The translations under genes and the position numbers were made by a program. Shown piece after piece: positions 1 through 64,000 of a DNA stretch of 64,000 bases. Source of the stretch: Labrys sp. KNU-23. GTDB taxonomy: Bacteria > Pseudomonadota > Alphaproteobacteria > Rhizobiales > Labraceae. The notes under the pieces are model-generated. The model was not told where the DNA came from. It made no database searches and saw only the letters and a list, made by a program, of their open reading frames with translations. Location: the NCBI RefSeq assembly GCF_008330945.1, contig NZ_CP043488.1, positions 1,426,001 through 1,490,000 of the forward strand, given 5' to 3'. How positions within the stretch are numbered: position 1 is the first letter of the stretch; the number at the start of each line of letters is the position of its first letter.

Positions 1-1343
1 ACGCCGACGGTCGGCCCGTGCAGGATGAGCAGTTTCGGGTTGATGGTGAGCCACCGCCCGATGAGTACCCTTTGCTGGTTGCCGCCGGAAAGGGACTGCA
101 CCGGAACCGCTACGTCCGGCGCGACGATCTGCAGGTCGGCGACGCTGGCTTCCGCGGTGCGACGAGCACTGCGGGAACTGACGATGCCGAGCGCATTGCG
201 CAGACGATCCAGGATCGGCAGCGTTATGTTGTCCTGGATCGACTTTTCAAGAAACAAGCCCTCGGTAAGGCGATCCTCGGGCACATAGCCAATGCCGTTT
301 TGTATGGCTTGCAGCGTCGATTGGGGCGCGATCGTCTTGCCGGCCAGGCGTATCTTGCCGCCAATCGCCGGCTTCACGCCGGCCAGCGCCAGAGCCAGCT
401 CGTTGCGGCCGGAATCCAGCAACCCCGTGACGCCCAATATCTCGCCCTTTCTCACGCTCAGCGAGATGTTTCGAAAAGCCCGACCATCCTGGAGATTCTC
501 GACCTGGAGCAGGACATCGCCAAGTTTCGGGTCGGTGCGATAGCGGGTCTCGCCGATCTCGCGACCCGTCATCCACCGGCTGAATTCAGCCTTGCTGTGA
601 TCGGCGACATCGAGTTCGGCGACCTTCAGCCCGTCGCGCATGATGATTGCGCGGCCCCCGAGCAGTTTGCACTCGTCGAGCTTATGCGTGACGAACAAAA
701 CCGCGACACCCTTGGCGCGCAGCCGCTCGACAACGCCCAGCAGATTTTCGACTTCCTGGCGCGTAAGGGATGTCGTCGGCTCGTCCATGATGACCAGGCG
801 CGCTTCGGAGGCGATGGCGCGGGCAATGGCGATCAACTGGCGCGTCGCAAGCGGCAGCGTGTCCGTGCGGCGGGTGAGAAAATCGCTGTTGGTCGGAAGA
901 TGCACTTCCGCCAGGGCCCGGCGCGCCGTTTCATGCAGCGCCGTGACGTTCAGCCTGCGGACCAGACGCCCCGACGCCTCGACGAGTTGCTCGGTAAACG
1001 CGACGTTCTCGGCAACCGAGAGGTTGGGGAGGAGCGACAGGTCCTGATAGACCGTCTCGATACCGGCCCGCAGCGCCCCGATCGCGCCCAGGTCGCCGGC
1101 CCGGCTTCCAGTCGACTGGCCGTCGATCAGAATTTTCCCCTCATCGGCAGGCTGGGCGCCGGATAGAATCTTGATCAGCGTGCTCTTGCCGCAGCCATTC
1201 TCCCCCATCAGGTGATAGATCTGCCCCGCCTGGATCGTGAGGCTGACATCCTTCAGCGCCACGACGCCGCCAAAGGACTTCCGGACGTTTCTGACCTCGA
1301 GAAACGGCGGCACAGAGTGCGGCGTGGGATCGGTCGCGTGCAT
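1..1343 (-). CDS. RbsA-type sugar ABC transporter ATPase, partial (C-terminus outside window)
   Basis: Cytoplasmic energy subunit of a ribose-type (CUT2) sugar importer. The frame runs from ATG at 1343 leftwards off the window edge; about 447 of the usual ~500 residues are visible. First nucleotide-binding domain: Walker A GENGCGKST at residues 47-55, a degenerate signature LPLATRQL and Walker B VIMDEPT. Second domain: the usual relaxed P-loop GLLDSGRNEL, signature LSGGNQQR, then ILHGPTVGVD where LLLDEPTRGVD is common, so Walker B Asp and the catalytic Glu are replaced by His-Gly. It lies 185 bases after the binding-protein gene of the same leftward operon. The substrate is inferred only from context (four-carbon polyol or ketose). 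Confidence 0.93.
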   Translation of the reverse strand, partial: MHATDPTPHSVPPFLEVRNVRKSFGGVVALKDVSLTIQAGQIYHLMGENGCGKSTLIKILSGAQPADEGKILIDGQSTGSRAGDLGAIGALRAGIETVYQDLSLLPNLSVAENVAFTEQLVEASGRLVRRLNVTALHETARRALAEVHLPTNSDFLTRRTDTLPLATRQLIAIARAIASEARLVIMDEPTTSLTRQEVENLLGVVERLRAKGVAVLFVTHKLDECKLLGGRAIIMRDGLKVAELDVADHSKAEFSRWMTGREIGETRYRTDPKLGDVLLQVENLQDGRAFRNISLSVRKGEILGVTGLLDSGRNELALALAGVKPAIGGKIRLAGKTIAPQSTLQAIQNGIGYVPEDRLTEGLFLEKSIQDNITLPILDRLRNALGIVSSRSARRTAEASVADLQIVAPDVAVPVQSLSGGNQQRVLIGRWLTINPKLLILHGPTVG

Positions 1344-1351
1344 GGCAAATT

Positions 1352-1456
1352 CCTATAGCGTTTTGTGATTTGATTGAATCGCCTCAAATCGCAAAGACGC
1401 GTCGAACCAAAGAGTTAGAGCAAACAAGCGTTCACACCTGAACGCGCGTTGCTCTA
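1352..1456 (+). repeat. Dispersed ~105-base intergenic repeat, copy 1
   Basis: This stretch matches, with some changes, the reverse complement of 25748-25852. Shared blocks include CAAATCGCAAAGACGC-like and CGAACCAAAGAGTTAGAGCA. Each copy holds two imperfect inverted repeats: one around GCGTTTTG..AAATCGCAAA and one closed by AGAGCA..TGCTCT. It sits inside the operon, between the binding-protein and ATPase genes. Short palindromic repeats of this style are common between genes in Rhizobiaceae; the family name is not assigned here. Confidence 0.8.
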
Positions 1457-1467
1457 AAACTCCCCGA

Positions 1468-1483
1468 CGCGCCTTCCGGCGCG
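1468..1483 (-). promoter_or_regulatory. Intercistronic hairpin after the binding-protein gene
   Basis: CGCGCC and GGCGCG form a 6-base stem around a 4-base loop between the stop of the binding-protein gene and the repeat. There is no U-run, so mRNA 3'-end stabilisation is more likely than termination. Similar hairpins follow the other five binding-protein genes of the window. Confidence 0.45.
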
Positions 1484-1528
1484 GGATCGATGCCCGGCGG
1501 AAGACGCATCGGCGAGCGATGCTCGTTG

Positions 1529-2527
1529 TCAGAACGGGAACTTCTTGTAGTTGGACTTGTCGACATCCACCCAGGCCTGGCCCTGCATGATGATGCCCTT
1601 GCCCGGTCCCTTGATGACGGTCATCTTTTCGTAGCCCGGCACGCCGAGATTGACCCCGTCCTTGATCTCTTCGCCCTTCAAGACCATCTCGGAGACCTTG
1701 TTCATGACGTAGCCGGCATCCTTGGGATCCCAGAAGAAGATCTGATTGACGGCGCCGCTTTCCAGATAGGGTCCGGTATCCTTGGGAAGGCCGAGGCCAT
1801 AGACGCAGACCTTGCCCTGAAGCCCGGCTTCTTCCACGGCGCGGCCAATACCGATCACGTCAATGGCAGAGGAGCCCTGGAAGCCCTTGATGTCCGGATA
1901 TTTGCGCAGGATCTCCTTGGCCTTTTCATAGGCGCGATTGGCGTCGTTGAAGGATTCGTTCTTGGCGGCAACCAGTTCCATGCCCGGATATTTCTTGGCG
2001 TTTTCCGCCCCGGCATCGACCCACTGGTTATGCGTCAAGCTGCCCAGCGAGCCGACGAACGACGTCCATTTGCCCGACTTGCCCATGCAGGCGGAGAGCT
2101 TTTCGTTGATACGCGCGCCGAAGGCCTTGTTGTCGAAGGCTTCAATGTCGACATCGGTATTCTTGAGGCTGTCCCCCTCATGGGTGATGACCTTGATCCC
2201 GCGCTGAGAGGCCCGGCGAAGCACGCCTTCGAGTGCCGACGGGTCCATTGGAACGACCGCGATCGCCGACACTTTCTTGGCGACGAGATCTTCGATGATG
2301 CGGGCCTGCTGGGCCGCATCCGCCTTGGCCGGGCCGATCTGGCTGGCGCTCAGGCCGGGATTGTCCTTCCCAAACGCATCCACGCCTTCGTTCATGCGGA
2401 TGAACCAGTTTTCGCCGGTGACCTTGACCACCGTCACGATGGATGGCTTGTCCTGGGCAAACGAAGCCCCGGCCATCAACACGCCTGCCAGCATCGTACA
2501 AGCTGCCAGTTTGGTAATTTTGCTCAT
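1529..2527 (-). CDS. Sugar ABC transporter periplasmic substrate-binding protein (CUT2)
   Basis: Periplasmic receptor of the leftward CUT2 importer, 332 residues. The start at 2527 is chosen because GGAGGAAAC lies just upstream and it gives a clean Sec signal peptide (MSKITKLAACTML... cleaved near ASFAQ-DK). The mature part has the Peripla_BP_4 pattern of LsrB/RbsB-like proteins: an N-terminal lobe with QQARIIEDLVAKKVSAIAV and VVPMDPSALEG, and later KGFQGSSAIDVIGIGRAVEE. An upstream in-frame ATG at 2548 would add seven residues and spoil the signal. It lies between the permease and ATPase genes of the same operon. The ligand cannot be read from the sequence. Confidence 0.93.
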   Translation of the reverse strand: MSKITKLAACTMLAGVLMAGASFAQDKPSIVTVVKVTGENWFIRMNEGVDAFGKDNPGLSASQIGPAKADAAQQARIIEDLVAKKVSAIAVVPMDPSALEGVLRRASQRGIKVITHEGDSLKNTDVDIEAFDNKAFGARINEKLSACMGKSGKWTSFVGSLGSLTHNQWVDAGAENAKKYPGMELVAAKNESFNDANRAYEKAKEILRKYPDIKGFQGSSAIDVIGIGRAVEEAGLQGKVCVYGLGLPKDTGPYLESGAVNQIFFWDPKDAGYVMNKVSEMVLKGEEIKDGVNLGVPGYEKMTVIKGPGKGIIMQGQAWVDVDKSNYKKFPF

Positions 2528-2618
2528 AGTTTCCTCCATTTTAAGCAAAATCGTCTTCTAAGATCGGCACTGCCGGTTCTCTTGGATCTTGACGGTGCCG
2601 AGCCGATCGCGAACCGGG

Positions 2619-3608
2619 CTATCGTCGGTTCGGCTTGAGCCAGACGCCCAGGTGCACCCGTGAAAAGGCCAGGAGGGCCAACAGCAGGACGCCCCAGGCA
2701 AGGTCGCGGAAGAAATTCGAAATGTTCATGAAGTTGAACAGGCTCGAGAGAATCTGCAGCGCCGTCGCAGCCAGCAGCACACAGATCACCTTGCCGTATC
2801 CACCTTCGGGCTTAACGCCGGCCAGAACGGCAATCAGAATGGCGATCAGCACATAAGAGCCGCCGTAATCCCACTTCACCGAGGAATTGCGGGCCGCGAT
2901 AATGACCCCGGCAACGGAAGAGAGCACACCGCATAGAGTATAGGTAACAAGCAGCATGCGCCTTTCATGGATGCCGCCATAACGCGCAGCCTTGGAATTA
3001 CTTCCCATCAACATGAGTTTCATGCCGAAAGGCGTGTATTTTAAAAGAAACGCCAGTCCGGCTGCGATCGCCAGAAACAACGCAAAGCACACGGGAATAC
3101 CGAATACCGGCATGTTGCCGAAGTCATCCAGCGGTTCGATAAAGCCCATGGTGATCGCGGAGCCATTGGTCAGGAACACCGCAACGCCGGTAAACAGGAG
3201 CTGCGTCCCCAGTGTCGCGATCAGGGGCGTCAGCCGCGCATAGGCGATCACGCTTCCGTTTACGAAGCCGCCGACCAGGCCCACGACAAGCGCCAGACCG
3301 GTGAAACTCCAGAAAAACAGGGTCGGCGCGTCATCGGCTACGATGAAGTGGCTTGTCACCAGAAAGGCGGCGATACCGGCAAGGTTCGCCAGGGCGATAC
3401 CCGACAGATCGATACCACCATTGCCCGAGATCATGGCCAGCATGACGCCGAGCGCCAGAAGGCCGAGTTCGGGAACCTGCGACGCCATGGATTGCAGATT
3501 GTAGCTGTCGATGAAACTGGAGCCCGCCAATAGAGCCCCGGCAGCGAGCACCGCGCAATTGATCAACAGCAGAAAAGGCGCCTGCCGGTTCAGGCTATAT
3601 GACGACAC
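2619..3608 (-). CDS. Sugar ABC transporter permease (RbsC-type)
   Basis: Inner-membrane permease of the leftward CUT2 importer, 329 residues, normal length for the BPD_transp_2 family. Many hydrophobic segments are visible, with the conserved family stretch around ISGNGGIDLSGIALANLAG (residues ~60-80) and a C-terminal ANLAWG-like region. It is followed 92 bases later by the binding protein and preceded by the RpiB-like isomerase gene, all on the same strand. One permease gene implies a homodimer with the double-NBD ATPase. Confidence 0.92.
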   Translation of the reverse strand: MSSYSLNRQAPFLLLINCAVLAAGALLAGSSFIDSYNLQSMASQVPELGLLALGVMLAMISGNGGIDLSGIALANLAGIAAFLVTSHFIVADDAPTLFFWSFTGLALVVGLVGGFVNGSVIAYARLTPLIATLGTQLLFTGVAVFLTNGSAITMGFIEPLDDFGNMPVFGIPVCFALFLAIAAGLAFLLKYTPFGMKLMLMGSNSKAARYGGIHERRMLLVTYTLCGVLSSVAGVIIAARNSSVKWDYGGSYVLIAILIAVLAGVKPEGGYGKVICVLLAATALQILSSLFNFMNISNFFRDLAWGVLLLALLAFSRVHLGVWLKPNRR

Positions 3609-3724
3609 TTTTTCCTCCCGTTTCCGAAGGCTGCGTTTTTCCGGCGAGGCCGGCCAGGTCCGCCGGCAGGGCAGCTTCCTTGTCGGTTGCGCAAGAGTTC
3701 ATTGCCGCGCTCCATCGTTCAGCC

Positions 3725-4180
3725 TCAAGCATCGGATGCATTTGCCTTGCCTGCATCCAAACGATCGATCGCTTTGACGTTGTCCGCCGACGGCCCGTTT
3801 GGATCGAAGCTGGATGCGAGGAAAACGTCGACGATGGCTTTAGCCAGTTCCGGACCAATCACACGGGCGCCCATGGCGATGATCTGAGCATTGTTGGATC
3901 TTGCGGCTCTTTCCGCTGAATAGGTGTCATGGGTCAGGGCAGCGCGGATACCTGGCACTTTGTTGGCCGAAATCGACACGCCGATTCCGGTGCCGCAGAA
4001 CAACAGCCCTCGATCGTATTCGCCGTTGACTACGCTTTCGGCGAGGACCTTCGAGATGTCGGCGTAGTAGCCCGGCCGGCTCAGATCGGTAACCGTGATG
4101 TCGCCCCTACCGGCCAGATGATGCGCGATGACATCAAGCAGGGGCTTTCCTGCGCCATCCGCGCCAAGAGCAATCTTCAT
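3725..4180 (-). CDS. rpiB: RpiB/LacAB-family sugar-phosphate isomerase, EryI-like (D-erythrulose-4-phosphate isomerase candidate)
   Basis: Predicted cytoplasmic aldose-ketose phosphate isomerase of 151 residues. Start at 4180 follows GGGAGGGAACC and gives the family N-terminus [11 protein letters not shown]; an upstream ATG at 4273 would add 31 non-homologous residues. The catalytic Cys motif [13 protein letters not shown] and the block [14 protein letters not shown] are present. The C-terminal half strongly recalls Brucella EryI, an RpiB-type enzyme converting D-erythrulose 4-phosphate to D-erythrose 4-phosphate. The neighbours (SDR, DhaK/DhaL kinases) fit that step better than ribose metabolism. 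It is first in the leftward operon, divergent from the second importer. Plain RpiB activity is the alternative. Confidence 0.88.
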
Positions 4181-4245
4181 TGTGGTTCCCTCCCAAGCCC
4201 AGCCGGCTGCCCGACGGCCATGGTTCTTGTTCGTTTTTGCAGTTC

Positions 4246-4280
4246 TTGACATTTGTCGATCCTTATTTGACAATTGTCAA
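4246..4280. promoter_or_regulatory. Tandem palindromic operators in the divergent promoter
   Basis: TTGACAATTGTCAA at 4267-4280 is a perfect 14-base palindrome. TTGACATTTGTCGA at 4246-4259 is a near copy starting 21 bases away, two helical turns. Both lie between the divergent isomerase (start 4180) and ATPase (start 4359) genes. The TTGAC/GTCAA arms suit a SorC/DeoR-type regulator; the SorC-DhaK fusion at 10603 is the likely binder by inference. Confidence 0.65.
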
Positions 4281-4358
4281 TATCGACGCTCGAGCTTGGC
4301 TCTCGTGACGTCGACGTGCCCGCCGGCCAGGCGGCGTGCGCATAGGAGGAGAGGAAGC

Positions 4359-5837
4359 GTGGATCTCTTGCTTGAGGTGGAAGGGCTCAAAAAGTCCTTC
4401 GGCGGCGTTGCTGCTTTGCGAAATGGCGCCTTCAAGCTCCATGCGGGTTCCGTCCATGCCTTGTGCGGCGGCAACGGCGCGGGCAAGTCCACCTTCCTGA
4501 AGATCCTGATGGGGCTGCATCGCAGAGACGCCGGCTCGATCCGCCGCCGCGGCAAGGCCGTGGAGTTCTCCAGTCCGGCCGAGGCGCTTGCCTCCGGCAT
4601 TGCCATCATCGAACAGGAGCTCAGCCCGGTTCCCCACATGACGGCAGCCGAGAACATCTTCCTGGGGCGCGAACCGTCGGCACGCTTCGGCGGCATCGAT
4701 TTCCGTAAGATGAACCGGGAGGCCCAAGCGCTGTTCGATCAGCTCGGCTTCAACATCCGTGCCAGCCAATACATGATGAATCTCTCGGTGGCGCAGATGC
4801 AGCTCGTGGAGATCGCCAAGGCGCTCAGTCACGATGCCGAGGTCATCTTCATGGACGAGCCGACCTCGGCCATCGGCGAGAAGGAAGCTCAGCATCTGTT
4901 CTCGGCCATCGAGCGGCTCAAGGCCGCCGGCAAGGGGGTCGTCTATGTCTCCCACCGATTGTCGGAAATCTTCCAGATCGCCGACTCCTACACCGTCTTC
5001 CGGGACGGCAGTTATGTCGGCAGCGGCGCCTTGGCCGATATCAACCGTCCCGAGTTGATCCGCATGATCGTCGGCCGGGAGCTCGGGGAGGAATATGTCA
5101 AGACCAACATCCCCGCGGAGACGGTCAGCTTCGAGGTCAACGGCCTCTCGGCTCCCGGCAAGATCGACGACATTTCATTTTCCGTGCGACGGGGCGAGAT
5201 CTTCGGCATCTACGGTCTGATGGGGTCGGGACGTACGGAGATCTTCGACTGCCTGTTTGGCCTGGACAAACCGACGGCCGGCAGCATCACCCTGGACGGC
5301 CAGCCGCTGGCCATTTCCCGTCCCGCCGATGCCATGCGCGCAGGCATCGCGCTCGTCACCGAGGACCGCAAGCTCACCGGCCTCAATCTCTCCGACAGCG
5401 TGCGCAACAACATCTGTCTGGCGAGCCTGCCGGAGCTGAGTCCGGGTTTCACCATGCAGCGCCGGCAGGAACGGGCCGCCTCGGCAGACATGATCGCGCG
5501 TTTCGGCATCAAGGCTGCGCGCGATACCATGCCGGTTTCCGGCCTGTCGGGTGGCAACCAGCAAAAAGTCGTGCTCGGCAAGTGGTTCTTGCGCCAGCCC
5601 AAGCTTCTCCTGCTGGACGAACCCACACGCGGCGTCGATGTCGGCGCCAAGCGCGAGATCTACCGCATCATCTGCGATTTCGCAGCGGCAGGCGGCACGG
5701 TCGTGATGATCTCATCCGAAATAGACGAGGTGCTCGGCATGTCCGACCGCATCCTGGTGATGCGGCAGGGACGGTCCGCCGGGATCCAACGGCGCGAAGA
5801 AACCGACGCGCAGTCGCTCGTGCATCTGTCCACCTGA
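4359..5837 (+). CDS. RbsA-type sugar ABC transporter ATPase
   Basis: Cytoplasmic ATPase of the rightward CUT2 importer, 492 residues with two nucleotide-binding domains. The GTG start at 4359 follows AGGAGGAGAGG and begins with LLLEVEGLKKSFGG; the longer frame upstream is not homologous. Domain 1: Walker A GGNGAGKST, signature NLSVAQMQLVEIAKAL, Walker B IFMDEPTSAI. Domain 2: GLMGSGRTEIF, signature LSGGNQQKV and an intact LLLDEPTRGVDVGAK. It differs here from the paralogue at 1-1343, whose second Walker B is degenerate. It heads an operon continuing into permease, binding protein, SDR and DhaK/DhaL genes. Confidence 0.94.
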   Translation: MDLLLEVEGLKKSFGGVAALRNGAFKLHAGSVHALCGGNGAGKSTFLKILMGLHRRDAGSIRRRGKAVEFSSPAEALASGIAIIEQELSPVPHMTAAENIFLGREPSARFGGIDFRKMNREAQALFDQLGFNIRASQYMMNLSVAQMQLVEIAKALSHDAEVIFMDEPTSAIGEKEAQHLFSAIERLKAAGKGVVYVSHRLSEIFQIADSYTVFRDGSYVGSGALADINRPELIRMIVGRELGEEYVKTNIPAETVSFEVNGLSAPGKIDDISFSVRRGEIFGIYGLMGSGRTEIFDCLFGLDKPTAGSITLDGQPLAISRPADAMRAGIALVTEDRKLTGLNLSDSVRNNICLASLPELSPGFTMQRRQERAASADMIARFGIKAARDTMPVSGLSGGNQQKVVLGKWFLRQPKLLLLDEPTRGVDVGAKREIYRIICDFAAAGGTVVMISSEIDEVLGMSDRILVMRQGRSAGIQRREETDAQSLVHLST

Positions 5838-5880
5838 GACCGGCCCCCTGGCGTATGCCCGGCACAAAAAGGAAATCCAC

Positions 5881-6885
5881 GTGTCCGCTAACCAGAATCC
5901 TTCAACCAGCATCTGGCCCGGCAGGGAGCATCGTCGGCTCATCATCCAGGAATATGGCATCTTCATCGCCTTCTTGTTGCTTGCCTTGGTCCTTTCGATC
6001 TCGAACCAGTACTTTCTCACCGCGGGCAATATTTCCAACGTATTGCTGCAGACGGCCATCAATGGCGTGCTGGCAGTGGGCATGACTTTCGTCATCCTGA
6101 CGCGGGGGATCGATCTATCCGTCGGCTCGGTGGCAGCGCTTACCGGCATCGTTGCCGCCAGCTTTGCCACCACCTCGGCAACGGCGGGCCTGCCGGGCGG
6201 GCCGTATCCGTTCTACTTCGCATTGGCGGTGGGACTTCTGGTCGGCGTTGCCTGTGGCGCGGTTTCCGGCGTCATCGTCTCGCGTTTCGCGGTTCCGGCT
6301 TTCGTTGCCACGCTTGGCATGCTCTCGGCGGCGCGCGGCCTGACGCTGATCTATGGCGGTGGCCGGCCCGTGCCCGCTCTCACGCCTGAATTCCGCTGGA
6401 TCGGCACCGGCAGCCTGTTCGGCATTCCCGCGCCGGTGGTTTTGCTCGCCGTGGTGTTCGCCCTGTCCTGGTGGGTGCTGAACCGTACGCGCTTCGGCCG
6501 CTACATCTATGCCGTGGGCGGCAACCCGCATGCCGCCAAGACGTCGGGCATCAACGTTGCCCGCATCCGTTTCAGCGTCTACGTCATCTCCGGCGGACTT
6601 TCGGGCCTGGCGGGCATGATGCTGGCGGCCCGCACCGGTTCCGCCCTGCCCCAGGCCGGCATCGCCTACGAGCTCGATGCCATCGCGGCCGTGGTGATCG
6701 GCGGGACCAGCCTGTCCGGCGGTGTCGGTCGTATCACCGGCACGCTGATCGGCGCCCTGATCATCGGCGTGATGAACAACGGCCTCGACCTGATGGGCAT
6801 CCAATCCTACTACCAGCAGGTTCTCAAGGGCGCCTTGATCGTCGGTGCCGTGATGCTGGATCAGAAGAGAAACCAGGGCGAATAA
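5881..6885 (+). CDS. Sugar ABC transporter permease (RbsC-type)
   Basis: Inner-membrane permease of the rightward CUT2 importer, 334 residues from a GTG start preceded by AAAAAGGAAA. Multiple hydrophobic segments are visible, with the family signature FVILTRGIDLSVGSVAALTG around residues 65-85 and VVIGGTSLSGGVGRITGTL near the C-terminus. It starts 43 bases after the ATPase stop and 83 bases before the binding-protein start, so the three form one importer. Confidence 0.94.
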   Translation: MSANQNPSTSIWPGREHRRLIIQEYGIFIAFLLLALVLSISNQYFLTAGNISNVLLQTAINGVLAVGMTFVILTRGIDLSVGSVAALTGIVAASFATTSATAGLPGGPYPFYFALAVGLLVGVACGAVSGVIVSRFAVPAFVATLGMLSAARGLTLIYGGGRPVPALTPEFRWIGTGSLFGIPAPVVLLAVVFALSWWVLNRTRFGRYIYAVGGNPHAAKTSGINVARIRFSVYVISGGLSGLAGMMLAARTGSALPQAGIAYELDAIAAVVIGGTSLSGGVGRITGTLIGALIIGVMNNGLDLMGIQSYYQQVLKGALIVGAVMLDQKRNQGE

Positions 6886-6968
6886 GCCCCGTGCCATCCG
6901 GACGCTCGCGCCCGCGATCCAGAACCGCGTGCCGTCATGGCTGCGGCAATTTTCGGAGGAGAACGACC

Positions 6969-7961
6969 ATGAGGAAACTGCTTTTCGCCCTGGCCGCGGC
7001 CACGGCGTTGCTGGTGACGCCTGCCCTGGCGCAGGACAAGAAAGTCAAGATCGGTGCGGCCCCCTACGGCCTCAACGCCGAGTTCATGCAGATCTGGACG
7101 GCGGCGCTGAAGGAGCATCCTGCCGTCAAGAATGGGGAGGTGGAGCTGACCGTGTTCGACGGGCGCTACGATGCGCTCGTGCAGCAGGAACAGTTCAACA
7201 CGATGATCACGCAGAAATTCGACGCGATCATCTTCGTGCCCATCGACATCGAGGCCGGCGCCACTGCCGTCCAGGCCGCGCATGATGCCGGCATTCCCGT
7301 CGTCGGCTCGAACACACGCGTCCGCTCCGACCTGCTGGCGTCCTATGTCGGCTCCGACGACACGGTCTCGGGCTATCTGGAAGCCAAGAGCGTGCTCGAC
7401 AAGATCGGCTGCAAGGGCAATGTCGTCATCATCGAGGGCCCGATCGGCCAGTCGGCGCAGATCTCCCGTCTCGAAGGCAACAAGAAGGCGCTGGCGGAAT
7501 GCCCGAATGTGAAGGTCATTGAAGACCAGACGGCCAACTGGTCACGCGCCGAAGCGCAGACGCTGATGGAAAACTGGCTGACGGCACATCCCGGTCAGAT
7601 CAACGGCGTCATCGGTCAGAATGACGAGATGGCGCTCGGCGCGATCGAGGCCATCAAGGCGGCCAAGCTGAACGTCAAGGACTTTGCCATTGCCGGCATC
7701 GACGGCGTCACCGATGCGCTCAATGCGGCCAAGCAGGGCACGATGACCTCGATCCTGCAGGACGCCCGCGCGCAGGCGCAGGGAGCCCTGGATCTTGCCA
7801 TCTTCCAGGCCAGGAAGGGCAACTACAAGCCTCAATCCGATATCTGGGCCCAGTATCCCAGCATGCCGTTCAACGACGGTAAGGCCAAGGAATACAACGT
7901 GCCGTGGACGCCCGTCACCGCCGACAATGTCGACAAGCTGCTCGCTGCCCGCAGCAAGTGA
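6969..7961 (+). CDS. Sugar ABC transporter periplasmic substrate-binding protein (CUT2)
   Basis: Periplasmic receptor of the rightward importer, 330 residues. The start at 6969 follows GGAGGA and opens a typical signal peptide (MRKLLFALAAATALL, cleavage near TPALAQ-DK); the frame is open further upstream but only over the permease gene. RbsB-like features: KFDAIIFVPIDIEAGATAVQ, the repeat-lobe segment VIGQNDEMALGAIEAI, and the hinge block IAGIDGVTDALNA. A strong hairpin follows its stop, before the SDR gene of the same operon. Confidence 0.94.
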   Translation: MRKLLFALAAATALLVTPALAQDKKVKIGAAPYGLNAEFMQIWTAALKEHPAVKNGEVELTVFDGRYDALVQQEQFNTMITQKFDAIIFVPIDIEAGATAVQAAHDAGIPVVGSNTRVRSDLLASYVGSDDTVSGYLEAKSVLDKIGCKGNVVIIEGPIGQSAQISRLEGNKKALAECPNVKVIEDQTANWSRAEAQTLMENWLTAHPGQINGVIGQNDEMALGAIEAIKAAKLNVKDFAIAGIDGVTDALNAAKQGTMTSILQDARAQAQGALDLAIFQARKGNYKPQSDIWAQYPSMPFNDGKAKEYNVPWTPVTADNVDKLLAARSK

Positions 7962-7968
7962 TTTTTAC

Positions 7969-7994
7969 GCGCGGGGCATCTCCTTGCCCCGCGC
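7969..7994 (+). promoter_or_regulatory. Intercistronic hairpin after the binding-protein gene
   Basis: GCGCGGGGC and GCCCCGCGC form a perfect 9-base stem around 8 bases, seven bases after the stop of the binding protein and 25 before the SDR start. There is no U-run behind it, so it probably stabilises the upstream message or attenuates, and does not end transcription. Confidence 0.6.
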
Positions 7995-8018
7995 CTTCCG
8001 CCGCCAGGAGCAATCGAC

Positions 8019-8792
8019 ATGACCGATATCGCGCCTCAAATCGACCTGACCTTCCCGCTCTCCGGCAAGGTCGCCCTCGTTACCGGAGCCGCCTCCGGCA
8101 TCGGTGCGGCCATTGCAGGGGCCTTCGCCGCCAAGGGGGCCCGGGTCGCCGTTCTCGACATCAACGCCGAACTTGCCGCCGCGAAGGCGGCCGAGCTTGG
8201 GAATGGTGCGCAATCATTCGTATGCGATGTCACCGATCCCGCGTCCGTCCATGCCGCGATCGCGGGTACGAAGGCTGCTTTTGGCGGCATCGACATTGCG
8301 GTCAACAGCGCCGGGGTCGTGTTCCTGGCTCCGGCCGAAGATCTGTCGCTGGACCACTGGACCAGGACGATCGACATCAATCTCAAGGGCAGCTTCCTGG
8401 TCACGCAGGCTGTCGGCCGGGAAATGATCGGTGCCGGCAAGGGCGGCAGGATCATCAATCTCGCTTCGCAGGCGGGCACTGTCGCCATCGAGGAGCATGT
8501 GGCCTATTGTGCCTCGAAATTCGGGGTGATCGGCATGTCCAAGACCTTTGCGGCCGAATGGGGCAAGTACGGCATCACCGTCAACACGCTTTCTCCCACC
8601 ATCGTGCTCACCGAACTGGGCAAGAAGGCCTGGGCGGGAGAAAAGGGCGATGCTGCCCGAAAACGCATTCCCACCGGTCGGTTCGCCTTTCCCGAGGAGA
8701 TCGCGGCTGCGGCCGTCTTCCTCGCTTCCGCCGGTGCGGACATGATCAATGGCGCCGATCTACTGATCGATGGCGGCTATACGATCCTTTGA
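8019..8792 (+). CDS. SDR-family polyol/ketose dehydrogenase (D-threitol dehydrogenase-like candidate)
   Basis: Classical short-chain dehydrogenase of 257 residues. The cofactor motif TGAASGIG is at 22-29, the NSAG-type motif near 96-99, and the catalytic set Ser150, Tyr163, Lys167 (YCASK) is complete. The C-terminus INGADLLIDGGYTIL is family-typical. It lies between the binding protein and the DhaK gene, so the likely role is oxidation of an imported polyol to the ketose phosphorylated by DhaK/DhaL. In the known D-threitol pathway an SDR makes D-erythrulose, which is the model used here; the actual substrate is inference. Confidence 0.88.
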   Translation: MTDIAPQIDLTFPLSGKVALVTGAASGIGAAIAGAFAAKGARVAVLDINAELAAAKAAELGNGAQSFVCDVTDPASVHAAIAGTKAAFGGIDIAVNSAGVVFLAPAEDLSLDHWTRTIDINLKGSFLVTQAVGREMIGAGKGGRIINLASQAGTVAIEEHVAYCASKFGVIGMSKTFAAEWGKYGITVNTLSPTIVLTELGKKAWAGEKGDAARKRIPTGRFAFPEEIAAAAVFLASAGADMINGADLLIDGGYTIL

Positions 8793-8825
8793 GCCGAAGC
8801 GCTCCAGGAACCCATAGGAGAAATC

Positions 8826-9818
8826 ATGCAGCGGTTCGTCAACAATCCCGACGAAGTCGTCGAAGACACGGTGAAGGGTTTCGTCAAGGCCCATTCCGAT
8901 ATTGTTCGCCTCGCCGACAATCCCCGTGTCATCGCCGCCAGGGATGCCCCTCAGGCCGGCAAGGTGGGTGTCATCACGGGCGGCGGCTCCGGCCACGAGC
9001 CGGCCTTCATTGGCTATACCGGCAAGAACATGCTCGACGCCGTTGCTGTCGGCGAACTGTTTTCCTCCCCCACGGCCAAAAGCTTCTACGATGCCATCCG
9101 TGAGGCGAATGGAGGAAAGGGCGTCGTCTGCCTTTACGGCAATTACGCCGGCGACAACATGAACGTGAAGATGGCGATCAAGCTCGCCGCAAAGGATGGT
9201 ATCGAAGTGGCGACCGTGGTCGCCAATGACGATGTCTGCTCGGCGCCCCAAGACGAGCGCGAAAAACGCCGGGGCGTTGCTGGCGAAATCTTCATGTGGA
9301 AGGTTGGCGGCGCCAAGGCGGCAACGGGCGCCTCGCTCGAGGCCGTTCGCGCGACTGCGCAAAGGGCAATCGACAATTGCCGCTCGATCGGCGTGGGGCT
9401 CGGTCCATGTACCTTGCCTGCCGTCGGCCATCCAAATTTCGAGATCGCCCCAGGCACGATGGAGGTCGGCATTGGCCATCACGGCGAACCAGGCGTCCGC
9501 GTGGAGCCGCTGAAATCCGCGGCCGAGATCGCTCGCGACATGTGCGGGATCGTCCTCGAAGACCACGATCTTCCCGAAGGCACAGAAGTCGCCGTATTGG
9601 TTTCCGGCCTCGGCGCGACACCGCTCAACGAACTCTACATCCTGAACGATACGATCGAATCCGAGATCGTCAAACGCGGCCTGAAAATCCATCGCACCTA
9701 TATCGGCAATTACTTCACCTCTCTGGAAATGATCGGCGCAACCCTGACGGTCATGGCTCTTGACGACGAACTGAAGGAATTGCTCGATACCGACGTGCGC
9801 TGCACTGCAATCTTGTAG
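8826..9818 (+). CDS. dhaK: Dihydroxyacetone/erythrulose kinase subunit DhaK
   Basis: Substrate-binding subunit of a dihydroxyacetone-type kinase, 330 residues, normal length. The motif GGGSGHEP carries His57, YGNYAGDNMN carries Asp110, and GIGHHGEPG carries His219, which aligns with the His that binds the ketose covalently in E. coli DhaK. The Rossmann-like segment VAVLVSGLGATPLNELYIL near the C-terminus is also typical. The DhaL gene follows after 12 bases. No DhaM phosphocarrier gene is in the window, so ATP may be the phosphodonor. Homologues in tetritol pathways (DerK, LerK) phosphorylate erythrulose, which fits the RpiB-like neighbour. Confidence 0.93.
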   Translation: MQRFVNNPDEVVEDTVKGFVKAHSDIVRLADNPRVIAARDAPQAGKVGVITGGGSGHEPAFIGYTGKNMLDAVAVGELFSSPTAKSFYDAIREANGGKGVVCLYGNYAGDNMNVKMAIKLAAKDGIEVATVVANDDVCSAPQDEREKRRGVAGEIFMWKVGGAKAATGASLEAVRATAQRAIDNCRSIGVGLGPCTLPAVGHPNFEIAPGTMEVGIGHHGEPGVRVEPLKSAAEIARDMCGIVLEDHDLPEGTEVAVLVSGLGATPLNELYILNDTIESEIVKRGLKIHRTYIGNYFTSLEMIGATLTVMALDDELKELLDTDVRCTAIL

Positions 9819-9830
9819 AGAGAACGCCCC

Positions 9831-10472
9831 ATGCAAACCCTGAACAATGCGGAAGCCGGCGACATCGTTTTGGCCATGGCAGAACGCATTATCGAAAATC
9901 GGGCCTATCTCAGCGAAATCGACGGCAAGATCGGCGATGGCGATCACGGCGTCAACATGGCGAAAGGCTTCAACCTGGCTGCCGAGCGGCTCAAGGGCAA
10001 GAACGCGTCCCTTTCAGGCTCGCTCGATACGCTTGGCACCGTCCTGATGACCGAAATCGGTGGCTCTATGGGACCGCTCTATGGCGTCATGTTCACGGAA
10101 TTCGCCGAAAAGATCGACGGTGTCGACGTCATCGACGCCGCCGCCTTCAGCCGCATGCTGCATGCGGGCCTTGAAGGCATTCAATCCATCGGCTCAGCCA
10201 AGGTCGGCGACAAGACGCTTCTAGACACATTCGCTCCTGCCCTTGCCGCGTTCGATGACGCGAACAATGCCGGCAGATCCTTTGCCGAAGCTCTGGATGC
10301 GCTCGTCGAAGCAGCGGAAAAGGGGCGAGATTCCACGATAGATCTGGTGGCCAGGATCGGACGCGCCAGCCGTCTGGGTGAGCGTTCCCGCGGCGTCTTG
10401 GACGCCGGAGCAACCTCCTGTGCCATCATTCTGAAGGAATTGTCACTCCGCGCCCGCGAGCAACTGCAATAA
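9831..10472 (+). CDS. dhaL: Dihydroxyacetone/erythrulose kinase subunit DhaL
   Basis: Nucleotide-binding subunit partner of DhaK, 213 residues. The Mg-nucleotide motif IDGKIGDGDHGVNM (residues 30-43) supplies Asp31, Asp36 and Asp38. TEIGGSMGPLYG and VGDKTLLDTFAPA follow as in DhaL, and the C-terminal helix contains SRLGERSRGVLDAGATS. It sits 12 bases behind dhaK and is followed by a strong terminator, so it ends the importer operon. A second DhaL gene lies at 12757. Confidence 0.93.
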   Translation: MQTLNNAEAGDIVLAMAERIIENRAYLSEIDGKIGDGDHGVNMAKGFNLAAERLKGKNASLSGSLDTLGTVLMTEIGGSMGPLYGVMFTEFAEKIDGVDVIDAAAFSRMLHAGLEGIQSIGSAKVGDKTLLDTFAPALAAFDDANNAGRSFAEALDALVEAAEKGRDSTIDLVARIGRASRLGERSRGVLDAGATSCAIILKELSLRAREQLQ

Positions 10473-10495
10473 GGGACGGCCGATTTGCGCAACAT

Positions 10496-10535
10496 GGCGG
10501 CCCCACTTTATGCTTGTAAAGTTGGGCCGCCTTTT
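10496..10535 (+). terminator. Rho-independent terminator after dhaL
   Basis: GGCGGCCCCACTTTA (10496-10510) pairs with TAAAGTTGGGCCGCC (10517-10531) with a single mismatch over 15 positions around a 6-base loop, followed directly by TTTT. It closes the operon 4359-10472 and separates it from the SorC-DhaK fusion gene. Confidence 0.85.
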
Positions 10536-10557
10536 GTCTTGAATTTTCGCAAGACGA

Positions 10558-10572
10558 GACAAAGGCATTGTC
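10558..10572. promoter_or_regulatory. Candidate operator upstream of the SorC-DhaK gene
   Basis: GACAA-AGGCA-TTGTC is an inverted repeat 30 bases before the fusion start. Its arms match the GACAA/TTGTC cores of the operators at 4246-4280. Larger outer arms (TTTTGTCTTG..CAAGAC..GACAAA) flank it. It would allow autoregulation by the SorC part; that is inference. Confidence 0.45.
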
Positions 10573-10602
10573 CTGCAAGCCTTCCCGACCGACGCAGGAG
10601 CG

Positions 10603-12726
10603 ATGGCAAACAAGATGGCGCCGAGTAATAAGACCGCCGTGGCCAAGCCCGGTCAGGCGGAATTGGCCGATGTCATACCGCTGCGATATGGCGACGATCC
10701 CTACGTATGGGCCTGCTGGCTTTATTACGAGGACGGGCGCACACAGGGCGATATCGCCGAGATAATGGGAATCTCACGCGCAACGGTCAACAGCTACCTT
10801 GCTGAAGCGCGCAGCCGTGGAATCGTCAGCATTTCCATCGAACCTTCGCGTCTGAGCTCGCTGGTAATCGCGCAGGAGCTGAAACAGCATTTCGGATTAA
10901 GCGATTGCCTCGTCGTGCCCAATGACGACGGATCACGAACCTTGATCGACCGCCTGGGAGCCGCCGGCGCACAAGCGGTATCGAAACTGCTGAAATCCGG
11001 CGACACGGTCGCCGTCGCATGGGGGCGCACAGTCCTATCCATTGCCGAGAACCTGCATATCTCGAATCTGCAGGACGTGACGGTCGTCCAGGCAACCGGC
11101 GGCACGCGAGCCGGTTTCGCCTACACCCCGGAGCTGTGCGCGGCGGCTGTCGCCAAAGCCACGAATGCCCATCTTATCAACATCACTGCGCCGGCCATCG
11201 TGTCGAATGTGCAGGTCAAATCGGCTTTCTTGGACGAACCGGTCATTGCCGAGCAATTTCAAGCACTGACCCGGGCCAACAAGGCACTTTTCGGCATTTC
11301 CTCCCTTCGGCCGAATTCGACGATCCATACCAGCGGGTTCTTTGAGGACGTCTCGATCCAGGACTATCTGGCCAGAAATGCCGTCGGCGTGATTGCTGGT
11401 CGTTTCATCGACTCCCATGGCCACCCCGTTGCCGGACCTCTGGACGGCAGAACCATCGGCATTTCGCTCGATAGGCTGCGAGATAGCGACATGCGCATTG
11501 CGGTTGCTGGCGGTTTCGACAAGGTGCCGGCAATTCTGGCGGCGCTGAGAGGCGGCTATGTCAGTGTGCTGATCACCGATGCGGCAACCGGGCGTGGCAT
11601 CCTCCATGCCGATGGCGTAACGCAGATCCACAACAAACCTGCCCAACGCCTGCGGCAGGATCCTGAGGCTGCCCCGCCCAGCTACAACCGCACCCATATC
11701 AAGAAATTTCTCAACAACCCCGATGACGTTGTCGATGAAATGCTTGACGGGGTCGTCAAGGCGCACGCCGCTCATATCGCGCCGATCAACGGCTCAAAGC
11801 GTGCCTTGGTTGCGCGCAATGGTCCGCGCGCGGGCAAGGTCGGCCTGGTCATTGGCGGTGGTTCCGGCCACGAACCCTGCTTTCTGGGTTATGTCGGCAA
11901 GGGGCTGGCCGACGCGGTAGCGATCGGCAACGTCTTCTCCTCACCTCCACCCGTTCCAATTCTCGAATGCGCCAAGGCTGCCTCAGGCGGAGCCGGCGTC
12001 CTTTTCGTCTACGGCAACTATGTCGGTGACGTGATGAACTTCGAAATGGCGGCCGAGTTGGCTCAGGAGGCGAACATCCCCACACGGACCGTGCTGACGA
12101 CTGACGATATCTCCTCCTCACCGGTGGAGGATCGCGACGGGCGGCGCGGCGTGGCGGGCAATTTCTTTGTCTTCAAGATCGCCGGCGCCGCCTGCGATCG
12201 CGGGCTGTCGCTCGATGAATGCGAAGCCATTGCGCGCAGAGCCAACAGGCGCACCTATACGATGGGCGTCGCACTGGAACCGTGTTCCCTGCCGCAAACC
12301 CGCCGGCATAATTTCGAGATCGGCCCCGACGAGATGGAAATCGGCATGGGCATTCATGGCGAACGAGGCGTCATCCGCGAGAAGATGATGCAAGCTGACG
12401 AAATCGTCGACCGCATCATGGACAGGGTCTTTTCCGAGATGACGGCCGGGCCGGGCGACAAAGTGGCGGTTCTTGTCAATTCGTTCGGCTCGACCCCCCT
12501 GATGGAACTCTACATCCTGTTCAAGCGCGTGGAGGAGCGCCTCAGCGCCAAGCGGATCAGCATCGCGGCGAACTGGGTCGGCCATTATTGCACGTCGCTC
12601 GACATGAACGGTGCATCCATATCCATCCTGCATCTGGATCAGGAACTATCCGATCTCCTGTCGCATCCCTGCGATACGGCCTTTCTTCGGATCACCGAAA
12701 AAGGGCCGCTACCTGCGGCCCAATGA
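10603..12726 (+). CDS. SorC-family transcriptional regulator fused to a DhaK domain
   Basis: A 707-residue, two-part protein. Residues ~35-75 are a SorC-type helix-turn-helix (EDGRTQGDIAEIMGIS, ATVNSYLAEAR) and ~90-350 a SorC/CggR sugar-binding domain (GDTVAVAWGRTVLSIAEN, VLITDAATGRGIL). From ~362 a complete DhaK begins with NRTHIKKFLNNPDDVV. It keeps GGGSGHEP (His423), YGNYVGDVMNF (Asp476) and GIHGERG (His585, the covalent ketose-binding position). A DhaL gene follows 30 bases later. The DhaK part may still be a kinase subunit, a ligand sensor, or both. In E. coli the separate DhaK and DhaL proteins control DhaR, so a physical link between sensing and regulation is reasonable but unproved. 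The name is also used in automated annotation, so the fusion itself is not unique. Confidence 0.93.
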   Translation: MANKMAPSNKTAVAKPGQAELADVIPLRYGDDPYVWACWLYYEDGRTQGDIAEIMGISRATVNSYLAEARSRGIVSISIEPSRLSSLVIAQELKQHFGLSDCLVVPNDDGSRTLIDRLGAAGAQAVSKLLKSGDTVAVAWGRTVLSIAENLHISNLQDVTVVQATGGTRAGFAYTPELCAAAVAKATNAHLINITAPAIVSNVQVKSAFLDEPVIAEQFQALTRANKALFGISSLRPNSTIHTSGFFEDVSIQDYLARNAVGVIAGRFIDSHGHPVAGPLDGRTIGISLDRLRDSDMRIAVAGGFDKVPAILAALRGGYVSVLITDAATGRGILHADGVTQIHNKPAQRLRQDPEAAPPSYNRTHIKKFLNNPDDVVDEMLDGVVKAHAAHIAPINGSKRALVARNGPRAGKVGLVIGGGSGHEPCFLGYVGKGLADAVAIGNVFSSPPPVPILECAKAASGGAGVLFVYGNYVGDVMNFEMAAELAQEANIPTRTVLTTDDISSSPVEDRDGRRGVAGNFFVFKIAGAACDRGLSLDECEAIARRANRRTYTMGVALEPCSLPQTRRHNFEIGPDEMEIGMGIHGERGVIREKMMQADEIVDRIMDRVFSEMTAGPGDKVAVLVNSFGSTPLMELYILFKRVEERLSAKRISIAANWVGHYCTSLDMNGASISILHLDQELSDLLSHPCDTAFLRITEKGPLPAAQ

Positions 12727-12756
12727 GAATTCCACGCTGTTCGGGAGATCAATGCA

Positions 12757-13410
12757 ATGCCGCAAGCCGCAGCGCGCCGCCTCAGCTGGATGTTCCAGCT
12801 GATTGCCCTGTCGATAAAGGCTGAGAAGGAATATCTGTCCGACCTCGACGGCGCGATCGGCGACGCCGACCACGGGATCAGCATGGCTCTGGGCTTTTCG
12901 GCCGTCAACGGCGCGCTTGCAAAACTCGACCTTGATCGGGCATCGCCCTCCGACGTCTTCGCGGCGGCAGCCTCCGCCTTTCTCGATGCTGTCGGCGCCT
13001 CCACCGGCCCCCTTTATGCAACGGCCTTTCAAAACGCATCCAAGGCCTTGAAAAATCAGCTGTCCCTCGGCCTGCCGGAACAGGCCGCCATCGTCGAAGC
13101 CATTACCAAGGGTATCCAACTGCGCGGCAAAGGGCAGCGCGGGGACAAGACGATGCTCGACACCTGGATTCCGGCCATGGAAATCGCCGTTCATGCCAAT
13201 GCAAATGGCCTGACCACTGGGCAGATGTGGCGCCATATCGTGGAGGCCGGCATGGAAGGCGCACAATCAACGAGGTCCATGGTCGCAACCCGCGGTCGCG
13301 CCGCCCGGCTTGGAGAACGTTCCCTGGGCCATATGGATCCTGGCGCAGCTTCCGCCCTCATCATTCTGCGGGCAATGCAGGAAGCCTTTGCTGGAAGACC
13401 GGAGTCCTAG
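12757..13410 (+). CDS. dhaL: Second DhaL-type kinase subunit
   Basis: Second DhaL paralogue, 217 residues, probable partner of the DhaK domain in the fusion just upstream. The nucleotide/Mg motif LDGAIGDADHGISM (residues 30-43) keeps Asp31, Asp36 and Asp38. GASTGPLYATAF, RGDKTMLDTWIPA and RLGERSLGHMDPGAAS follow the family pattern. Overall it is clearly diverged from the DhaL at 9831. It starts 30 bases after the fusion stop and appears to be the last gene of that unit. Confidence 0.9.
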   Translation: MPQAAARRLSWMFQLIALSIKAEKEYLSDLDGAIGDADHGISMALGFSAVNGALAKLDLDRASPSDVFAAAASAFLDAVGASTGPLYATAFQNASKALKNQLSLGLPEQAAIVEAITKGIQLRGKGQRGDKTMLDTWIPAMEIAVHANANGLTTGQMWRHIVEAGMEGAQSTRSMVATRGRAARLGERSLGHMDPGAASALIILRAMQEAFAGRPES

Positions 13411-14069
13411 CAGGCTGTGTTGCAAATTTTCCAATGCGCGCGAGAGCCGGTGACTAGACACACTTATGGGTAAGGGCCACACGCGCATCGGCACGATCGT
13501 CGGGGAAAGCTTTAGGGATGCGGCGCAAGATCGGCTGGCCGGCTATAAGGAAGGTTGGCAGAAGCGGGCCTCCTCGGGCAGGCCAATGCCGCGAAGACCC
13601 TGACATTTCGCCCCGCTCACCCGGATTATAAGCAGCATCTCAAATAATTTTTGCTTTCATACATCGGAAAATACAAAAATTTCCTAGATACGTTTAAAAT
13701 TTATGCAATTCAGGCATAAATTAAATAATATATATTACCTATTGTTTTAATATAAAGAATTATCCATAGTATAAATTATTCGCCTGTCCAGTACGAGGCC
13801 TCATCTTGCTGCCAACACCATGCACTATTATGAGATTCAATCTTCTCGACAATAGATACACGATATAGCCGATGCTGTACGATCAAAGCGTCCGGCGCAA
13901 TTTCGTCTGGAGGTTCTAGGAGTCGGAGCCGATACCTCTTGTCATCTCCTTCCGGCGAAGAAAGAGGAGCATCCATTTCAGGTGATCATATCGCAGCACG
14001 TGATCGGCTGAGGAGAGTGGTGCATGCAAATTCGGCACATCCGTCTCTGCCAATGTGGGAGAGTGCCGG
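13411..14069. other. Intergenic region with LacI remnant and a very AT-rich stretch
   Basis: Besides the LacI-like remnant at 13466-13603, positions ~13640-13780 are far richer in A+T than their surroundings, with runs such as AATAATATATATTACC. A 66-codon leftward frame (13776-13976) resembles nothing known to me and lacks a convincing ribosome site; it is not called as a gene. The promoter of the AraC gene probably lies in the last 100 bases. Confidence 0.5.
13466..13603 (+). pseudogene. Remnant of a LacI-family regulator (sugar-binding domain piece)
   Basis: The frame beginning LMGKGHTRIGTIVG and continuing DRLAGYKEGW matches the internal LacI-family segment that usually reads H-L-x-x-x-GH-R-R-I-A..RL-x-GY-x-x-A. 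It has no HTH domain, no complete effector domain and ends at TGA after about 46 codons. It looks like a leftover of a former regulator beside the kinase genes. The match is by eye and short. Confidence 0.5.
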
Positions 14070-15035
14070 ATGACATCGCTGTCGTCGGCGCTAAGCACAA
14101 CGGAGACGATATTGGCTTTGAACGAACAGTCCGCCCCGCCGCCCGAGCGGACCTCCCCGCTGGGGCTCGAAAGCTATATCAGCGGCATCACATTGGTCAG
14201 CGGCGACGGGCCGGCATGGAATGACGTCTTCGTACAGGTGTTCTCTCGCAATCGCACTCAGCACCCTTTCCTGGTTCCCGCCATCGCAGAGCCACTCATC
14301 GTCTGGATCATGTCGGGCAGCGCCACCATCGAAGAACGGGATCTTGGCGGTGAATGGGCCTCGAGCCGCGTGAGCGTGGGTGATTTCTTCCTGACGCGGT
14401 CGCCCACTCCCTATGAACTGCGCTGGCAGGCCGACAGCGATCAAACGTTTCAGGTGATGCATCTCTATGTCTCGGTTCGGCTCTTTGAAAAGGTCGCGCA
14501 AGAGATTCTCGGAAAAACTGCCGGCAACATCACCTTGAGGGATGTCTCCGGTGGCAGTGACAGCACGCTCTCGCATATCCTGAGCCTTCTTCATGGAGAA
14601 GTGGTCAGGGAAGGCGGAGGCAGCGAGTTGTTCGTCGAAGGGCTGGCCCAGAGCCTGGCCGTGCACCTGGTGCGACACTACGCGATTGCTGATACCGATA
14701 CGCGTGCCCGAAACGCCTTGCCTGGCTCGAAACTGCGGCGGGCGATTGCCTTCATGGCGGCCCGGCTCGATCAACCATTTGATCTCAACAGCCTGGCCCA
14801 TGCGGTGGGCATGAGCGAGTTCCATTTCAGCCGCCTGTTCAAGAAGGCAACGGGCCTTTCCCCATCGCTCCACTTCATTCGCCAGCGAGTGGCCAAGGCA
14901 CAGCAATTGCTGCAGGAGACGGACGCCAGCATCATCGAGATCGGCATGGCCGTCGGCTACTCCAGCCCCAGTCACTTCGCACAGATCTTCCGCCGTGAGA
15001 CTGGCCTCTCGCCGACCGACTACCGCCGCAGCTAA
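14070..15035 (+). CDS. AraC-family transcriptional regulator
   Basis: Regulator of 321 residues from the ATG at 14070, which has GGGAGAG upstream; a GTG five codons earlier is possible. Residues ~25-190 form a cupin-like AraC-binding domain (AEPLIVWIMSGSATIEERDL). The last ~100 residues form the double HTH: SKLRRAIAFMAARLDQPFDL, LAHAVGMSEFHFSRLFKKAT, and the closing GYSSPSHFAQIFRRETGLSP. It reads towards the SDR gene at 15194, 158 bases downstream on the same strand, which is its most likely target. The ligand is unknown. Confidence 0.92.
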   Translation: MTSLSSALSTTETILALNEQSAPPPERTSPLGLESYISGITLVSGDGPAWNDVFVQVFSRNRTQHPFLVPAIAEPLIVWIMSGSATIEERDLGGEWASSRVSVGDFFLTRSPTPYELRWQADSDQTFQVMHLYVSVRLFEKVAQEILGKTAGNITLRDVSGGSDSTLSHILSLLHGEVVREGGGSELFVEGLAQSLAVHLVRHYAIADTDTRARNALPGSKLRRAIAFMAARLDQPFDLNSLAHAVGMSEFHFSRLFKKATGLSPSLHFIRQRVAKAQQLLQETDASIIEIGMAVGYSSPSHFAQIFRRETGLSPTDYRRS

Positions 15036-15193
15036 GGCGTCAACCCAGCCCCGGTCGGAAACGAGCAAGATCCCGACAGTCGCCGCAAGGCGCCGGGAGA
15101 GGGAAAGGCCCAGGTTTCCTAGCTTTCTCCTTGTCGAACGCGAACGCTCTTCCGCTTTCGGGAACCGGTTCGCAAGCAACAAGGAGATGAGCC

Positions 15194-15943
15194 ATGACGA
15201 ACCTCGATGGAAAAGTGGCGCTGATCACCGGCGCATCAAGCGGCATCGGCGCTGCGACGGCCCTCAAGCTCGCTGGAGCGGGCGTCAAGGTCGGCATCGC
15301 TGCCCGCCGTGCCGATCGCCTCGAAGCTCTGAAAACCGAAATCACCCACGAGGGCGGTGACGCTCTCGTCATCGAGATGGATGTGGTCGATCCGGCCTCC
15401 GTCGAAGCCGGCGTGAAAAAGCTGGTCGATGCCTATGGCTCGATCGACATTCTCTTCAACAATGCGGGGCTGATGCCGCTCTCCGACATCGACCAGTTCA
15501 AGACCGGCGAATGGCACCGCATGGTCGACGTCAACGTCGGGGGCTTGCTCAACACGACGGCGGCGGTGCTGCCACAGATGATCAAGCAGCATTCGGGCCA
15601 CATCTTCAATACGTCCTCGATCGCCGGCCGCAAGGTCTTCAAGGGGCTGTCGGTCTATTGCGCAACCAAGCATGCCGTAACCGCCTTCTCCGACGGCCTG
15701 CGCATGGAGGTCGGGCAAAAGCACAACATCCGCGTCACCTGCATCCAACCCGGCGCGGTCGCCACCGAACTCTATGACCAGATCACGGATGCCGGCTACC
15801 GCCAGCAGATGGACGACCTTGCCAAGCAGATGACCTTCCTGCAGGGAGAAGACATTGCAGGGACAATCCTGTTCGCAGCGCAGGCGCCCGCCCATGTCAA
15901 CGTCGCCGAACTTTTTGTTCTGCCGATCGAGCAAGGCTGGTAA
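15194..15943 (+). CDS. SDR-family oxidoreductase
   Basis: Classical short-chain dehydrogenase, 249 residues, with ribosome site AAGGAGAT eight bases before [11 protein letters not shown] is at 12-19, NNAG at 89-92, and Ser141/142, Tyr155 and Lys159 (YCATK) form the active site. The Arg-Arg in [12 protein letters not shown] after the second strand suggests NADP(H). The C-terminus lacks the DGG ending of polyol SDRs and ends [13 protein letters not shown], as in the clavaldehyde-dehydrogenase/YdfG-like group of NADP-dependent reductases. A perfect 16-base hairpin follows the stop. It is probably controlled by the AraC gene upstream. Confidence 0.9.
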
Positions 15944-15944
15944 A

Positions 15945-15979
15945 CGCCGACCTTCCCGTCGAGGACGGGAAGGTCGGCG
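15945..15979. terminator. Perfect 16-base hairpin after the SDR gene
   Basis: CGCCGACCTTCCCGTC (15945-15960) pairs fully with GACGGGAAGGTCGGCG (15964-15979) around a three-base loop, directly behind the stop at 15943. It lacks a T-run, so it may be a processing or stability element or a weak terminator. It also separates the SDR from the decayed flavin reductase gene. Confidence 0.6.
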
Positions 15980-15995
15980 ATCAGAGGATGTCACC

Positions 15996-16240
15996 ATGAA
16001 GCAAGTTCCGGCCTCGCAGGATTATCGCCTGCCCGAGCCGGGTCCGGCCGTGCTCGCGGCGACCAGCCGGAACGGGAAGCCCAACATCATGACGATGGGC
16101 TTCCCCATGATGATCCGGCAGGCTCCCCCTTGATCGGCTGTATCATCGGCCCCGGGGATCATAGCTACAGGGCTCCGAGAGCAACCGGTGAATGCATGTC
16201 ACTATCCCGATGGCCGGCCTTCGTGCCGTCAGTCACAAGA
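15996..16240 (+). pseudogene. Decayed flavin reductase-like gene
   Basis: ATG at 15996 opens 45 codons resembling the N-terminus of flavin reductase (FMN-binding split-barrel) proteins: GPAVLAATSRNGKPNIMTMG followed by a stop at 16131-16133. In another frame from 16130 the protein continues as LIGCIIGPGDHSYRA and ATGEC, exactly the next family segment. A further frame change after GEC gives VTIPMAGL. So at least two frameshifts separate recognisable pieces, and only about a third of the usual ~190 residues remains. Confidence 0.75.
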
Positions 16241-16286
16241 AGGAAAAGGAAGATGCGTGGGGCTCAGCCCACGTATCTCGCATCCC

Positions 16287-17696
16287 TCAACGGTCGAGGC
16301 CAGCCATGAGGACGTACTTGACCTCCAGATATTCCTCGATCCCGTAATAGCTGCCCTCCCGGCCATAGCCGGAATGCTTCACCCCGCCGAAGGGAACGGA
16401 GGCGGTGCCGACCGACCCCGAGTTGAGGATCACCATGCCGGCCTCGATGTCACGGGACAGACGAAAAGCCCGGCCGAGATCGCGCGTGTAGGCATAGGCA
16501 ACAAGGCCGTATTCGCTGTTGTTGGCACGCTTCACGACCTCCTCCTCGGTTTTGAAGCGGTAGATCGGGAAGACCGGCCCGAAGATCTCGGTGTGGGCGA
16601 CCCGCATGTTGTCATTGAGCTCGGTCAGAATGGTCGGCTCGTAGAACAGCCCACCCTTGGCATGCGCCTTGCCGCCGAGCGCGACCCTGGCGCCGTTCCT
16701 GGTGGCGTCGTCGACCAACTCGACCACCTTGGTGTAGCCGGTCCTGTTGACCATCGGACCGACGACAAACTCCTCCTGCAAGCCCTGATCGACACGGATC
16801 TTCGCGACCTTCTCGGTCACCGCGGCGACAAACCGGTCGTAGATCCCCTCCTGAACATAAATGCGATTGGGCGAAATGCAGACCTGGCCGGAGTTCCTCA
16901 GCTTTGCCGCGACGATGCCGGCAACAGCATCATCCAAGCTGGCGTCGTCGAAGACGATGAAGGGCGCATTGCCGCCGAGCTCCAACGTCATTTTCTTGAG
17001 CTCCTTGCCGCACGCAGACGCGAGCAGCTTGCCAACCGCAGTCGAGCCCGTGAACGAGATCTTGCGGATGCGCGAGTCACTGGTGAAGACCTCGCCGATT
17101 TCCTTCGGATTTCCGGTCACCATTTCGAAAACGCCCTCGGGAATACCGGCTTTTCGTGCGTATTCGAGCAACTTGTACGCGGTGAGAGGTGTTTCCTCCG
17201 ATGGCTTGATGATCATCGTGCAACCGGCGGCGAGCGCCGTCGCAATCTTGCGGGTGATCATCATGAACGGGAAGTTCCACGGGGTGATCGCCGCGGTGGG
17301 GCCAGCCGCCTCCTTGACCACCAGGACGGCAGCATTGCCGGCGTGGGTCGGGATCGTGTCACCGTAAACACGCTTGGCTTCCTCCGCATACCACTCGATG
17401 AAGCCAAGGCCGTAGTCGATCTCGCCAATCGCTTCAGAAAGGCACTTGCCGTTCTCCTTGACCATGATCTCGGCGAATGAGCGCTTGTCATCCCGGACCA
17501 GTTCGAACCATCGGCGCAGCAGATCGCCGCGTTCCTTGGCAAGCTTGCGCGACCAAACCGGAAAGGCTTTGCAGGTCCGGTCGACAGCCGCCTTCACCTC
17601 GTCGAGCGTCATCTGTGGCGCCTCGCCGACAACCGAACCGTCAGCGGGATTGAGTACCTTGATCATGTTTCTACCTTTCTGGGATTTGTCGCTCAT
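16287..17696 (-). CDS. NAD(P)-dependent aldehyde dehydrogenase (succinate-semialdehyde dehydrogenase type)
   Basis: Aldehyde dehydrogenase of 469 residues, full length. PWNFPFMMITRK marks the cofactor/oxyanion region, FTGSTAVGK the NAD-binding turn, LELGGNAPF the general-base Glu, and NSGQVCISPNR the catalytic Cys. Closest in character to GabD/SSADH and glycolaldehyde (AldA-like) dehydrogenases. Start 17696 is used; a second ATG at 17663 (MIKVLNPADG) after AAAGGTAG is equally possible. It lies 74 bases after the Atu4866-domain gene and likely shares its promoter, opposite the LysR gene at 18496. The true substrate is not decidable from sequence. Confidence 0.93.
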   Translation of the reverse strand: MSDKSQKGRNMIKVLNPADGSVVGEAPQMTLDEVKAAVDRTCKAFPVWSRKLAKERGDLLRRWFELVRDDKRSFAEIMVKENGKCLSEAIGEIDYGLGFIEWYAEEAKRVYGDTIPTHAGNAAVLVVKEAAGPTAAITPWNFPFMMITRKIATALAAGCTMIIKPSEETPLTAYKLLEYARKAGIPEGVFEMVTGNPKEIGEVFTSDSRIRKISFTGSTAVGKLLASACGKELKKMTLELGGNAPFIVFDDASLDDAVAGIVAAKLRNSGQVCISPNRIYVQEGIYDRFVAAVTEKVAKIRVDQGLQEEFVVGPMVNRTGYTKVVELVDDATRNGARVALGGKAHAKGGLFYEPTILTELNDNMRVAHTEIFGPVFPIYRFKTEEEVVKRANNSEYGLVAYAYTRDLGRAFRLSRDIEAGMVILNSGSVGTASVPFGGVKHSGYGREGSYYGIEEYLEVKYVLMAGLDR

Positions 17697-17769
17697 GGTT
17701 TCTTACCGAGCCCTCGGCCGGCGCTCCCATGCGTCGGGACTCAGCGTGAGCCTCGAATGGGGGACTGCA

Positions 17770-18030
17770 TCAGCCTTGCGGCTTCTCGCGGTAGAACTTC
17801 ATTCCGACATGGTGCAAAACGCCGCCATGGAAGTCGCCATCAGCGGTAAAGCCGGTATCGTCCCAGTATTGGATATGATTGCCTGTGATCTCGTACCGCC
17901 CCTGGTACGCGCTCTTCTTGTTTCCGCGTGCTTCGTCGTAGCGCCCGGCCGGCAGCAGTTCCTGCCGGATATACCCATCGGCCGTAACCCACATGCCGAC
18001 GAACGGATGATCACCATCACCCTTGCTCAT
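17770..18030 (-). CDS. Atu4866-domain protein
   Basis: Small protein of 86 residues matching the Atu4866 domain family first defined on an Agrobacterium protein: HPFVGMWVTADGYIRQELLP, GRYDEARGN, AYQGRYEITGNHIQYWDD, TGFTADGDF. The domain is a short beta-barrel-like fold of unproved function and is often found beside LysR regulators and small redox enzymes. No signal peptide is evident. It precedes the aldehyde dehydrogenase on the same strand and diverges from the LysR gene, so it is a probable LysR target. Confidence 0.85.
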   Translation of the reverse strand: MSKGDGDHPFVGMWVTADGYIRQELLPAGRYDEARGNKKSAYQGRYEITGNHIQYWDDTGFTADGDFHGGVLHHVGMKFYREKPQG

Positions 18031-18154
18031 TGAGGCCTCTTTCCGTTGCGAGAGTCAGCCCACGCCTTCATTGCCGGCGCGGCCGCCGTCCCCTCGCTTC
18101 CGGAGAGAATGTGAACCTCATGGTTCGAAACATCCAATATATCATATGTAAATC

Positions 18155-18175
18155 TCGATACTTATGGAGTATCGA
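18155..18175. promoter_or_regulatory. Palindrome TCGATAC-N7-GTATCGA
   Basis: Perfect 7-base arms around TTATGGA, 125 bases upstream of the Atu4866-domain gene. The arms share the CGATA core with the sites next to the LysR start, so the same regulator may bind both. Confidence 0.5.
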
Positions 18176-18445
18176 TTTTACCTCTCACCGCGTGGCCGTT
18201 CTGTTCGTCCCACACATCGACGACGATGCGCATATTGCGAGCAATCAGAACCTCGATCCCCTCTGCCACCAGGACGGTATACGCGCCGAGTTCCAGCCTG
18301 GCCAAACCGGGTCACGATCCCGCCAGATCGTCCGCCGCACTCGGCAGCAGCCGCGCGACAGGCCGTAAAGAACCGCAAACAGCACTGTCTCGCGACCGCT
18401 GAAGCTAAGGTTCGACCGACCTCACCAGCTTGCATCCAAGGCGAC

Positions 18446-18486
18446 CCTAAGTATCATTAGGGCAATTCGATACTTTTCAAATATCG
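18446..18486. promoter_or_regulatory. LysR-box candidates before the LysR gene
   Basis: CCTAA-GTATCA-TTAGG (18446-18461) and CGATA-N9-TATCG (18468-18486) lie immediately upstream of the LysR start at 18496. The second fits the T-N11-A style of LysR boxes and repeats the CGATA half-site of the palindrome at 18155. Confidence 0.5.
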
Positions 18487-18495
18487 GCAGGGAAC

Positions 18496-19440
18496 ATGGA
18501 GTTACGACATCTGAGATACTTCCTCGCGGTCGCCGAGGAATTGAACTTCAGGCGCGCAGCCGAGAAGCTCGGCATCGCCCAGCCACCGCTGAGCAGCCAG
18601 ATCCATGATCTCGAGAGCGAGATCGGCGTTCAGCTCTTCCGCCGCGTGCCGAAGGGCGCCGAGTTGACGGAAGCTGGGGTCGCATTCCTGTCTGCGGTTC
18701 CGGCGATCTTCGACAGGCTCGACCAGGCCGTCAAACTTGCGCAGAGAGGCGGCCGAGGGGAAGTGGGTCAGCTTCGTGTCGGCTACACCGGGTCGGCATC
18801 ATTCAACCAGATCGTGCCTCGGTCACTCCGCGCCTTCCGCCGTGCCTACCCCAAAGTCGAACTGACGTTGGAAGAGCTGAACAGCCCGCAGCTTCTCGAC
18901 CAACTCAGCCGGCAGCGCCTCGACGCAGTCTTCATTCGTCCCGGCAAGGAGCCACCGCCGGGATTCGCCGTCACATCGCTGGACGAAGAGCCGATGATGG
19001 TTGTCGTCCCGTCCAGCCACCGGCTTGCCGCCCGGTATGCCGTGGACCTGGCCGAGTTGAAGGGCGAGCCGTTCATCCTGTTTTCTCGCGCGCTTGGCCC
19101 CGGCCTCTATGACGAGGTCATAGAAGGGTGCCGGCGCGTCGGATTCGAGCCGACGGTGGCCCAAATTGCTCCTCAGATCACGTCGATTGCCAATCTGGTC
19201 GCCGTGGAGCTTGGCGTGTCGATGGTGCCCGCCCAAGTCGCGAACACCACCATTCCAGCCGTTACGTTCCTTCCGATATCAGGAAAGGCACCCGTCGCTC
19301 GTCTCGCGCTCGCCACTCGGCTTGATGATCGTAGCGTCGTGACACGGAACTTTCGCGCATTCGTGCAAAAAGTAGCCCACACGCCGCCGGCGACATCGGA
19401 CAGCGAAATCTTGGAACGTCTGGCCGAGCCACCGGAATAA
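18496..19440 (+). CDS. LysR-family transcriptional regulator
   Basis: Regulator of 314 residues. The N-terminal winged HTH is intact: MELRHLRYFLAVAEELNF, RRAAEKLGIAQPPLSSQIHD, LESEIGVQLFRR. An effector domain of the CatM/BenM kind follows (GQLRVGYTGSASFNQIVPR; VAVELGVSMVPAQVA). It is divergent from the Atu4866 and aldehyde dehydrogenase genes, with palindromes between, so it most likely controls them and itself. Confidence 0.93.
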   Translation: MELRHLRYFLAVAEELNFRRAAEKLGIAQPPLSSQIHDLESEIGVQLFRRVPKGAELTEAGVAFLSAVPAIFDRLDQAVKLAQRGGRGEVGQLRVGYTGSASFNQIVPRSLRAFRRAYPKVELTLEELNSPQLLDQLSRQRLDAVFIRPGKEPPPGFAVTSLDEEPMMVVVPSSHRLAARYAVDLAELKGEPFILFSRALGPGLYDEVIEGCRRVGFEPTVAQIAPQITSIANLVAVELGVSMVPAQVANTTIPAVTFLPISGKAPVARLALATRLDDRSVVTRNFRAFVQKVAHTPPATSDSEILERLAEPPE

Positions 19441-19806
19441 GTGAAGCGCGGCACGACGACCGAACAGCCCACCACTACTGCCGTGAGTGGGGACGCTATT
19501 GCATTCCATTCGTCAGGCCCGCGGGCGCTTGCCCATGCAAGCGATTGATCGAGGGGCGGTGCGAGCAGCCGGCCAGCCAATGCCTCGCCAATGAGCAACT
19601 GGAGTTGCGGGCTCTTTGGCACCACCGACCAACGGAAGGAGATCATAGCGTTCTGCGAGAAGCGGCCCCTTCCTGGACGGGAATGTGAAATGCCCCTTGG
19701 TCTTTCTCGCCGGCCTATGACCTCAATCCCGCGCCGATCAAGCTCGAACCTGCAGCCGAAAACTTGGGGCGCTATCGCCCATGATAGCCGGACGGCACGG
19801 CGACTT
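19441..19806. other. Intergenic region with possible HipA-like remnant
   Basis: No complete gene is seen in these 366 bases. At 19698-19784 the rightward frame reads WSFSPAYDLNPAPIKLEP, like the C-terminal SPAYDLNP block of HipA-type kinases, then stops. No other part of such a gene was found nearby. Confidence 0.3.
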
Positions 19807-20382
19807 TCATGCTTTTGCGCGGCGCATATGGCTGACGCTCAACCACAGAGCTGAAACCAGAAAATAGAAAGCGCCGAGGCCTGCATACCCTGCAATGTTG
19901 GCGATCGATGGCATGTCCGGCATTCGCGCTTGAGCAATGAAGAACGCACCTGCCACAGCGGACTGACCGCCACTGAGAACCATCGCCCACTGACCACCAC
20001 TTGTCTTCCAGCGGCGGACCGCCGTGCCCAGTTGCAGGAGCCCCGAAAAGATAGCCCATAGACCGAAGACGCCGAGCACCCAGTTCATGCTCATGGTGAG
20101 CGCGACGATCACAGCCACGACCATCACCGAACTGACAACCACGTTGATCGCCTGGCTCCGGTTATTTGCCAGGCCACCGTTTCGCATCGCATCGACAAAG
20201 TTGGCGGCTGCGTCCCAGGCCGGATAAATGATCAGCAAAGCCGCCGCGGCAGGAAAAGACTGGCGACCGACAGCCAATGCCGCTGCAACCCAGATTCCGG
20301 AAAACACGGCCCGGGCGAAATAATATCGCTTCAGCCAGTGATCCTTATCGCTCGCGGCAAGGTTCGTTTGATAGTTTGTCAT
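19807..20382 (-). CDS. DUF308-like integral membrane protein
   Basis: Membrane protein of 191 residues with about six hydrophobic segments (for example WVAAALAVGRQSF, VVVSSVMVVAVIVAL, NWVLGVFGLWAIFSGLLQLG). The WAIFSGLLQLGTAVRRWK block is typical of the DUF308/HdeD-like family, whose function is unknown apart from a link to acid resistance in E. coli HdeD. It ends in basic residues HMRRAKA. It stands alone on the leftward strand with no obvious partner. Confidence 0.75.
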   Translation of the reverse strand: MTNYQTNLAASDKDHWLKRYYFARAVFSGIWVAAALAVGRQSFPAAAALLIIYPAWDAAANFVDAMRNGGLANNRSQAINVVVSSVMVVAVIVALTMSMNWVLGVFGLWAIFSGLLQLGTAVRRWKTSGGQWAMVLSGGQSAVAGAFFIAQARMPDMPSIANIAGYAGLGAFYFLVSALWLSVSHMRRAKA

Positions 20383-20700
20383 GATGATGTCCTGTGAGGT
20401 GTTGAAAGGGCTGTGTTCGTGGGGTCGCTGCCCTCGCTCCAGGGCAACGGCGATGGCCAGCTATGTTTTCGCGACGTAGATGTTTTCAGCAGCCGACGCG
20501 ACGGAGGGTCTGGTCGACGTCGACCCGCAGTCGATGATGGCGTTACCGAGGCCCGCGGCGCCGAATGCGCCAGACCTCAACGCACGAGAATAGAAGTCGC
20601 CTAGGTCCCGGCACCGGTGTCGTCACTAGAGCGAACGAGCCTGTCGATGCCCGCGCGCTGAGCCAAAGAACACGCTGGCCGGGCCTGGAGCGCAGGCGGG
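20383..20700. other. Intergenic region without recognisable feature
   Basis: The 318 bases between the DUF308-like gene and the molybdopterin enzyme gene hold only short frames without family resemblance. No strong hairpin or repeat was seen. Confidence 0.4.
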
Positions 20701-21477
20701 TCAAATCCCTGCATACCACTCATATCCTCGATCTTCCCAGTAACCGCCGTTTCCGCCCCATAGGCCGGAAAAGCTGTCAACGAGCTCGATGCGCATAATA
20801 TATTTTGCCTGCTTGTAACCCAGCTGGCGCTCGACCCTCAGACGCAGCGGAGCGCCATGACCAATGCTCAGGTCCTGACCGTTCATCTGGTAGGCGAGAA
20901 TGGTCTGCGGGTGGAACGCGTCGATGAGATCGATGCTCTCATAATAGCGGCCGCTTCCATCCAGCGTCTTCTCAAGCTCATCGGCACAATGGAAGACCAC
21001 GTAGCGCGCCGTAGGCTTCAGGCCGGCCAGGCCCAGAAGGCTCAAGAGCGGAACACCCGTCCATTTGCCGATGGCGCTCCAACCTTCGACGCAGTCGTGG
21101 CGGGTGATCTGGGTGCGTGCCGGCAGCTTTTTGAGGTCGGCGAGCGAGACCTCCTGGGGCCGCTCCACCAAACCGTCTATCTTTAGTCTCCAGCTCTCGA
21201 ACTTGCCTTCGGCGAATTCGGCATATTCGTCGCTGTCGGGAGCGTTGGTGCCGTTCACCCGGAAGGATGGCGAAATGTCGGTCTCGGCAAATTCGCGGGC
21301 CAAGGCATCGCGCCCCTGAAGCACCCGTTGGGCCTTCATCGTCAAGCTCTCCGCTGAACGAAGGACGGCGTCAATGTCGGTGTTCTGCTCCAGCATGTTA
21401 CAGCCAGGCAGGGTCAGGATACTGGCGCCAAGAGTGCTGCCGATCAGGAACCGGCGGCGGGTGAGAAGAGGGCTCAT
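20701..21477 (-). CDS. Tat-exported molybdopterin-dependent oxidoreductase (sulfite oxidase/MsrP-like)
   Basis: Periplasmic or membrane-anchored molybdenum enzyme, 258 residues. The N-terminus has a twin-arginine signal (TRRRFLIGS) overlapping a lipobox-like LTLPGC with Cys26. The oxidoreductase molybdopterin domain (~90-250) contains ITRHDCVEGWSAIGKWTG, with the Cys expected to ligate Mo, and HGAPLRLRVERQLGYKQAKY. It overlaps the cytochrome b gene by four bases (ATGA), so the two are coupled and the cytochrome is probably its electron partner, as MsrQ is for MsrP. Substrate unknown; sulfoxide or sulfite chemistry is possible. Confidence 0.9.
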   Translation of the reverse strand: MSPLLTRRRFLIGSTLGASILTLPGCNMLEQNTDIDAVLRSAESLTMKAQRVLQGRDALAREFAETDISPSFRVNGTNAPDSDEYAEFAEGKFESWRLKIDGLVERPQEVSLADLKKLPARTQITRHDCVEGWSAIGKWTGVPLLSLLGLAGLKPTARYVVFHCADELEKTLDGSGRYYESIDLIDAFHPQTILAYQMNGQDLSIGHGAPLRLRVERQLGYKQAKYIMRIELVDSFSGLWGGNGGYWEDRGYEWYAGI

Positions 21478-22328
21478 GATGGTGGGCTCTTTTCATGAAC
21501 GGCGTAGCGGCCAGTGATCATCGAGCGAACATTGTTCCAGGCCCCCGACAGCACGACCATCACGATGTGAACGACGACGAACACCACCAAAAGCGATGCC
21601 GTGATGAAGTGGATGGTTCGGGCGGATTGGCGTCCCCCGAAGACATCGACCAACGCGGGAAAAGCTGCGTCGATGCCGGGCGACATGGTCAGACCTGTAA
21701 GGACCATGAGCGGCAGCAGAACGACAATCACGACAAGGTAGGTGAGCTTTTGAAGTACGTTGTACCGCTTGGCGTCTTCGCCTTCCGGGAAACGAAGACG
21801 AGCGTGATCAAGAACTTCGTGCCACAGATGACGCGGCGAAAGTTCTCGAATTGCCGGAGCCAGATCTCGCCTGAAATGGCCACTCAGGACGCTGAAGCCG
21901 AGGTAGAAGATGCCGTTGATGAGAAACAGCCAGGCAAAGAAGAAATGCCAGCGTCTCCCAGCCGCCAGATCCTGAAACGACGGTATGGTCGCCCATGCCG
22001 GGAAAGCCCGCGATGCGCGCTCGCCTTCGACATCCGAGACTCCGAGAACACCGGTCGTCACAAACTGGACGCCCCCGACCCGTACAAAGCCGCGGGCTTC
22101 ATCGCCTTGTCCCTCGGAACCTATCGTCAGAACAGCACGATCACCGTCCGCTCCATAATGGCCCCAGTACAGCTCGGGATGTGCATTGAAAATCTGCAAC
22201 CCGCTCAACAGGAGGAAGCTCAAGCAAAGCGCGTTGAGCCAATGGGTGAGCCGCGTACTGAGGGAGTGGCGGCGGATGAATACTGTTCGCGGATATCGAG
22301 CATTATCATTGCTGGCATTCTCATTCAT
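21474..22328 (-). CDS. Cytochrome b561-like membrane subunit
   Basis: Di-heme cytochrome b of 284 residues from the ATG at 22328 (an ATG five codons earlier exists). Conserved His appear in STRLTHWLNALCLSFLL, GRRWHFFFAWLF and the last helix TIHFITASLLVVFVVVHI. A soluble loop around ALRTIGS-like residues follows the first helix. This is the Ni/Fe-hydrogenase-type cytochrome b family. Its stop overlaps the start of the molybdopterin enzyme, so it likely passes electrons between quinone and that enzyme. Confidence 0.9.
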   Translation of the reverse strand: MNENASNDNARYPRTVFIRRHSLSTRLTHWLNALCLSFLLLSGLQIFNAHPELYWGHYGADGDRAVLTIGSEGQGDEARGFVRVGGVQFVTTGVLGVSDVEGERASRAFPAWATIPSFQDLAAGRRWHFFFAWLFLINGIFYLGFSVLSGHFRRDLAPAIRELSPRHLWHEVLDHARLRFPEGEDAKRYNVLQKLTYLVVIVVLLPLMVLTGLTMSPGIDAAFPALVDVFGGRQSARTIHFITASLLVVFVVVHIVMVVLSGAWNNVRSMITGRYAVHEKSPPS

Positions 22329-22438
22329 GACAACGCCCTCCATTCGTGGCGCCCATTGGCTTCAGGCCAGGCAGCATCTCCAATCGCCGCCGGTCGAACC
22401 GGTTGGGCAACCGGGTCGATCGGCAGCGACGCGCTTCC

Positions 22439-23068
22439 TCACATGGGCGGAACTACACCTTTTTTTCCGACAAGGACCTGATGCGCTGTGGTGCCGGTTG
22501 CAGCCTTCTCGGCCGGTATGAAGACGATGGCACCGGGGACAAGATCGCCCGCGGTCGCCGGCGCAAAGGTCACGACAGGCGTGCCCTCCGGGATGGAAAT
22601 CTTCTTTTCCTTGCCATGATAAGAAACGGTGACTGTCCGGCCATCGACACCCTTGACCGCATCCGCCACGGTCGCATTGGTCATGCTGCTATTGGGCTTG
22701 AGGTCCCAGCCGTAGCTGCCCTCGCCTGTGCCTTTCAGCGCCGGCGGGAAGATGAGTACCTCGAGTGCGCCGTCACCACCGCCCTTTCTCGGCAGAGATG
22801 CGATGCCGACGAAGTCACCGGGCTTGATGTCCGTTACTTTTGCGTTTGCCACGCTGGATACTTTCCAGCCATCCGCGAGAGCGACATCGACAGTCTCCCC
22901 TTCGCGGGTCTTCACCTTGAGGGTAGATCCGCTGTAGTTGAGGACGCTGCCCCGGACGTGGATCTGCCCTGCTTTCTTATCCTCGGCATGGACGGGCGAC
23001 GCAAGAATAGCCGTCGAGGAGATAGCAGCCAGGCCCATCATGAGCGCAGGGAAAAAGTTCTTGTTCAT
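22439..23068 (-). CDS. Periplasmic DUF5666-like protein
   Basis: Secreted protein of 209 residues with a Sec signal (MNKNFFPALMMGLAAISS, cleavage near SPVHA-ED). The mature part is made of short beta-rich repeats of OB-like character, such as GSVLNYSGSTLKVKTREGE, PGDFVGIASLPR and VDGRTVTVSYHGKEKKISIP. This resembles DUF5666-type domains. It precedes the cytochrome b and molybdopterin genes on the same strand and its promoter carries a site like that of the TetR gene. Function unknown; a periplasmic partner of the redox pair is inference. Confidence 0.75.
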   Translation of the reverse strand: MNKNFFPALMMGLAAISSTAILASPVHAEDKKAGQIHVRGSVLNYSGSTLKVKTREGETVDVALADGWKVSSVANAKVTDIKPGDFVGIASLPRKGGGDGALEVLIFPPALKGTGEGSYGWDLKPNSSMTNATVADAVKGVDGRTVTVSYHGKEKKISIPEGTPVVTFAPATAGDLVPGAIVFIPAEKAATGTTAHQVLVGKKGVVPPM

Positions 23069-23079
23069 CTCAATAACTT

Positions 23080-23094
23080 CCTACTAGTTGGTAG
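23080..23094. promoter_or_regulatory. TetR operator candidate upstream of the periplasmic protein
   Basis: CCTACTAGTTGGTAG lies 12 bases before the start at 23068. It shares the CCTACT-N4-GGTAG plan with the site in front of the TetR gene (read there on the other strand as CCTACTGGAAGGTAG). Confidence 0.65.
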
Positions 23095-23144
23095 TTTATT
23101 TGATCGCAATTGTCGCGGGGCAGACTATTCCGCCCCGAACGTTG

Positions 23145-23732
23145 TTAGGCAGTCGTCGAAGATAACCGCGCCAGAGTGGGCGCCAGAATGGCGGCGAACA
23201 CTTCCGGGGTCCCGTAAGCCCGCGCCGAGAGCATGGCTCCATGAACGGACGCCATGAACGCTTCAGCCTCAACCCGAGGTTCGCTCGACAGATTCAAGAC
23301 TCCCTCGCTGGACCCGCGCTCCATGACCGAAGTCAGCCAAGCTGATAGAAATCGGAAAAAGGCCCTCACTTCCACCGCAACTTCCGGCGGCAGCGCCGGC
23401 AGTTCACTGGCAAGCAGAGCGCAAACGCAAAAGGAAATGCTCGCGTCTTCAATGCACTTGGCCCAAAAGCCTGCATAGGCGTTGAGGAGTTCAACGGGAT
23501 TGTGCACGTTCCGCTCAAGCCCCGCCATACCCGCCTCGGCTTCTTCACGATATCGCCGCACGAGCGTGCGGACCAAATCGACCTTGCTTGGAAAATGGTG
23601 ATGAATGCTGGCCTTGCGGATCCCGACGACTTCAGCGATATCGGCATAACTGAAGCCGTTATACCCACCATTCATGACGAGTGAACGCGCAGAGGCCAGG
23701 ATGTCGTCGGATGTCGTCGAAAGATTGCTCAT
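23145..23732 (-). CDS. TetR-family transcriptional regulator
   Basis: Repressor-type regulator of 195 residues. The N-terminal HTH is clear: ILASARSLVMNGGYNGFSYADIAEVVGIRKASIHHHFPSK as a family, with the YADIAEVVGIRKASIHHHF core at residues ~29-47. The C-terminal domain is of the TetR_C type with a CVCALLASELPALP segment containing two Cys. Its own promoter and those of the periplasmic gene (23068) and of the chorismate mutase gene carry similar CTACC..GGTAG sites, suggesting a small regulon. Confidence 0.93.
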   Translation of the reverse strand: MSNLSTTSDDILASARSLVMNGGYNGFSYADIAEVVGIRKASIHHHFPSKVDLVRTLVRRYREEAEAGMAGLERNVHNPVELLNAYAGFWAKCIEDASISFCVCALLASELPALPPEVAVEVRAFFRFLSAWLTSVMERGSSEGVLNLSSEPRVEAEAFMASVHGAMLSARAYGTPEVFAAILAPTLARLSSTTA

Positions 23733-23741
23733 GCAGCGTAT

Positions 23742-23756
23742 CTACCTTCCAGTAGG
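23742..23756. promoter_or_regulatory. TetR autoregulatory operator candidate
   Basis: CTACCTTCCAGTAGG, ten bases before the TetR start. Read leftwards it is CCTACTGGAAGGTAG, matching the site at 23080 in both arms, and its GAAGGTAGATAC end recurs at 24147-24158. Confidence 0.65.
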
Positions 23757-24127
23757 GAGACTGTCAAGCGAGAAAATTGCTTCCTTTTCTCCCCTCTCGC
23801 AGGTGAGCGCGCTCGGTCTCGACGTCACGGGTGACCAGGGCAACGCCGCCATCCAGCTTCAAATTCACTGCATCCCCCACGCTGCATCTCGGAGAACTTG
23901 TGCATGACGGACTGGTGGGGAGACGAGACTTTGGCGAGCAGCCACCACATGCCGAGTAAGGCCTGACGGATTCCGGCCGCGTCCTCTTGGGGCCCAATGT
24001 CTGGATGGGATTTCTCTCGCCCTCACCCGGACAATGAGGAAGAAATCTCAAGCCTGAGCAGATGGCACCGTGTTTGCGGTCCCCCAGTTGCCTGCCAGGC
24101 AGTCATGGCGTGACTCGCAACCCAGCA

Positions 24128-24156
24128 TTGACAACCTACCATTCAGAAGGTAGATA
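24128..24156 (+). promoter_or_regulatory. Promoter with overlapping TetR-like palindrome, upstream of chorismate mutase
   Basis: TTGACA (24128-24133) and TAGATA (24151-24156) are spaced by 17 bases. The palindrome CTACC-ATTCAGAA-GGTAG (24136-24153) fills the spacer, a position suited to repression. A TATAAT also occurs at 24161. The spacer inside the palindrome is four bases longer than in the two TetR sites, so binding by the same protein is uncertain. Confidence 0.55.
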
Positions 24157-24232
24157 CGGATATAATTTTAGCATTGAAGACAGCTTGCCATCCTGACGCC
24201 TCCCGGTTCATGGCGAGTAGAAGGTTTATTAT

Positions 24233-24553
24233 ATGGAAAAGTCCGACATTGCAGTTCAGCTTGCATCATATCGGCAGACAATTGACAATATCGACGCTGC
24301 TCTCCTTCGCATCCTGGCAGAACGGTTCCGCTGCACCAACGAGATTGGTGCGCTGAAGGCCGAGTATAATTTGCCTCCGGTGGATAAGGACCGGGAAAGC
24401 CTTCAATATGCCCGATTGAGAAATCTTGCGGAGCAAGCCAAGCTCGATCAGAATTTCGTTGAAAAGCTAATGAAGCTCATCATCAGCGAAGTCGTTCAAC
24501 GACATGGTCAAATCGCCACCGAGCACCAGACAAGACGAAAGAGTGCCTCGTAG
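24233..24553 (+). CDS. Monofunctional chorismate mutase (AroQ class)
   Basis: Single-domain, all-helical chorismate mutase of 106 residues, converting chorismate to prephenate. The AroQ pattern is visible: R14 and IDNIDAALLRILAERF in helix 1, K42 in IGALKAEYNLPPVD, R54 in KDRESLQYARLRNLAEQ. No signal peptide is present, so it is cytoplasmic. It stands alone, outside any aromatic amino acid operon; isochorismate-pyruvate lyase (PchB-like) activity is an alternative for such short AroQ proteins. The promoter has a TetR-type palindrome. Confidence 0.88.
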   Translation: MEKSDIAVQLASYRQTIDNIDAALLRILAERFRCTNEIGALKAEYNLPPVDKDRESLQYARLRNLAEQAKLDQNFVEKLMKLIISEVVQRHGQIATEHQTRRKSAS

Positions 24554-24773
24554 AGCTAATCGACTTGTGGGCGCTCCGGGCGGCCAAGCTATAAAGCATG
24601 TTCTCAAAGCAGGCCCTTCTGCTGGTTGACGGCTCGCATGCTTATAGAAAGCTGCTGCGCAAGAGTCTTGACGGGCTTTCCTTCCAGTCTCCAGTCGTCG
24701 CCGCGCCGACCGCCCCACGTCGGGCATCATTGACGCTGGCGGACATCGTGATGATTTACCAATGGAGAATGCG

Positions 24774-25739
24774 ATGCCGGACCAGAATGCCGAATTCCGG
24801 GTTGCGACGTGGAACATGCAGGGGAACCCATCGGGGAACCCGGAAAAGGAAAGAGGCCTTTCCAGGCTTTGTGCGGAAAACGATGTCGTCGCGCTGCAGG
24901 AGTGCGGTGGTCTCAAGCACGAGCAGGTCACGGAGATGCTGGGAGGCGCTCCAGACGTCGTCGTCGACTGGGACAGCAACGAGAACCGCGTGGGTGGCCA
25001 GAGATGCGGAGCGGCCGAATTGAAGCGGCGAAACCCGCAGGCGAAATATGTGTTCGTTTCGCGCGAGCAGGCCGGACATTTCAACAATAATCGCTGCACC
25101 GTCGGCATCATCGCCAAGACCGATCGCTTGGAGGACCTGCCGGGAGATGAGAGCGCAGGCGTGAACAGTGCCACCGGCAGATCCGCCGTCAGCGTCAAAT
25201 ATGGGGGATTTGTGGTGACGTCCTTCCACGCAGAAGCCAGCCAGGCAGCGACCAGCGACGCGCACACGACTCTGACCGCACTCGGCCGTGCGTTCAAGGA
25301 TCAGCGCATCATCATGGCCGGCGACTTCAATGCCGACCTGCGACAACACGCGCAGAACCAGGTCGTGGAGACGGGTCTCGCCAGACAGATCGCCGATGGC
25401 GATCTGTGGCAACCGCTACGAGGAGGCAGCGGCAGGCGCGTCATCGACGGGAAGATGCGTTCCGAAAGGCAGGTCCAGCAAAAATGGAACGTGGCACGGC
25501 TCGACCTCATGAACGAAGCCCCGCTTCAGGCGAGCGGCTCCTACGAAATTAACAGAATGCGTAACCACAGCGTCGGCTACGCGATGCCCGAAGAGCCGAC
25601 CCACCTCGGTGGTGACGGGACGCAAAGACATCTCGATGGTTTCATGTTCAAGAATATGGAACGCCCGGATATTCCGGCGGCGCGCGAGGCGAGCCGACAC
25701 GGGTCGGACCATCATCCGGTCACGCTGAAGGTACGCTGA
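24774..25739 (+). CDS. CdtB-like endonuclease/exonuclease/phosphatase-fold protein
   Basis: EEP (DNase I-fold) protein of 321 residues, start at 24774 behind TGGAGAATGCG. Catalytic blocks: FRVATWNMQGN (~8-18), VVALQECGG (metal Glu), SFHAEA (His), IIMAGDFNADL (Asp/Asn) and SRHGSDHHPVTL at the end. The order and the wording ATWNMQG..SFHA..GDFN..SDHHPV resemble CdtB, the nuclease of cytolethal distending toxins, more than ExoIII. No signal peptide and no CdtA/CdtC genes are seen, so it may be an intracellular nuclease or an effector delivered another way. It stands alone. Confidence 0.8.
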   Translation: MPDQNAEFRVATWNMQGNPSGNPEKERGLSRLCAENDVVALQECGGLKHEQVTEMLGGAPDVVVDWDSNENRVGGQRCGAAELKRRNPQAKYVFVSREQAGHFNNNRCTVGIIAKTDRLEDLPGDESAGVNSATGRSAVSVKYGGFVVTSFHAEASQAATSDAHTTLTALGRAFKDQRIIMAGDFNADLRQHAQNQVVETGLARQIADGDLWQPLRGGSGRRVIDGKMRSERQVQQKWNVARLDLMNEAPLQASGSYEINRMRNHSVGYAMPEEPTHLGGDGTQRHLDGFMFKNMERPDIPAAREASRHGSDHHPVTLKVR

Positions 25740-25747
25740 TTGAGTCC

Positions 25748-25852
25748 CTAGAGCAAAGCGCGTTTAGACGGAAACGCTGCATTGCTCTAACTCTTTGGTT
25801 CGATGCGTCTTTGCGATTCTTGGTGATTCCACCAAATCGCAAAACGCTCCAG
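25748..25852 (-). repeat. Dispersed ~105-base intergenic repeat, copy 2
   Basis: Inverted copy of the element at 1352-1456; here both hairpin modules are better preserved (AGAGCAATGCAGCG..CGCTTTGCTCT and GCGTTTTGCGATTTGG..AATCGCAAAG, read leftwards). It lies just behind the CdtB-like gene and before the SDR remnant. Confidence 0.8.
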
Positions 25853-25904
25853 GCGGTGAGTGGGTTGAGCGGAGCGTACGGGTAATTCCGGTGCACCGAC
25901 TTAT

Positions 25905-26092
25905 GTCGACACACCGACGTCGAATACCAGCTTCACCGACCCCGAACGCTTTCCGACCTGGATGGAAATGACGCCGATGAAGCGCGTGGCAAGACCGGAC
26001 GAAATCGCCTCGGCCATCCTGTTTCTTGCTTCGGAAGCCTCCAGTGCCATCACGGGAACGACCCTCGTGGTGGCACTGGAGGCTTCCGATCT
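25905..26092 (+). pseudogene. C-terminal remnant of an SDR gene ending in an inverted duplication
   Basis: The rightward frame reads VDTPTSNTSFTDPERF, MKRVARPDEIASAILFLASE and ASSAITGTTLVV, the normal end of an SDR up to the point where DGG should follow. Instead the sequence turns back on itself through a 19-base inverted repeat and reads ALEASD. The N-terminal three quarters of the gene are missing; the repeat copy at 25748 lies directly upstream. Confidence 0.75.
26031..26089. repeat. 19-base perfect inverted repeat
   Basis: TCGGAAGCCTCCAGTGCCA (26031-26049) is repeated in reverse at 26071-26089 around a 21-base spacer. It arises from SDR coding sequence and sits 13 bases beyond the stop of the P-loop kinase gene, so it can act as that gene's 3' hairpin. 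Confidence 0.85.
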
Positions 26093-26101
26093 GCTGATGC
26101 T

Positions 26102-26632
26102 TTACCCGAGCACTTCGTCGACCCAGCCAAGCAGCCGTTCGTGATCGAGCGGCTGTGTCGTATCGACATCAAGGATCGGCCCGCGCCGCAATGGCTCCGC
26201 CCGCCGCGCAAGCGCATCAAGCTCGGGCAGGAAGGCTTCGCCCGGATGCCCGCCATGGCGCAGATGGAGCCGCTCGCGATAGCGTGCGACGAGGATATCA
26301 GGCGGTGCGTGACACCACACCTCGGCCGTGCTGCCCACCCCCGCGCGGACAAGATGGCCCTCCAATACATCGCGCGGCTGAAAGCCGAACCAGGCATCGA
26401 CGATGAAGGTCATGCCATCGGGAGCGTCCCGCACGATCGACCATATCGCCTGGTAGCTGGCTCGTCCCAGCTTGCGATTGAATTCTCGATCTCTGACACC
26501 GAGATGGTCGAAAAAGGGCTCCTTCACACTATCGAGGGCAAGAATTGGCCATTTGCGTGCGTCCGCCAGAAAGCGGGCAACGCTACTCTTGCCGGTCGCC
26601 GGCACGCCATTGACCAGGATAGCCTTCTTCAT
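26102..26632 (-). CDS. P-loop AAA-type kinase (gluconokinase/zeta-like fold)
   Basis: Small P-loop protein of 176 residues. Walker A GVPATGKSS is at residues 9-17, an LDSVKEPFFDHLG segment follows where gluconate- or shikimate-type kinases bind substrate, and VARYRERLHLRHGGHPGE supplies lid arginines. The last third, RGPILDVDTTQPLD, resembles AAA_33 proteins. Its start overlaps the ROK kinase stop by four bases (ATGA), so it is the third gene of the aldolase operon and probably acts on the same carbohydrate, though the substrate is unknown. Confidence 0.8.
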   Translation of the reverse strand: MKKAILVNGVPATGKSSVARFLADARKWPILALDSVKEPFFDHLGVRDREFNRKLGRASYQAIWSIVRDAPDGMTFIVDAWFGFQPRDVLEGHLVRAGVGSTAEVWCHAPPDILVARYRERLHLRHGGHPGEAFLPELDALARRAEPLRRGPILDVDTTQPLDHERLLGWVDEVLG

Positions 26633-27516
26633 GGCGAAACCAGATCGTCCTTCATTCCAGCCAACGCGGCACCGATGACACCGGCGTCATCGCCCAAAAC
26701 AGCACACCTGATCGGGCATTGATACCATGGCGACAGGGCCGGGGCCCATTCCAATGCCGCGCATGCAGTTGCGCCCAACCCGCCACCGAGCAGAAAGAGC
26801 TCCGGGTCCACACTGGCCACGATGCTGTCGATCGCAGCCCTGAGCGGCACCGCCCAAGCCTTGATTACGTTTGTTGCCCTTGCATCTCCACTGCGCGCGA
26901 GGGCAAGGATCTCGTCCGCACTTGTTCCAACCGCGAGTCCGGCATCTGCGATATGACGGCCGAGGGCCGTGCCGGAACTGGTGGTCTCGACGCAGCCGAT
27001 CCGGCCACAATTGCAGACGGCGCCGCCAGGATCGACTGTCACATGGCCAAGCTGGCCGGCGCTGCACCGCCCCCGCATCACGGTCCCGTCCAGCACTACC
27101 GCGCCGCCAATACCGGTGCCGATCGTGAGCATCGCCACGTGGAGACAGCCGCGCGCGGCGCCCGCGACAATCTCGCCGACAAGCGCCATGTTGCAATCAT
27201 TGTCGATGAAGATGCTTTTGCCCGTCTCGTGTTCGATCGCTTCAGCAAACGGTGTGGTCGACAGGTCGACATATCCGCCTGAGAGCACCTGATTGCGGCG
27301 AGCATCGACTCGTCCGGGCACACCGATGCCAACGGCTGTAATGCCAGGCCTGTCGAGCGCACGGATCATGGCAATGAGGCGGGATGTCAGCGCTGCCGGG
27401 TCTCGCAATGTCCTTTCGACGAGACGTTCCAGGATCCGCCCCGATGCATCGATGCAAGCAGCGCGCACATTGGTCCCGCCAATATCGATGCCGATCGCCA
27501 AGGATTGCGTATGCAT
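26629..27516 (-). CDS. ROK-family sugar kinase
   Basis: Sugar kinase of 295 residues from the ATG at 27516, the start that leaves the family N-terminus LAIGIDIGGTNVRA; the frame is open 110 codons further but without homology. DIGGTN is the phosphate-binding loop, FIDNDCNMALVGE holds the catalytic Asp, and CNCGRIGCVET is the ROK zinc motif (C-x-C-GxxGC). TIGTGIGGAVVLDG completes the fold. Gene order aldolase - ROK kinase - P-loop kinase with overlaps points to one pathway in which a sugar is phosphorylated and cleaved. The specific hexose or hexulose is not decidable. Confidence 0.92.
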   Translation of the reverse strand: MHTQSLAIGIDIGGTNVRAACIDASGRILERLVERTLRDPAALTSRLIAMIRALDRPGITAVGIGVPGRVDARRNQVLSGGYVDLSTTPFAEAIEHETGKSIFIDNDCNMALVGEIVAGAARGCLHVAMLTIGTGIGGAVVLDGTVMRGRCSAGQLGHVTVDPGGAVCNCGRIGCVETTSSGTALGRHIADAGLAVGTSADEILALARSGDARATNVIKAWAVPLRAAIDSIVASVDPELFLLGGGLGATACAALEWAPALSPWYQCPIRCAVLGDDAGVIGAALAGMKDDLVSP

Positions 27517-27530
27517 GATCGTAAACCGCT

Positions 27531-28445
27531 TCAGGCTGCCTGCGCGGCCTTGCCGGCGTAGCGGGCGACCACAGCCTGAATTTCGCGCAGGCGCGGGACC
27601 GCAATCGTCGAGAGGCGGCTGGCTGTCTCCTTGCGATCGAGCGAAATGCAGTCCTTCCACAAGGCACGACCGGCAATGACCCCCGACGCCCCGTTTCTCA
27701 TGGCCGTTTCGACCTGACCAAGGAAGGTTGAATGATCGACGCCTGCCGACAAAACCGCCCATGGCACCGCACCGGCGAGACGAGTAACGCCGGCACAAGC
27801 TTCCGCCGTGCCCGGATAGGGCAGCTTCAACACCTTGGAGCCGCAATCCAAGCAGATCCTTGTTCCCTCCAGAACCAGTTCGGGCACCTTGGCGACATAC
27901 TCCTCGCGACTTTCACCCGGCAGTTCATAGGTCAGGAATTCGACCACCAGCAGGAGATCTTCACGGGCGAAGTCTTCAACGCAACGGCGCAAAATGTCGA
28001 TGTTGTGGGTATTGGCCTCAGGCCGGTCCGCACGAAGATACACCATGATCTTGCCGCCCGTTCCGCCCAGCGCACGCACATGACGGGCATCGACTCCGGG
28101 TACCAGGCGCGACAAGCGATAACCTTCCGGCGTCTTGTCGAACCCAGACGCGTCGAGGCCGATCAGGAGAGCCACATCGCGGGCAAGCACGCCATCATCC
28201 ACGACCTTGGGGACGGCACAGATCGGATCGAGCAGCACGCAGCAGGCTGCGCTCGCCAGATATTGAACGATGTCGGATTTGGTTTCGCCGAGCTTCGCGT
28301 CGCTGATTTTGGCCTGTTCGACCGGATCGTTCGCCAACAGAGTGCGCATGCCACCACGCTGGTCGCAGGCAATAACCATCATCATTCCATTGGAGGCGCA
28401 GATCTGCTGGTACCCGCGAAGCTCCGACGTCGTCATCCTGGTCAT
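27531..28445 (-). CDS. LacD/YihT-like class I aldolase
   Basis: TIM-barrel aldolase of 304 residues with ribosome site AGGAGAG before the ATG at 28445. The N-terminus MMMVIACDQRGGMRTLL and the block CGSKVLKLPYP, which contains the Schiff-base Lys of LacD-type enzymes, identify the tagatose-1,6-bisphosphate/sulfofructose-1-phosphate aldolase group. PWAVLSAGVDHSTFLGQV and GASGVIAGRALWKD form the phosphate end. No sulfoquinovose genes are nearby, so a ketohexose phosphate is the more likely substrate. It is first in the operon with the ROK kinase and divergent from the broken SorC gene. Confidence 0.88.
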   Translation of the reverse strand: MTRMTTSELRGYQQICASNGMMMVIACDQRGGMRTLLANDPVEQAKISDAKLGETKSDIVQYLASAACCVLLDPICAVPKVVDDGVLARDVALLIGLDASGFDKTPEGYRLSRLVPGVDARHVRALGGTGGKIMVYLRADRPEANTHNIDILRRCVEDFAREDLLLVVEFLTYELPGESREEYVAKVPELVLEGTRICLDCGSKVLKLPYPGTAEACAGVTRLAGAVPWAVLSAGVDHSTFLGQVETAMRNGASGVIAGRALWKDCISLDRKETASRLSTIAVPRLREIQAVVARYAGKAAQAA

Positions 28446-28556
28446 AGACCCTCTCCTATAGCTTTGCCCGCGGCCGACTGCCGGACGTGTTGAGCCTCAC
28501 GAAATGAGTAGTAACATATTTCTGAAATAAATTGCAATCTGTCTGAGAGTGCTTCC

Positions 28557-29466
28557 ATGGATGGATCGGCCACGCGCAAGACGCTGCATCTGGTGGCGCG
28601 GCTGCACTATGAATCGGACCTCTCTCAAGTCGAGATCGCGCGGCGCCTGAAACTATCGACCGCGCCCCTCTCTCGCCTGCTTCGAAGAGCGCGAGAGGAA
28701 GGCATCGTGCGCATCGAAATTCGCGACTTTGTTGCGCCCGAAGAGATCAGGCGCGACCTGATAAACGCTCTCGGCCTGAAGCAAGCCGCCGTGGTGGATA
28801 CCGTCGAAATCGGTCTGTTGGATACACTTGCCCAACCGGTCGGCACACTTCTCAAGGAAGCGGGGTTGAAGGACGGCTCCGTGCTCGCCATTGGCTGGGG
28901 CCCGGCGGTGCGTGGCGTGATCTGCGCGGGCCTGCCGCGCATTCCCGGTGTCATCATGGTGCCCGCGAGGGGCGGCATTCCGCAGGCGGCGCCCCACTTC
29001 CAGATCAACGCATTCGTCCGCCAGGCAGCTGAACAGCTCGGCGGGGTGCCGAAATTCATCTTTGCTCCCTATTTGCCGGCAACCCAGTATCGGGATGCCT
29101 TTATGAGCGAACCTGCGGTGCGCGAACTGATCGCCTTGTGGGACCGCATCGATGTTGCGCTTGTGGGGGTCGGGCTGCCCCATACCGTCGATCCAATTCA
29201 TGCCGGCACCGTCACCTCAAGCGAACGGGCCCTCGCCCCTGTCGTCGGCGATGTCATTCGGCACTAGTTCGAAGAAGACGGCGCCCTGGTGCATGGGATG
29301 GCAACAACAGCCTGATCGCGGTTTCGCCCGCTCAGCTAAGCACCGTACCCCTTGTTATCGGCGTCGCCGTGTCACCGGCGAAAGCCAAGGCAATCATCGG
29401 TGCAGTGCGAGCAAAACCGTTCAATGCAGTCGTGACGGATGTGGCAACCGCCGAGGCTATTCCTAG
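28557..29466 (+). pseudogene. SorC-family regulator gene with nonsense codon and frameshift
   Basis: 236 codons from 28557 give a normal SorC regulator start (HTH: YESDLSQVEIARRLKLST, PLSRLLRRAREEGIV; sugar-binding part with VLAIGWGPAVRG). They stop at TAG (29265-29267) after GDVIRH. Beyond it the same frame continues FEEDGALV, and after a frame change near 29297 the domain resumes as WDGNNSLIAVSPAQLS, VPLVIGVAVSPAKAKAI and VVTDVATAEAI, the proper end of the family. Repairing one codon and one shift would restore ~300 residues. As it stands, the divergent aldolase operon has probably lost its local regulator. Confidence 0.85.
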
Positions 29467-29785
29467 CGAGTTACAAACCGGAAAGAGCCGCAAAACCAAA
29501 GGAGATTTCAGGTAAGGGCGCCGCAATCCGATCACGGTTATTTTCAATCAAGATTCCGTTGCATCCGCTCCCATAGAGCGTCGCTGCCTTCACCGATATG
29601 ACGTCGGCCCCGACGCGACAGGTATCGTGCCAATAGACACGACCGTTACGCTCGGCTCGCGTTGGCGCGCCACGGTTGAGCACAAGGCAGGGCAAACATC
29701 AACGCATCTGCGCCTCGAACGATCTGGAGCCGTGATGATTGTCCGATATTCAACTTGCCACAGGACGGAGCGGAAACTGCCTCGT

Positions 29786-30916
29786 CTACCGTGCCGCGAA
29801 GCGCTCGGGGCGGAAGGTGGCGAGCATGGGGTGCTCGGCGCCTGTTGCCACTTCGTAAGCAAGCAGTTCACCCACGATGAGGCCCAGCGTCGCTCCGCTG
29901 TGACTGAAGGCAACATAGTAGCCAGGAATGGCCTTGAGGGCGCCCACCACCGGCTCGCCATCGCCGGGGATCGGCTTGCCACCTACGCCGATCGAGGCGA
30001 CTTCAAGCTTTGGATTACCCTCCATTACCTTGGCTGCCTCGGCCAGCAGAGCATCGACCACCGATCCGTCGACGTCGTATCCGCCGTCCGGTCGGAGTTT
30101 CACCCCCTGATCCGCTGCCCAATCGGCATCCAGCGAAAAGGTGCCCCCAGGCGCCGGTCGGACAGCGACGCGCGGCGTGTTGAGAACAGCGTGCAGCGGA
30201 TGCACGAACGGCTTGGTCTGGACCAGTAACGAGAGCGGGGTTCCGTCACCGATCGTCTGGCCGCTTTCCTCCGCCATCCTTGGCACCGCAGGCCCGGTCG
30301 CGAGCACGACGGCGTCTGCCAGAAAGCGGTTGCCTGCGGCAGTTTGCGCACCCACTGCCCGGCCGTTCTCGACCAGAACGCGCGCCGCGCCCTCCTTAGC
30401 CACGAGCGCACCGCCTAGCGCGGCGAACTCCTCGAGGAGCACGCCGATCAAGGCTGGCAGATCCACCCAACCTTCCCCCGGATTGAAGATCGCGCCTTGT
30501 GGCGTGATCGCGCGCGCGTCGACGCCGGGAGCAACATGGGCGACCTCGCCAGCCGAAAGCCGCAGGGCGTCATAACCGATGGAAACTTCATGGCAGTATG
30601 CCGCCTCGATTTCGTTGCTCGCATCGTTGGCATCCCAGGTCAGGCCTCCATCGAAGCGGAGCCAGTCCGCATTCGGAGACCGCGCCGAAAGCGTACGGTA
30701 GCGGTCGATACCGGCCATGCGCAGACGGTGATAGGGTTCGGAGCGCATGCGTGCCGAATTCAGCCAGGAAAGCGAGCGGCCGGAGGCGCCGTTGGCCGGC
30801 GGGCCGTCATTGAGGATGGTGACACGAATACCGCGCCGGGCGAGTTGCACCCCCGTGGAAACGCCAAAAATGCCGGCGCCAATGATGACGGCCGAGGTGA
30901 TGGTGCTATCGGTCAT
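29786..30916 (-). CDS. FAD-dependent amino acid oxidase/dehydrogenase (DadA-like, DAO family)
   Basis: Flavoprotein of 376 residues (an ATG nine codons upstream is possible). The dinucleotide motif VIIGAGIFGVSTGVQLARRG begins near residue 9, and the DAO fold continues through GRSLSWLNSARM, VVLATGPAVPRMAE and the C-terminal SIGVGGKPIPGDGEPVVG and FSHSGATLGLIVGELLA. It lies downstream of an amino-acid-type ABC importer on the same strand, so it likely oxidises an imported amino acid, D-amino acid or opine. The exact substrate is unknown. Confidence 0.9.
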   Translation of the reverse strand: MTDSTITSAVIIGAGIFGVSTGVQLARRGIRVTILNDGPPANGASGRSLSWLNSARMRSEPYHRLRMAGIDRYRTLSARSPNADWLRFDGGLTWDANDASNEIEAAYCHEVSIGYDALRLSAGEVAHVAPGVDARAITPQGAIFNPGEGWVDLPALIGVLLEEFAALGGALVAKEGAARVLVENGRAVGAQTAAGNRFLADAVVLATGPAVPRMAEESGQTIGDGTPLSLLVQTKPFVHPLHAVLNTPRVAVRPAPGGTFSLDADWAADQGVKLRPDGGYDVDGSVVDALLAEAAKVMEGNPKLEVASIGVGGKPIPGDGEPVVGALKAIPGYYVAFSHSGATLGLIVGELLAYEVATGAEHPMLATFRPERFAAR

Positions 30917-31153
30917 AGTCGGGTCTTTCGATCGGTTGATCATGCGATGGAAAATGGCTGGGGCGACGCCCGCTCCTTGCGGAGAGGAAGAGAGTGTCGA
31001 CGACCTTCATGTTGGCGCGTGCACCATCCAGCCCATACCTGAAGGGATTCCTGGAAAGTGGCACACGCTTCGTCCGGGCATTGAAGAACATCGGCCTTTC
31101 CAATCCGCCGCAGGTCGCATGGTGGATGGCATCTTGGGTGCTTCGTTGAACGT

Positions 31154-32665
31154 TCACAGCACTTCGGCCAGGAAGCGCTTGAGGCGGGGACTCTGCGGGG
31201 TATCGAAAATCCTGTCCGGAGGGCCTGCCTCGACGATGCGGCCTTCATCCATGAAGACGACCTGGTCGGCAACCCGCCGGGCAAAGCCCATTTCATGCGT
31301 GACGACGACCATGGTCATGCCACGCCTGCCGAGATCGGCCATCAGGTTGAGAACACCCTTCACGAGTTCGGGATCGAGGGCGCTCGTCACCTCGTCGAAG
31401 AGGATGACTTCCGGTTCCATGGCAAGCGCACGGGCAATGGCAACGCGCTGCTGCTGCCCTCCGGAAAGGCCACCGGGCCGATGGTGCTGGCGGCTCGCCA
31501 GGCCGACATCGGCCAGCCGTGCCTTGGCGATGCGCTCGGCTTCTTCCGCCGACAGGCCTTTGATCCGATTTGGTGCCAGCATGACGTTTTCCAACGCCGT
31601 GTGATCCGGGAACAGGTTGAAATGCTGAAACACCATGCCGACGCGGCGGCGCAGCTTTTCCGGCTTCATGGCGAGGATGCTGCCGCCGTCGAGCAGGATG
31701 TCGCCGCTCTTCGGCTCGACAAGGCGATTGAGACAGCGCAGCAAGGTCGATTTGCCCGACCCCGAAGGGCCGATGATGCAGGTGACGCCGCCGGGCTTGA
31801 CCGCAAGATCGACGCCCTTCAGCACCTCCAGTTCGCCATAGGCCATGCCGAGACCACGCACCTCCAGGCTGCCTCCCTTGAAAACCGGGCCGGCCTCGCC
31901 GCGCTTGACGCTTTCCAATTCGCTGACCTCCTCCAGTCCACTGGAGACGGCCGTGGGCCGCCGTTTGCCAACGCGCAAGCGGTTGTCGATATAATTGACC
32001 AGATGGGTGAGCGGCACTGTTACGACGAGATAGAAAACCCCTGCAAGCAACAGGGGCGAAAGATTACCCGTAACCACCGCCTGGTCCTGGCCGACACGAA
32101 AAATCTCCCGTTCGGAGGCAAGCAGGCCGAGGAAATAGACCAGGCTCGAGTCCTTCACATTGCCGATGAATTGATTGACGAGTGCCGGCAAAACGCGGCG
32201 CACGCCCTGCGGCACGACAATGAGCCGCATGCCTTCGCCATAGCTCATCGACAAGGCCCGGCAGGCTTCCATCTGGCCGCGATCGACACTCTGAATTCCG
32301 GAGCGGAAGATCTCGCCGATATAGGCCCCCGCAATCAGGCTGAGTGCCAGGATACCGAGGGGATAGGGCGATGGGCCGAAAAGATCGCGTCCGAGGCGAG
32401 CGAAACCTTGCCCGATCAGCAAGATGGTGACGATGGCCGGCAGGCCGCGAAAGACATCGGTGTAGACGCGAGCGGGAATGCGCAGCCAGGGCGAACGAGA
32501 AATGCCCATGATCGCCAACACCATGCCGATCACCACGCCCAGCACGGTAGAGGCGGCGGCCAGGATCAGCGTATTCTTCAGGCCGACCGTGATCATGGTC
32601 GGCAGCACCTCGGCCATCGCATTCCAGTCAAGGAAGCTGCGGCGAAGGTTTTCAAGCCAGTTCAT
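31154..32665 (-). CDS. Fused amino acid ABC transporter permease-ATPase
   Basis: One 503-residue chain with both inner-membrane and ATPase functions of a polar amino acid importer. Residues 1-235 are a HisMQ-type permease ([18 protein letters not shown]; the EAA loop [19 protein letters not shown] near 132-150). A linker (~236-264) leads to a GlnQ-type ATPase with Walker [10 protein letters not shown] at 299-307, [15 protein letters not shown], signature LSGGQQQR and Walker [15 protein letters not shown]. Such fusions occur in some families; here only this permease is encoded. It lies 60 bases behind the binding protein. Confidence 0.93.
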
Positions 32666-32688
32666 GGGGAAGTCCCTTGAATGAAAGA

Positions 32689-32715
32689 CCGGTCCGGCCG
32701 GCGAATTCGGACCGG
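32689..32715 (-). promoter_or_regulatory. Intercistronic hairpin after the amino acid binding-protein gene
   Basis: CCGGTCCG (32689-32696) and CGGACCGG (32708-32715) form an 8-base stem around 11 bases, between the binding protein stop and the fused permease-ATPase start. Confidence 0.5.
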
Positions 32716-32725
32716 CAAGGCCGCA

Positions 32726-33556
32726 TCACGGCTTGGGAAGATAGGCGGCGGGCATCGGCGTGCCCGGGAACCACTTTTCATGCAGTTTCTTCCAGGTGCC
32801 GTCCTGCATGGCCTCATGCAGTGCCTTGTTCAGCGCAGTGCGCAGCGCATCATTGCCCTTTCGGATGACAAAGCCGGCCGGGGCGTCGAAACTTGGGATG
32901 TTGACCGCAACCTTCAAGGTCGGATAGCGGGCCGAATAGTCCTTGGCCGCCTCATAGTCGAGGAAATGGGCGTCGATCGTCCCGTTATTGAGCGCCGCCA
33001 CAGCTGAATTGTTGTCGGGGAACTTCACCAGGTCGGTGCCGGCGAAATTCTTTTCGGCATAAATTTCCTGGAGGGTGCCCTGCACGACGCCGAGACGCTT
33101 GCCCTTGAGGCCGTTCGCATCGGTGATGCCGGCATCTGACGACAGCACAGTGAGGAAACCTGCCAGGTAGCCGTCGGAAAAGTCGACGGTTTGCTTGCGC
33201 TTGTCGGTTGTGCCGATCGCCGCGGCCGCAATGTCGAAGCGGCCGTTGGCAACCGAAGGCATGAGCGCGGAGAATTCCTGGCCGGTGAAGACGACCTGAT
33301 CCTTCTTGAAGCCCATGCGTTCGGCGACATTGAGAAAGAGTTCGATATCGAAGCCTGTAAAGCCACCATCGGCGGTGGTGAAGGCGTAGGGCTTTGCGTC
33401 ACCCATAGTGCCTACGCTGATCGTCTTGGCATCAATGAGACCGAGCGGATTGTCCTCGGCCAGCGCGACTGAGACCACGCCGCTGGTGATGGCAAGGGCC
33501 AGGACGGCGGCGCGCATCCGGGCCAGGATCCTGCGGGTTGTAGCTGCATAGGTCAT
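32726..33556 (-). CDS. Amino acid ABC transporter substrate-binding protein (SBP_bac_3)
   Basis: Periplasmic receptor of 276 residues, start at 33556 behind CAGGAGAACAAT. The signal peptide spans ~35 residues ([18 protein letters not shown] to SVALA-ED). The mature domain is of the HisJ/GlnH family: [70 protein letters not shown]. The Arg that usually binds the alpha-carboxylate appears as R in [14 protein letters not shown]. It is first in the operon with the fused permease-ATPase and the DadA-like oxidase, opposite the LacI gene. Confidence 0.93.
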
Positions 33557-33686
33557 CGGTATTGTTCTCCTGCTCTGATGGTGGTTTGCCGGGCGGACAG
33601 ACACAGAATGGCGCACCGGCCGATGGTGCTCCGCCATATGTCCGGCCCTCCGTCGCTTGCCGCGTGGATGACACATATTTTTATAT

Positions 33687-33763
33687 GATACCGGTCTCTT
33701 ATAAATTGAGACCGGTCTCTTTTGATTTTTTGATTGTTATATCTGCATTGACCGGTCGTCAAT
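33687..33763. promoter_or_regulatory. Three ACCGGT operator sites in the LacI divergent promoter
   Basis: GATACCGGTCTC (33687-33698), the perfect palindrome GAGACCGGTCTC (33708-33719) and ATTGACCGGTCGTCAAT (33747-33763) all centre on ACCGGT. The first two are 21 bases apart. A central CG palindrome is typical of LacI-family operators, and they lie between the LacI start (33785) and the importer operon (33556). Confidence 0.75.
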
Positions 33764-33784
33764 ATGTCTTGTAAAGCTGAGGCC

Positions 33785-34855
33785 ATGGACCAGGATCATG
33801 GCAAGGCACTCTCCGTGACCGTCGCCGACGTGGCGCGCGTCGCCAGCGTGTCGAAAGCAACTGCAGCACGTGTTCTGGGCGGCTATGGCACGGTAAGCGA
33901 CAAAGTAAGGATCAAGGTCCTCGCTGCTGCCAAGGCGCTCGACTACCGGCCGAATGAGCTGGCGCGCAGCATGACCACCGGTCGCTCCGGCACGATCGGC
34001 GTCGTAGTCGGCGACATCGAAAACCCGTTCTTCAGCTCGGCAGTGCGCGGCATCACCGATGTCGCACGCCTGGCCGGCTTCGATGTCATCCTGACCAATT
34101 CCGGCGAGGAGATCGCTGCGGAAAAAGCAGCGGTAAAGACACTGGTCGCCAAGCGCGTGGACGGGCTGATCGTCTCGCCAGCGCGCGACAACGACGTCGA
34201 GCACCTGCGCGATATCGAGCGCTCAGGTCGCCCGCTCGTCCTGCTCGATCGCGCCGTTGAAGGCCTATCCGTCGACACGGTAACCACCGACGACCGGCAC
34301 GCCGCAGAGAGCATCACGCGCCGGCTCATCGCGCTCGGCCATCGCCGCATCGCCTATCTTACAGCCTCCGACGCGCCGAACCACCGCTTCAGCAACCCGT
34401 TCGACATCAGTACCGGCTCCGTACGCCAACGCATCCAGGGCTTTCTCGGCATTTGTCGCGAAGCAGGTCTCGAAGACATGGAACGCTGGGTGCATGTTGG
34501 AGCAGTCACGCCGGAACAAACGCACCGCATCGCGACCGCGATGCTCAAATCTTCGCAGCGCCCGACGGCGATCATCGCCTCAGACAGCGTAATCGGCCTC
34601 GAGGTGTTCAAGGCCCGCCGCGAACTGGATCTTCGCATTCCCGATGACCTGTCGCTGGTATCGTTTCACGATGCTGACTGGACTTCCGTCACGACGCCCC
34701 CGATCACTGTCGTGCGCCAACCCGTCTATCGCCTCGGCGAGGCGGCGGCCAAGTTGCTGGTCGAGCGCTTGAACGGAAGCAACACCGAGGCGAGGCGCAT
34801 CATCCTACCGACGGAGATCGTTGAGCGCGCCTCTGTTGCCGTCGCATCTGCATAG
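33785..34855 (+). CDS. LacI-family transcriptional regulator
   Basis: Regulator of 356 residues from ATG 33785 (an in-frame ATG at 33764 would add seven). The HTH is intact: VADVARVASVSKATAARVLG (~12-31), then ALDYRPNELARSMTTGR hinge. The ligand domain resembles RbsB-type folds: GTIGVVVGDIENPFFSSAV, VDGLIVSPARD, DDLSLVSFHDADWTSVTTPP. It diverges from the amino acid/opine importer operon and is separated from it by three ACCGGT palindromes, so it probably represses that operon and itself. Confidence 0.94.
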   Translation: MDQDHGKALSVTVADVARVASVSKATAARVLGGYGTVSDKVRIKVLAAAKALDYRPNELARSMTTGRSGTIGVVVGDIENPFFSSAVRGITDVARLAGFDVILTNSGEEIAAEKAAVKTLVAKRVDGLIVSPARDNDVEHLRDIERSGRPLVLLDRAVEGLSVDTVTTDDRHAAESITRRLIALGHRRIAYLTASDAPNHRFSNPFDISTGSVRQRIQGFLGICREAGLEDMERWVHVGAVTPEQTHRIATAMLKSSQRPTAIIASDSVIGLEVFKARRELDLRIPDDLSLVSFHDADWTSVTTPPITVVRQPVYRLGEAAAKLLVERLNGSNTEARRIILPTEIVERASVAVASA

Positions 34856-34950
34856 GCATGCCCTTCGCGCACAGAGGGGCACGCTGCACCGTCTGCCGAC
34901 CCGCATGGAATATACCCGCCGTTCCTCAACTGGAGGAAAGATCAACTCGA

Positions 34951-35050
34951 TATAACCAGCGGCCGAGCGCTTTGGTCAATTCGTGGATCGTAATGATCGC
35001 GGGATCGCGCTTACCTCGCTCCAGGCCAATCCCTTGAGGACGTGATCTTC
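34951..35050 (-). pseudogene. XRE-type HTH remnant
   Basis: Read leftwards, the frame gives IGLERGKRDPAIITIHELTK followed by ALG, the second half of a Cro/C1-type HTH (normally ..E-x-G-K-R-x-P-s-l-x-t-L-x-x-l-A-x-A-L-G). No start or further domain is attached. It is a short orphan piece between the LacI and DeoR genes. Confidence 0.5.
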
Positions 35051-35082
35051 TGAAAACAGAGAAAACCTCCTCACGGAGCCCT

Positions 35083-35958
35083 CTAGCGAAAAGTTGGCGA
35101 CGCAAGCGCTTCGCTCACCACGCCACCGGCACGACGAAGAGGCCTGGCTTCCGAGCGTTGCACCGGCACCAGCGTCACAGGTATCTCGGCCGCGCGCAGT
35201 GGCGCCAGAGCTTCGTCACCAACCGCATCGTCAGTGATGATTTCGTCGATCTCCGAAACTTCGCACAGGGTGCAGAAGCTCGGCGACGTAAATTTGGAAC
35301 TGTCTACAAGCAGGATCTTGCGTCCGGCCGACGCGATCATGGCTCGCTTCAACGAGGCCACTTCCAGCGACGCCTCGGTCAAGAGGGTGCCGGTAACGGC
35401 CGAGGCCCCCATGAGACAAAGATCGGCATGCAGCGTGCGAATGAAGCTATCCCCGGGCTCTCCAGCAAGATGCCTATAGCCGGCGCGAATGCTTCCACCA
35501 GGCATGATCGTCCGCCAGGACCTGATGTCAGCTGCAAAATCAGCGATTTCGAGGCTATTTGTCACGATCGTCAGAGGAAGGTCCCGCTCGGCCGCGGCCC
35601 GCACGGCCTCCATGACCGTCGAGGAACTGTCCAGGATAACGCTGTGTCCGGCGCTTAACCGTGATGCAGCCTCCCGCCCAATCGCCAGCTTCTCGGGGCG
35701 TTGCAGCTGAGCGTTGAGCGAATTCTCGCGCTCGAAGGTTGCTCGCGCAGGCTGAATCAGGTGGGCGCCGCCATGGGTCCTCTCCAGGTAGCCTTTCTCC
35801 ATCAGATATTCGAGATCGCGCCGCGCGGTGGATTGAGACCCGCCAGTCGCATCGGCCAGTTCCTGTACGCTGGCTGCACCATTCGCCCGCAGATGCTCCA
35901 GGATGATCGCCCTGCGCTTTGCAGGAACCATGTCTACTCGTTTGGTCACTGATTCCAT
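35083..35958 (-). CDS. DeoR-family transcriptional regulator
   Basis: Regulator of 291 residues from ATG 35958 (a longer start at 35994 is possible). HTH: KRRAIILEHLRANGAASVQE then LADATGGSQSTARRDLEYL and YLERTHGGAHL, the DeoR signature. The sensor domain has ILDSSSTVMEAV, the DxSS phosphosugar-binding pattern, and LLVDSSKFTSPSFCTL. It diverges from the CUT1 importer operon starting at 36731 and is its likely repressor, responding to a sugar or polyol phosphate. Confidence 0.93.
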   Translation of the reverse strand: MESVTKRVDMVPAKRRAIILEHLRANGAASVQELADATGGSQSTARRDLEYLMEKGYLERTHGGAHLIQPARATFERENSLNAQLQRPEKLAIGREAASRLSAGHSVILDSSSTVMEAVRAAAERDLPLTIVTNSLEIADFAADIRSWRTIMPGGSIRAGYRHLAGEPGDSFIRTLHADLCLMGASAVTGTLLTEASLEVASLKRAMIASAGRKILLVDSSKFTSPSFCTLCEVSEIDEIITDDAVGDEALAPLRAAEIPVTLVPVQRSEARPLRRAGGVVSEALASPTFR

Positions 35959-36730
35959 GGCTCTACCTTGGTTATCCCTGCCGCTTTCCAACAAGCGTAC
36001 AGGCCTGCGTGCTTTCCGCTGCCACTACCAGATCGTGTATCCGCAATCTATGACCAGACCAGATCCAGCCATCGCGCCTGATCCTTCAATTTCTATCATT
36101 ATCGATCAATGAGCCCTCGCCAACGATATCGCTGTTGCTGGCACAAACGCAATAATCCGAATCATTTGAGCTGGCTTCCGTACCTTTTCCTATCATTTGA
36201 TCAGTATTTTCCGGAGATAGCCAAAAAACATCAGGCCAAAAACGGAGATAGCGCCGAAACCGAAGCAGCCTTTGAAGAGAGGGAGGCGTCGGCGCATTCG
36301 CTAGATTTTGCTCCAAACAATTGGAAAATATGGAAAGACACAGCCTCCTCCAAGAGCCTGAGCAGGAGGCTCACTCAATCTTTCTGCGCTAATTAGATAG
36401 AGATTGACAGAATTTGGAATTTTGCTTTTATGGCGAGCAAGCCAGAGCAATGCCCTCCAACGAGGTTCATCCGGTGTCAACCAGACTTGATCAGAAACTG
36501 GCAAAACGTCGCGCTGGCTGCGACAAGAGCAGTGATGTCGGCACGGGTGTATATGACACTGGCTTTGACCGACGCTACGAGGCGCGACGCCGATGGATCG
36601 GCCAGGCGCTGACACCGCAGCGCCCTCGCGCCCTTGTCTTGATGCGACCATAGCGAGGGAGGTTTACGCGCAATTACAGCGCCGCGCGTGCGCACCATAA
36701 ACATAAAAATATCCAGGAGGAGGAGACGTT
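35959..36730. other. Long intergenic region before the CUT1 importer
   Basis: 772 bases without a recognisable gene. Positions ~36040-36420 are more AT-rich than the flanks. Short open frames on both strands have no family resemblance and no good ribosome sites. Promoters for both the DeoR gene and the importer must lie here, but I see no convincing palindrome. Confidence 0.45.
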
Positions 36731-38014
36731 ATGCGACGCAGAGCATTTCTTGGCACAAGCATGCTTGTGCTTGCCTTGTCGACCGTATCGGCATTTGCGC
36801 AGCAAAGGGAAGTCACGGTGTGGTCCTGGTTCATCCAGAGCACCATGCAAAAGTCCATCGATGCCTTCGAGAAAGCACATCCGGGCGTCAAGGTAACCTA
36901 TACCTACTATAATTACTCGCCGGAATACATAACGGCGCTCAAGGCGGCGGCTGCCTCCAACAGCCTGCCTGACGTCATTGGCCTGCAGCCGGGCTCCCTG
37001 ACCCAGCAATACCGCGACAATCTTGCCCCGGTTGACGAGCTCGCGGCAAAGACGTGGGGCAAGGACTGGAAGGACAAGGTCTTCGCCGTCAATCGCAAGC
37101 AGATGCAGATGGGCAATCCGGCGGGAGACAGCAACACCTATATCGTCCCGCAGGAATCACAGGTTCTTTGCGTTTGGTACAACAGAAAGCTCTTTGAAAA
37201 GCTGAAGATCGCTGTGCCCAAGACATATGCCGATCTGAAGGCAGCTTCGAAGGCTCTCACCGATGGCGGCTACATCCCGATGTTCCAGGGGGCTGCCGAT
37301 GGTTGGCAGAACGAGAACGTCTTTCTGATGCTTGCCAACCAATTCTCGCCAGGGATCGTCGACAAGGCCCAGGCCGGCCAGGTCCCCTGGTCGGCACCTG
37401 AACTGGTCTCTGCGATGAAGGCCTGGAAGGCCCTGTTCGACGACGGGATCTTCCAGCAGGGCGCCTTGGGGGCGCATGCCTATCCCACCGGTGCCCAGCT
37501 ATTCGCGCAGGGTCGCGTCGGCATGATGGCACTGGGCTCGTGGTGGATGCAGGAAAGCAAGTTTCCGCCGCCGCTTTCCGAATATGTCCAGAACATGGAT
37601 GGCTTCGACTATTTCTATCTCCCGCCTGTCAAGGATGGCGGCTCCGCAAGCCCGCCGATCGGCGGCATCGACATCGGCTATGGCCTGACGAAGAACGGCG
37701 CGAAGAATCCAGAGGCCTGGACCTTCCTCTCCGAGCTGACCAATGGCGTCGGCCTGCAGCAGGCGTTGAACGACCTCAACGACCTGCCGGCTTTCGAGGG
37801 GCACGAACCCAAGGGCGACATCACCGATCACGTCAAGCAGATGTCGGCTCGGTTCATGGCCGATCTGCCAAAGGCCGAGAACCAGCGTTTTGCTTCGCCC
37901 GCCGTCGCCGAAGCGTTGGACAATGCGCTCGCCGGCGTTGCGGATGGCAGCGTGCAGCCGGAGGCGGCATTGGCCTCCGTGCAGGCCGCGACGGACAAGG
38001 CGCTCGGCAAGTAG
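36731..38014 (+). CDS. CUT1 sugar ABC transporter substrate-binding protein
   Basis: Periplasmic receptor of 427 residues with ribosome site AGGAGGAGGAG. The signal peptide (MRRRAFLGTSMLVLALST, cleavage near SAFA-QQ) has a twin-arginine look. The mature protein follows the UgpB/MalE-like SBP_bac_1 pattern: TVWSWFIQSTMQKSIDAFEK, HPGVKVTYTYYNY, LFAQGRVGMMALGSWWMQES, GGIDIGYGLTKNGAKNPEA. It is followed by two permeases, an ATPase and an SDR in one operon. A polyol or sugar ligand is inferred from the SDR. Confidence 0.93.
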   Translation: MRRRAFLGTSMLVLALSTVSAFAQQREVTVWSWFIQSTMQKSIDAFEKAHPGVKVTYTYYNYSPEYITALKAAAASNSLPDVIGLQPGSLTQQYRDNLAPVDELAAKTWGKDWKDKVFAVNRKQMQMGNPAGDSNTYIVPQESQVLCVWYNRKLFEKLKIAVPKTYADLKAASKALTDGGYIPMFQGAADGWQNENVFLMLANQFSPGIVDKAQAGQVPWSAPELVSAMKAWKALFDDGIFQQGALGAHAYPTGAQLFAQGRVGMMALGSWWMQESKFPPPLSEYVQNMDGFDYFYLPPVKDGGSASPPIGGIDIGYGLTKNGAKNPEAWTFLSELTNGVGLQQALNDLNDLPAFEGHEPKGDITDHVKQMSARFMADLPKAENQRFASPAVAEALDNALAGVADGSVQPEAALASVQAATDKALGK

Positions 38015-38036
38015 CCCGGCAAGTCAACAGCTGAGG

Positions 38037-38061
38037 GGACCGGGTGCGATGCACCCGGTCC
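38037..38061 (+). promoter_or_regulatory. Intercistronic hairpin after the CUT1 binding-protein gene
   Basis: GGACCGGGTGC (38037-38047) pairs perfectly with GCACCCGGTCC (38051-38061) around three bases, between the binding-protein stop and the first permease start. No U-run follows. Confidence 0.6.
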
Positions 38062-38078
38062 TTCCCGGAGAAGAAGAC

Positions 38079-39020
38079 ATGGCAGTAGGAACCGGGATGG
38101 CTGGACATGCGATCGCGACGACGAAATCTTCCTCCTCGAGGAAGGCTCTGGGTCGCTACGGCTTCGTGATCCCGGCAGTGGCGTTATTCGTCGTCTTCAT
38201 CGCCTATCCGATCCTCTGGGTCCTGGGCCAGAGTTTCTATACCAAGGACGCGGCTGGCACTCCTTCGCTGAGCCTGTCGGCAAACTACATCGGCGTCCTG
38301 CGCGACCCGACATTCTGGGTGGTCGTGCGCAACATGACGCTCTGGGCCGTGATCACCATCCCGGTGCAGATGCTGATCGGTGGCCTGCTCGCCTATTTCA
38401 TCGAACGCCACACAAATCGGTTGCGCGGCTTTTTCCGCACGATGTTCTTCCTGCCCGTGGTGACATCGGTTTCCGTCGTCAGCCTCGTCTGGGTCCAGAT
38501 CTACGCGCCCTATTATGGCATCGCCCAGGAATATCTGAAGCATGTGGGGATCGTGATGTCGTCCTCGCCCATCGGCGATGCCAAGACCGCGATCTATGCC
38601 CTCATCATCGTGAATATCTGGCAGTGGACCGGGTTTTCGATGCTGATGTACATCGCCGGCATTGCGAACATGCCGAGCGAAATCCTCGATGCGGCCCGTA
38701 TCGACGGCGCCACCGGCTGGCGCCTGGCTGTGAATGTCGTGATACCGATGCTCGCACCGGCGACCAAGTCGCTGTTGTTGCTCGGCATCATCGGTACGCT
38801 GCAGACCTTCCCGATCGTCCATCTGATGACCGGCGGCGGTCCCAACCACGCCAGCGAAGTATTCGGCACCTACATTTTCAAGCAAAGCTTCATCCTCAAC
38901 GATAGCGGAGGCGGAGCGGCGCTCTCGGTTATAGTCCTGCTGCTCGCCCTGGCGCTTTCGCTGATCCAGATCGTTCTCCTCGGCACCCGCCTCACGCCTG
39001 CGTCGAAGGAGGGGTCATGA
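38079..39020 (+). CDS. CUT1 sugar ABC transporter permease (MalF/UgpA type)
   Basis: Inner-membrane permease of 313 residues; start 38079 follows CGGAGAAGAAGAC. The frame is open upstream but overlaps the binding-protein gene. About six hydrophobic segments are seen, beginning YGFVIPAVALFVVFIAYPIL. The cytoplasmic EAA loop reads EILDAARIDGATGWRLAVNV near residue 210-230. Its stop overlaps the second permease start by four bases. Confidence 0.93.
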   Translation: MAVGTGMAGHAIATTKSSSSRKALGRYGFVIPAVALFVVFIAYPILWVLGQSFYTKDAAGTPSLSLSANYIGVLRDPTFWVVVRNMTLWAVITIPVQMLIGGLLAYFIERHTNRLRGFFRTMFFLPVVTSVSVVSLVWVQIYAPYYGIAQEYLKHVGIVMSSSPIGDAKTAIYALIIVNIWQWTGFSMLMYIAGIANMPSEILDAARIDGATGWRLAVNVVIPMLAPATKSLLLLGIIGTLQTFPIVHLMTGGGPNHASEVFGTYIFKQSFILNDSGGGAALSVIVLLLALALSLIQIVLLGTRLTPASKEGS

Positions 39021-39850
39021 CCAGCCTCACGCGCAACCAGGTCCGCTCGTTTATCATCCACCTCGTGCTGTTCATCGTGCTGGCGCTCTGGATGGTTCCG
39101 CAGATCTACATGCTCTCGATCGGACTGCGGACCCCGGCCCAGGCCTTCGACGCCTCTCTCGTCACCTGGCCCGTCACCTTCGACAATTTCGTCACGGTGA
39201 TCCGGGACAATCCTCTCAGCAGGATCTTCCTGAACAGCCTTATCGTCACGGTTGCGACCGTGGCGATCGTCGTGGCGATCTCTTCGCTTTTTGCTTTCGC
39301 CTGTGCGGTGCTGCGCCTGAAAGGGACGCTTTTCATCTATACGGCCCTTTTGACCACGCTGATGGTACCCCTCGCCTCGCTGGTTCTGCCCCTTGCAATC
39401 CTTCTGAAGAATTTCGGCTGGATCAACACCTATATCGGCCTGATCATGCCCTATGCCGCGCTTGGCGTGCCCTTCGCCATGGTGATCCTCAAGGCCTTCA
39501 TGGAGGACTCGCCGCAGGAGCTGTTCGAAGCGGCGCGCGTCGACGGATGCACTCCCTGGCAGACCTATTGGCACGTGGCGCTGCCGCTGGTACGCCCGGC
39601 CCTGGTCTTCGTGACCATCTGGCAATTCATCGTGACCTGGAACGAATTCTTCCTGGCCCTGATCGTCCTGACCAAGGCCGAGATGAAAACGCTCACCATC
39701 GTTCCGATGCAGTATTCCGGCCTCTACATGGCCAATCCGGGCGCCTTGTTCGCGATCCTCACCCTGATCGCGCTCCCCCTGATCTTCCTCTACGTGCTGG
39801 TGCAGAGAGCCTTTGTTCGAGGTCTGCTGGCCGGCGCGGTGAAAGGCTGA
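39017..39850 (+). CDS. CUT1 sugar ABC transporter permease (MalG/UgpE type)
   Basis: Second permease, 277 residues. The first segment is IIHLVLFIVLALWMVPQIYM, and the EAA loop ELFEAARVDGCTPWQTYWHV lies near residue 165-185, typical of MalG. ATGA overlap with the MalF-type gene shows translational coupling; the ATPase follows after three bases. Confidence 0.93.
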   Translation: MTSLTRNQVRSFIIHLVLFIVLALWMVPQIYMLSIGLRTPAQAFDASLVTWPVTFDNFVTVIRDNPLSRIFLNSLIVTVATVAIVVAISSLFAFACAVLRLKGTLFIYTALLTTLMVPLASLVLPLAILLKNFGWINTYIGLIMPYAALGVPFAMVILKAFMEDSPQELFEAARVDGCTPWQTYWHVALPLVRPALVFVTIWQFIVTWNEFFLALIVLTKAEMKTLTIVPMQYSGLYMANPGALFAILTLIALPLIFLYVLVQRAFVRGLLAGAVKG

Positions 39851-39853
39851 GGC

Positions 39854-40942
39854 ATGGCCACGCTATCGATCGACAACATCACCAAGCGGTTCGGAAACTA
39901 CTCGGTCATACCGGAACTCTCCCTGACCATACCCGATGGGGAGTTTTGCGTGCTGGTCGGGCCCTCGGGTTGCGGGAAGTCAACCCTGTTGCGGATCATT
40001 GCCGGGCTCGAGCCGATCTCATCGGGCCGGATCCTCATCGACGGCACCGATATGAGTGCGGCGGAGCCGACGGAGCGCGGCGTGGCGATGGTCTTCCAGT
40101 CCTATGCGCTCTACCCGCACATGGATGTCAGGCGAAACATCGGCTTCGGGTTGGAGATCGCCCGCACGCCGCGTAACGAGATCTCGGACCGGGTTGCGAA
40201 GGTGGCCGACAAATTGCGCCTGTCCACCTATCTTCGCCGCAGGCCGCGGGAGCTCTCGGGCGGCCAACGCCAGCGCGTTGCGATAGGACGGGCGATTACC
40301 CGCAAGCCCAGGCTCTTCCTCCTGGACGAGCCCTTGTCGAACCTCGATGCGGCACTGCGCGTCGGCATGCGGCTCGAGATCGCCCGCCTCAAGGCCGAAC
40401 TCGCATCCACGATGATTTACGTCACCCATGACCAGGTCGAGGCCATGACGCTGGCCGACCGCATCGTGGTGATGAATGCCGGCCGCATCGAACAGGTCGG
40501 CCCGCCGCTGGAGCTCTATGAAAGGCCGGCCAATCTCTTCGTTGCCGGTTTCATCGGCTCGCCGGCCATGAACCTCCTGAAAGGCAGGGTCGAAGCCATG
40601 GTCGACGGGCAAATATCCATTGCACTGGAGATCGGGGCTCATGTGCGCGTCTCCCCGGCCACCGGCTTGAAGCCCGGAGACCATGTAACCTTGGGCATCA
40701 GGCCGGAGCATGTGACCTATTCCCTGGACGGGGGGCCTGCCGATTACGTCGGCCAGGCCCACATGGTCGAGATGCTGGGCAGCGACACCTTCATTCATCT
40801 GCGCTGCAACGACGAAGCCCTGGTTATCCGCGACAGCGCGGGCCGCCGCGCCCGGGCGGGAGATCAGGTTGCTTTGTCCTTCCCACAGGGAGCTTGCCAC
40901 TTGTTCGACGCTGCCGGCCTGCGCGTTTCATACGCGAACTGA
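39854..40942 (+). CDS. CUT1 sugar ABC transporter ATPase (UgpC/MalK type)
   Basis: ATPase of 362 residues. Walker A GPSGCGKST at ~37-45, Q-loop VFQSYALYPHMDV, signature LSGGQRQRVAIGRAI, Walker B LFLLDEPLSNLD, H-loop YVTHDQVEAMTLADR. The C-terminal ~120 residues form the OB-type regulatory domain (GFIGSPAMNLLKG; LGIRPEHV). It completes the importer with the two permeases. The SDR gene follows 65 bases later. Confidence 0.94.
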   Translation: MATLSIDNITKRFGNYSVIPELSLTIPDGEFCVLVGPSGCGKSTLLRIIAGLEPISSGRILIDGTDMSAAEPTERGVAMVFQSYALYPHMDVRRNIGFGLEIARTPRNEISDRVAKVADKLRLSTYLRRRPRELSGGQRQRVAIGRAITRKPRLFLLDEPLSNLDAALRVGMRLEIARLKAELASTMIYVTHDQVEAMTLADRIVVMNAGRIEQVGPPLELYERPANLFVAGFIGSPAMNLLKGRVEAMVDGQISIALEIGAHVRVSPATGLKPGDHVTLGIRPEHVTYSLDGGPADYVGQAHMVEMLGSDTFIHLRCNDEALVIRDSAGRRARAGDQVALSFPQGACHLFDAAGLRVSYAN

Positions 40943-41007
40943 CCAACTCACTCCGCTCGCAGCGCAAATGCATCAGACACGACAAAGACTTGCAAAGGAG
41001 ACGACAA

Positions 41008-41736
41008 ATGACCGACTTCAACGGGCGCACTATCCTGGTCACTGGCGGTAGCGGCGGGATCGGGGGAGCCACCGTGCGCCACCTCGTCAAGGCCAATGCC
41101 AAGGTCATCGCGAGCGGGCGTTCACAAAGTGCGCTGGACGCGATCGCCAAGGAAACAGGCTGCCGCACTCTGGCGTTCGATCTTGCGTCGGAAGAGGAGA
41201 TCCGCGGCGCACTGGAAGGACTCGATCTATGGGGGGTCGTCAATTGCGGCGGCTTTGGCGGAGAGATCGCCACCCCGATGGACACCGATATTGCGATTTT
41301 CGACAAGGTGATCAGCATCAACGCCCGCGGTGCGCTGATCGTCACCAAATATGCCACCCAGTCGATGGTTCGGCTTGGAAAAGGCGGCGCGATCGTCAAT
41401 GTTTCCAGCCAGGCCGCGCTGGTGGCTCTCGACGGTCACATCTCCTATGGATCATCCAAAGCCGCGCTCGACAACATCACGCGTGTCTCGGCACTCGAGC
41501 TCGGTAAATACAACATTCGCGTCAACAGCGTGAATCCCACCGTGGTCATGACGCCGATATCATCGGGACATTGGAGCCAGCCCCACGTCGCCGAGCCTTT
41601 CTTGAAGAACATGCCACTGGGCCGTTGGGCCACCGAAGACGAGATTGCCGCTCCCATTGTATTCCTGCTGAGTGATGCGGCTTCGATGATCACCGGCGTC
41701 TCGCTTCCAATCGATGGCGGCTACACCTGCAGATAG
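41008..41736 (+). CDS. SDR-family dehydrogenase, L-xylulose reductase-like
   Basis: Short-chain dehydrogenase of 242 residues from ATG 41008, after AAAGGAGACGACAA. TGGSGGIGG is at 12-20, ASGRSQSALDAI after strand 2 suggests NADP(H), and Ser133/134, Tyr147, Lys151 (YGSSK) form the active site. The plan, with a very short strand 3-4 region (LDLWGVVNCGG), resembles DCXR-type L-xylulose/carbonyl reductases. As last gene of a DeoR-controlled CUT1 operon it probably oxidises the imported polyol or reduces its ketose. Confidence 0.88.
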   Translation: MTDFNGRTILVTGGSGGIGGATVRHLVKANAKVIASGRSQSALDAIAKETGCRTLAFDLASEEEIRGALEGLDLWGVVNCGGFGGEIATPMDTDIAIFDKVISINARGALIVTKYATQSMVRLGKGGAIVNVSSQAALVALDGHISYGSSKAALDNITRVSALELGKYNIRVNSVNPTVVMTPISSGHWSQPHVAEPFLKNMPLGRWATEDEIAAPIVFLLSDAASMITGVSLPIDGGYTCR

Positions 41737-42597
41737 GGTGAAGGAGACCGTACAAAGGCGAGGAAAGCAACGAGGCTTTATCGCAAACCGAATGGCAATG
41801 GGGTCCTTGGCATGAGGACCTCATCGATTTCTGAGGGTTTCTGCATGTTCGAAACTTCCATCCCTCTCACGCGATGATTGGCAGACAGCACGATGTCAAA
41901 CACAAGAACCGCCCTGACGATCAGATCGGGACGCCTGGTGACCTATGACAGAATTGGTTGTGGGCCCCGCCTACGAGGACAAAGAAGCGCTCCCCGGACG
42001 ACATCCGGCACAGGCTCGACACCGGCAGATGCAATATCCCGGCCAATCAACGCAGGCGTTCGACCTCCTCGCGGTAACGCCGGATCGCTTTCTCATTGAG
42101 ATCATGCACAGCCAACGAAATGGCCTCACGAACCTCAACGCTTATGTAACGTTCGTTCCGGAGAGCTCGAAAAACGGTGGTAGTGCCCAAGCCGGTTCGA
42201 TTTGCGATCTGGGCGATTGTACAGAAGCGGGTTTTCGGAATACCGCGCATGGCAAATTGAACCTTCGGTTTAAAAATGGCTCGCAGCGGGCCGGGGCGGT
42301 TCCCGCCCGGATGCCCTCCCAGGCATCCCGCTATTTCATTCCCATGCGCTCGGATGCGCAGCTGCCGGGCGAAGTCGGGAAGACCACTGTCTTGTTGCCA
42401 TCGAGGAATACCATCCATGGATATGGGCATGGATCGCACCGGCGAGAACCGGCGCCATCACACCCGAGGCTGACATAGTCCTCATTCGACTGGGCATGGC
42501 ATCTCCGCCAGAAAGGAAGAAATGGCGTCGGCGATGACTGCCCGGAGCCCTGCGGCAAACGGCTTGCCGTCTATCAAGCGATCAATGAAAACGGCGG
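41737..42597. other. Degenerate intergenic region with gene fragments
   Basis: 861 bases containing a LacI-type HTH fragment (42047-42250) and a short overlapping frame behind the ferredoxin reductase (42482-42601). From 41737 to 42046 nothing recognisable is seen. Between the fragments, leftward frames such as SGVMAPVLAGAIHAHIHG look protein-like but belong to no family I can name. It appears to be a decayed junction. Confidence 0.45.
42047..42250 (-). pseudogene. Truncated LacI-type HTH domain
   Basis: From ATG 42250 the frame reads MRGIPKTRFCTIAQIANRTG then LGTTTVFRALRNERYISVEV, a LacI-family HTH, and ends after 67 residues (EEVERLR) with no hinge or sugar-binding domain. It may be a stand-alone DNA-binding protein, but a truncated regulator is more likely given the surrounding debris. 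Upstream the frame is open for 63 more codons without homology. Confidence 0.6.
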
Positions 42598-42601
42598 TCA
42601 T
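42482..42601 (-). pseudogene. Short coupled reading frame behind the ferredoxin reductase
   Basis: ATG at 42601 overlaps the reductase stop (ATGA) and opens 39 codons beginning MTAVFIDRLIDGKPFAAGL and ending AEMPCPVE. The coupling implies that a real gene once followed; the frame then breaks off. I do not recognise the family. Confidence 0.4.
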
Positions 42602-43791
42602 GCGCCCCCCTTGAGAAACGACTTCAGGCCATGACCGGCATCGACGAGCCGATCGGGAGAACATACGACGTTCTTCTCGATGATTTTCTCGGAAAGCCGG
42701 ATGTCGCGCGCGACGGCGTTTCCTGGGCCGATTCCTGCCGCCGCTTGCAGGCGGTTATTCGCGTCCAGCTCGAAACGCAGCCAGCCCCCGTCCGGCAGAT
42801 CGCGACGCACGGAAAGGCGCAAGGGATCATGCAAGCCGACAGCCTGCAGGCCGAAGTCGAAATGATCCGACCAGAACCAGGGCAGGGCCGCAAAGGAAGC
42901 GCCCTCCCCGCGCATCGACCGCGCCGCGAAGGCTCCCTGATCACAAGCGTTTCGCCAGGTTTCAAAGCGCATCCGGCCATAGCGCGGATGATCGACTGCC
43001 GCACAGTCGCCGGCTGCGAAGATCCACGGGTCGGAAGTGACCAGACGGCTATCGACCACGATGCCGTTGGCGCAGGCAAGGCCGGCCGAATCCGCAAGGC
43101 GGATATCCGGCTCGATTCCGACAGCGGCAATCATCAGGTCCGCCTCGATCGCGAGTCCGTCGGCGAGCGTTACGCCATTTCGTTCCACGCTGTGGATGCG
43201 AGCATCAAAACCAAAAGTCGTGCCCTCCTGGCGATGTCGTTCGACAATCGCCTCGGCGATCTCCGCCGGCACTCCTCTACCGAGCGCACGCGGTCCCACC
43301 TCAAGGACATGGACCTTCATGCCCCGGCGTTTGAGTTCTGCAGCCATTTCCAGGCCGATCAAGCCGGCACCGATGACGACCGCCCTCCTGCCCGTGGCAA
43401 CGTTGCCATAGATCGCATCGGCATCCGTCAGCGTGCGCAGCCCCCGCGCATGGCCATCCGGATCGCATCCCAGCCGCCGCGGCAGCGCCCCCGTTGCAAG
43501 CAACAGCCGATCATAGGGGAGGCTGGATCCATCGGCCAGGACGACCGCCTTGCCCTCGCGATCGATCGATTTGGCGGCCAGTCCAAAACGAACCTCGACG
43601 CCCGCGAGGTCGACCTGGATCGGACGATGATGGCCACCCGTTTCCCGGTCCGGTTTCGAGAGGGCGGGCCTGTCGTAGGATGGCATGCCTTCGCCCCCGA
43701 GGAGCGTGACATGCGGCTCGCCTGCAGCGCGCAGGGCGATGGCAGCACGCAGGCCAGCCTCGCCCGCGCCGATGATGACATGGTGCGTCAT
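42598..43791 (-). CDS. NADH-dependent ferredoxin reductase (MocF-like, FAD)
   Basis: Flavoprotein reductase of 397 residues from ATG 43791 (the frame is open 24 codons further). FAD motif VIIGAGEAGLRAAIALRAAG starts at ~4, NAD motif VVIGAGLIGLEMAAELKRRG at ~140, and IFAAGDCAAVDHPRYG binds the flavin end. The C-terminal reductase domain (PWFWSDHFDFGLQAVG) marks the rubredoxin/ferredoxin reductase group of oxygenase systems. With the MocE-type ferredoxin (46477) and the membrane hydroxylase (49882) of the same operon it would complete an electron chain. The intervening genes are on the same strand with short gaps. Confidence 0.92.
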   Translation of the reverse strand: MTHHVIIGAGEAGLRAAIALRAAGEPHVTLLGGEGMPSYDRPALSKPDRETGGHHRPIQVDLAGVEVRFGLAAKSIDREGKAVVLADGSSLPYDRLLLATGALPRRLGCDPDGHARGLRTLTDADAIYGNVATGRRAVVIGAGLIGLEMAAELKRRGMKVHVLEVGPRALGRGVPAEIAEAIVERHRQEGTTFGFDARIHSVERNGVTLADGLAIEADLMIAAVGIEPDIRLADSAGLACANGIVVDSRLVTSDPWIFAAGDCAAVDHPRYGRMRFETWRNACDQGAFAARSMRGEGASFAALPWFWSDHFDFGLQAVGLHDPLRLSVRRDLPDGGWLRFELDANNRLQAAAGIGPGNAVARDIRLSEKIIEKNVVCSPDRLVDAGHGLKSFLKGGA

Positions 43792-43843
43792 TGCCGTTTC
43801 CGATAGTGGGAGCCGCCCTTGGCGGGCGGCCCAGGTCTGTGTA

Positions 43844-44845
43844 TCAGCCAAGAACGGATGCAAGCGAGACGGGAGCCCCCGTCTTCACGGAAAGCGTCGC
43901 TGCCTCGGCCATGGCGAGGGCGGCAACGCCGTCTTCAAGCGTCACCGGCAGCGGCTTGCCGCTATCGACAGCTTCCACGAAAGCCGCCCATTCCGCGGCA
44001 TAGGCCGGCATGTAGCGTTCCAGGAAGAAGTAGGTCGGCTTGGCGCCGGTCACCCCTTGTGTCGTCGACTTCACCACGGTGTTTTCGAGCATGTTCTGGG
44101 CCTGGAGCAGCCCTTCCGAGCCCAGCAGTTCGAGCCGCTGATCGTAGCCGTAAACGGCACGGCGGCTGTTCTTGATGACGGCGATGCGGCCATCTGCATA
44201 GGTGAGCGTCACCACGGCGGTATCGACGTCCCCTGCCCCGCCGATCTCCGGATCGACGATGGACGAGCCGACCGCCGTCACCATGGCCGGCGATGCGCCC
44301 ATGATGAAGTTCGCCATGTCGAAGTCGTGGATCATCATGTCCCGGAACAGACCGCCCGAAACCTTGATATAGGCGACCGGAGGCGGCGCTGGGTCAAAGG
44401 AAGTGATCGACAACAACTCCGGTTTACCGATTTCGCCGCCATCGACGGCCTTCTTCAGAGCCGAAAAATTCGGGTCGAAACGCCGGTTGAAGCCGATCAT
44501 CACCGGACAGCCGGAGGCAGCGACGGTCTTCTGGCAGACCTGCGCACGCGCGAGGCTAAGATCGACCGGCTTTTCGCACAGGACTGCCTTGCCGGCTGCC
44601 GTCGCCTTTTCGATGAGATCGGAATGGGTGTCGGTGGAGGTGGCGATCAGCACGGCACCGATCGAGCTGTCGCCCAGAATGGCAGCCGTGTCGCGTGCCT
44701 CGGCGCCGTACTGGGCTGCAATCTTCTCGGCTGCTGTCGTGTTGATGTCGGAGACGGCAGCAAGCGTGCTGCCGGGATGAGCGGAGATCGCCGTGGCGTG
44801 CACGCCGGCGATACGGCCAGCCCCCAGAAGACCGACTTTAAGCAT
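43844..44845 (-). CDS. Gfo/Idh/MocA-family dehydrogenase (inositol 2-dehydrogenase-like)
   Basis: NAD(P)-dependent sugar or cyclitol dehydrogenase of 333 residues. GLLGAGRIAGVHA at 5-17 binds the nucleotide and AVLCEKPVDLSLARA near 90-100 holds the Glu-Lys-Pro motif with the catalytic Lys. GGLFRDMMIHDFDMANFIMG contributes the H-D-x-D active-site stretch. This is close to IolG and to MocA of the rhizopine cluster. It is flanked by the PanB-like and ferredoxin reductase genes in one leftward operon. Probably oxidises an inositol-type ring hydroxyl after demethylation; substrate inferred. Confidence 0.92.
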   Translation of the reverse strand: MLKVGLLGAGRIAGVHATAISAHPGSTLAAVSDINTTAAEKIAAQYGAEARDTAAILGDSSIGAVLIATSTDTHSDLIEKATAAGKAVLCEKPVDLSLARAQVCQKTVAASGCPVMIGFNRRFDPNFSALKKAVDGGEIGKPELLSITSFDPAPPPVAYIKVSGGLFRDMMIHDFDMANFIMGASPAMVTAVGSSIVDPEIGGAGDVDTAVVTLTYADGRIAVIKNSRRAVYGYDQRLELLGSEGLLQAQNMLENTVVKSTTQGVTGAKPTYFFLERYMPAYAAEWAAFVEAVDSGKPLPVTLEDGVAALAMAEAATLSVKTGAPVSLASVLG

Positions 44846-44863
44846 AGGATTTTCCTCTATTGA

Positions 44864-45688
44864 TCAGAGACCGAGTTCGGCCTTGAAAGCGTCGAACTCC
44901 GCGTTGCCAATGGCGACGTTGTGCTGAGGCTGCGGGTAGGCCCCCGTGTTCACATCCTCGATGAACTCCCGGAATGCCGCGATGCGCTCTTTTTGAAGCC
45001 TGTCGAATTCGGCGGCAAAATGGCGGTAGGTCTTGGCATGGCGCGGCTTGTGGCCACCGGTGTGACCGAGCACATCTTCCGCGAACAGATACTGTGCATC
45101 AGCCCCCGGCCCGGCGCCCATGCCGAGCATGATCATCGAGGTATTCTTAGAGATCAGTTCGCCCACCCGATCCGGCACGACCTCCAATTCCGCGCCGAAG
45201 CAGCCGATCGCCTCCAGCTGCTTGACCAGCCGGAAGACTTCGGCCGCCTCCCGGCCGGTCTTGCCGACCGCGCGAAAGCCGGTCCAGGTGATGTAGGAAG
45301 GAATGAGGCCGACATGGGCGACAATCGGGATATGGTTGTCGCAAAGCACTTTCTGGATATCCAGTGAAGCGGCACAGTAGAAGCAGTCGCCGCCCATGGC
45401 GGCGAAATGGAAGGCCGCGCGCAGATAATCTTCGGCTGTCGCAAGCGGTCGTCCCTCGAATTGACCCCAGCCGCCATAGGGAAGGCCGACCTGCACGAAA
45501 CAGCGCCCCGCCGCCTCGCGCATCTCAGGCGAAAAGAAGCGTCCCTCGATGGAGAGCATGTGAATGCCGGCGGCGGCGGCAGCAGCAGCCTCCTCAAGCG
45601 TCGTGACATAGAGCATCGAGATCTTTTGACCGCGCTCCTTCATGGCGCGGATATCGGCGACCGTCGGGCGAGTGTTCTTGTGAACCAT
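44864..45688 (-). CDS. PanB-like ketopantoate hydroxymethyltransferase-family protein
   Basis: 274-residue TIM-barrel protein related to PanB (5,10-methylene-THF:2-oxoisovalerate hydroxymethyltransferase). ATG 45688 is used; 30 upstream codons lack homology. Matches: VADIRAMKERGQKISMLYV, PIVAHVGLIPSYITWTGFRA, CFGAELEVVPDRVGELIS with the catalytic Glu position, and MLGMGAGPGADAQYLFAEDV. But the metal-binding Asp of the PanB motif VGDS is replaced by SIEGRF and that of ADLPF by VGLPYG. So a different substrate or cofactor is likely. It lies amid catabolic genes, far from panC, which supports a non-pantothenate role. Confidence 0.82.
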   Translation of the reverse strand: MVHKNTRPTVADIRAMKERGQKISMLYVTTLEEAAAAAAAGIHMLSIEGRFFSPEMREAAGRCFVQVGLPYGGWGQFEGRPLATAEDYLRAAFHFAAMGGDCFYCAASLDIQKVLCDNHIPIVAHVGLIPSYITWTGFRAVGKTGREAAEVFRLVKQLEAIGCFGAELEVVPDRVGELISKNTSMIMLGMGAGPGADAQYLFAEDVLGHTGGHKPRHAKTYRHFAAEFDRLQKERIAAFREFIEDVNTGAYPQPQHNVAIGNAEFDAFKAELGL

Positions 45689-45692
45689 GAGA

Positions 45693-46472
45693 CTACACCG
45701 TAAACGCGTTGCGGAAAGCTTCGAGCGCCACTTCCGGATCGCCGGCGGCGAAGGCCTCCATGCCGACGGGACCGCCATAGCCCATGGCCTTCAGCGCCTT
45801 GGCGATGCCATGCCAGTTCACTTCACCGGTGCCGGGCTCGCAGCGGCCTGGCACGTCCGCGACCTGGATCTCGCCGATAAAGGGCAGGCATTTGCGGCAG
45901 AGTTCGATCAAATTCCCCTCGCCGATCTGCGCGTGATAGAGATCGAGGTTCAACCTGAGCCGCGGATGGCCGACGCTGGACACGAGGGCAAGCGTGTCCT
46001 CCGCTCTGCCGAAGGGGACGCCAGGATGATCGACCGAAAGGTTGAGGTTTTCCAGCGTGAAGGTGACGCCCTCCTCTTCCGCCATGTCGACGACACGGCA
46101 TAGGGTCTCGCGGGCCTTCAGCCACATGGCGCCGGTGACCACCTCGATCGGCTGCACAGGCAGTCCGCCGTCGCCAAGGCCGGTCCCGTGCAGGTTGAGG
46201 CGCTGCACGCCAAGACGCTTGCCGACCTGCGCTGTTTCCCGGGCCGTACGCAGCAGCTCGGCTGCGCCTTCATCGTCGGTCAAGCGACCGGTGAGGTAGC
46301 CGTTCATGATGGTAAAGCTTGCGCCGGTGGCTTCGAGCTTCGCCAGATCGTGCTCCGGCCAGTTCCAAAGACCGACGCCAAAGCCCATTTCCTTGAGGCG
46401 GGAGGCGCGCCATTCGATGGGGCGATCCCGCCAGATCATTTCGGCGCAAGCCGCCAATACAAACTGTGTCAT
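45693..46472 (-). CDS. Sugar phosphate isomerase/epimerase family protein (Hyi/MocC-like)
   Basis: AP-endonuclease-2-type TIM barrel of 259 residues from ATG 46472. FVLAACAEMIWRDRPIEWRA at the start, LENLNLSVDHPGVPFG near 140 with the first Glu ligand, LNLDLYHAQIGEGNL (Asp, His) and VADVPGRCEPGTGEVNWHGI (Asp, Arg, Glu) follow the hydroxypyruvate isomerase layout. GPVGMEAFAAGDPEVALEAF holds the last Glu. The related MocC of rhizopine catabolism and IolE/IolI of inositol catabolism share this fold. Four bases separate it from the PanB-like gene and from the Rieske gene, showing one operon. Confidence 0.88.
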   Translation of the reverse strand: MTQFVLAACAEMIWRDRPIEWRASRLKEMGFGVGLWNWPEHDLAKLEATGASFTIMNGYLTGRLTDDEGAAELLRTARETAQVGKRLGVQRLNLHGTGLGDGGLPVQPIEVVTGAMWLKARETLCRVVDMAEEEGVTFTLENLNLSVDHPGVPFGRAEDTLALVSSVGHPRLRLNLDLYHAQIGEGNLIELCRKCLPFIGEIQVADVPGRCEPGTGEVNWHGIAKALKAMGYGGPVGMEAFAAGDPEVALEAFRNAFTV

Positions 46473-46476
46473 GTCG

Positions 46477-46788
46477 TCAGATCTCAACAAATACGTCGCC
46501 GTTTTCGACCTTCACCGGCCAGGCCTTGAGGTTGATGCAGGCAGGCGCGCGCATCGCCTCCCCGGTCTTGTAGTCGAAATGCGCGCTGTGCTTGGGGCAC
46601 TCGATGATGCCGTCCATCACAAGGCCATCGGCGAGGTGCACCTGTTCGTGGGTGCAGATGCCGTCGATGCAGAAGAACTCGTCTTCCGGGCTGCGTATCA
46701 CCAGGAAGGTACGCCCGCCGTGATCGAAGCGGATCGACTCCTCGAGTTCGACATCTACGGTTGCGCAAGCGCGGGTCCAGGTCGCCAT
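46477..46788 (-). CDS. mocE: MocE-family Rieske [2Fe-2S] ferredoxin
   Basis: Soluble Rieske ferredoxin of 103 residues, start 46788 (the upstream 29 codons are not family-like). Cluster ligands: Cys45-x-His47 in ICTHEQVHLADG and Cys64-x2-His67 in ECPKHSAHFDY, the exact C-x-H-x16-C-x2-H spacing. It carries electrons from a flavin reductase to an oxygenase. NCBI and rhizopine literature name this type MocE. In the same operon are a ferredoxin reductase and a membrane hydroxylase, its probable partners. Confidence 0.93.
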   Translation of the reverse strand: MATWTRACATVDVELEESIRFDHGGRTFLVIRSPEDEFFCIDGICTHEQVHLADGLVMDGIIECPKHSAHFDYKTGEAMRAPACINLKAWPVKVENGDVFVEI

Positions 46789-46834
46789 GGCTTCTTGTTC
46801 CTTGGGTCTTTCAGAGGGTTGCCGGTCCGGGGTC

Positions 46835-47662
46835 CTAAACCGCCGGGCCAATATGCTGGGGCGCATGTCCGTCATGGGCCGTCATGTAGCCTTCGATCTC
46901 GGCTTCGAGGTTCGCCATGGTTTCACCGCCGGCCATCAGGTCGGTGATTTCCTCACGCGTTTTCTCACCTTTGCGGAAATCGGCGGCCACGGCGCCGCGG
47001 ATCAGCACCGCGAAATGGTCCCCTACCGCCATGGCGTGCATGACCTGATGGGTGATGAAGACGACCGCGAGTCCCCGCCGCTTGGCCTCATGGACGATCC
47101 GGAGTACATGGGTCGCCTGCTTTACGCCGAGGGCTGCCGTGGGCTCGTCGAGGATCAGCACCTTCGCGCCGAAATGCACGGCGCGGGCGATGGCAAGCGA
47201 CTGCCGTTCACCGCCTGAGAGCCCACCCACGAGCCTGTCGCCATCATCGATCCGCGTGATGCCGAAATCGCGAACGGCCTTCACGGCGACCTCGTTCGCC
47301 TTCTTGCGGTCGAAGATCTTGAACGGGCCCCAGCCCTTCGTCGGTTCGACGCCAACGAAGAAGCTCCGGCCTATCGACATGAGCGGGAACGTGCCGCCGA
47401 ACTGGTGCACCGTGGCTATCCCCCGATCCGCCGCAGCCCGGGGGGTCTCGAAGCTCGCCGGCTCTCCCTCGAACAGGATGGTGCCGGAGGTCGGCCGATG
47501 CACACCTGACAGGATCCGGATCAGCGTGGACTTGCCCGCTCCGTTGTCGCCGAGCAGACACAGGACTTCGCCGGCCTTGATGTCGAGCGAGATGTCATGG
47601 AGCACGTCGATCGGGCCGAAGGACTTGCAGACATTGGTAAGCTTGAGGATGGACGTTGACAT
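46835..47662 (-). CDS. CUT2 sugar ABC transporter ATPase, single domain
   Basis: ATPase of 275 residues from ATG 47662. Walker [10 protein letters not shown] at ~36-44, [16 protein letters not shown]-loop, signature [15 protein letters not shown], Walker [14 protein letters not shown]-loop [15 protein letters not shown]. Unlike RbsA it has one nucleotide-binding domain, so two copies would pair with the permease dimer, as in the Xyl/Frc-type FrcA group. The C-terminus ends with a His-containing tail ([10 protein letters not shown]). It lies eight bases from the permease gene. Confidence 0.93.
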
Positions 47663-47670
47663 GGCGAACC

Positions 47671-48708
47671 TCACTTCTTCTTCGGCGAATAAGAGAGCGC
47701 CATGCTTCGGAAGGTGTTGTTCATGAGAACGGCCAGGAGAAGCATCACGCCGATGATGAGGCTCGACCAGTTGCGGTCGAAGGAGGTGAAATAGATACCC
47801 TGATTGACCACCGCGAAGGTGATGGTGCCGAAGAAGATCCCGATGATGGAACCGAAGCCGCCGGTGAGCAGCACCCCACCGACGACCACCGAGATGATCG
47901 AATTGAAGATGAAGGACATGCCGGCCGAAACCTGAGCGGAATTGAACAGGATCGCCTGGCATGTACCGACGAAGGCAGCACTCGTGGAGGACAGCACGAA
48001 GAGGGCGATCGTGAGTTTGGTCGTCGGAATGCCGGCGTTGCGCGCGCTCACCCGGTCACCGCCCATGGCGAAGATCCAGTTGCCGGTCGGAGAATAGTGA
48101 ATGACGTAGACATAAACCGCCGTCAGCGCCAGCCACCAGAAGATGATGACCTGGAACGTATTGCCGACGAACTGGCCGAAAAGGAATTTTGCCAGTTCCG
48201 GCGCCTTGAGCGCGACGCTTGTCGTGCCGGTCAGATGGACAGAAAGACCGAGAACGAGGCCGGCAACGGCGAATAGCGTACCGAGCGTGACGATAAGGGA
48301 CGGCACGTTTGTGCGGACGACCAGTATGCCGTTTATCAGGCCGATGACGATGCCGAACCCGAGGGATGCGGCAATGCCGAGCCAGATCGGCATGCCGTAA
48401 TAGCCCGAGATGATCGCGACGGTCATCGAGCCGGCCGGGATCATCGAACCGATGGAAATGTCGAGTTCGCCGGCAATCATCAGGAGGCCGATCGGAAAGG
48501 CGACGATGCCCAGATTGGCGGCGACATTCAGCCAGCTTGCGGCACCGGCCGGCTTCAGGAAGTCGGCGCTTCCGAAGGCAAGAAAGAAAACGAAGACGCC
48601 GAGAAGACCGAGAAAGGCCCCGGCCTCCGGACGACGGAACAGATCACCGAAAGAAAAGCCATCGAAACGCGCGGATGCGGTCGGCTGACTTGCCGTTTTC
48701 GAGTTCAT
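47671..48708 (-). CDS. CUT2 sugar ABC transporter permease
   Basis: Inner-membrane permease of 345 residues, start 48708 after AAGGGAACTC. The BPD_transp_2 pattern is clear: [20 protein letters not shown] (~85-105), [20 protein letters not shown] and [19 protein letters not shown]. Many hydrophobic helices. The binding protein precedes it and the ATPase follows; together they form the importer of the moc-like operon. Confidence 0.93.
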
Positions 48709-48741
48709 GAGAGTTCCCTTCCGACCCTCCCGTATCGTTGT

Positions 48742-48773
48742 GGCCGCTCCCGGGGGAGGAATCGGGAGCGGCC
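48742..48773 (-). promoter_or_regulatory. Intercistronic hairpin after the moc-like binding-protein gene
   Basis: GGCCGCTCCCG (48742-48752) and CGGGAGCGGCC (48763-48773) form an 11-base stem around ten bases, just behind the binding-protein stop at 48788. Confidence 0.6.
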
Positions 48774-48787
48774 TGCAAGAGGGCGGC

Positions 48788-49762
48788 TTAGCGCGCGCCC
48801 TTGGAAACACCGGAGAGCGTGGATTCGATGTTCGAGGCGTCGACGATGCCAGGACCGGTCAGGACCGGCTTCACCGGAAGATCCGTGCCGAAATCGATGT
48901 GGGATGCCAGCAGCGAGACGGCGAGGAGCGACTGGAGATAGGGCTGCTGGTCGACAGCGAAAAGCTGCGAACCATTCTTGATACGATCGAGCCCCGCTTC
49001 GTTGAAATCAAAGGAACCGAGCTTGACGTTGGCGCCCTTGCCAGCCTGCTGGATGCCGCTCGCCGCCGCATCAGCGTCGCCGGCGCCGATCGTGATGACG
49101 CCATCGATTGCGCCGTCTTGCGTCAAGGTTGCCTTGATGGCTTCGGCGATCGCCGTCGGGTCACCGAAGCTGGTTGCGGGCAGTGGCAATTGCTTGCCGG
49201 TACCGCTCGACTTGGCAACGCCGTCGATCACCCCTTTGCAACGCGCTTCCTGATTGGCGCTACCCGGCAGGGTATTGACACAGAGCACGTTCTTTTGGCC
49301 GTGTTTGCCGAAATACTCTCCGCCGGCCAGGCCCGCGAGATATTCGTCAGATCCGACATAGTTGATGGCGCCGAGCTCCTTGGCCTTATCAAGCGAGCCG
49401 GAATTCATAAGGATGACCTTGATGCCGCCGCTGACAGCGGCCTTGATTGCCTCGTCCTCCGCCTCCGGAACCCAGTCAGGAACAGCCAGGCCCTTGACGC
49501 CCTGGCTGATGGCGGTACGCACCAGACCCGCGGCATCGGGACCGAGATTGTCATAGGTCTGGAGCTGGAGATAGGTAACCTTGCCTCCATTCGCCTCGAC
49601 GACGTGGCGTGAATCATCGACCCCCTTCTTGATCTTGCTCCAGAAGGCATCATCGGTTTTGCCACCGACGACCGCGATGTCAGCGGCGAAGGCGCCTGTG
49701 GCAGTGAGACAGATCGCGACCGAAGTCACGAGCGTACTGGCAAGAGTGGTCCGTTTCGTCAC
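48788..49762 (-). CDS. CUT2 sugar ABC transporter substrate-binding protein (MocB-like)
   Basis: Periplasmic receptor of 324 residues from a GTG at 49762 preceded by GGAGGAAATTCG; the frame is open upstream but not homologous. Signal: TLASTLVTSVAICLTATGAF, cleavage near FA-AD. Mature part: DIAVVGGKTDDAFWSKIKKG, VKGLAVPDWVPEAEDEAIK, IGAGDADAAASGIQQ, KLGSFDFNEAGLDRIKNG. It belongs to the Peripla_BP_4 group that includes MocB and inositol- or ribose-binding proteins. It follows the hydroxylase gene and precedes permease and ATPase. Confidence 0.92.
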   Translation of the reverse strand: MTKRTTLASTLVTSVAICLTATGAFAADIAVVGGKTDDAFWSKIKKGVDDSRHVVEANGGKVTYLQLQTYDNLGPDAAGLVRTAISQGVKGLAVPDWVPEAEDEAIKAAVSGGIKVILMNSGSLDKAKELGAINYVGSDEYLAGLAGGEYFGKHGQKNVLCVNTLPGSANQEARCKGVIDGVAKSSGTGKQLPLPATSFGDPTAIAEAIKATLTQDGAIDGVITIGAGDADAAASGIQQAGKGANVKLGSFDFNEAGLDRIKNGSQLFAVDQQPYLQSLLAVSLLASHIDFGTDLPVKPVLTGPGIVDASNIESTLSGVSKGAR

Positions 49763-49881
49763 CGAATTTCCTCCCTGTTTGTCCGCGTTATTGCGGGTTG
49801 TCGGACGTTCTGAACTTGCGGGCTGGGCGTGCCCGTCTCCCAAGCCCCCCGTCGTTGCAGACGCTCGGGAACGGGATGCGA

Positions 49882-50910
49882 TCAGGAGTTCGCACGCTCC
49901 GCCTTGGCGTTCATTCGTGCCTTCTTCTTCGCGAAGCGCGCCTGCATCTGCGCATCGCCTTCCTTCGTGCCGTCGTGCCAGGTGCCTAGCCACTTATCGA
50001 GCGGGATCAGGCCATCGCCGCCATAGTTCACCTCGAAATATTTGTGGTGCAGGTAATGGGCATAGGCGTGGGTATCGAGCGGCGTCTCCTCGGTGATTTC
50101 CAGCTTGTCGAAGCCGATATGCCCGTTGACGGCGCCAAAACCGGCGATATGGAGCTGAAACATCGCGACGATCGGATTGGAGGGAATGACGAGGTGCCAG
50201 AAGGCGACCGCGTGATAGAGAAATCCCTCGATCGGATGCATGGACAGCGACGACCACGGCGACGGATTCACCGAATTGTGGTGGACCGAGTGGATCCAGC
50301 GATAGAGCGGGCCCCAATGAATCAGCCGGTGGATGCAGAAGAAATGCACCTCATGAATCATCGGCGCGACGACGACGAGGAAGGCTAGATAGTAGGGGTG
50401 CTCGGACCAACCCAGCCACGGCACCCAGCCATTGGCGAAGACCCACAGGAACAGGACCTCGACCAGAGTCCACAGCGGGATGGAAACGAAGAAGGAGCGC
50501 AAGAAATTGTCGATGTTCTGGCTCTTGAACCAGAAGACGTCGGAGGGCTGTTCGCTGGGGAACTTGGCGTTGTACTTGAAGCGGTTGCCCTGCTTGCGCT
50601 TGACATAGAAGAAGAGTTCGACTGAGCCGTAAAAGATGAAAATCGCGGCCGCGTTCACCGCATAGAGCCAAAGTGCCCACCCCCAAGTGAGCGTCTTCAT
50701 TGTCTCGACGTCCGGCACGACATAGAACCAGTAGAGGAGTGCCGTCGCCATGTGGAAGGCGTTCCATGGCCAGATGTATTCCGGGAGCCATTTGAGTATG
50801 GCGAGAGCCTTTGGTGGCCACGCCCAGAACGGCGCTACCTCGATATGACCGCTTGGGGCCCAGTCGCCGCGCTTGTTTCGAGTTCCGTAGTCGAGATCAT
50901 CCATCGCCAT
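49882..50910 (-). CDS. Membrane di-iron hydroxylase, sterol desaturase/fatty acid hydroxylase family
   Basis: Integral membrane oxygenase of 342 residues, start 50910 (or the second ATG at 50904). The FA_hydroxylase histidine boxes are complete: HEVHFFCIHRLIHW, IHSVHHNSVN, and HAYAHYLHHKYF at the end of the domain. Several hydrophobic segments (MATALLYWFYVV, LVEVLFLWVF, LAFLVVVAPM) flank them. Such enzymes hydroxylate C-H bonds using two irons and electrons from ferredoxin. Placed first in the operon with a MocE ferredoxin and a ferredoxin reductase, it takes the place of MocD (a related membrane oxygenase) of rhizopine O-demethylation. Confidence 0.9.
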   Translation of the reverse strand: MAMDDLDYGTRNKRGDWAPSGHIEVAPFWAWPPKALAILKWLPEYIWPWNAFHMATALLYWFYVVPDVETMKTLTWGWALWLYAVNAAAIFIFYGSVELFFYVKRKQGNRFKYNAKFPSEQPSDVFWFKSQNIDNFLRSFFVSIPLWTLVEVLFLWVFANGWVPWLGWSEHPYYLAFLVVVAPMIHEVHFFCIHRLIHWGPLYRWIHSVHHNSVNPSPWSSLSMHPIEGFLYHAVAFWHLVIPSNPIVAMFQLHIAGFGAVNGHIGFDKLEITEETPLDTHAYAHYLHHKYFEVNYGGDGLIPLDKWLGTWHDGTKEGDAQMQARFAKKKARMNAKAERANS

Positions 50911-51140
50911 GCCTTCCGGGTGCTCAACGCTTCGCTGGGATCGGACGAACGCCATTGGCGTGCAGGCATAGCGACGCCCCTTCAGCCGATATGGCCAAAG
51001 AATGCCAAGCCCAATCTTGTCGAAGGCGTTCTTCCCTGAAGCGAGCAACTGCCGTCACATTTGCCCGCCGTCCTCTGATTAGAACAATGCCAACTTGACG
51101 CGTATCAAATCAAGGCGCATGTCTTTCAGAGAGAATAATC

Positions 51141-51187
51141 GTATCATTCATCTCAAGAATTCACCTAAATGATACACTTTATATCAT
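51141..51187. promoter_or_regulatory. Repeated TATCAT half-sites in the moc-like divergent promoter
   Basis: GTATCAT (51141-51147), ATGATAC (51169-51175) and ATATCAT (51181-51187) form two inverted pairs upstream of the LacI start at 51196: a wide one (51141/51169) and ATGATA-CACTTTA-TATCAT. A further GTATCA occurs near 51105. The 285-base gap to the hydroxylase gene contains no other feature. Confidence 0.6.
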
Positions 51188-51195
51188 GAGGAGCC

Positions 51196-52224
51196 ATGAA
51201 GAGGCCGACGATCCGCGACCTGGCCGATGCCGCCGGTGTTTCGATCGCCACCGCCAATCGGGTCCTGTCGGGCGTCGATGGGGTGCGCGCGAACACCCGT
51301 GAAAAGGTGCGGGTGGCGGCGCAGACCATCGGATTCTACGGGCTGGGGGCGATTGAATCGCGCAATGCGGCCGCGCGGCCAAAGTACCGCTTCGGCATCA
51401 TCCTTCTCCAGCCGCACCGACCGTTCTACCAGTTGGTCGCGCGGGCTCTCTTGGACGCGGCGGCCGCGGAGGAAGCGGTCGATATCGACCTCAGGATCGA
51501 GCATCTGGAGGATCTTTCACCCCAGAACACGGCGGATCGGGCGCTGGCACTCGCCAAGGAGTGCGACGCGATCTGTGTCACCACGGCCGTACATCCTGTC
51601 GTAGCCCAGGCTATCGCCGACATCGCAACCCGGGGCATTCCCGTTTTTGCATTGATATCGCAACTCTCGGCGACGGGACAAATTCACTATATCGGCCTCG
51701 ACAATTGGAAAGTGGGGCGAACCGCAGCCTGGGCCTTCGAGCACATCTGCAAAGTCCCGGGCAAAATCGGCCTTCTGATGGGCAATCCGCGTTATCGAAA
51801 CCAGGAAATGAATGAGACGGGGTTCCGATCGTATTTTCGTGAACACGCTCGCGATTTCGTTCTGCTTGAACCCCTATCGACCTTTGAATCCTCCGCCGTC
51901 GCGCAGGAAATGACCGAGCGGCTGCTCCAGGAACATGCCGATCTCGCCGGTCTCTATGTTGCGGGTGGCGGTATCAGCGGGGTGCTTGCTGCGCTTCGCA
52001 CGACTGGCCGAGCCGGCACGCTGGTCGTCGTCGGCTACGAGTTGATGGACAATGTGAAGGCCGCGCTCATCGACGGCACGCTGACGCTTTCGATCGCCCA
52101 CCCGCTCGCAAGATTGGCCAAGGAAACGATTGCTGCGATGACGAAAGCCGTACAGGCCCCAAACCGCGTTGCGAATTATACATCCATCGTACCGTTCGAC
52201 ATCTACACGCGGGAAAATATCTAG
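51196..52224 (+). CDS. LacI-family transcriptional regulator
   Basis: Regulator of 342 residues with HTH TIRDLADAAGVSIATANRVL at residues 5-24 and hinge AAQTIGFYGLGAIESR. The ligand domain contains FGIILLQPHRPFYQLVARAL, CDAICVTTAVHPVVAQAI, GLLMGNPRYRNQEM and LVVVGYELMDNVKAALIDGT, like periplasmic sugar-binding proteins. It diverges from the moc-like operon, with TATCAT repeats between, and probably represses it. A LacI regulator replaces the GntR-type MocR known from rhizopine clusters. Confidence 0.93.
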   Translation: MKRPTIRDLADAAGVSIATANRVLSGVDGVRANTREKVRVAAQTIGFYGLGAIESRNAAARPKYRFGIILLQPHRPFYQLVARALLDAAAAEEAVDIDLRIEHLEDLSPQNTADRALALAKECDAICVTTAVHPVVAQAIADIATRGIPVFALISQLSATGQIHYIGLDNWKVGRTAAWAFEHICKVPGKIGLLMGNPRYRNQEMNETGFRSYFREHARDFVLLEPLSTFESSAVAQEMTERLLQEHADLAGLYVAGGGISGVLAALRTTGRAGTLVVVGYELMDNVKAALIDGTLTLSIAHPLARLAKETIAAMTKAVQAPNRVANYTSIVPFDIYTRENI

Positions 52225-52689
52225 GGCCCAATTCCTGCGACCGCGCTGCTGCGACCGATGCGAAGCCAGCAACCGGCCAACCTGCACGCAAGATCCGTTG
52301 CCGGCCAGCCGCCCGGCGCAAGCCCGAGATGGTGGACAATGAGATCAACGCGCGCCGTTCGCCACGACCAGGATCCGAGTGCGCGGCGGTGGCACGGCCA
52401 GACAAGCCCCGACTTGTCTTCGCCGAACACGGGCACGCCAAGGTGAACCTCGATGGCGAACCTCGATTTAGGCCACGATGGCCCGCCACTCGGCCAGGGC
52501 AGCTGAGCGCCTTTTCCGGCTGACGCGGCGGTGTTCTGAACTAAAGCGGTTGTGAATCTGGCTGCGTATGGCGACGAACTTCTGGAGTGTCTTCATCGTT
52601 TCACGGCACATTCAACATTCTGTGGCAATAAATTTAGTAGATACGGGTCGCGACGCTGGCTAAATAAATAGAACTGACGGAAATATTTG
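52225..52689. other. Intergenic region without recognisable gene
   Basis: 465 bases. The left part is GC-rich with open frames of no family resemblance; from ~52600 the base composition turns AT-rich and continues so into the XRE gene. No repeat or terminator with a T-run was seen behind the LacI stop. Confidence 0.4.
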
Positions 52690-53280
52690 TTACTTATAAT
52701 ACGTATTGATTTGCAGAAATTTGAGAGGAGTTTTAACAGATTTTACAAGACCATGCCAATTTTCAGCATCAAAAAACAGACTATCCCCTGATTCTAAGCT
52801 ATGATTGTTCGATCCATAGCGATATATCATTTCTCCCTCCAGCATGAAAATTAAGGTATGTCCCGCCCCTTGAGATGATACGCAGGAATATTCTTCATCT
52901 TGAATTACTACCAAAGAAGGGTTGGCGTGAAGAAATTCATCGTAAGAACCGACGGGACCAAGATTCAAGTTATAGACTCCCTTTCCAATGGGGAATCCGC
53001 TCGATCCAGTCGCTTCGGCATGCCTGACGAAGACAACTCCACGACGTTCCTCCGTTCTTCGGATCAAAGCGGACAGCGAAACGCCAAGAATTCTTGCCAA
53101 GGACTGTAGAATGGTCAGGGACGCGGTAATGGTACCGCGCTCAATCTTTGACAGAGTACCGCCGGAGATTTGAGCCAATCTTGCAAGATCGACAGCAGAA
53201 ATTCCTTCACGTTCCCTGCAGAAGCGCAGTTCTCGGCCGATTGCGACCGGAAGGCGCTCCTTCTTTATTCTGACCGACAC
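52690..53280 (-). CDS. XRE-family regulator with C-terminal cupin domain
   Basis: Regulator of 196 residues. N-terminal Cro/C1 HTH: LRFCREREGISAVDLARLA, GGTLSKIERGTITASLTILQ (~20-65). C-terminal cupin_2 (~120-190): GAGHTLIFMLEGEMIYRYG and SLESGDSLFFDAENWHGLV. This is the PuuR/SutR-like plan, which often controls amine, amino acid or nitrogen catabolism. Its base composition is clearly richer in AT than the neighbours, suggesting transfer. It lies next to, and in the same direction as, the end of the urea operon; a regulatory link is not shown. Confidence 0.9.
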   Translation of the reverse strand: MSVRIKKERLPVAIGRELRFCREREGISAVDLARLAQISGGTLSKIERGTITASLTILQSLARILGVSLSALIRRTEERRGVVFVRHAEATGSSGFPIGKGVYNLNLGPVGSYDEFLHANPSLVVIQDEEYSCVSSQGAGHTLIFMLEGEMIYRYGSNNHSLESGDSLFFDAENWHGLVKSVKTPLKFLQINTYYK

Positions 53281-53492
53281 AACCTAGCTCTCCTGACAGG
53301 CCACAGTATTCAATGTGTTATCTTCAGTTTGAACAAGAACACGTACCCCAACATGAGAAAAAGACGTCTGCTCATAAGCAGGATGCAGCCGGCCTCTTCT
53401 CATGACTGATGCCGCTTGCGCCTTTACAGAATGGCCGGCGCGAGCGCGTACTGTTTGTCATGCCGTTGGAGCGGGGTGTAGGCACCGGCCTT

Positions 53493-54095
53493 TCAGGCAA
53501 GCCCCCCGAGTAGAGCTGCACCGGCGATCGCAATAAGGGCCCCGGTCGAACGGACGAGGAGCTCTCCCCGCCCGCCCCGCAGATTGCCGATTGCGAGGCC
53601 AGTCCCCACACCAATTGCATGCAGCAAAGCCGTGCCAAGCACGAAACCCACGCCATAGGTGAAGCCCCCGACATTTTCCGGCATCTCGGCTCCATGCGCA
53701 TAACCATGGAAGACCGCAAAAAAGCCGACAAGAGCCATCGCCACGGGTATGGCGGCGCGCAATCGCAAAGCAACGATGGTGCCCAGCACCACCACGGAAA
53801 GACCAATGCCCAGTTCGACGAATGGCAAGGTCACGCCGACAAGCCCCAAGGCGCCACCGAATGCCATGACGCAGACAAAACTCAGGGGGACGAGCCAGAT
53901 TGCCCGCCCGCCCAATTGGGCGGCGAACAGTCCAACAGTGACCATGGCCAGGACATGATCCGGTCCGCTGACGGGGTGGAGGAAACCATGCGCGAGCCCG
54001 CTGGTCGCTCCAATACCCGTATGGGCATTGGCCGTGGCTGTCATGGCGCCGACAAGGATCGCGGCAAGCAGTGGGGCGGTGCAGCGGGATTTCAT
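53493..54095 (-). CDS. ureJ: HupE/UreJ-family nickel permease
   Basis: Membrane protein of 200 residues that probably supplies Ni2+ for urease. Signal-like N-terminus (TAPLLAAILVGAMTATANA) then HTGIGATSGLAHGFLHPVSGPDHVLAMV as conserved family block, whose His and Asp (H-P-x-S-G-x-D-H) are the predicted nickel site. A second block reads FFAVFHGYAHGAEMPEN. It is the last gene of the leftward urea operon, 42 bases behind ureD. Confidence 0.9.
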   Translation of the reverse strand: MKSRCTAPLLAAILVGAMTATANAHTGIGATSGLAHGFLHPVSGPDHVLAMVTVGLFAAQLGGRAIWLVPLSFVCVMAFGGALGLVGVTLPFVELGIGLSVVVLGTIVALRLRAAIPVAMALVGFFAVFHGYAHGAEMPENVGGFTYGVGFVLGTALLHAIGVGTGLAIGNLRGGRGELLVRSTGALIAIAGAALLGGLA

Positions 54096-54137
54096 GGGCC
54101 TGTCTCCTTTTTAAAATCAGTCAACGTCCCCGAGGTC

Positions 54138-55013
54138 TTATTTTCTCCGGGGCATAGGCGAATGGCCGAATGCGGCTTGGCAACACAGTGAGAACAGCCG
54201 ATCGGAGACCTTGCGAGCCGCAATCGCATCTGCGGCAAGACAGCGAATGCCCCAACCGGCTGCATTGGGGAGCGCACTCACACCAATGATCGAGCTGCCT
54301 TCGACATGCGAGCTCTGCAGGTCGGGTAGGGAAGGCAGACGAGAAGCGGGCCCGAGAATGAGATAGCTTGCCATGACCTGCCAGCGGCCCATCGGAGAAG
54401 CCCGATCGCGCAGCGCATCGCCGATAAGCTGGAAGCAGTCGCTCACGACCAGCCTTCCGCTGCGATCCCGGATCACCACGTCCGAACTGAGCCGATCGAA
54501 ACAGCGCCCTTCGGCCCGGGGGTCATGCATGCTGAAAGCATCGCAAAGGAACAGGACAGCGTCGTCGGCCAGGCTGGCCTCCAGGCCGGCCGCAAAAAAC
54601 GCGCCGGGAAAAAGCACGAGCGGGTCGGGCGCATAGGCCAGGAAACCGCCGCTATCGACCCGGATGGCGGTATTCTGACGAGCGGGCTGCCCCTGGCAGT
54701 CGTGGACGATGGTGGCGGCTTGGGTCGTTATATGAGCGGCGGCACCTGCTCCAACGCGAAATCGGCAGGAGAGCCGCTCCCCTCGATAAAGCCCGCCGGA
54801 TGACGATTGCTGGTAGAGCGTAAGTAGCGACGGAATGGCCGGATCCAGCCGGAAGGGCCGCGTCAAATGAAACGGGTAGGAGACGAACTGGCGCGCGAGC
54901 GTCGTTCGCGCACCATGCCGGGTGAAGTCCAATTCGAAACGGCCCCGATGTTCGGCCATGATGTGCAAGGCCGGCTCGCCAGGTGACGATGGTGGCTGCC
55001 AATGCTGCGTCAT
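54138..55013 (-). CDS. ureD: Urease accessory protein UreD (UreH)
   Basis: Chaperone of 291 residues that, with UreF and UreG, loads nickel into urease. Start 55013 overlaps the ureG stop by four bases (ATGA). Family features: [60 protein letters not shown] (TTQAATKVY-like block), [19 protein letters not shown]. The C-terminal region with [19 protein letters not shown] is typical. In many rhizobia ureD is first in the urease operon; here it is near the end. Confidence 0.9.
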
Positions 55014-55657
55014 CGGAACAACACTTCGGCCAGAATGCGATCGACAATTGCATCGATGCCCTCGGCCTTGCGGCAATTGGTCAGCACCAGGTGGCGACCA
55101 CGGCGGGCGGCCGCCGCCTCGCTCGTCATGCGATCGAGATCAACGCCGACATAGGGAGCCAGATCGCTCTTGTTGATCACGAGCAGATCGCATTTAAGTA
55201 CGCCTGGGCCATTCTTGCGGGGAATGTCGTCGCCTCCGGCGACGTCGATGACGAACATCCACCAATCGACGAGGTCCAGCGAGAAGGTGGAGGCCAGATT
55301 GTCGCCGCCGCTCTCGATCAGGATCAGTTCGGCATCGGGAAAGAGCAGCTCCAGCTCGTCGGCAGCGGCGATGTTGAGAGTGGGATCTTCCCGAATGACC
55401 GTGTGCGGACACGCCCCGGCCTCGACAGCCGCAACCCTCGCCGGGTCGATCAGGCCGGAACGCCGCAGACGCTCGGCATCTTCCGCTGTCACGAGATCGT
55501 TGGTGACGACTGCCAGCGAGACACCTCGTGCCGCAAAGGCAGGAATCAGCTGTTCGATGAGCGCCGTCTTGCCCGAACCGACCGGCCCGCCAATGCCAAC
55601 CCTGGCAGCGCCCACGCGGGTCGATGGCCGATCCTTCAACAGATACGTCGCGTCCAT
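55010..55657 (-). CDS. ureG: Urease accessory GTPase UreG
   Basis: SIMIBI-class GTPase of 215 residues that drives nickel insertion. P-loop [17 protein letters not shown] at ~21-37, the nickel site Cys-Pro-His in [13 protein letters not shown], the switch region [16 protein letters not shown], and the guanine motif [17 protein letters not shown]. Length is normal. It lies four bases behind ureC and overlaps ureD. Confidence 0.95.
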
Positions 55658-55661
55658 GGCG

Positions 55662-57374
55662 TCACCTCAGCATATAGCGTTGTGCCAGCGGCAGCTCCCG
55701 CGCCGGCTCACATGTGGCAAGCTCGCCATCGACAAAGACGTCGAAGGTCTGGGGATCGACGCGTATCTGGGGGCAGACGTCGTTATGGAGCATGTCCTTC
55801 TTGGATAGCTGCCTCGATCCCCGGGAGGGCAACAGCGCCTTCTTCAAATCGAGCGCGGAGGCCAGCCCTCTGTCGATGGCGGCCGGATTGACGAAACAGG
55901 CCGACAAGGCCTGTTTGGCCCGTCCGAACGCTCCCCATTGCGGACGCAACAAGAGGGGTTCGCAGGTCATCAGCGAGGCTGCGCTGTCCCCCATCGCGCC
56001 CCAGGCTATGAAACCGCCCTTGATAACCAGTTCGGGCTTGATGCCAAAGAAGGCCGGGCGCCAAATCACGATATCCGCGATCTTGCCGTCCTCGAGCGAG
56101 CCGACATGGTCGGCAATGCCGAAGGTGCGTGCCGCATTGATGGTGTATTTCGCGACATAGCGTTTGATCCGCTCATTGTCGCCAAGACGCGTCTTCTCCT
56201 CAGGCAGGCGCCCTCTTTGCTGCTTCATCTTGTCGGCAAGCTGCCAGGTCCTGCAGATGACCTCGTTGATGCGGCCCATGCCCTGGCTGTCAGATCCCAG
56301 CATCGAGATTGCACCGATATCGTGCAGGACGTCTTCGGCGGCGATCGTCTGCGCCCGGATGCGGCTTTCCGCGAAGGCCACGTCCTCGGGTATGGACGGG
56401 TTGAGATGATGGCACACCATCGTCATGTCGAGATGTTCGTCGAAGGTGTTGACCGTGTAGGGATTGGTGGGATTGGTGGAAGACGGCAGGCACCATGGCA
56501 CGCCGGCGACGCGGATGATGTCGGGCGCATGACCACCTCCGGCACCTTCGGTGTGGTACATGTGGATGGTGCGCTCCTTGATGGCGGCCAGCGTATCTTC
56601 CAGGAAACCGGACTCGTTCAGCGTGTCGGTATGGATTTGGACAGGAAAGTCCATATCGTCGGCGACCGACAGGCAGGTGTCGATGGAGGCGGGCATCGTG
56701 CCCCAATCCTCATGCAGCTTGAGGCCGAGACATCCCGTTTCGATCTGCTCGACCAGCGAGGCGGGCTTATGCGAATTGCCACGGCCGAGGAAACCGAAAT
56801 TGATCGGCCATTGTTCGGCGGCCTGCAGCATCTTGCCGACATTGAAAGCGCCACCGCAATCGATGCCGACGGTGATGGGCCCGAGCGAACCGCCCAGCAT
56901 CGTGGTGATGCCCGAGGCGATTGCGTGTTCGCAAAGCTGGGCGCTGTCGAAATGAACATGGACATCGAGCGCCCCGGCCGTGGCAATGAGGCCCTCGCAA
57001 TCGCGCACCGTCGTCGCCGCCGAAACGATCAGGCGAGGATCGACATTGTCCATGATCGCCGGATTGCCGGCCTTGCCGATGCCGACAATACGCCCCTCCT
57101 TGATGCCGAGATCGCCCTTGACGATCCCGAGCACGGCATCGATCACGGTGACGTTGCACAAGAGAAAGTCCAGCGCCCCTTCGGCGCTGGTCACACCGGC
57201 GGCAAGACCCGCGCCATCGCGCAGTGTCTTTCCCCCACCGTGGAGACATTCGTCACCATAGGTGGCGTAGTCCTTCTCGACTACGGCGATGAGCGAGGTG
57301 TCACCCAGCCGGAAACCGTCGCCCAGGGTTGGTCCATACATCGCGGCATAGTCGCGCCGGGAGAGAGAGGCCAT
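55662..57374 (-). CDS. ureC: Urease alpha subunit UreC
   Basis: Catalytic subunit, 570 residues, start 57374 with AGGAGAAGACAG upstream. Active-site residues are complete: His139/His141 in [11 protein letters not shown], carbamylated Lys219 in GLKLHEDWG, His248 in [12 protein letters not shown], His274 in [15 protein letters not shown], flap Cys321-His322 in MVCHHLNPS, and Asp362 in GSDSQGMGR. Around His141 the usual ICPQQ is replaced by DSAQL, so this is a divergent urease lineage. It lies 16 bases behind ureAB and four before ureG. Confidence 0.95.
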
Positions 57375-57390
57375 ATCTGTCTTCTCCTTT

Positions 57391-58085
57391 TCAAGTGCCG
57401 CGAAAGCCAGCGCCGCGGGCGCGTTCCAGGGCAGCCTCTTTGACTTTGGGATCCCGGGCCGAGCCATTGGACAGCGCGTTCAGCCCGGAGAGCGTCTGGC
57501 TGCCGCCAAAGGTGGTGAGTTCCACTTGCCTTTCCTGTCCGGGTTCAAAGCGCACCGCCGTGCCGGCTGCGATATCGAGGCGCATACCGAAGGCGGCGGC
57601 GCGGTCGAACTCCAGAGCCCGGTTGACCTCGAAGAAATGGTAGTGGGAGCCGATCTGCACGGGACGGTCACCCGTGTTGACCACCCGAAGCGACCGCTTT
57701 TCCCGGCCGGCATTGAGCTCGATTTCGCCTTCCTCGCTGACGATCTCTCCCGGCTCAAACGTGTCGTGAGGGCCGTCGAGCGCGGGACGCAGGGGTCGTG
57801 AACCGTGACCAGCTTGGTGCCGTCCTTGAAGGTTGCCTCCACCTGCAACATGGGGAGCATCGCGGCCACGCCTGACATGACATCGTCCTGCGTGAGAATT
57901 TGCGACCCCAGCGCCATCATTTCCGCCACCGAGCGCCCCTCGCGCGCGCCCTCGAGGATCTCGTCGGAAATCAGGGCGACGGCTTCCGGATAATTGAGCC
58001 TGAGGCCCTTGGCGCGTCGTTTGCGGGCGAGTTCCGCGGCCGTGAAGATGGTGAGGCGTTCCAATTCAGTGGGTGTCAGCAGCAT
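57391..58085 (-). pseudogene. ureA: Fused urease gamma-beta subunit gene (ureAB) with a one-base frameshift
   Basis: From ATG 58085 the frame gives a complete gamma subunit: [43 protein letters not shown]. At the run GGGG (57792-57795, plus strand) the frame is lost. In the next frame the beta subunit continues without a break: [51 protein letters not shown], and ends near 57391. Adding one G to the run would join both into a ~231-residue gamma-beta fusion, a known arrangement. Without it the beta subunit is not made in frame and urease should fail to assemble. Sequencing error in the homopolymer is the main alternative. Confidence 0.85.
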
Positions 58086-58109
58086 GAATGCGCTCCCTCC
58101 TTGACCGGG

Positions 58110-58796
58110 CTAATTGGAGAACAGCCGCTGACCACCATCGCGATGAAAGGCGACGGCGATTTCAGTCAGCGGATTGAATGAACGGATCGGCTCGTCGGCG
58201 GCCACCGGTTCCCGGCAAATGGCGGCAATGACCGGCAGGGCCGAGGTGAGGATGGCCTGCGCCTCGATGGCGCCGATCAGGCCCAATCTGATCGCGGCGG
58301 TGCTAAGCGATGCGGCAGCCTGATAGCCGCTCATCGATGCAGCCGCGGTTTCGTCGAGCCCGATCGCCCACCAGAGCAGCCCCTGCACGACCGCCAGATG
58401 CCCACAGGCGGAACCGTCACGCACCAAGGCTCGATAGTCCGATGCTCTGGACGTAGCGATACGCGCGTGGGTCGTCAGCAGCGCCATGCCGTTGCGACGC
58501 GAACCGGTCCTGAGGCCATCCACGAATGTCGACGCCTCGACTTCGAGATCCAATTCGGTGACGCTCGACAATTCGCCTGCACAACGATGGGCCCTGATCA
58601 AGGCCACGCGGTCAGCCCCGGCCCAGCGATGGCGGAGCTGGGTAAGCACGAAATCGGCCAGGTCCCAACCGCCCAGCGTCTCCTTCAAAAGGGCAGAGGC
58701 CTCCAGTCCCTGTGAGAAAGCAAAGCCCCCCGACGGAAACTGGCTGTCAGCGTGCTGCAGAGCCACCAGCAATTGCTCCGGATCGGCCGTATTCAT
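58110..58796 (-). CDS. ureF: Urease accessory protein UreF
   Basis: All-helical activation protein of 228 residues, start 58796 overlapping the ureE stop (ATGA). Family pattern: LQHADSQFPSGGFAFSQGLE at 10-30 (the D-S-x-F-P-x-G-x-F-x-x-S-x-G-L-E motif), later SGYQAAASLSTAAIRLGLIG, a conserved block that contacts UreG, and RSFNPLTEIAVAFHRDGGQR at the C-terminus. It bridges UreD and UreG in the maturation complex. Confidence 0.9.
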   Translation of the reverse strand: MNTADPEQLLVALQHADSQFPSGGFAFSQGLEASALLKETLGGWDLADFVLTQLRHRWAGADRVALIRAHRCAGELSSVTELDLEVEASTFVDGLRTGSRRNGMALLTTHARIATSRASDYRALVRDGSACGHLAVVQGLLWWAIGLDETAAASMSGYQAAASLSTAAIRLGLIGAIEAQAILTSALPVIAAICREPVAADEPIRSFNPLTEIAVAFHRDGGQRLFSN

Positions 58797-59245
58797 TGCT
58801 GCTCTTCGGCCGCGAGAACACGCCCGCTCCTGACCAGCGGTTCTATGCGCGCGATATAATCGGCCGCCGCGCCATCCAGCGAAACCAGCAGGTCCCCGCC
58901 CTCGAAACGCACGCGCCAATGCAGATTGCCGGCATGATAGCCAAGTTCCAGCGCCTCCTCGGCCGCACGCGGTGAAAGCCTGAGCCAGCGTTGTTCACCG
59001 GCTTTGACGATGATGGCTCTTCTGGCTTCCATGAGCAGCACGGCCCCATCGAACAGCTTCTGGTCGCGCGGAAGTGCGATGGCGAGCTCTTCGCCACGTT
59101 CGGTCCGGGCGAGCAGGCGACGCCGATCGAGATCCCCGACCGCGATCTTGACCACTTCCAGATCACCGTGGTGTGCGAGATGATGAAGATGCTCATGCAG
59201 GCCGGGATCCGTGCTGGCGCCGACAAGGCTCTCGATGCGAAGCAT
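58793..59245 (-). CDS. ureE: Urease nickel metallochaperone UreE
   Basis: Nickel carrier of 150 residues. The N-terminal peptide-binding domain includes GEELAIALPRDQKLFDGAVL, and the C-terminal metal domain contains ELGYHAGNLHWRVRFEGGDL, with the conserved His of the GN-x-H-W block. The His-rich stretch GLHEHLHHLAHH sits near the N-terminus (residues 15-26), whereas most UreE proteins carry it at the C-terminal tail; here the tail ends plainly in LAAEEQQ. It follows urtE by 48 bases and overlaps ureF. Confidence 0.88.
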   Translation of the reverse strand: MLRIESLVGASTDPGLHEHLHHLAHHGDLEVVKIAVGDLDRRRLLARTERGEELAIALPRDQKLFDGAVLLMEARRAIIVKAGEQRWLRLSPRAAEEALELGYHAGNLHWRVRFEGGDLLVSLDGAAADYIARIEPLVRSGRVLAAEEQQ

Positions 59246-59293
59246 GCTGGTTTCCTCCCATTGTCTGGTTGCAGCGCCTGTCCTTGCGGTGTG

Positions 59294-59989
59294 CTACAGG
59301 CTCATGTGCCGATGGACGAGTTCCTGGGTGAGTTCGCTGGTGGGACCGGCCGCGGCGACACGCCCCTTTTCGAGGATGGCGAAGCGGTGCGCCGCCGTTC
59401 GAGCAAAGCGGATCTTCTGTTCGACCAGGATGATCGTCAGGCCATGATCGCGGTTGAGGGCGATGATCGCTTTTTCGATGTCCTCGACGATGTTGGGCTG
59501 GATGCCCTCGGTGGGCTCGTCCAGGACCAGGAGGCTCGGATCGGTGGCAAGCGCGCGCGCGATGGCCAGTTGCTGCTGCTGGCCGCCCGACAGATTGGTT
59601 CCGCGACGGCCGAGATGGTCCTTCAGGAATGGAAAAAGGCTCCACACCAGCGGCGGCACCTCGACCCTGCCGTCCGTGCGCGCATTGCAACCCAGAAGGA
59701 TATTGTCGAGGACGCTCATGCCGGGAACGATTTCCCGCCCTTGCGGCACATAGCCAATTCCGCGCCGGGCCCGATCATGGGTCAGAGACTGGCTGATTTC
59801 GTTGCCCTGAAATTCGATGCTGCCCGTGGTGCGCACCCCGATTCCGAGAAGACTGCGCAGCAATGTGGTCTTGCCGACGCCGTTGCGCCCCAGGAGGCAG
59901 AAGGTCTCGCCCTTGCGGATCTCCAGATCGAGATCGTGGATGATGTGGCTCGTGCCGTAGAAGGCATTGACGTGGCTGATCTTAAGCAT
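59294..59989 (-). CDS. urtE: Urea ABC transporter ATPase UrtE
   Basis: LivF-type ATPase of 231 residues, start 59989 (overlapping urtD's stop by eight bases). Walker A GRNGVGKTT, YVPQGREIVPGMSVLDNILL, signature LSGGQQQQLAIARAL, Walker B LLVLDEPTEGIQPNIVEDI; the EPTEGIQP wording is characteristic of UrtE. It pairs with UrtD and the two permeases in urea import. The last gene of the transporter set, followed by ureE. Confidence 0.92.
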   Translation of the reverse strand: MLKISHVNAFYGTSHIIHDLDLEIRKGETFCLLGRNGVGKTTLLRSLLGIGVRTTGSIEFQGNEISQSLTHDRARRGIGYVPQGREIVPGMSVLDNILLGCNARTDGRVEVPPLVWSLFPFLKDHLGRRGTNLSGGQQQQLAIARALATDPSLLVLDEPTEGIQPNIVEDIEKAIIALNRDHGLTIILVEQKIRFARTAAHRFAILEKGRVAAAGPTSELTQELVHRHMSL

Positions 59990-60779
59990 GGCTGAGCGTC
60001 GCCGAACCGAGATAGGCTTCAATGACAGCGGGATTCTTTTCCACCTCATCCGCCGTTCCCTCCGCCAGGACCGAGCCTTGATGGAGAACGGTAATGGTGC
60101 GGCAGATCCTGCGAACGAACGCCATGTCGTGCTCGATGACGAGCACGGTGTGTTCACCGGCCAGAGACAGCAGGAGTTCGGCCGTCTTGTCCGTTTCGGC
60201 GGCGGTCATTCCCGCCGCTGGCTCGTCGAGAAGAATGACCTTGGGATCCTGGCTGAGGACCATGGCGAGTTCCAGCCATTGAAGTTGTCCGTGGGACAAT
60301 TCCCCTGCCCGCCGCATCATGAAGGCGGTCAGCCCTGTCCGTTCGGCAACAGCCAGTTCCCTGTCGGTCGGCCGGCGTGAGAAGCGCCGAAGTAAATTGT
60401 CACGAACCTTGACGTGCCGATTGCTTGCTATCTGCAGGTTCTCGAGCACCGTCATTTCCTTGAAGACGGTTGGTGTCTGGAATTTCCGCCCGACACCGCT
60501 CCGCGCGATCGCGGCCTCGCCAATGCCAGTGATGTTGCGGTCGTTCAGCCAGATCTCTCCTTCGGAGGGCAGCACCTTTCCGCACAGCAGATCGAGCAGC
60601 GTCGACTTGCCCGCACCGTTTGCGCCAATGATGACCCTGAGTTCGCCATCTTCGATGGACAGGTCGACATTGCTCACGGCCGGAAAGTCATCGAAGCGGA
60701 CGGTGAGCTGGCGAGTCATGAGAATAGGCGGTTTGGGGGCCTTCGATTGTGCGGCCGCTATCCTGGTCACGGCGTTCAT
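59982..60779 (-). CDS. urtD: Urea ABC transporter ATPase UrtD
   Basis: LivG-type ATPase of 265 residues, start 60779 overlapping the urtC stop (ATGA). Walker A GANGAGKST, GVGRKFQTPTVFKEMTVLEN (the KFQTP-x-VF signature of UrtD), LSHGQLQWLELAMVL as signature, Walker B VILLDEPAAGMTAAE. The C-terminus ends in the BCA_ABC_TP_C-type helix. Part of urtABCDE. Confidence 0.92.
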   Translation of the reverse strand: MNAVTRIAAAQSKAPKPPILMTRQLTVRFDDFPAVSNVDLSIEDGELRVIIGANGAGKSTLLDLLCGKVLPSEGEIWLNDRNITGIGEAAIARSGVGRKFQTPTVFKEMTVLENLQIASNRHVKVRDNLLRRFSRRPTDRELAVAERTGLTAFMMRRAGELSHGQLQWLELAMVLSQDPKVILLDEPAAGMTAAETDKTAELLLSLAGEHTVLVIEHDMAFVRRICRTITVLHQGSVLAEGTADEVEKNPAVIEAYLGSATLSHA

Positions 60780-61882
60780 GGATAGGCCTCCTGCTGGGAG
60801 CGCCGGCCGCGCGCAGACCGTTCGAACCAGGCCCTGACGAGGCCTGCGAGGCCGTTGGGCATCACCAGCACCACGAAAACGAACAACCCGCCCAGGATGA
60901 TCGGCCAAACCGGCTGGAGGACCGCGTTTTCACTGGCGAAGGAGCCGACGAAGTTTACCAGCAAGGCGCCGATGCAGGCCCCGAGCAGCGAGGCCCGTCC
61001 GCCTGTCGCCGCCCAGATCACCATCGAGATGCTGAACGATGTCGCCATCAAGGAGGGCGAAGCGAACTCCGCCGTGAGCGTAAACAACATGCCCGCCAGC
61101 CCCGCAATGGTGGCCGAGAGGCAGAACACGAACAATTTGTAGCTTTCGACGTCATAGCCCAGATAGCGGGCACGCGCCTCGTCCTCGCGGATGGCCTTGA
61201 GAATCTGTCCGATCCTGGCGGAAAGGAGCAGGCGAAGCCCGAGTACGACCAGGAACAGCACGCCGGCGACGGCATAGTAGACACTGGGCCCGTAGGGATC
61301 GAATTCAAGGTCGGCAATCGTCAAGGGGGCAAAATTGGCCAGGCCATTGAAGCCGCCCGTCAAGGGCTGATTGTTGATCACCAGCAGCTGTCCGATCAGG
61401 GCAAACGCCAAGGTGATGATGCTGACATAGACGCCCGTCGTCCGCCGCTTGAACATGACATAGCCAAGCCCCGCAGCCAGGGCGCACGGCACCAGCAATC
61501 CTGCCATCACCCCGATCGTGAGCCATCTGAACGGGATCCAGAGAAAAGAGCCGGGAGTCACGCAGCACAGGTCGCGCACGGCGTCCGGCTGCATGTTGAG
61601 CAGCATGAGCTCCGGCACCGGGTTGTTTTCCGGCGCGGCAAGCGTGAGCGACATGGCCAGCATATAGGCGCCCATCCCGAAGAAGAGGCCCTGGCCCAGA
61701 CTGAGTATTCCCGTGTACCCCCAAGCCAGGCTTATACCGACGGCGCAGATTGCGTAGACGAGATAGGTTGCAACCCGGTTGGTCCAAAAGCTGCTGAGCA
61801 GGAACGGGAGGGCGAACACCACCGCGAAGAACACTATGTAGGCGGCAATGGAAATATTTCGGTATGTCATGCGCTCATCCAT
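60776..61882 (-). CDS. urtC: Urea ABC transporter permease UrtC
   Basis: LivM-type membrane permease of 368 residues with about ten hydrophobic segments. WGYTGILSLGQGLFFGMGAYM is the conserved family block, MRTITLAFAL-like VSIITLAFALIGQLLVINNQ and AIREDEARARYLGYDVESYK (the cytoplasmic loop contacting the ATPase) follow. GGRASLLGACIGALLVNFVG near the C-terminus is also typical. Eleven bases separate it from urtB. Confidence 0.92.
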   Translation of the reverse strand: MDERMTYRNISIAAYIVFFAVVFALPFLLSSFWTNRVATYLVYAICAVGISLAWGYTGILSLGQGLFFGMGAYMLAMSLTLAAPENNPVPELMLLNMQPDAVRDLCCVTPGSFLWIPFRWLTIGVMAGLLVPCALAAGLGYVMFKRRTTGVYVSIITLAFALIGQLLVINNQPLTGGFNGLANFAPLTIADLEFDPYGPSVYYAVAGVLFLVVLGLRLLLSARIGQILKAIREDEARARYLGYDVESYKLFVFCLSATIAGLAGMLFTLTAEFASPSLMATSFSISMVIWAATGGRASLLGACIGALLVNFVGSFASENAVLQPVWPIILGGLFVFVVLVMPNGLAGLVRAWFERSARGRRSQQEAYP

Positions 61883-61893
61883 GATCGTGGGGG

Positions 61894-62784
61894 TCAGCGG
61901 CTCTTGGTCACGAACAGACCTTGAGGCTTGAACAGCAGGATGAGGATGACCACGACAAACAGGACGGTACGGCCATACACATCATTCAGCCAGGTGGCGA
62001 CGAAGCTCTGGACCTCGCCAAGCATTCCGGCGGCTGCGAAGGTGCCCAGCAACTGGCCCACCCCTCCGGCAACCACGACGAGAAAAGCATCGACGACGTA
62101 GGAGGTTCCCATATCCGGAGATACCGTCTTGAACCCGGAAACCAGGACGCCCGCTATCCCGGCAAGCCCGCAGCCATAGGCAAAGGCGAGGGCGTTGACC
62201 CGCTTGTCGTTGACGCCGCAGGCGGCAGCCGTGTTCCTGGCGACCGACACCGCTCTTAGCTGGCTACCGAAGCGTGTTCGGTAGAGGAGACACCAGGTCA
62301 GGGCTCCCAGAAGCGCAGCGACACCAAAAACGAAGGCCCGATAAACAGGTATGTTTGCGCCGAGCAAATGCCATGTCTGCTGCAATTCGGCGGGAACCGG
62401 AACATTCTGTAGATCGGACCCGAGTCCATCGATGGTGACCCCGAACAGGGCCAGCCCGAAATGGATGCGGATGAGCTGCTGGAGAATGAGCGCAATGCCC
62501 CAGGTCGCCAGCAAGGTGTCGAGCAGGCGCCCATAGAGGTGGCTGACGACCGTCCGCTCGATGACGAGCCCGAAAATCGCCGTGACGATGAATGCCAAGG
62601 GCAGGCACAGGTAGATGTTCAAGCCCAGATGCCGGGTTGCCAGCACGGTGACATAGGCCCCGATCATCACCATCTCGCCATGGGCGAGATTGATGACTTT
62701 CATGGTCCCGTAGATGATCGCAAGGCCGAGCGCGACCATGAACAGGATCGACCCGATGCTCAGTCCGATGACGAAGGTTTCCAT
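61894..62784 (-). CDS. urtB: Urea ABC transporter permease UrtB
   Basis: LivH-type permease of 296 residues. GLAIIYGTMKVINLAHGEMV at ~20-40 is the family hallmark; VIERTVVSHLYGRLLDTLLA, LRAVSVARNTAAACGVNDKR (ATPase-contact loop) and VDAFLVVVAGGVGQLLGTFA follow. It is the short form without the N-terminal periplasmic extension seen in many UrtB proteins of ~500 residues. Confidence 0.9.
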   Translation of the reverse strand: METFVIGLSIGSILFMVALGLAIIYGTMKVINLAHGEMVMIGAYVTVLATRHLGLNIYLCLPLAFIVTAIFGLVIERTVVSHLYGRLLDTLLATWGIALILQQLIRIHFGLALFGVTIDGLGSDLQNVPVPAELQQTWHLLGANIPVYRAFVFGVAALLGALTWCLLYRTRFGSQLRAVSVARNTAAACGVNDKRVNALAFAYGCGLAGIAGVLVSGFKTVSPDMGTSYVVDAFLVVVAGGVGQLLGTFAAAGMLGEVQSFVATWLNDVYGRTVLFVVVILILLFKPQGLFVTKSR

Positions 62785-62811
62785 CTCAAGCCCGATCGCA
62801 GGTTGCCGGCA

Positions 62812-62834
62812 GCCGGTGCAGGTTCTGCACCGGC
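62812..62834 (-). promoter_or_regulatory. Intercistronic hairpin after urtA
   Basis: GCCGGTGCAG (62812-62821) pairs perfectly with CTGCACCGGC (62825-62834) around GTT, between the urtA stop and the urtB start. No U-run; presumably stabilises the urtA message. Confidence 0.6.
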
Positions 62835-62856
62835 CTGGCTTCCGACCAATGATGCG

Positions 62857-64000
62857 TTAGAGCGATGCGCCGCTTATGGTGCAGATACGCTTTTCCGCGC
62901 TTTCCCCGACACTGGAATAGGGTAGAGGCAGTAGCGGTTCGGGGTATTGATCGACGATGTCGAGCAGGCCATCGGCCCTCGTCTTGCCGATCCTCGGCGT
63001 CAGGTAGCTATGAAGGTTCTGCGGGTCGATCGTGACCTTGCCTTGCGGGGCCTCGAAGGACATGCCGCCGACGCTCGACGTCACGCCCTTGGCTGTGAAT
63101 TCGCCTGCCTTTTCCGCCGCCATCGCCCACATGTGAACGCCGATATAGACGGCCTCCATCGCCGCATGGGTAACCGCGTCAGCACCGGCATAGGCTTTGA
63201 AAGCCTTGACGAATGCCTGGTTCTGCGGCGTTTCGACAGTTTGGAAATAGGGCAGGGAAACGTAGCTGCCGAGGGCGTATTCAGGCCCCATCGCCTTGAT
63301 TTCGACTTCGGTCGTCGTGGACGAGCACAAAGGCAGCTTATCGAAGCTATAGCCCTGATTGCGCAGCTCACGATAGAAGGCAACGATCGAATCCCCGACG
63401 ACATTGGAGAAGATCACGTCCGCCCCGCTGGCCCCGATCTTGGACACCATCGACGCCCATTCGGTGTGTCCGAGCGGGAGATATTCATCGCCGACCACTT
63501 CCATGCCGATCTTCTGGCAAATCGTTTTCGAGGTCTTGGCCATGCCTCGAGGAAAGGCATAGTCGGAGCCGACAATGAATAGTTTGCCGCGCCCCAGCTT
63601 CTTCTTCAGCCACGGCAGCGAATTCTCGAGTTGCTGATTTGGGACAGCCGATCCGGCATAGAGCACGTTCTTGGAGCACTCTTCCCCCTCGTACCAGGTC
63701 GGCCACACCAGCAAGCCCTTGCGGCGCTCGACCACGGGAAGCACCGCCTTGCGGCTGGCAGTGGTGTAGCAACCGAATATGACAGGGACCTGGTCCTCCA
63801 TCACCAGCTTGCGCGCCTTTTCGCTGTAGGTGCGAGGTTCGGACGCTGGATCTTCGATCACCGCACGCAATTGCTTGCCGAGCACGCCTCCCTTGGCATT
63901 GATCTCGGCGATTGCCATCTGGGCGCATTGGTTCATCGATTTCTCGACGATCGCCGTCGTGCCCGTGAGCGAATACATGATGCCGACCGGCACTTCTCCG
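62857..64000 (-). CDS. urtA: Urea ABC transporter substrate-binding protein UrtA, partial (N-terminus outside window)
   Basis: Periplasmic receptor; 381 residues are visible and the frame runs off the right edge before a start or signal peptide. It belongs to the AmiC/FmdD/UrtA group: VGIMYSLTGTTAIVEKSMNQ, AIAEINAKGGVLGKQLRAVI, VIFGCYTTASRKAVLPVVER, LLVWPTWYEGEECSKNVLYA, LGHTEWASMVSKIGASGADV. The ligand pocket words TTASRKAV and YEGEECS are characteristic of UrtA. It is the first gene visible of the urea operon. Amide binding (FmdD-like) is the alternative, but the urease genes downstream favour urea. Confidence 0.9.
   Translation of the reverse strand, partial: GEVPVGIMYSLTGTTAIVEKSMNQCAQMAIAEINAKGGVLGKQLRAVIEDPASEPRTYSEKARKLVMEDQVPVIFGCYTTASRKAVLPVVERRKGLLVWPTWYEGEECSKNVLYAGSAVPNQQLENSLPWLKKKLGRGKLFIVGSDYAFPRGMAKTSKTICQKIGMEVVGDEYLPLGHTEWASMVSKIGASGADVIFSNVVGDSIVAFYRELRNQGYSFDKLPLCSSTTTEVEIKAMGPEYALGSYVSLPYFQTVETPQNQAFVKAFKAYAGADAVTHAAMEAVYIGVHMWAMAAEKAGEFTAKGVTSSVGGMSFEAPQGKVTIDPQNLHSYLTPRIGKTRADGLLDIVDQYPEPLLPLPYSSVGESAEKRICTISGASL

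Follow-up and report, generated by a model that had tools for sequence, protein, structure and literature searches.

The locus lies in a 64,000-nt window of the Labrys sp. KNU-23 genome (the whole stretch of DNA analyzed; assembly GCF_008330945.1, contig NZ_CP043488.1, positions 1,426,001 to 1,490,000). A divergently transcribed LacI-family gene is followed by genes for a membrane di-iron hydroxylase, a CUT2 importer, a MocE-family ferredoxin, a TIM-barrel protein, a PanB-like protein, an IolG-type dehydrogenase and a ferredoxin reductase (Table 1). All ten genes reported by the first-pass annotation are open where it had placed them, and Pfam or NCBIfam assignments were obtained for each. Eight genes on the strand of the hydroxylase follow it, beginning with the binding protein and ending with the reductase, at intervals of 4 to about 120 bases. 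Both the reality of the operon and its conservation among relatives are confirmed, and most relatives examined show this gene order. Some listed open reading frames are longer than the genes, with likely starts being internal.

Table 1. Genes and predicted regulatory site of the operon (positions within the window)
Feature	Position	Strand	Basis
NAD(P)H ferredoxin reductase, MocF-like role	42598..43791	-	PF07992 + PF14759 (Pyr_redox_2/Reductase_C)
IolG-type inositol 2-dehydrogenase	43844..44845	-	TIGR04380 426.8, cut-off 355
PanB-like protein, Gly84/Tyr112/His136/Glu181 pattern, predicted C1 carrier step	44864..45688	-	PF02548 117 bits
TIM-barrel isomerase/epimerase-like protein	45693..46472	-	PF01261; TIGR03234 103 bits, below cut-off
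MocE-family Rieske ferredoxin	46477..46788	-	TIGR02377 over cut-off; start inferred from relatives
CUT2 ATPase, single ABC domain	46835..47662	-	PF00005
CUT2 permease	47671..48708	-	PF02653
CUT2 periplasmic binding protein	48788..49762	-	PF13407; likely start V at 49762
Membrane di-iron hydroxylase (sterol-desaturase/FA_hydroxylase type), predicted O-methyl hydroxylase	49882..50910	-	PF04116 63.5 bits, His clusters
Predicted operator ATGATA-N7-TATCAT	51169..51187	.	sole window match
LacI-family regulator, divergent	51196..52224	+	PF00356 + PF13407

As the first-pass annotation had proposed, the regulator is of the LacI rather than the MocR type, the MocR model (NF052281) not being matched. The predicted operator has one match in the window, where 0.05 would be expected at up to one mismatch. 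An exact match was found in one of 18 relatives, and looser TATCA/TGATA sites, judged by eye, recur upstream of the LacI gene in relatives. LacI probably controls the CUT2 importer.

The assignment of the hydroxylase to the sterol-desaturase type is borne out by its PF04116 score (cut-off 31), and H194, H198, H207, H210, H211, H285, H288 and H289 are invariant in 21 rows of relatives. Its structure model (pLDDT 75.8) gave no match at E <0.001 in a fold search, with Scs7p among the weak matches. The ferredoxin reached 157.6 bits against TIGR02377 (cut-off 136.15), and a MocDEF-like electron chain of hydroxylase, MocE and reductase is supported. The likeness of the dehydrogenase to MocA is weak (28% identity to the protein in the MocA position of the S. 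meliloti rhizopine locus); it is instead of the IolG type, passing the NCBIfam equivalog cut-off, with 4hkt as best PDB match. The label of a MocC-like enzyme was dropped for the TIM-barrel protein, which matches TIGR04379 (MocC/IolE) at E 1.2e-4 only and whose matches to hydroxypyruvate isomerase and to ketose epimerases all stay below cut-off. For the importer, the CUT2 families are present as described, but the resemblance of its receptor to MocB is weak. The rhizopine-receptor model NF052284 is the best NCBIfam model of the binding protein, at 160 bits against a cut-off of 420, and a BLAST comparison of the binding protein with the product of the gene at the mocB position in S. meliloti was not significant (best E 0.71); by sequence, PDB 4ru1 is closest. 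The protein at the mocB place is itself absent from the NF052284 matches listed at E 1e-20.

Conservation was analyzed in two samples, with hydroxylases, MocE, PurU and other neighbors scored by HMMs built from the fetched loci. The first started from the best 80 of 155 loci and, after removal of 17 with short flanks, comprised 63; the second consisted of 53 PanB-like genes, three of them from the Labrys sp. KNU-23 genome, in 397 genomes sampled evenly across the order. In both, the genome counts ignore kinship. Within 9 kb of the PanB-like gene, a membrane di-iron hydroxylase was present at 60 of 63 loci (absent from L034, L073 and L074) and MocE at 59 (absent from L058, L073, L075 and L081). 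The survey proposed beforehand, on whether PanB-like gene and MocE occur together, was positive in the 397-genome sample: MocE lies near 40 of the 53 genes and is missing near 13, and a hydroxylase accompanies 48, the exceptions being L141 (contig edge), L179 (3-kb contig), L180, L189 (partial gene) and L190. In the first sample, IolG was found near 32 of 63 loci and the reductase near 11 only. The possibility of a single-lineage feature was ruled out by relatives in Rhizobium, Ensifer, Shinella, Mesorhizobium and many rhodobacters; further relatives include two Rhodospirillales-type MAGs and 1.4-Mb genomes of the same class. The PanB-like gene is kept while the hydroxylase changes between two folds (PF04116 and PF00487). 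It also occurs without an adjoining iolG or isomerase gene in differing sugar surroundings; some distant relatives, for instance, lie near genes for GH4, gluconolactonase and sugar-acid dehydratase.

The PanB-like protein has the PanB fold, and its other fold neighbors, after PanB, include aldolases and 2-methylisocitrate lyase. A plain PanB was excluded by score (77.2 bits against the NCBIfam panB equivalog, cut-off 207.55), by residues and by a true panB present elsewhere in the genome. In E. coli numbering, the PanB residues concerned are Asp45, Asp84, Lys112 and Glu114, of which Asp45 and Asp84 are the metal residues. Asp84 is replaced by Gly and Lys112 by Tyr in 82/82 alignment rows and 81/81 hydroxylase-linked rows, while His136 and Glu181 are kept throughout both sets and Glu occupies the Glu114 position in no row of either. 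The Asp45 column is changed to Gly in the window protein, at a point where the alignment is gapped. Since the panB score is below cut-off and Asp84, Lys112 and Glu114 are replaced, PanB chemistry is not transferable by name. Metal loss is unproven, and acids aligned near the old metal site speak against certainty: one lies within three columns of Asp45 in all 28 PF04116-linked rows and in 41 of 53 PF00487-linked rows (Asp in the column itself in four of the 53), and one within two columns of Asp84 in 28 of the 53. In one branch of PanB-like proteins, position 112 is Met and the genes lack a neighboring hydroxylase. Each label in the tree gives the closest hydroxylase up to 8.5 kb away; L081 is labelled 'none', yet a PF00487-type gene adjoins it. 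We found no biochemistry for any PanB-like member in the literature, and none of the open-licence papers among the literature matches listed connected such a gene to moc genes or to demethylation by a membrane oxygenase.

One-carbon genes accompany part of the relatives. In the 63-locus sample, purU is near nine loci and folD near five; around the 53 genes, purU at full-length score is near two (L163 and L170) and folD near none, and no PurU over cut-off was found in the Labrys sp. KNU-23 genome. A Mesorhizobium plasmid has the order hydroxylase-MocE-reductase-PanB-like-purU-folD. This link to one-carbon folate genes in part of the relatives supports the first-pass annotation in part. A methoxy-cyclitol remains a likely substrate class, as first suggested, given IolG in the operon, iolD and/or iolE near L016, L021 and L039, and a Marivivens plasmid in which the operon continues into a full iol run.

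Rhizopine, 3-O-methyl-scyllo-inosamine, is an O-methyl cyclitol. The original moc papers are those of Bahar (1998) and Rossbach (1994). With S. meliloti mocCABRDEF the window operon shares the membrane di-iron oxygenase, the MocE ferredoxin and the reductase. It differs in having a PF04116 instead of a PF00487 hydroxylase, LacI instead of MocR and IolG instead of MocA, in including a CUT2 importer and in lacking an IolE-type MocC. The built-in PanB had also been thought to set it apart. However, a MocR-marked Sinorhizobium rhizopine locus carries a PanB-like gene after mocDEF and before purU, and both genes stand behind mocF in all three rhizopine records examined. In the rhizopine locus L134, MocR scores 763.9 (cut-off 650), MocC, as IolE, 394.7 (cut-off 290), and MocD is PF00487; there only MocR, PurU, MocC and the PF00487 of MocD gave a clear result against models, and the names mocA, mocB, mocE and mocF follow from gene position and sequence similarity. 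According to PMC5789663, the iol pathway lies downstream of rhizopine catabolism, a feature common to moc and the window operon, and the induction seen is read by its authors as rhizopine catabolism. Two further systems invite comparison. Demethylation of 6-O-methyl-D-galactose in porphyran degraders is likewise an oxidative O-demethylation of a methyl sugar with formaldehyde as product, but it employs a P450 instead of a membrane di-iron enzyme, and an alcohol dehydrogenase; its title and opening abstract lines mention no PanB-like protein (PMC10033563). To myo-inositol catabolism (iol), which shares the IolG-type dehydrogenase and has genes adjoining in some relatives, the window operon adds an importer and an oxygenase chain.

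On balance we favor, with about even confidence, an operon that imports a methyl-inositol and oxidizes its O-methyl group, the PanB-like protein likely handing the C1 unit to tetrahydrofolate. The CUT2 importer, probably LacI-controlled, would take up an O-methylated cyclitol, our favored guess being D-pinitol. By analogy with MocDEF, electrons would pass from NADH through the reductase and MocE to the hydroxylase, converting R-O-CH3 to the hemiacetal R-O-CH2OH. The PanB-like protein may then transfer the hydroxymethyl group or formaldehyde to tetrahydrofolate, giving 5,10-methylene-THF; for such a C1 transfer no metal-bound keto acid would need to be converted to its enolate, a feature that would be consistent with the altered PanB site. 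With folD and purU present, methylene-THF could proceed through formyl-THF to formate. The bare inositol would be oxidized by IolG and the resulting inosose isomerized by the TIM-barrel protein, as 1-keto-D-chiro-inositol is by IolI; breakdown would be completed by the iol pathway, for which the genome has two copies of iolE. Weighing against this reading are the rarity of purU and folD near the PanB-like genes, the absence of an over-cut-off PurU from the genome, the acids aligned near the old metal site, the loci with no hydroxylase, MocE, IolG or reductase close by, the other sugar surroundings of some distant relatives and the rhizopine interpretation of the induction in PMC5789663.

The cyclitol may instead be demethylated and oxidized as above while the PanB-like protein serves as a lyase, hydratase or isomerase of the oxidized ring and not as a C1 enzyme. 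The replaced PanB residues, the aldolase and lyase fold neighbors, the restriction of purU and folD to a minority of loci and the Met112 branch without a nearby hydroxylase all agree with such a role. The gene nevertheless tracks the hydroxylase, and often MocE, across two folds and differing sugar contexts, also without adjoining iolG or isomerase genes. This constancy is better fitted by a step common to all demethylations than by a ring-specific one, and we consider a ring enzyme possible but doubtful.

That demethylation does not occur, the hydroxylase instead attacking a C-H bond in the ring or side chain of an unmethylated cyclitol, aminocyclitol or sugar, appears improbable. Carbon chains are the usual targets of hydroxylation or desaturation by PF04116 and PF00487 enzymes; yet purU and folD are one-carbon genes, and the rhizopine locus, whose substrate is an O-methyl cyclitol, has the same kind of PanB-like gene with purU. 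Just another rhizopine operon is a very remote prospect and was set aside in its plain form: MocE is over cut-off and the rhizopine receptor is the best model of the binding protein, but MocR, a PF00487 MocD and an IolE-type MocC are absent, the receptor falls below cut-off and does not resemble the product of the gene in the S. meliloti mocB position, and no aminotransferase occurs among the 18 window proteins scanned.

As a tentative and rather unlikely extension of the favored C1-transfer reading, PanB-like proteins may form a separate class of hydroxymethyl transferase that passes the hemiacetal CH2OH straight to tetrahydrofolate, yielding methylene-THF instead of free formaldehyde, and that would be a fourth component, hitherto missing, of both the rhizopine pathway and numerous related demethylation operons. 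If C1 transfer by these proteins is true, many rhizobial and rhodobacterial genes named 3-methyl-2-oxobutanoate hydroxymethyltransferase would be misnamed and belong to demethylation, and the Gly84/Tyr112/His136/Glu181 signature would make their re-annotation by sequence possible. It would also provide a testable account of where the methyl carbon goes when rhizopine and methyl-inositols are degraded. Pinitol, a main component of one legume's root exudate according to PMC5789663, may thereby be linked to a defined uptake and oxidation module.

A LacI gene on the plus strand and nine minus-strand genes make up the operon, the latter in the order hydroxylase, CUT2 binding protein, permease, ATPase, MocE ferredoxin, TIM-barrel protein, PanB-like protein, IolG and reductase. 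MocE and IolG exceed the NCBI curated cut-offs; the PanB-like protein (77 vs 207.55) and the binding protein under the rhizopine-receptor model (160 vs 420) fall below theirs. The perfect ATGATA-N7-TATCAT site is the sole match in the window (0.05 expected) and is kept exactly in one of 18 relatives, and looser TATCA/TGATA sites, judged by eye, occur at the same place in many relatives. The genes past LacI probably mark the border of a urease cluster, and three plus-strand genes terminate close to the operon's 3' side.

Coordinates of the operon and related features
Feature	Location	Position	Strand
Ten-gene operon	window	42598-52224	
PanB-like gene	window	44864-45688	-
ATGATA-N7-TATCAT, ahead of LacI	window	51169-51187	
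XRE-cupin regulator, HupE/UreJ, UreD	window	52690-55076	
Sugar ABC permease, ATPase, SDR gene	window	39017-41736	+
PanB-like gene, PF00487-type hydroxylase	L113, source genome	9325-11242	
PanB-like gene, PF00487-type hydroxylase; also MocE, reductase, LacI, binding protein, ABC genes	L114, source genome	9534-13090	
PanB-like gene behind mocF	L134, S. meliloti BL225C	12472-13226	
Binding protein in the mocB place	L134, S. meliloti BL225C	7006-7950	
Small downstream protein (example)	L007, relative	12867-13181	

A scan for the PanB-like protein in one genome per species gave 155 stretches. Analysis continued with the top 80; 63 of these had sufficient flank, and neighbours were counted within 9 kb. 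A PF04116-type hydroxylase occurs in 59 of the 63 loci (any membrane di-iron type in 60), MocE in 59, the importer ATPase in 61, its binding protein in 58, the TIM-barrel protein in 53, LacI in 52 and IolG in 32. The reductase is the loosest part, since only 11 loci have one, and other strains probably borrow a reductase from elsewhere. A small protein is encoded downstream in 14 of the 80 loci; it is mostly ~100 residues long, and the one example scanned has an HTH domain of the RpiR type.

A less biased sample, 397 evenly drawn genomes of Rhizobiales queried with the window's PanB-like protein and with MocE, yielded 53 PanB-like places in 34 genomes (three places belonging to the source genome) and 87 MocE places in 59. 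MocE lies within 10 kb at 40 of the 53 PanB-like places, and a PanB-like gene accompanies 40 of the 87 MocE genes; both occur in 30 genomes, PanB-like alone in 4, MocE alone in 29 and neither in 334, counts that ignore kinship. A PF00487- or PF04116-type hydroxylase was found at 48 of the 53 places (~8-9 kb fetched each side). All three PanB-like genes of the source genome adjoin a membrane di-iron hydroxylase, which is of the PF00487 fold for the two genes outside the window; the true panB of this genome is located separately. The first-pass annotation's Moc-like operon is real, and its reach is more general than supposed there. In 1.4-Mb genomes of the same class (L115, L116, L117) the PanB-like gene is paired with a PF00487-type hydroxylase and no MocE was found near the pair, which in L117 adjoins DUF1800 and DUF1501 genes. 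One PanB-like branch (L122, L124-L129), in which residue 112 is Met, has no hydroxylase nearby.

On S. meliloti BL225C plasmid pSINMEB01, MocR (763.9 vs a cut-off of 650) is adjoined by mocD (PF00487), mocE, mocF, a PanB-like gene and purU (329 vs 286). This PanB-like gene matches in two frames; the one behind mocF in S. meliloti T073 (L138) and S. kummerowiae (L140) matches in a single frame. Rhizopine units, in the passages of Haskett et al. (PMC10107442) describing them, comprise mocDEF, mocR, mocBA and mocC, with no PanB-like gene among them. The receptor model NF052284 may describe a different receptor, because the mocB-place protein is not listed for it at E 1e-20. M. huakuii 7653R pMHb carries hydroxylase, MocE, reductase, PanB-like gene, purU and folD consecutively, and S. 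medicae and R. leguminosarum plasmids carry the first four next to LacI. Among relatives of the window operon, purU is near 9 of 63 loci and folD near 5 (Pfam check, one example each); in the order sample a well-scoring purU is near only 2 of the 53 places and folD near none. No PurU over cut-off was found in the source genome.

D-pinitol is the favoured candidate substrate. iolD and/or iolE lie near 3 of 80 loci (models checked in L021), and the source genome has two IolE over cut-off. On a Marivivens plasmid, hydroxylase, MocE, PanB-like, TIM-barrel and importer genes continue into iolG-iolC-iolD-iolE-iolB. This run is broken at two points: a hydrolase gene on the opposite strand separates MocE from the PanB-like gene, and a small DUF3329 gene precedes iolB. 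Demethylation of D-pinitol would give D-chiro-inositol, which IolG could turn into the 1-keto form; IolI isomerises this form to inosose, and the TIM-barrel isomerase could likewise convert it to the usual inosose. In the sections of PMC5789663 on Mimosa pudica root exudate, pinitol is the most concentrated listed component (145 uM in induction medium), and R. mesoamericanum mocDEF homologues rise 1.53-2.11-fold on exudate medium together with inositol genes, an induction those authors read as rhizopine use. Methyl sugars may also be served, as PanB-like genes of distant relatives lie among GH4, gluconolactonase and sugar-acid dehydratase genes.

The gene content and its conservation were observed, together with the predicted fold, the residue pattern and the linkage; we infer that a methyl ether would be hydroxylated to a hemiacetal, whose CH2OH, or formaldehyde, the PanB-like protein would move to THF. 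In PanB, a hydroxymethyl unit passes between folate and a carbon enolate, and the enzyme uses a metal to form this enolate. The changed site of the PanB-like protein would be explained by transfer from a hemiacetal, since this, unlike the PanB substrate, would require no metal-made enolate. The main rival takes the PanB-like protein for a skeleton lyase. The finding contributes a further candidate component to demethylation of the Moc type, with a predicted role for the central PanB-like enzyme.
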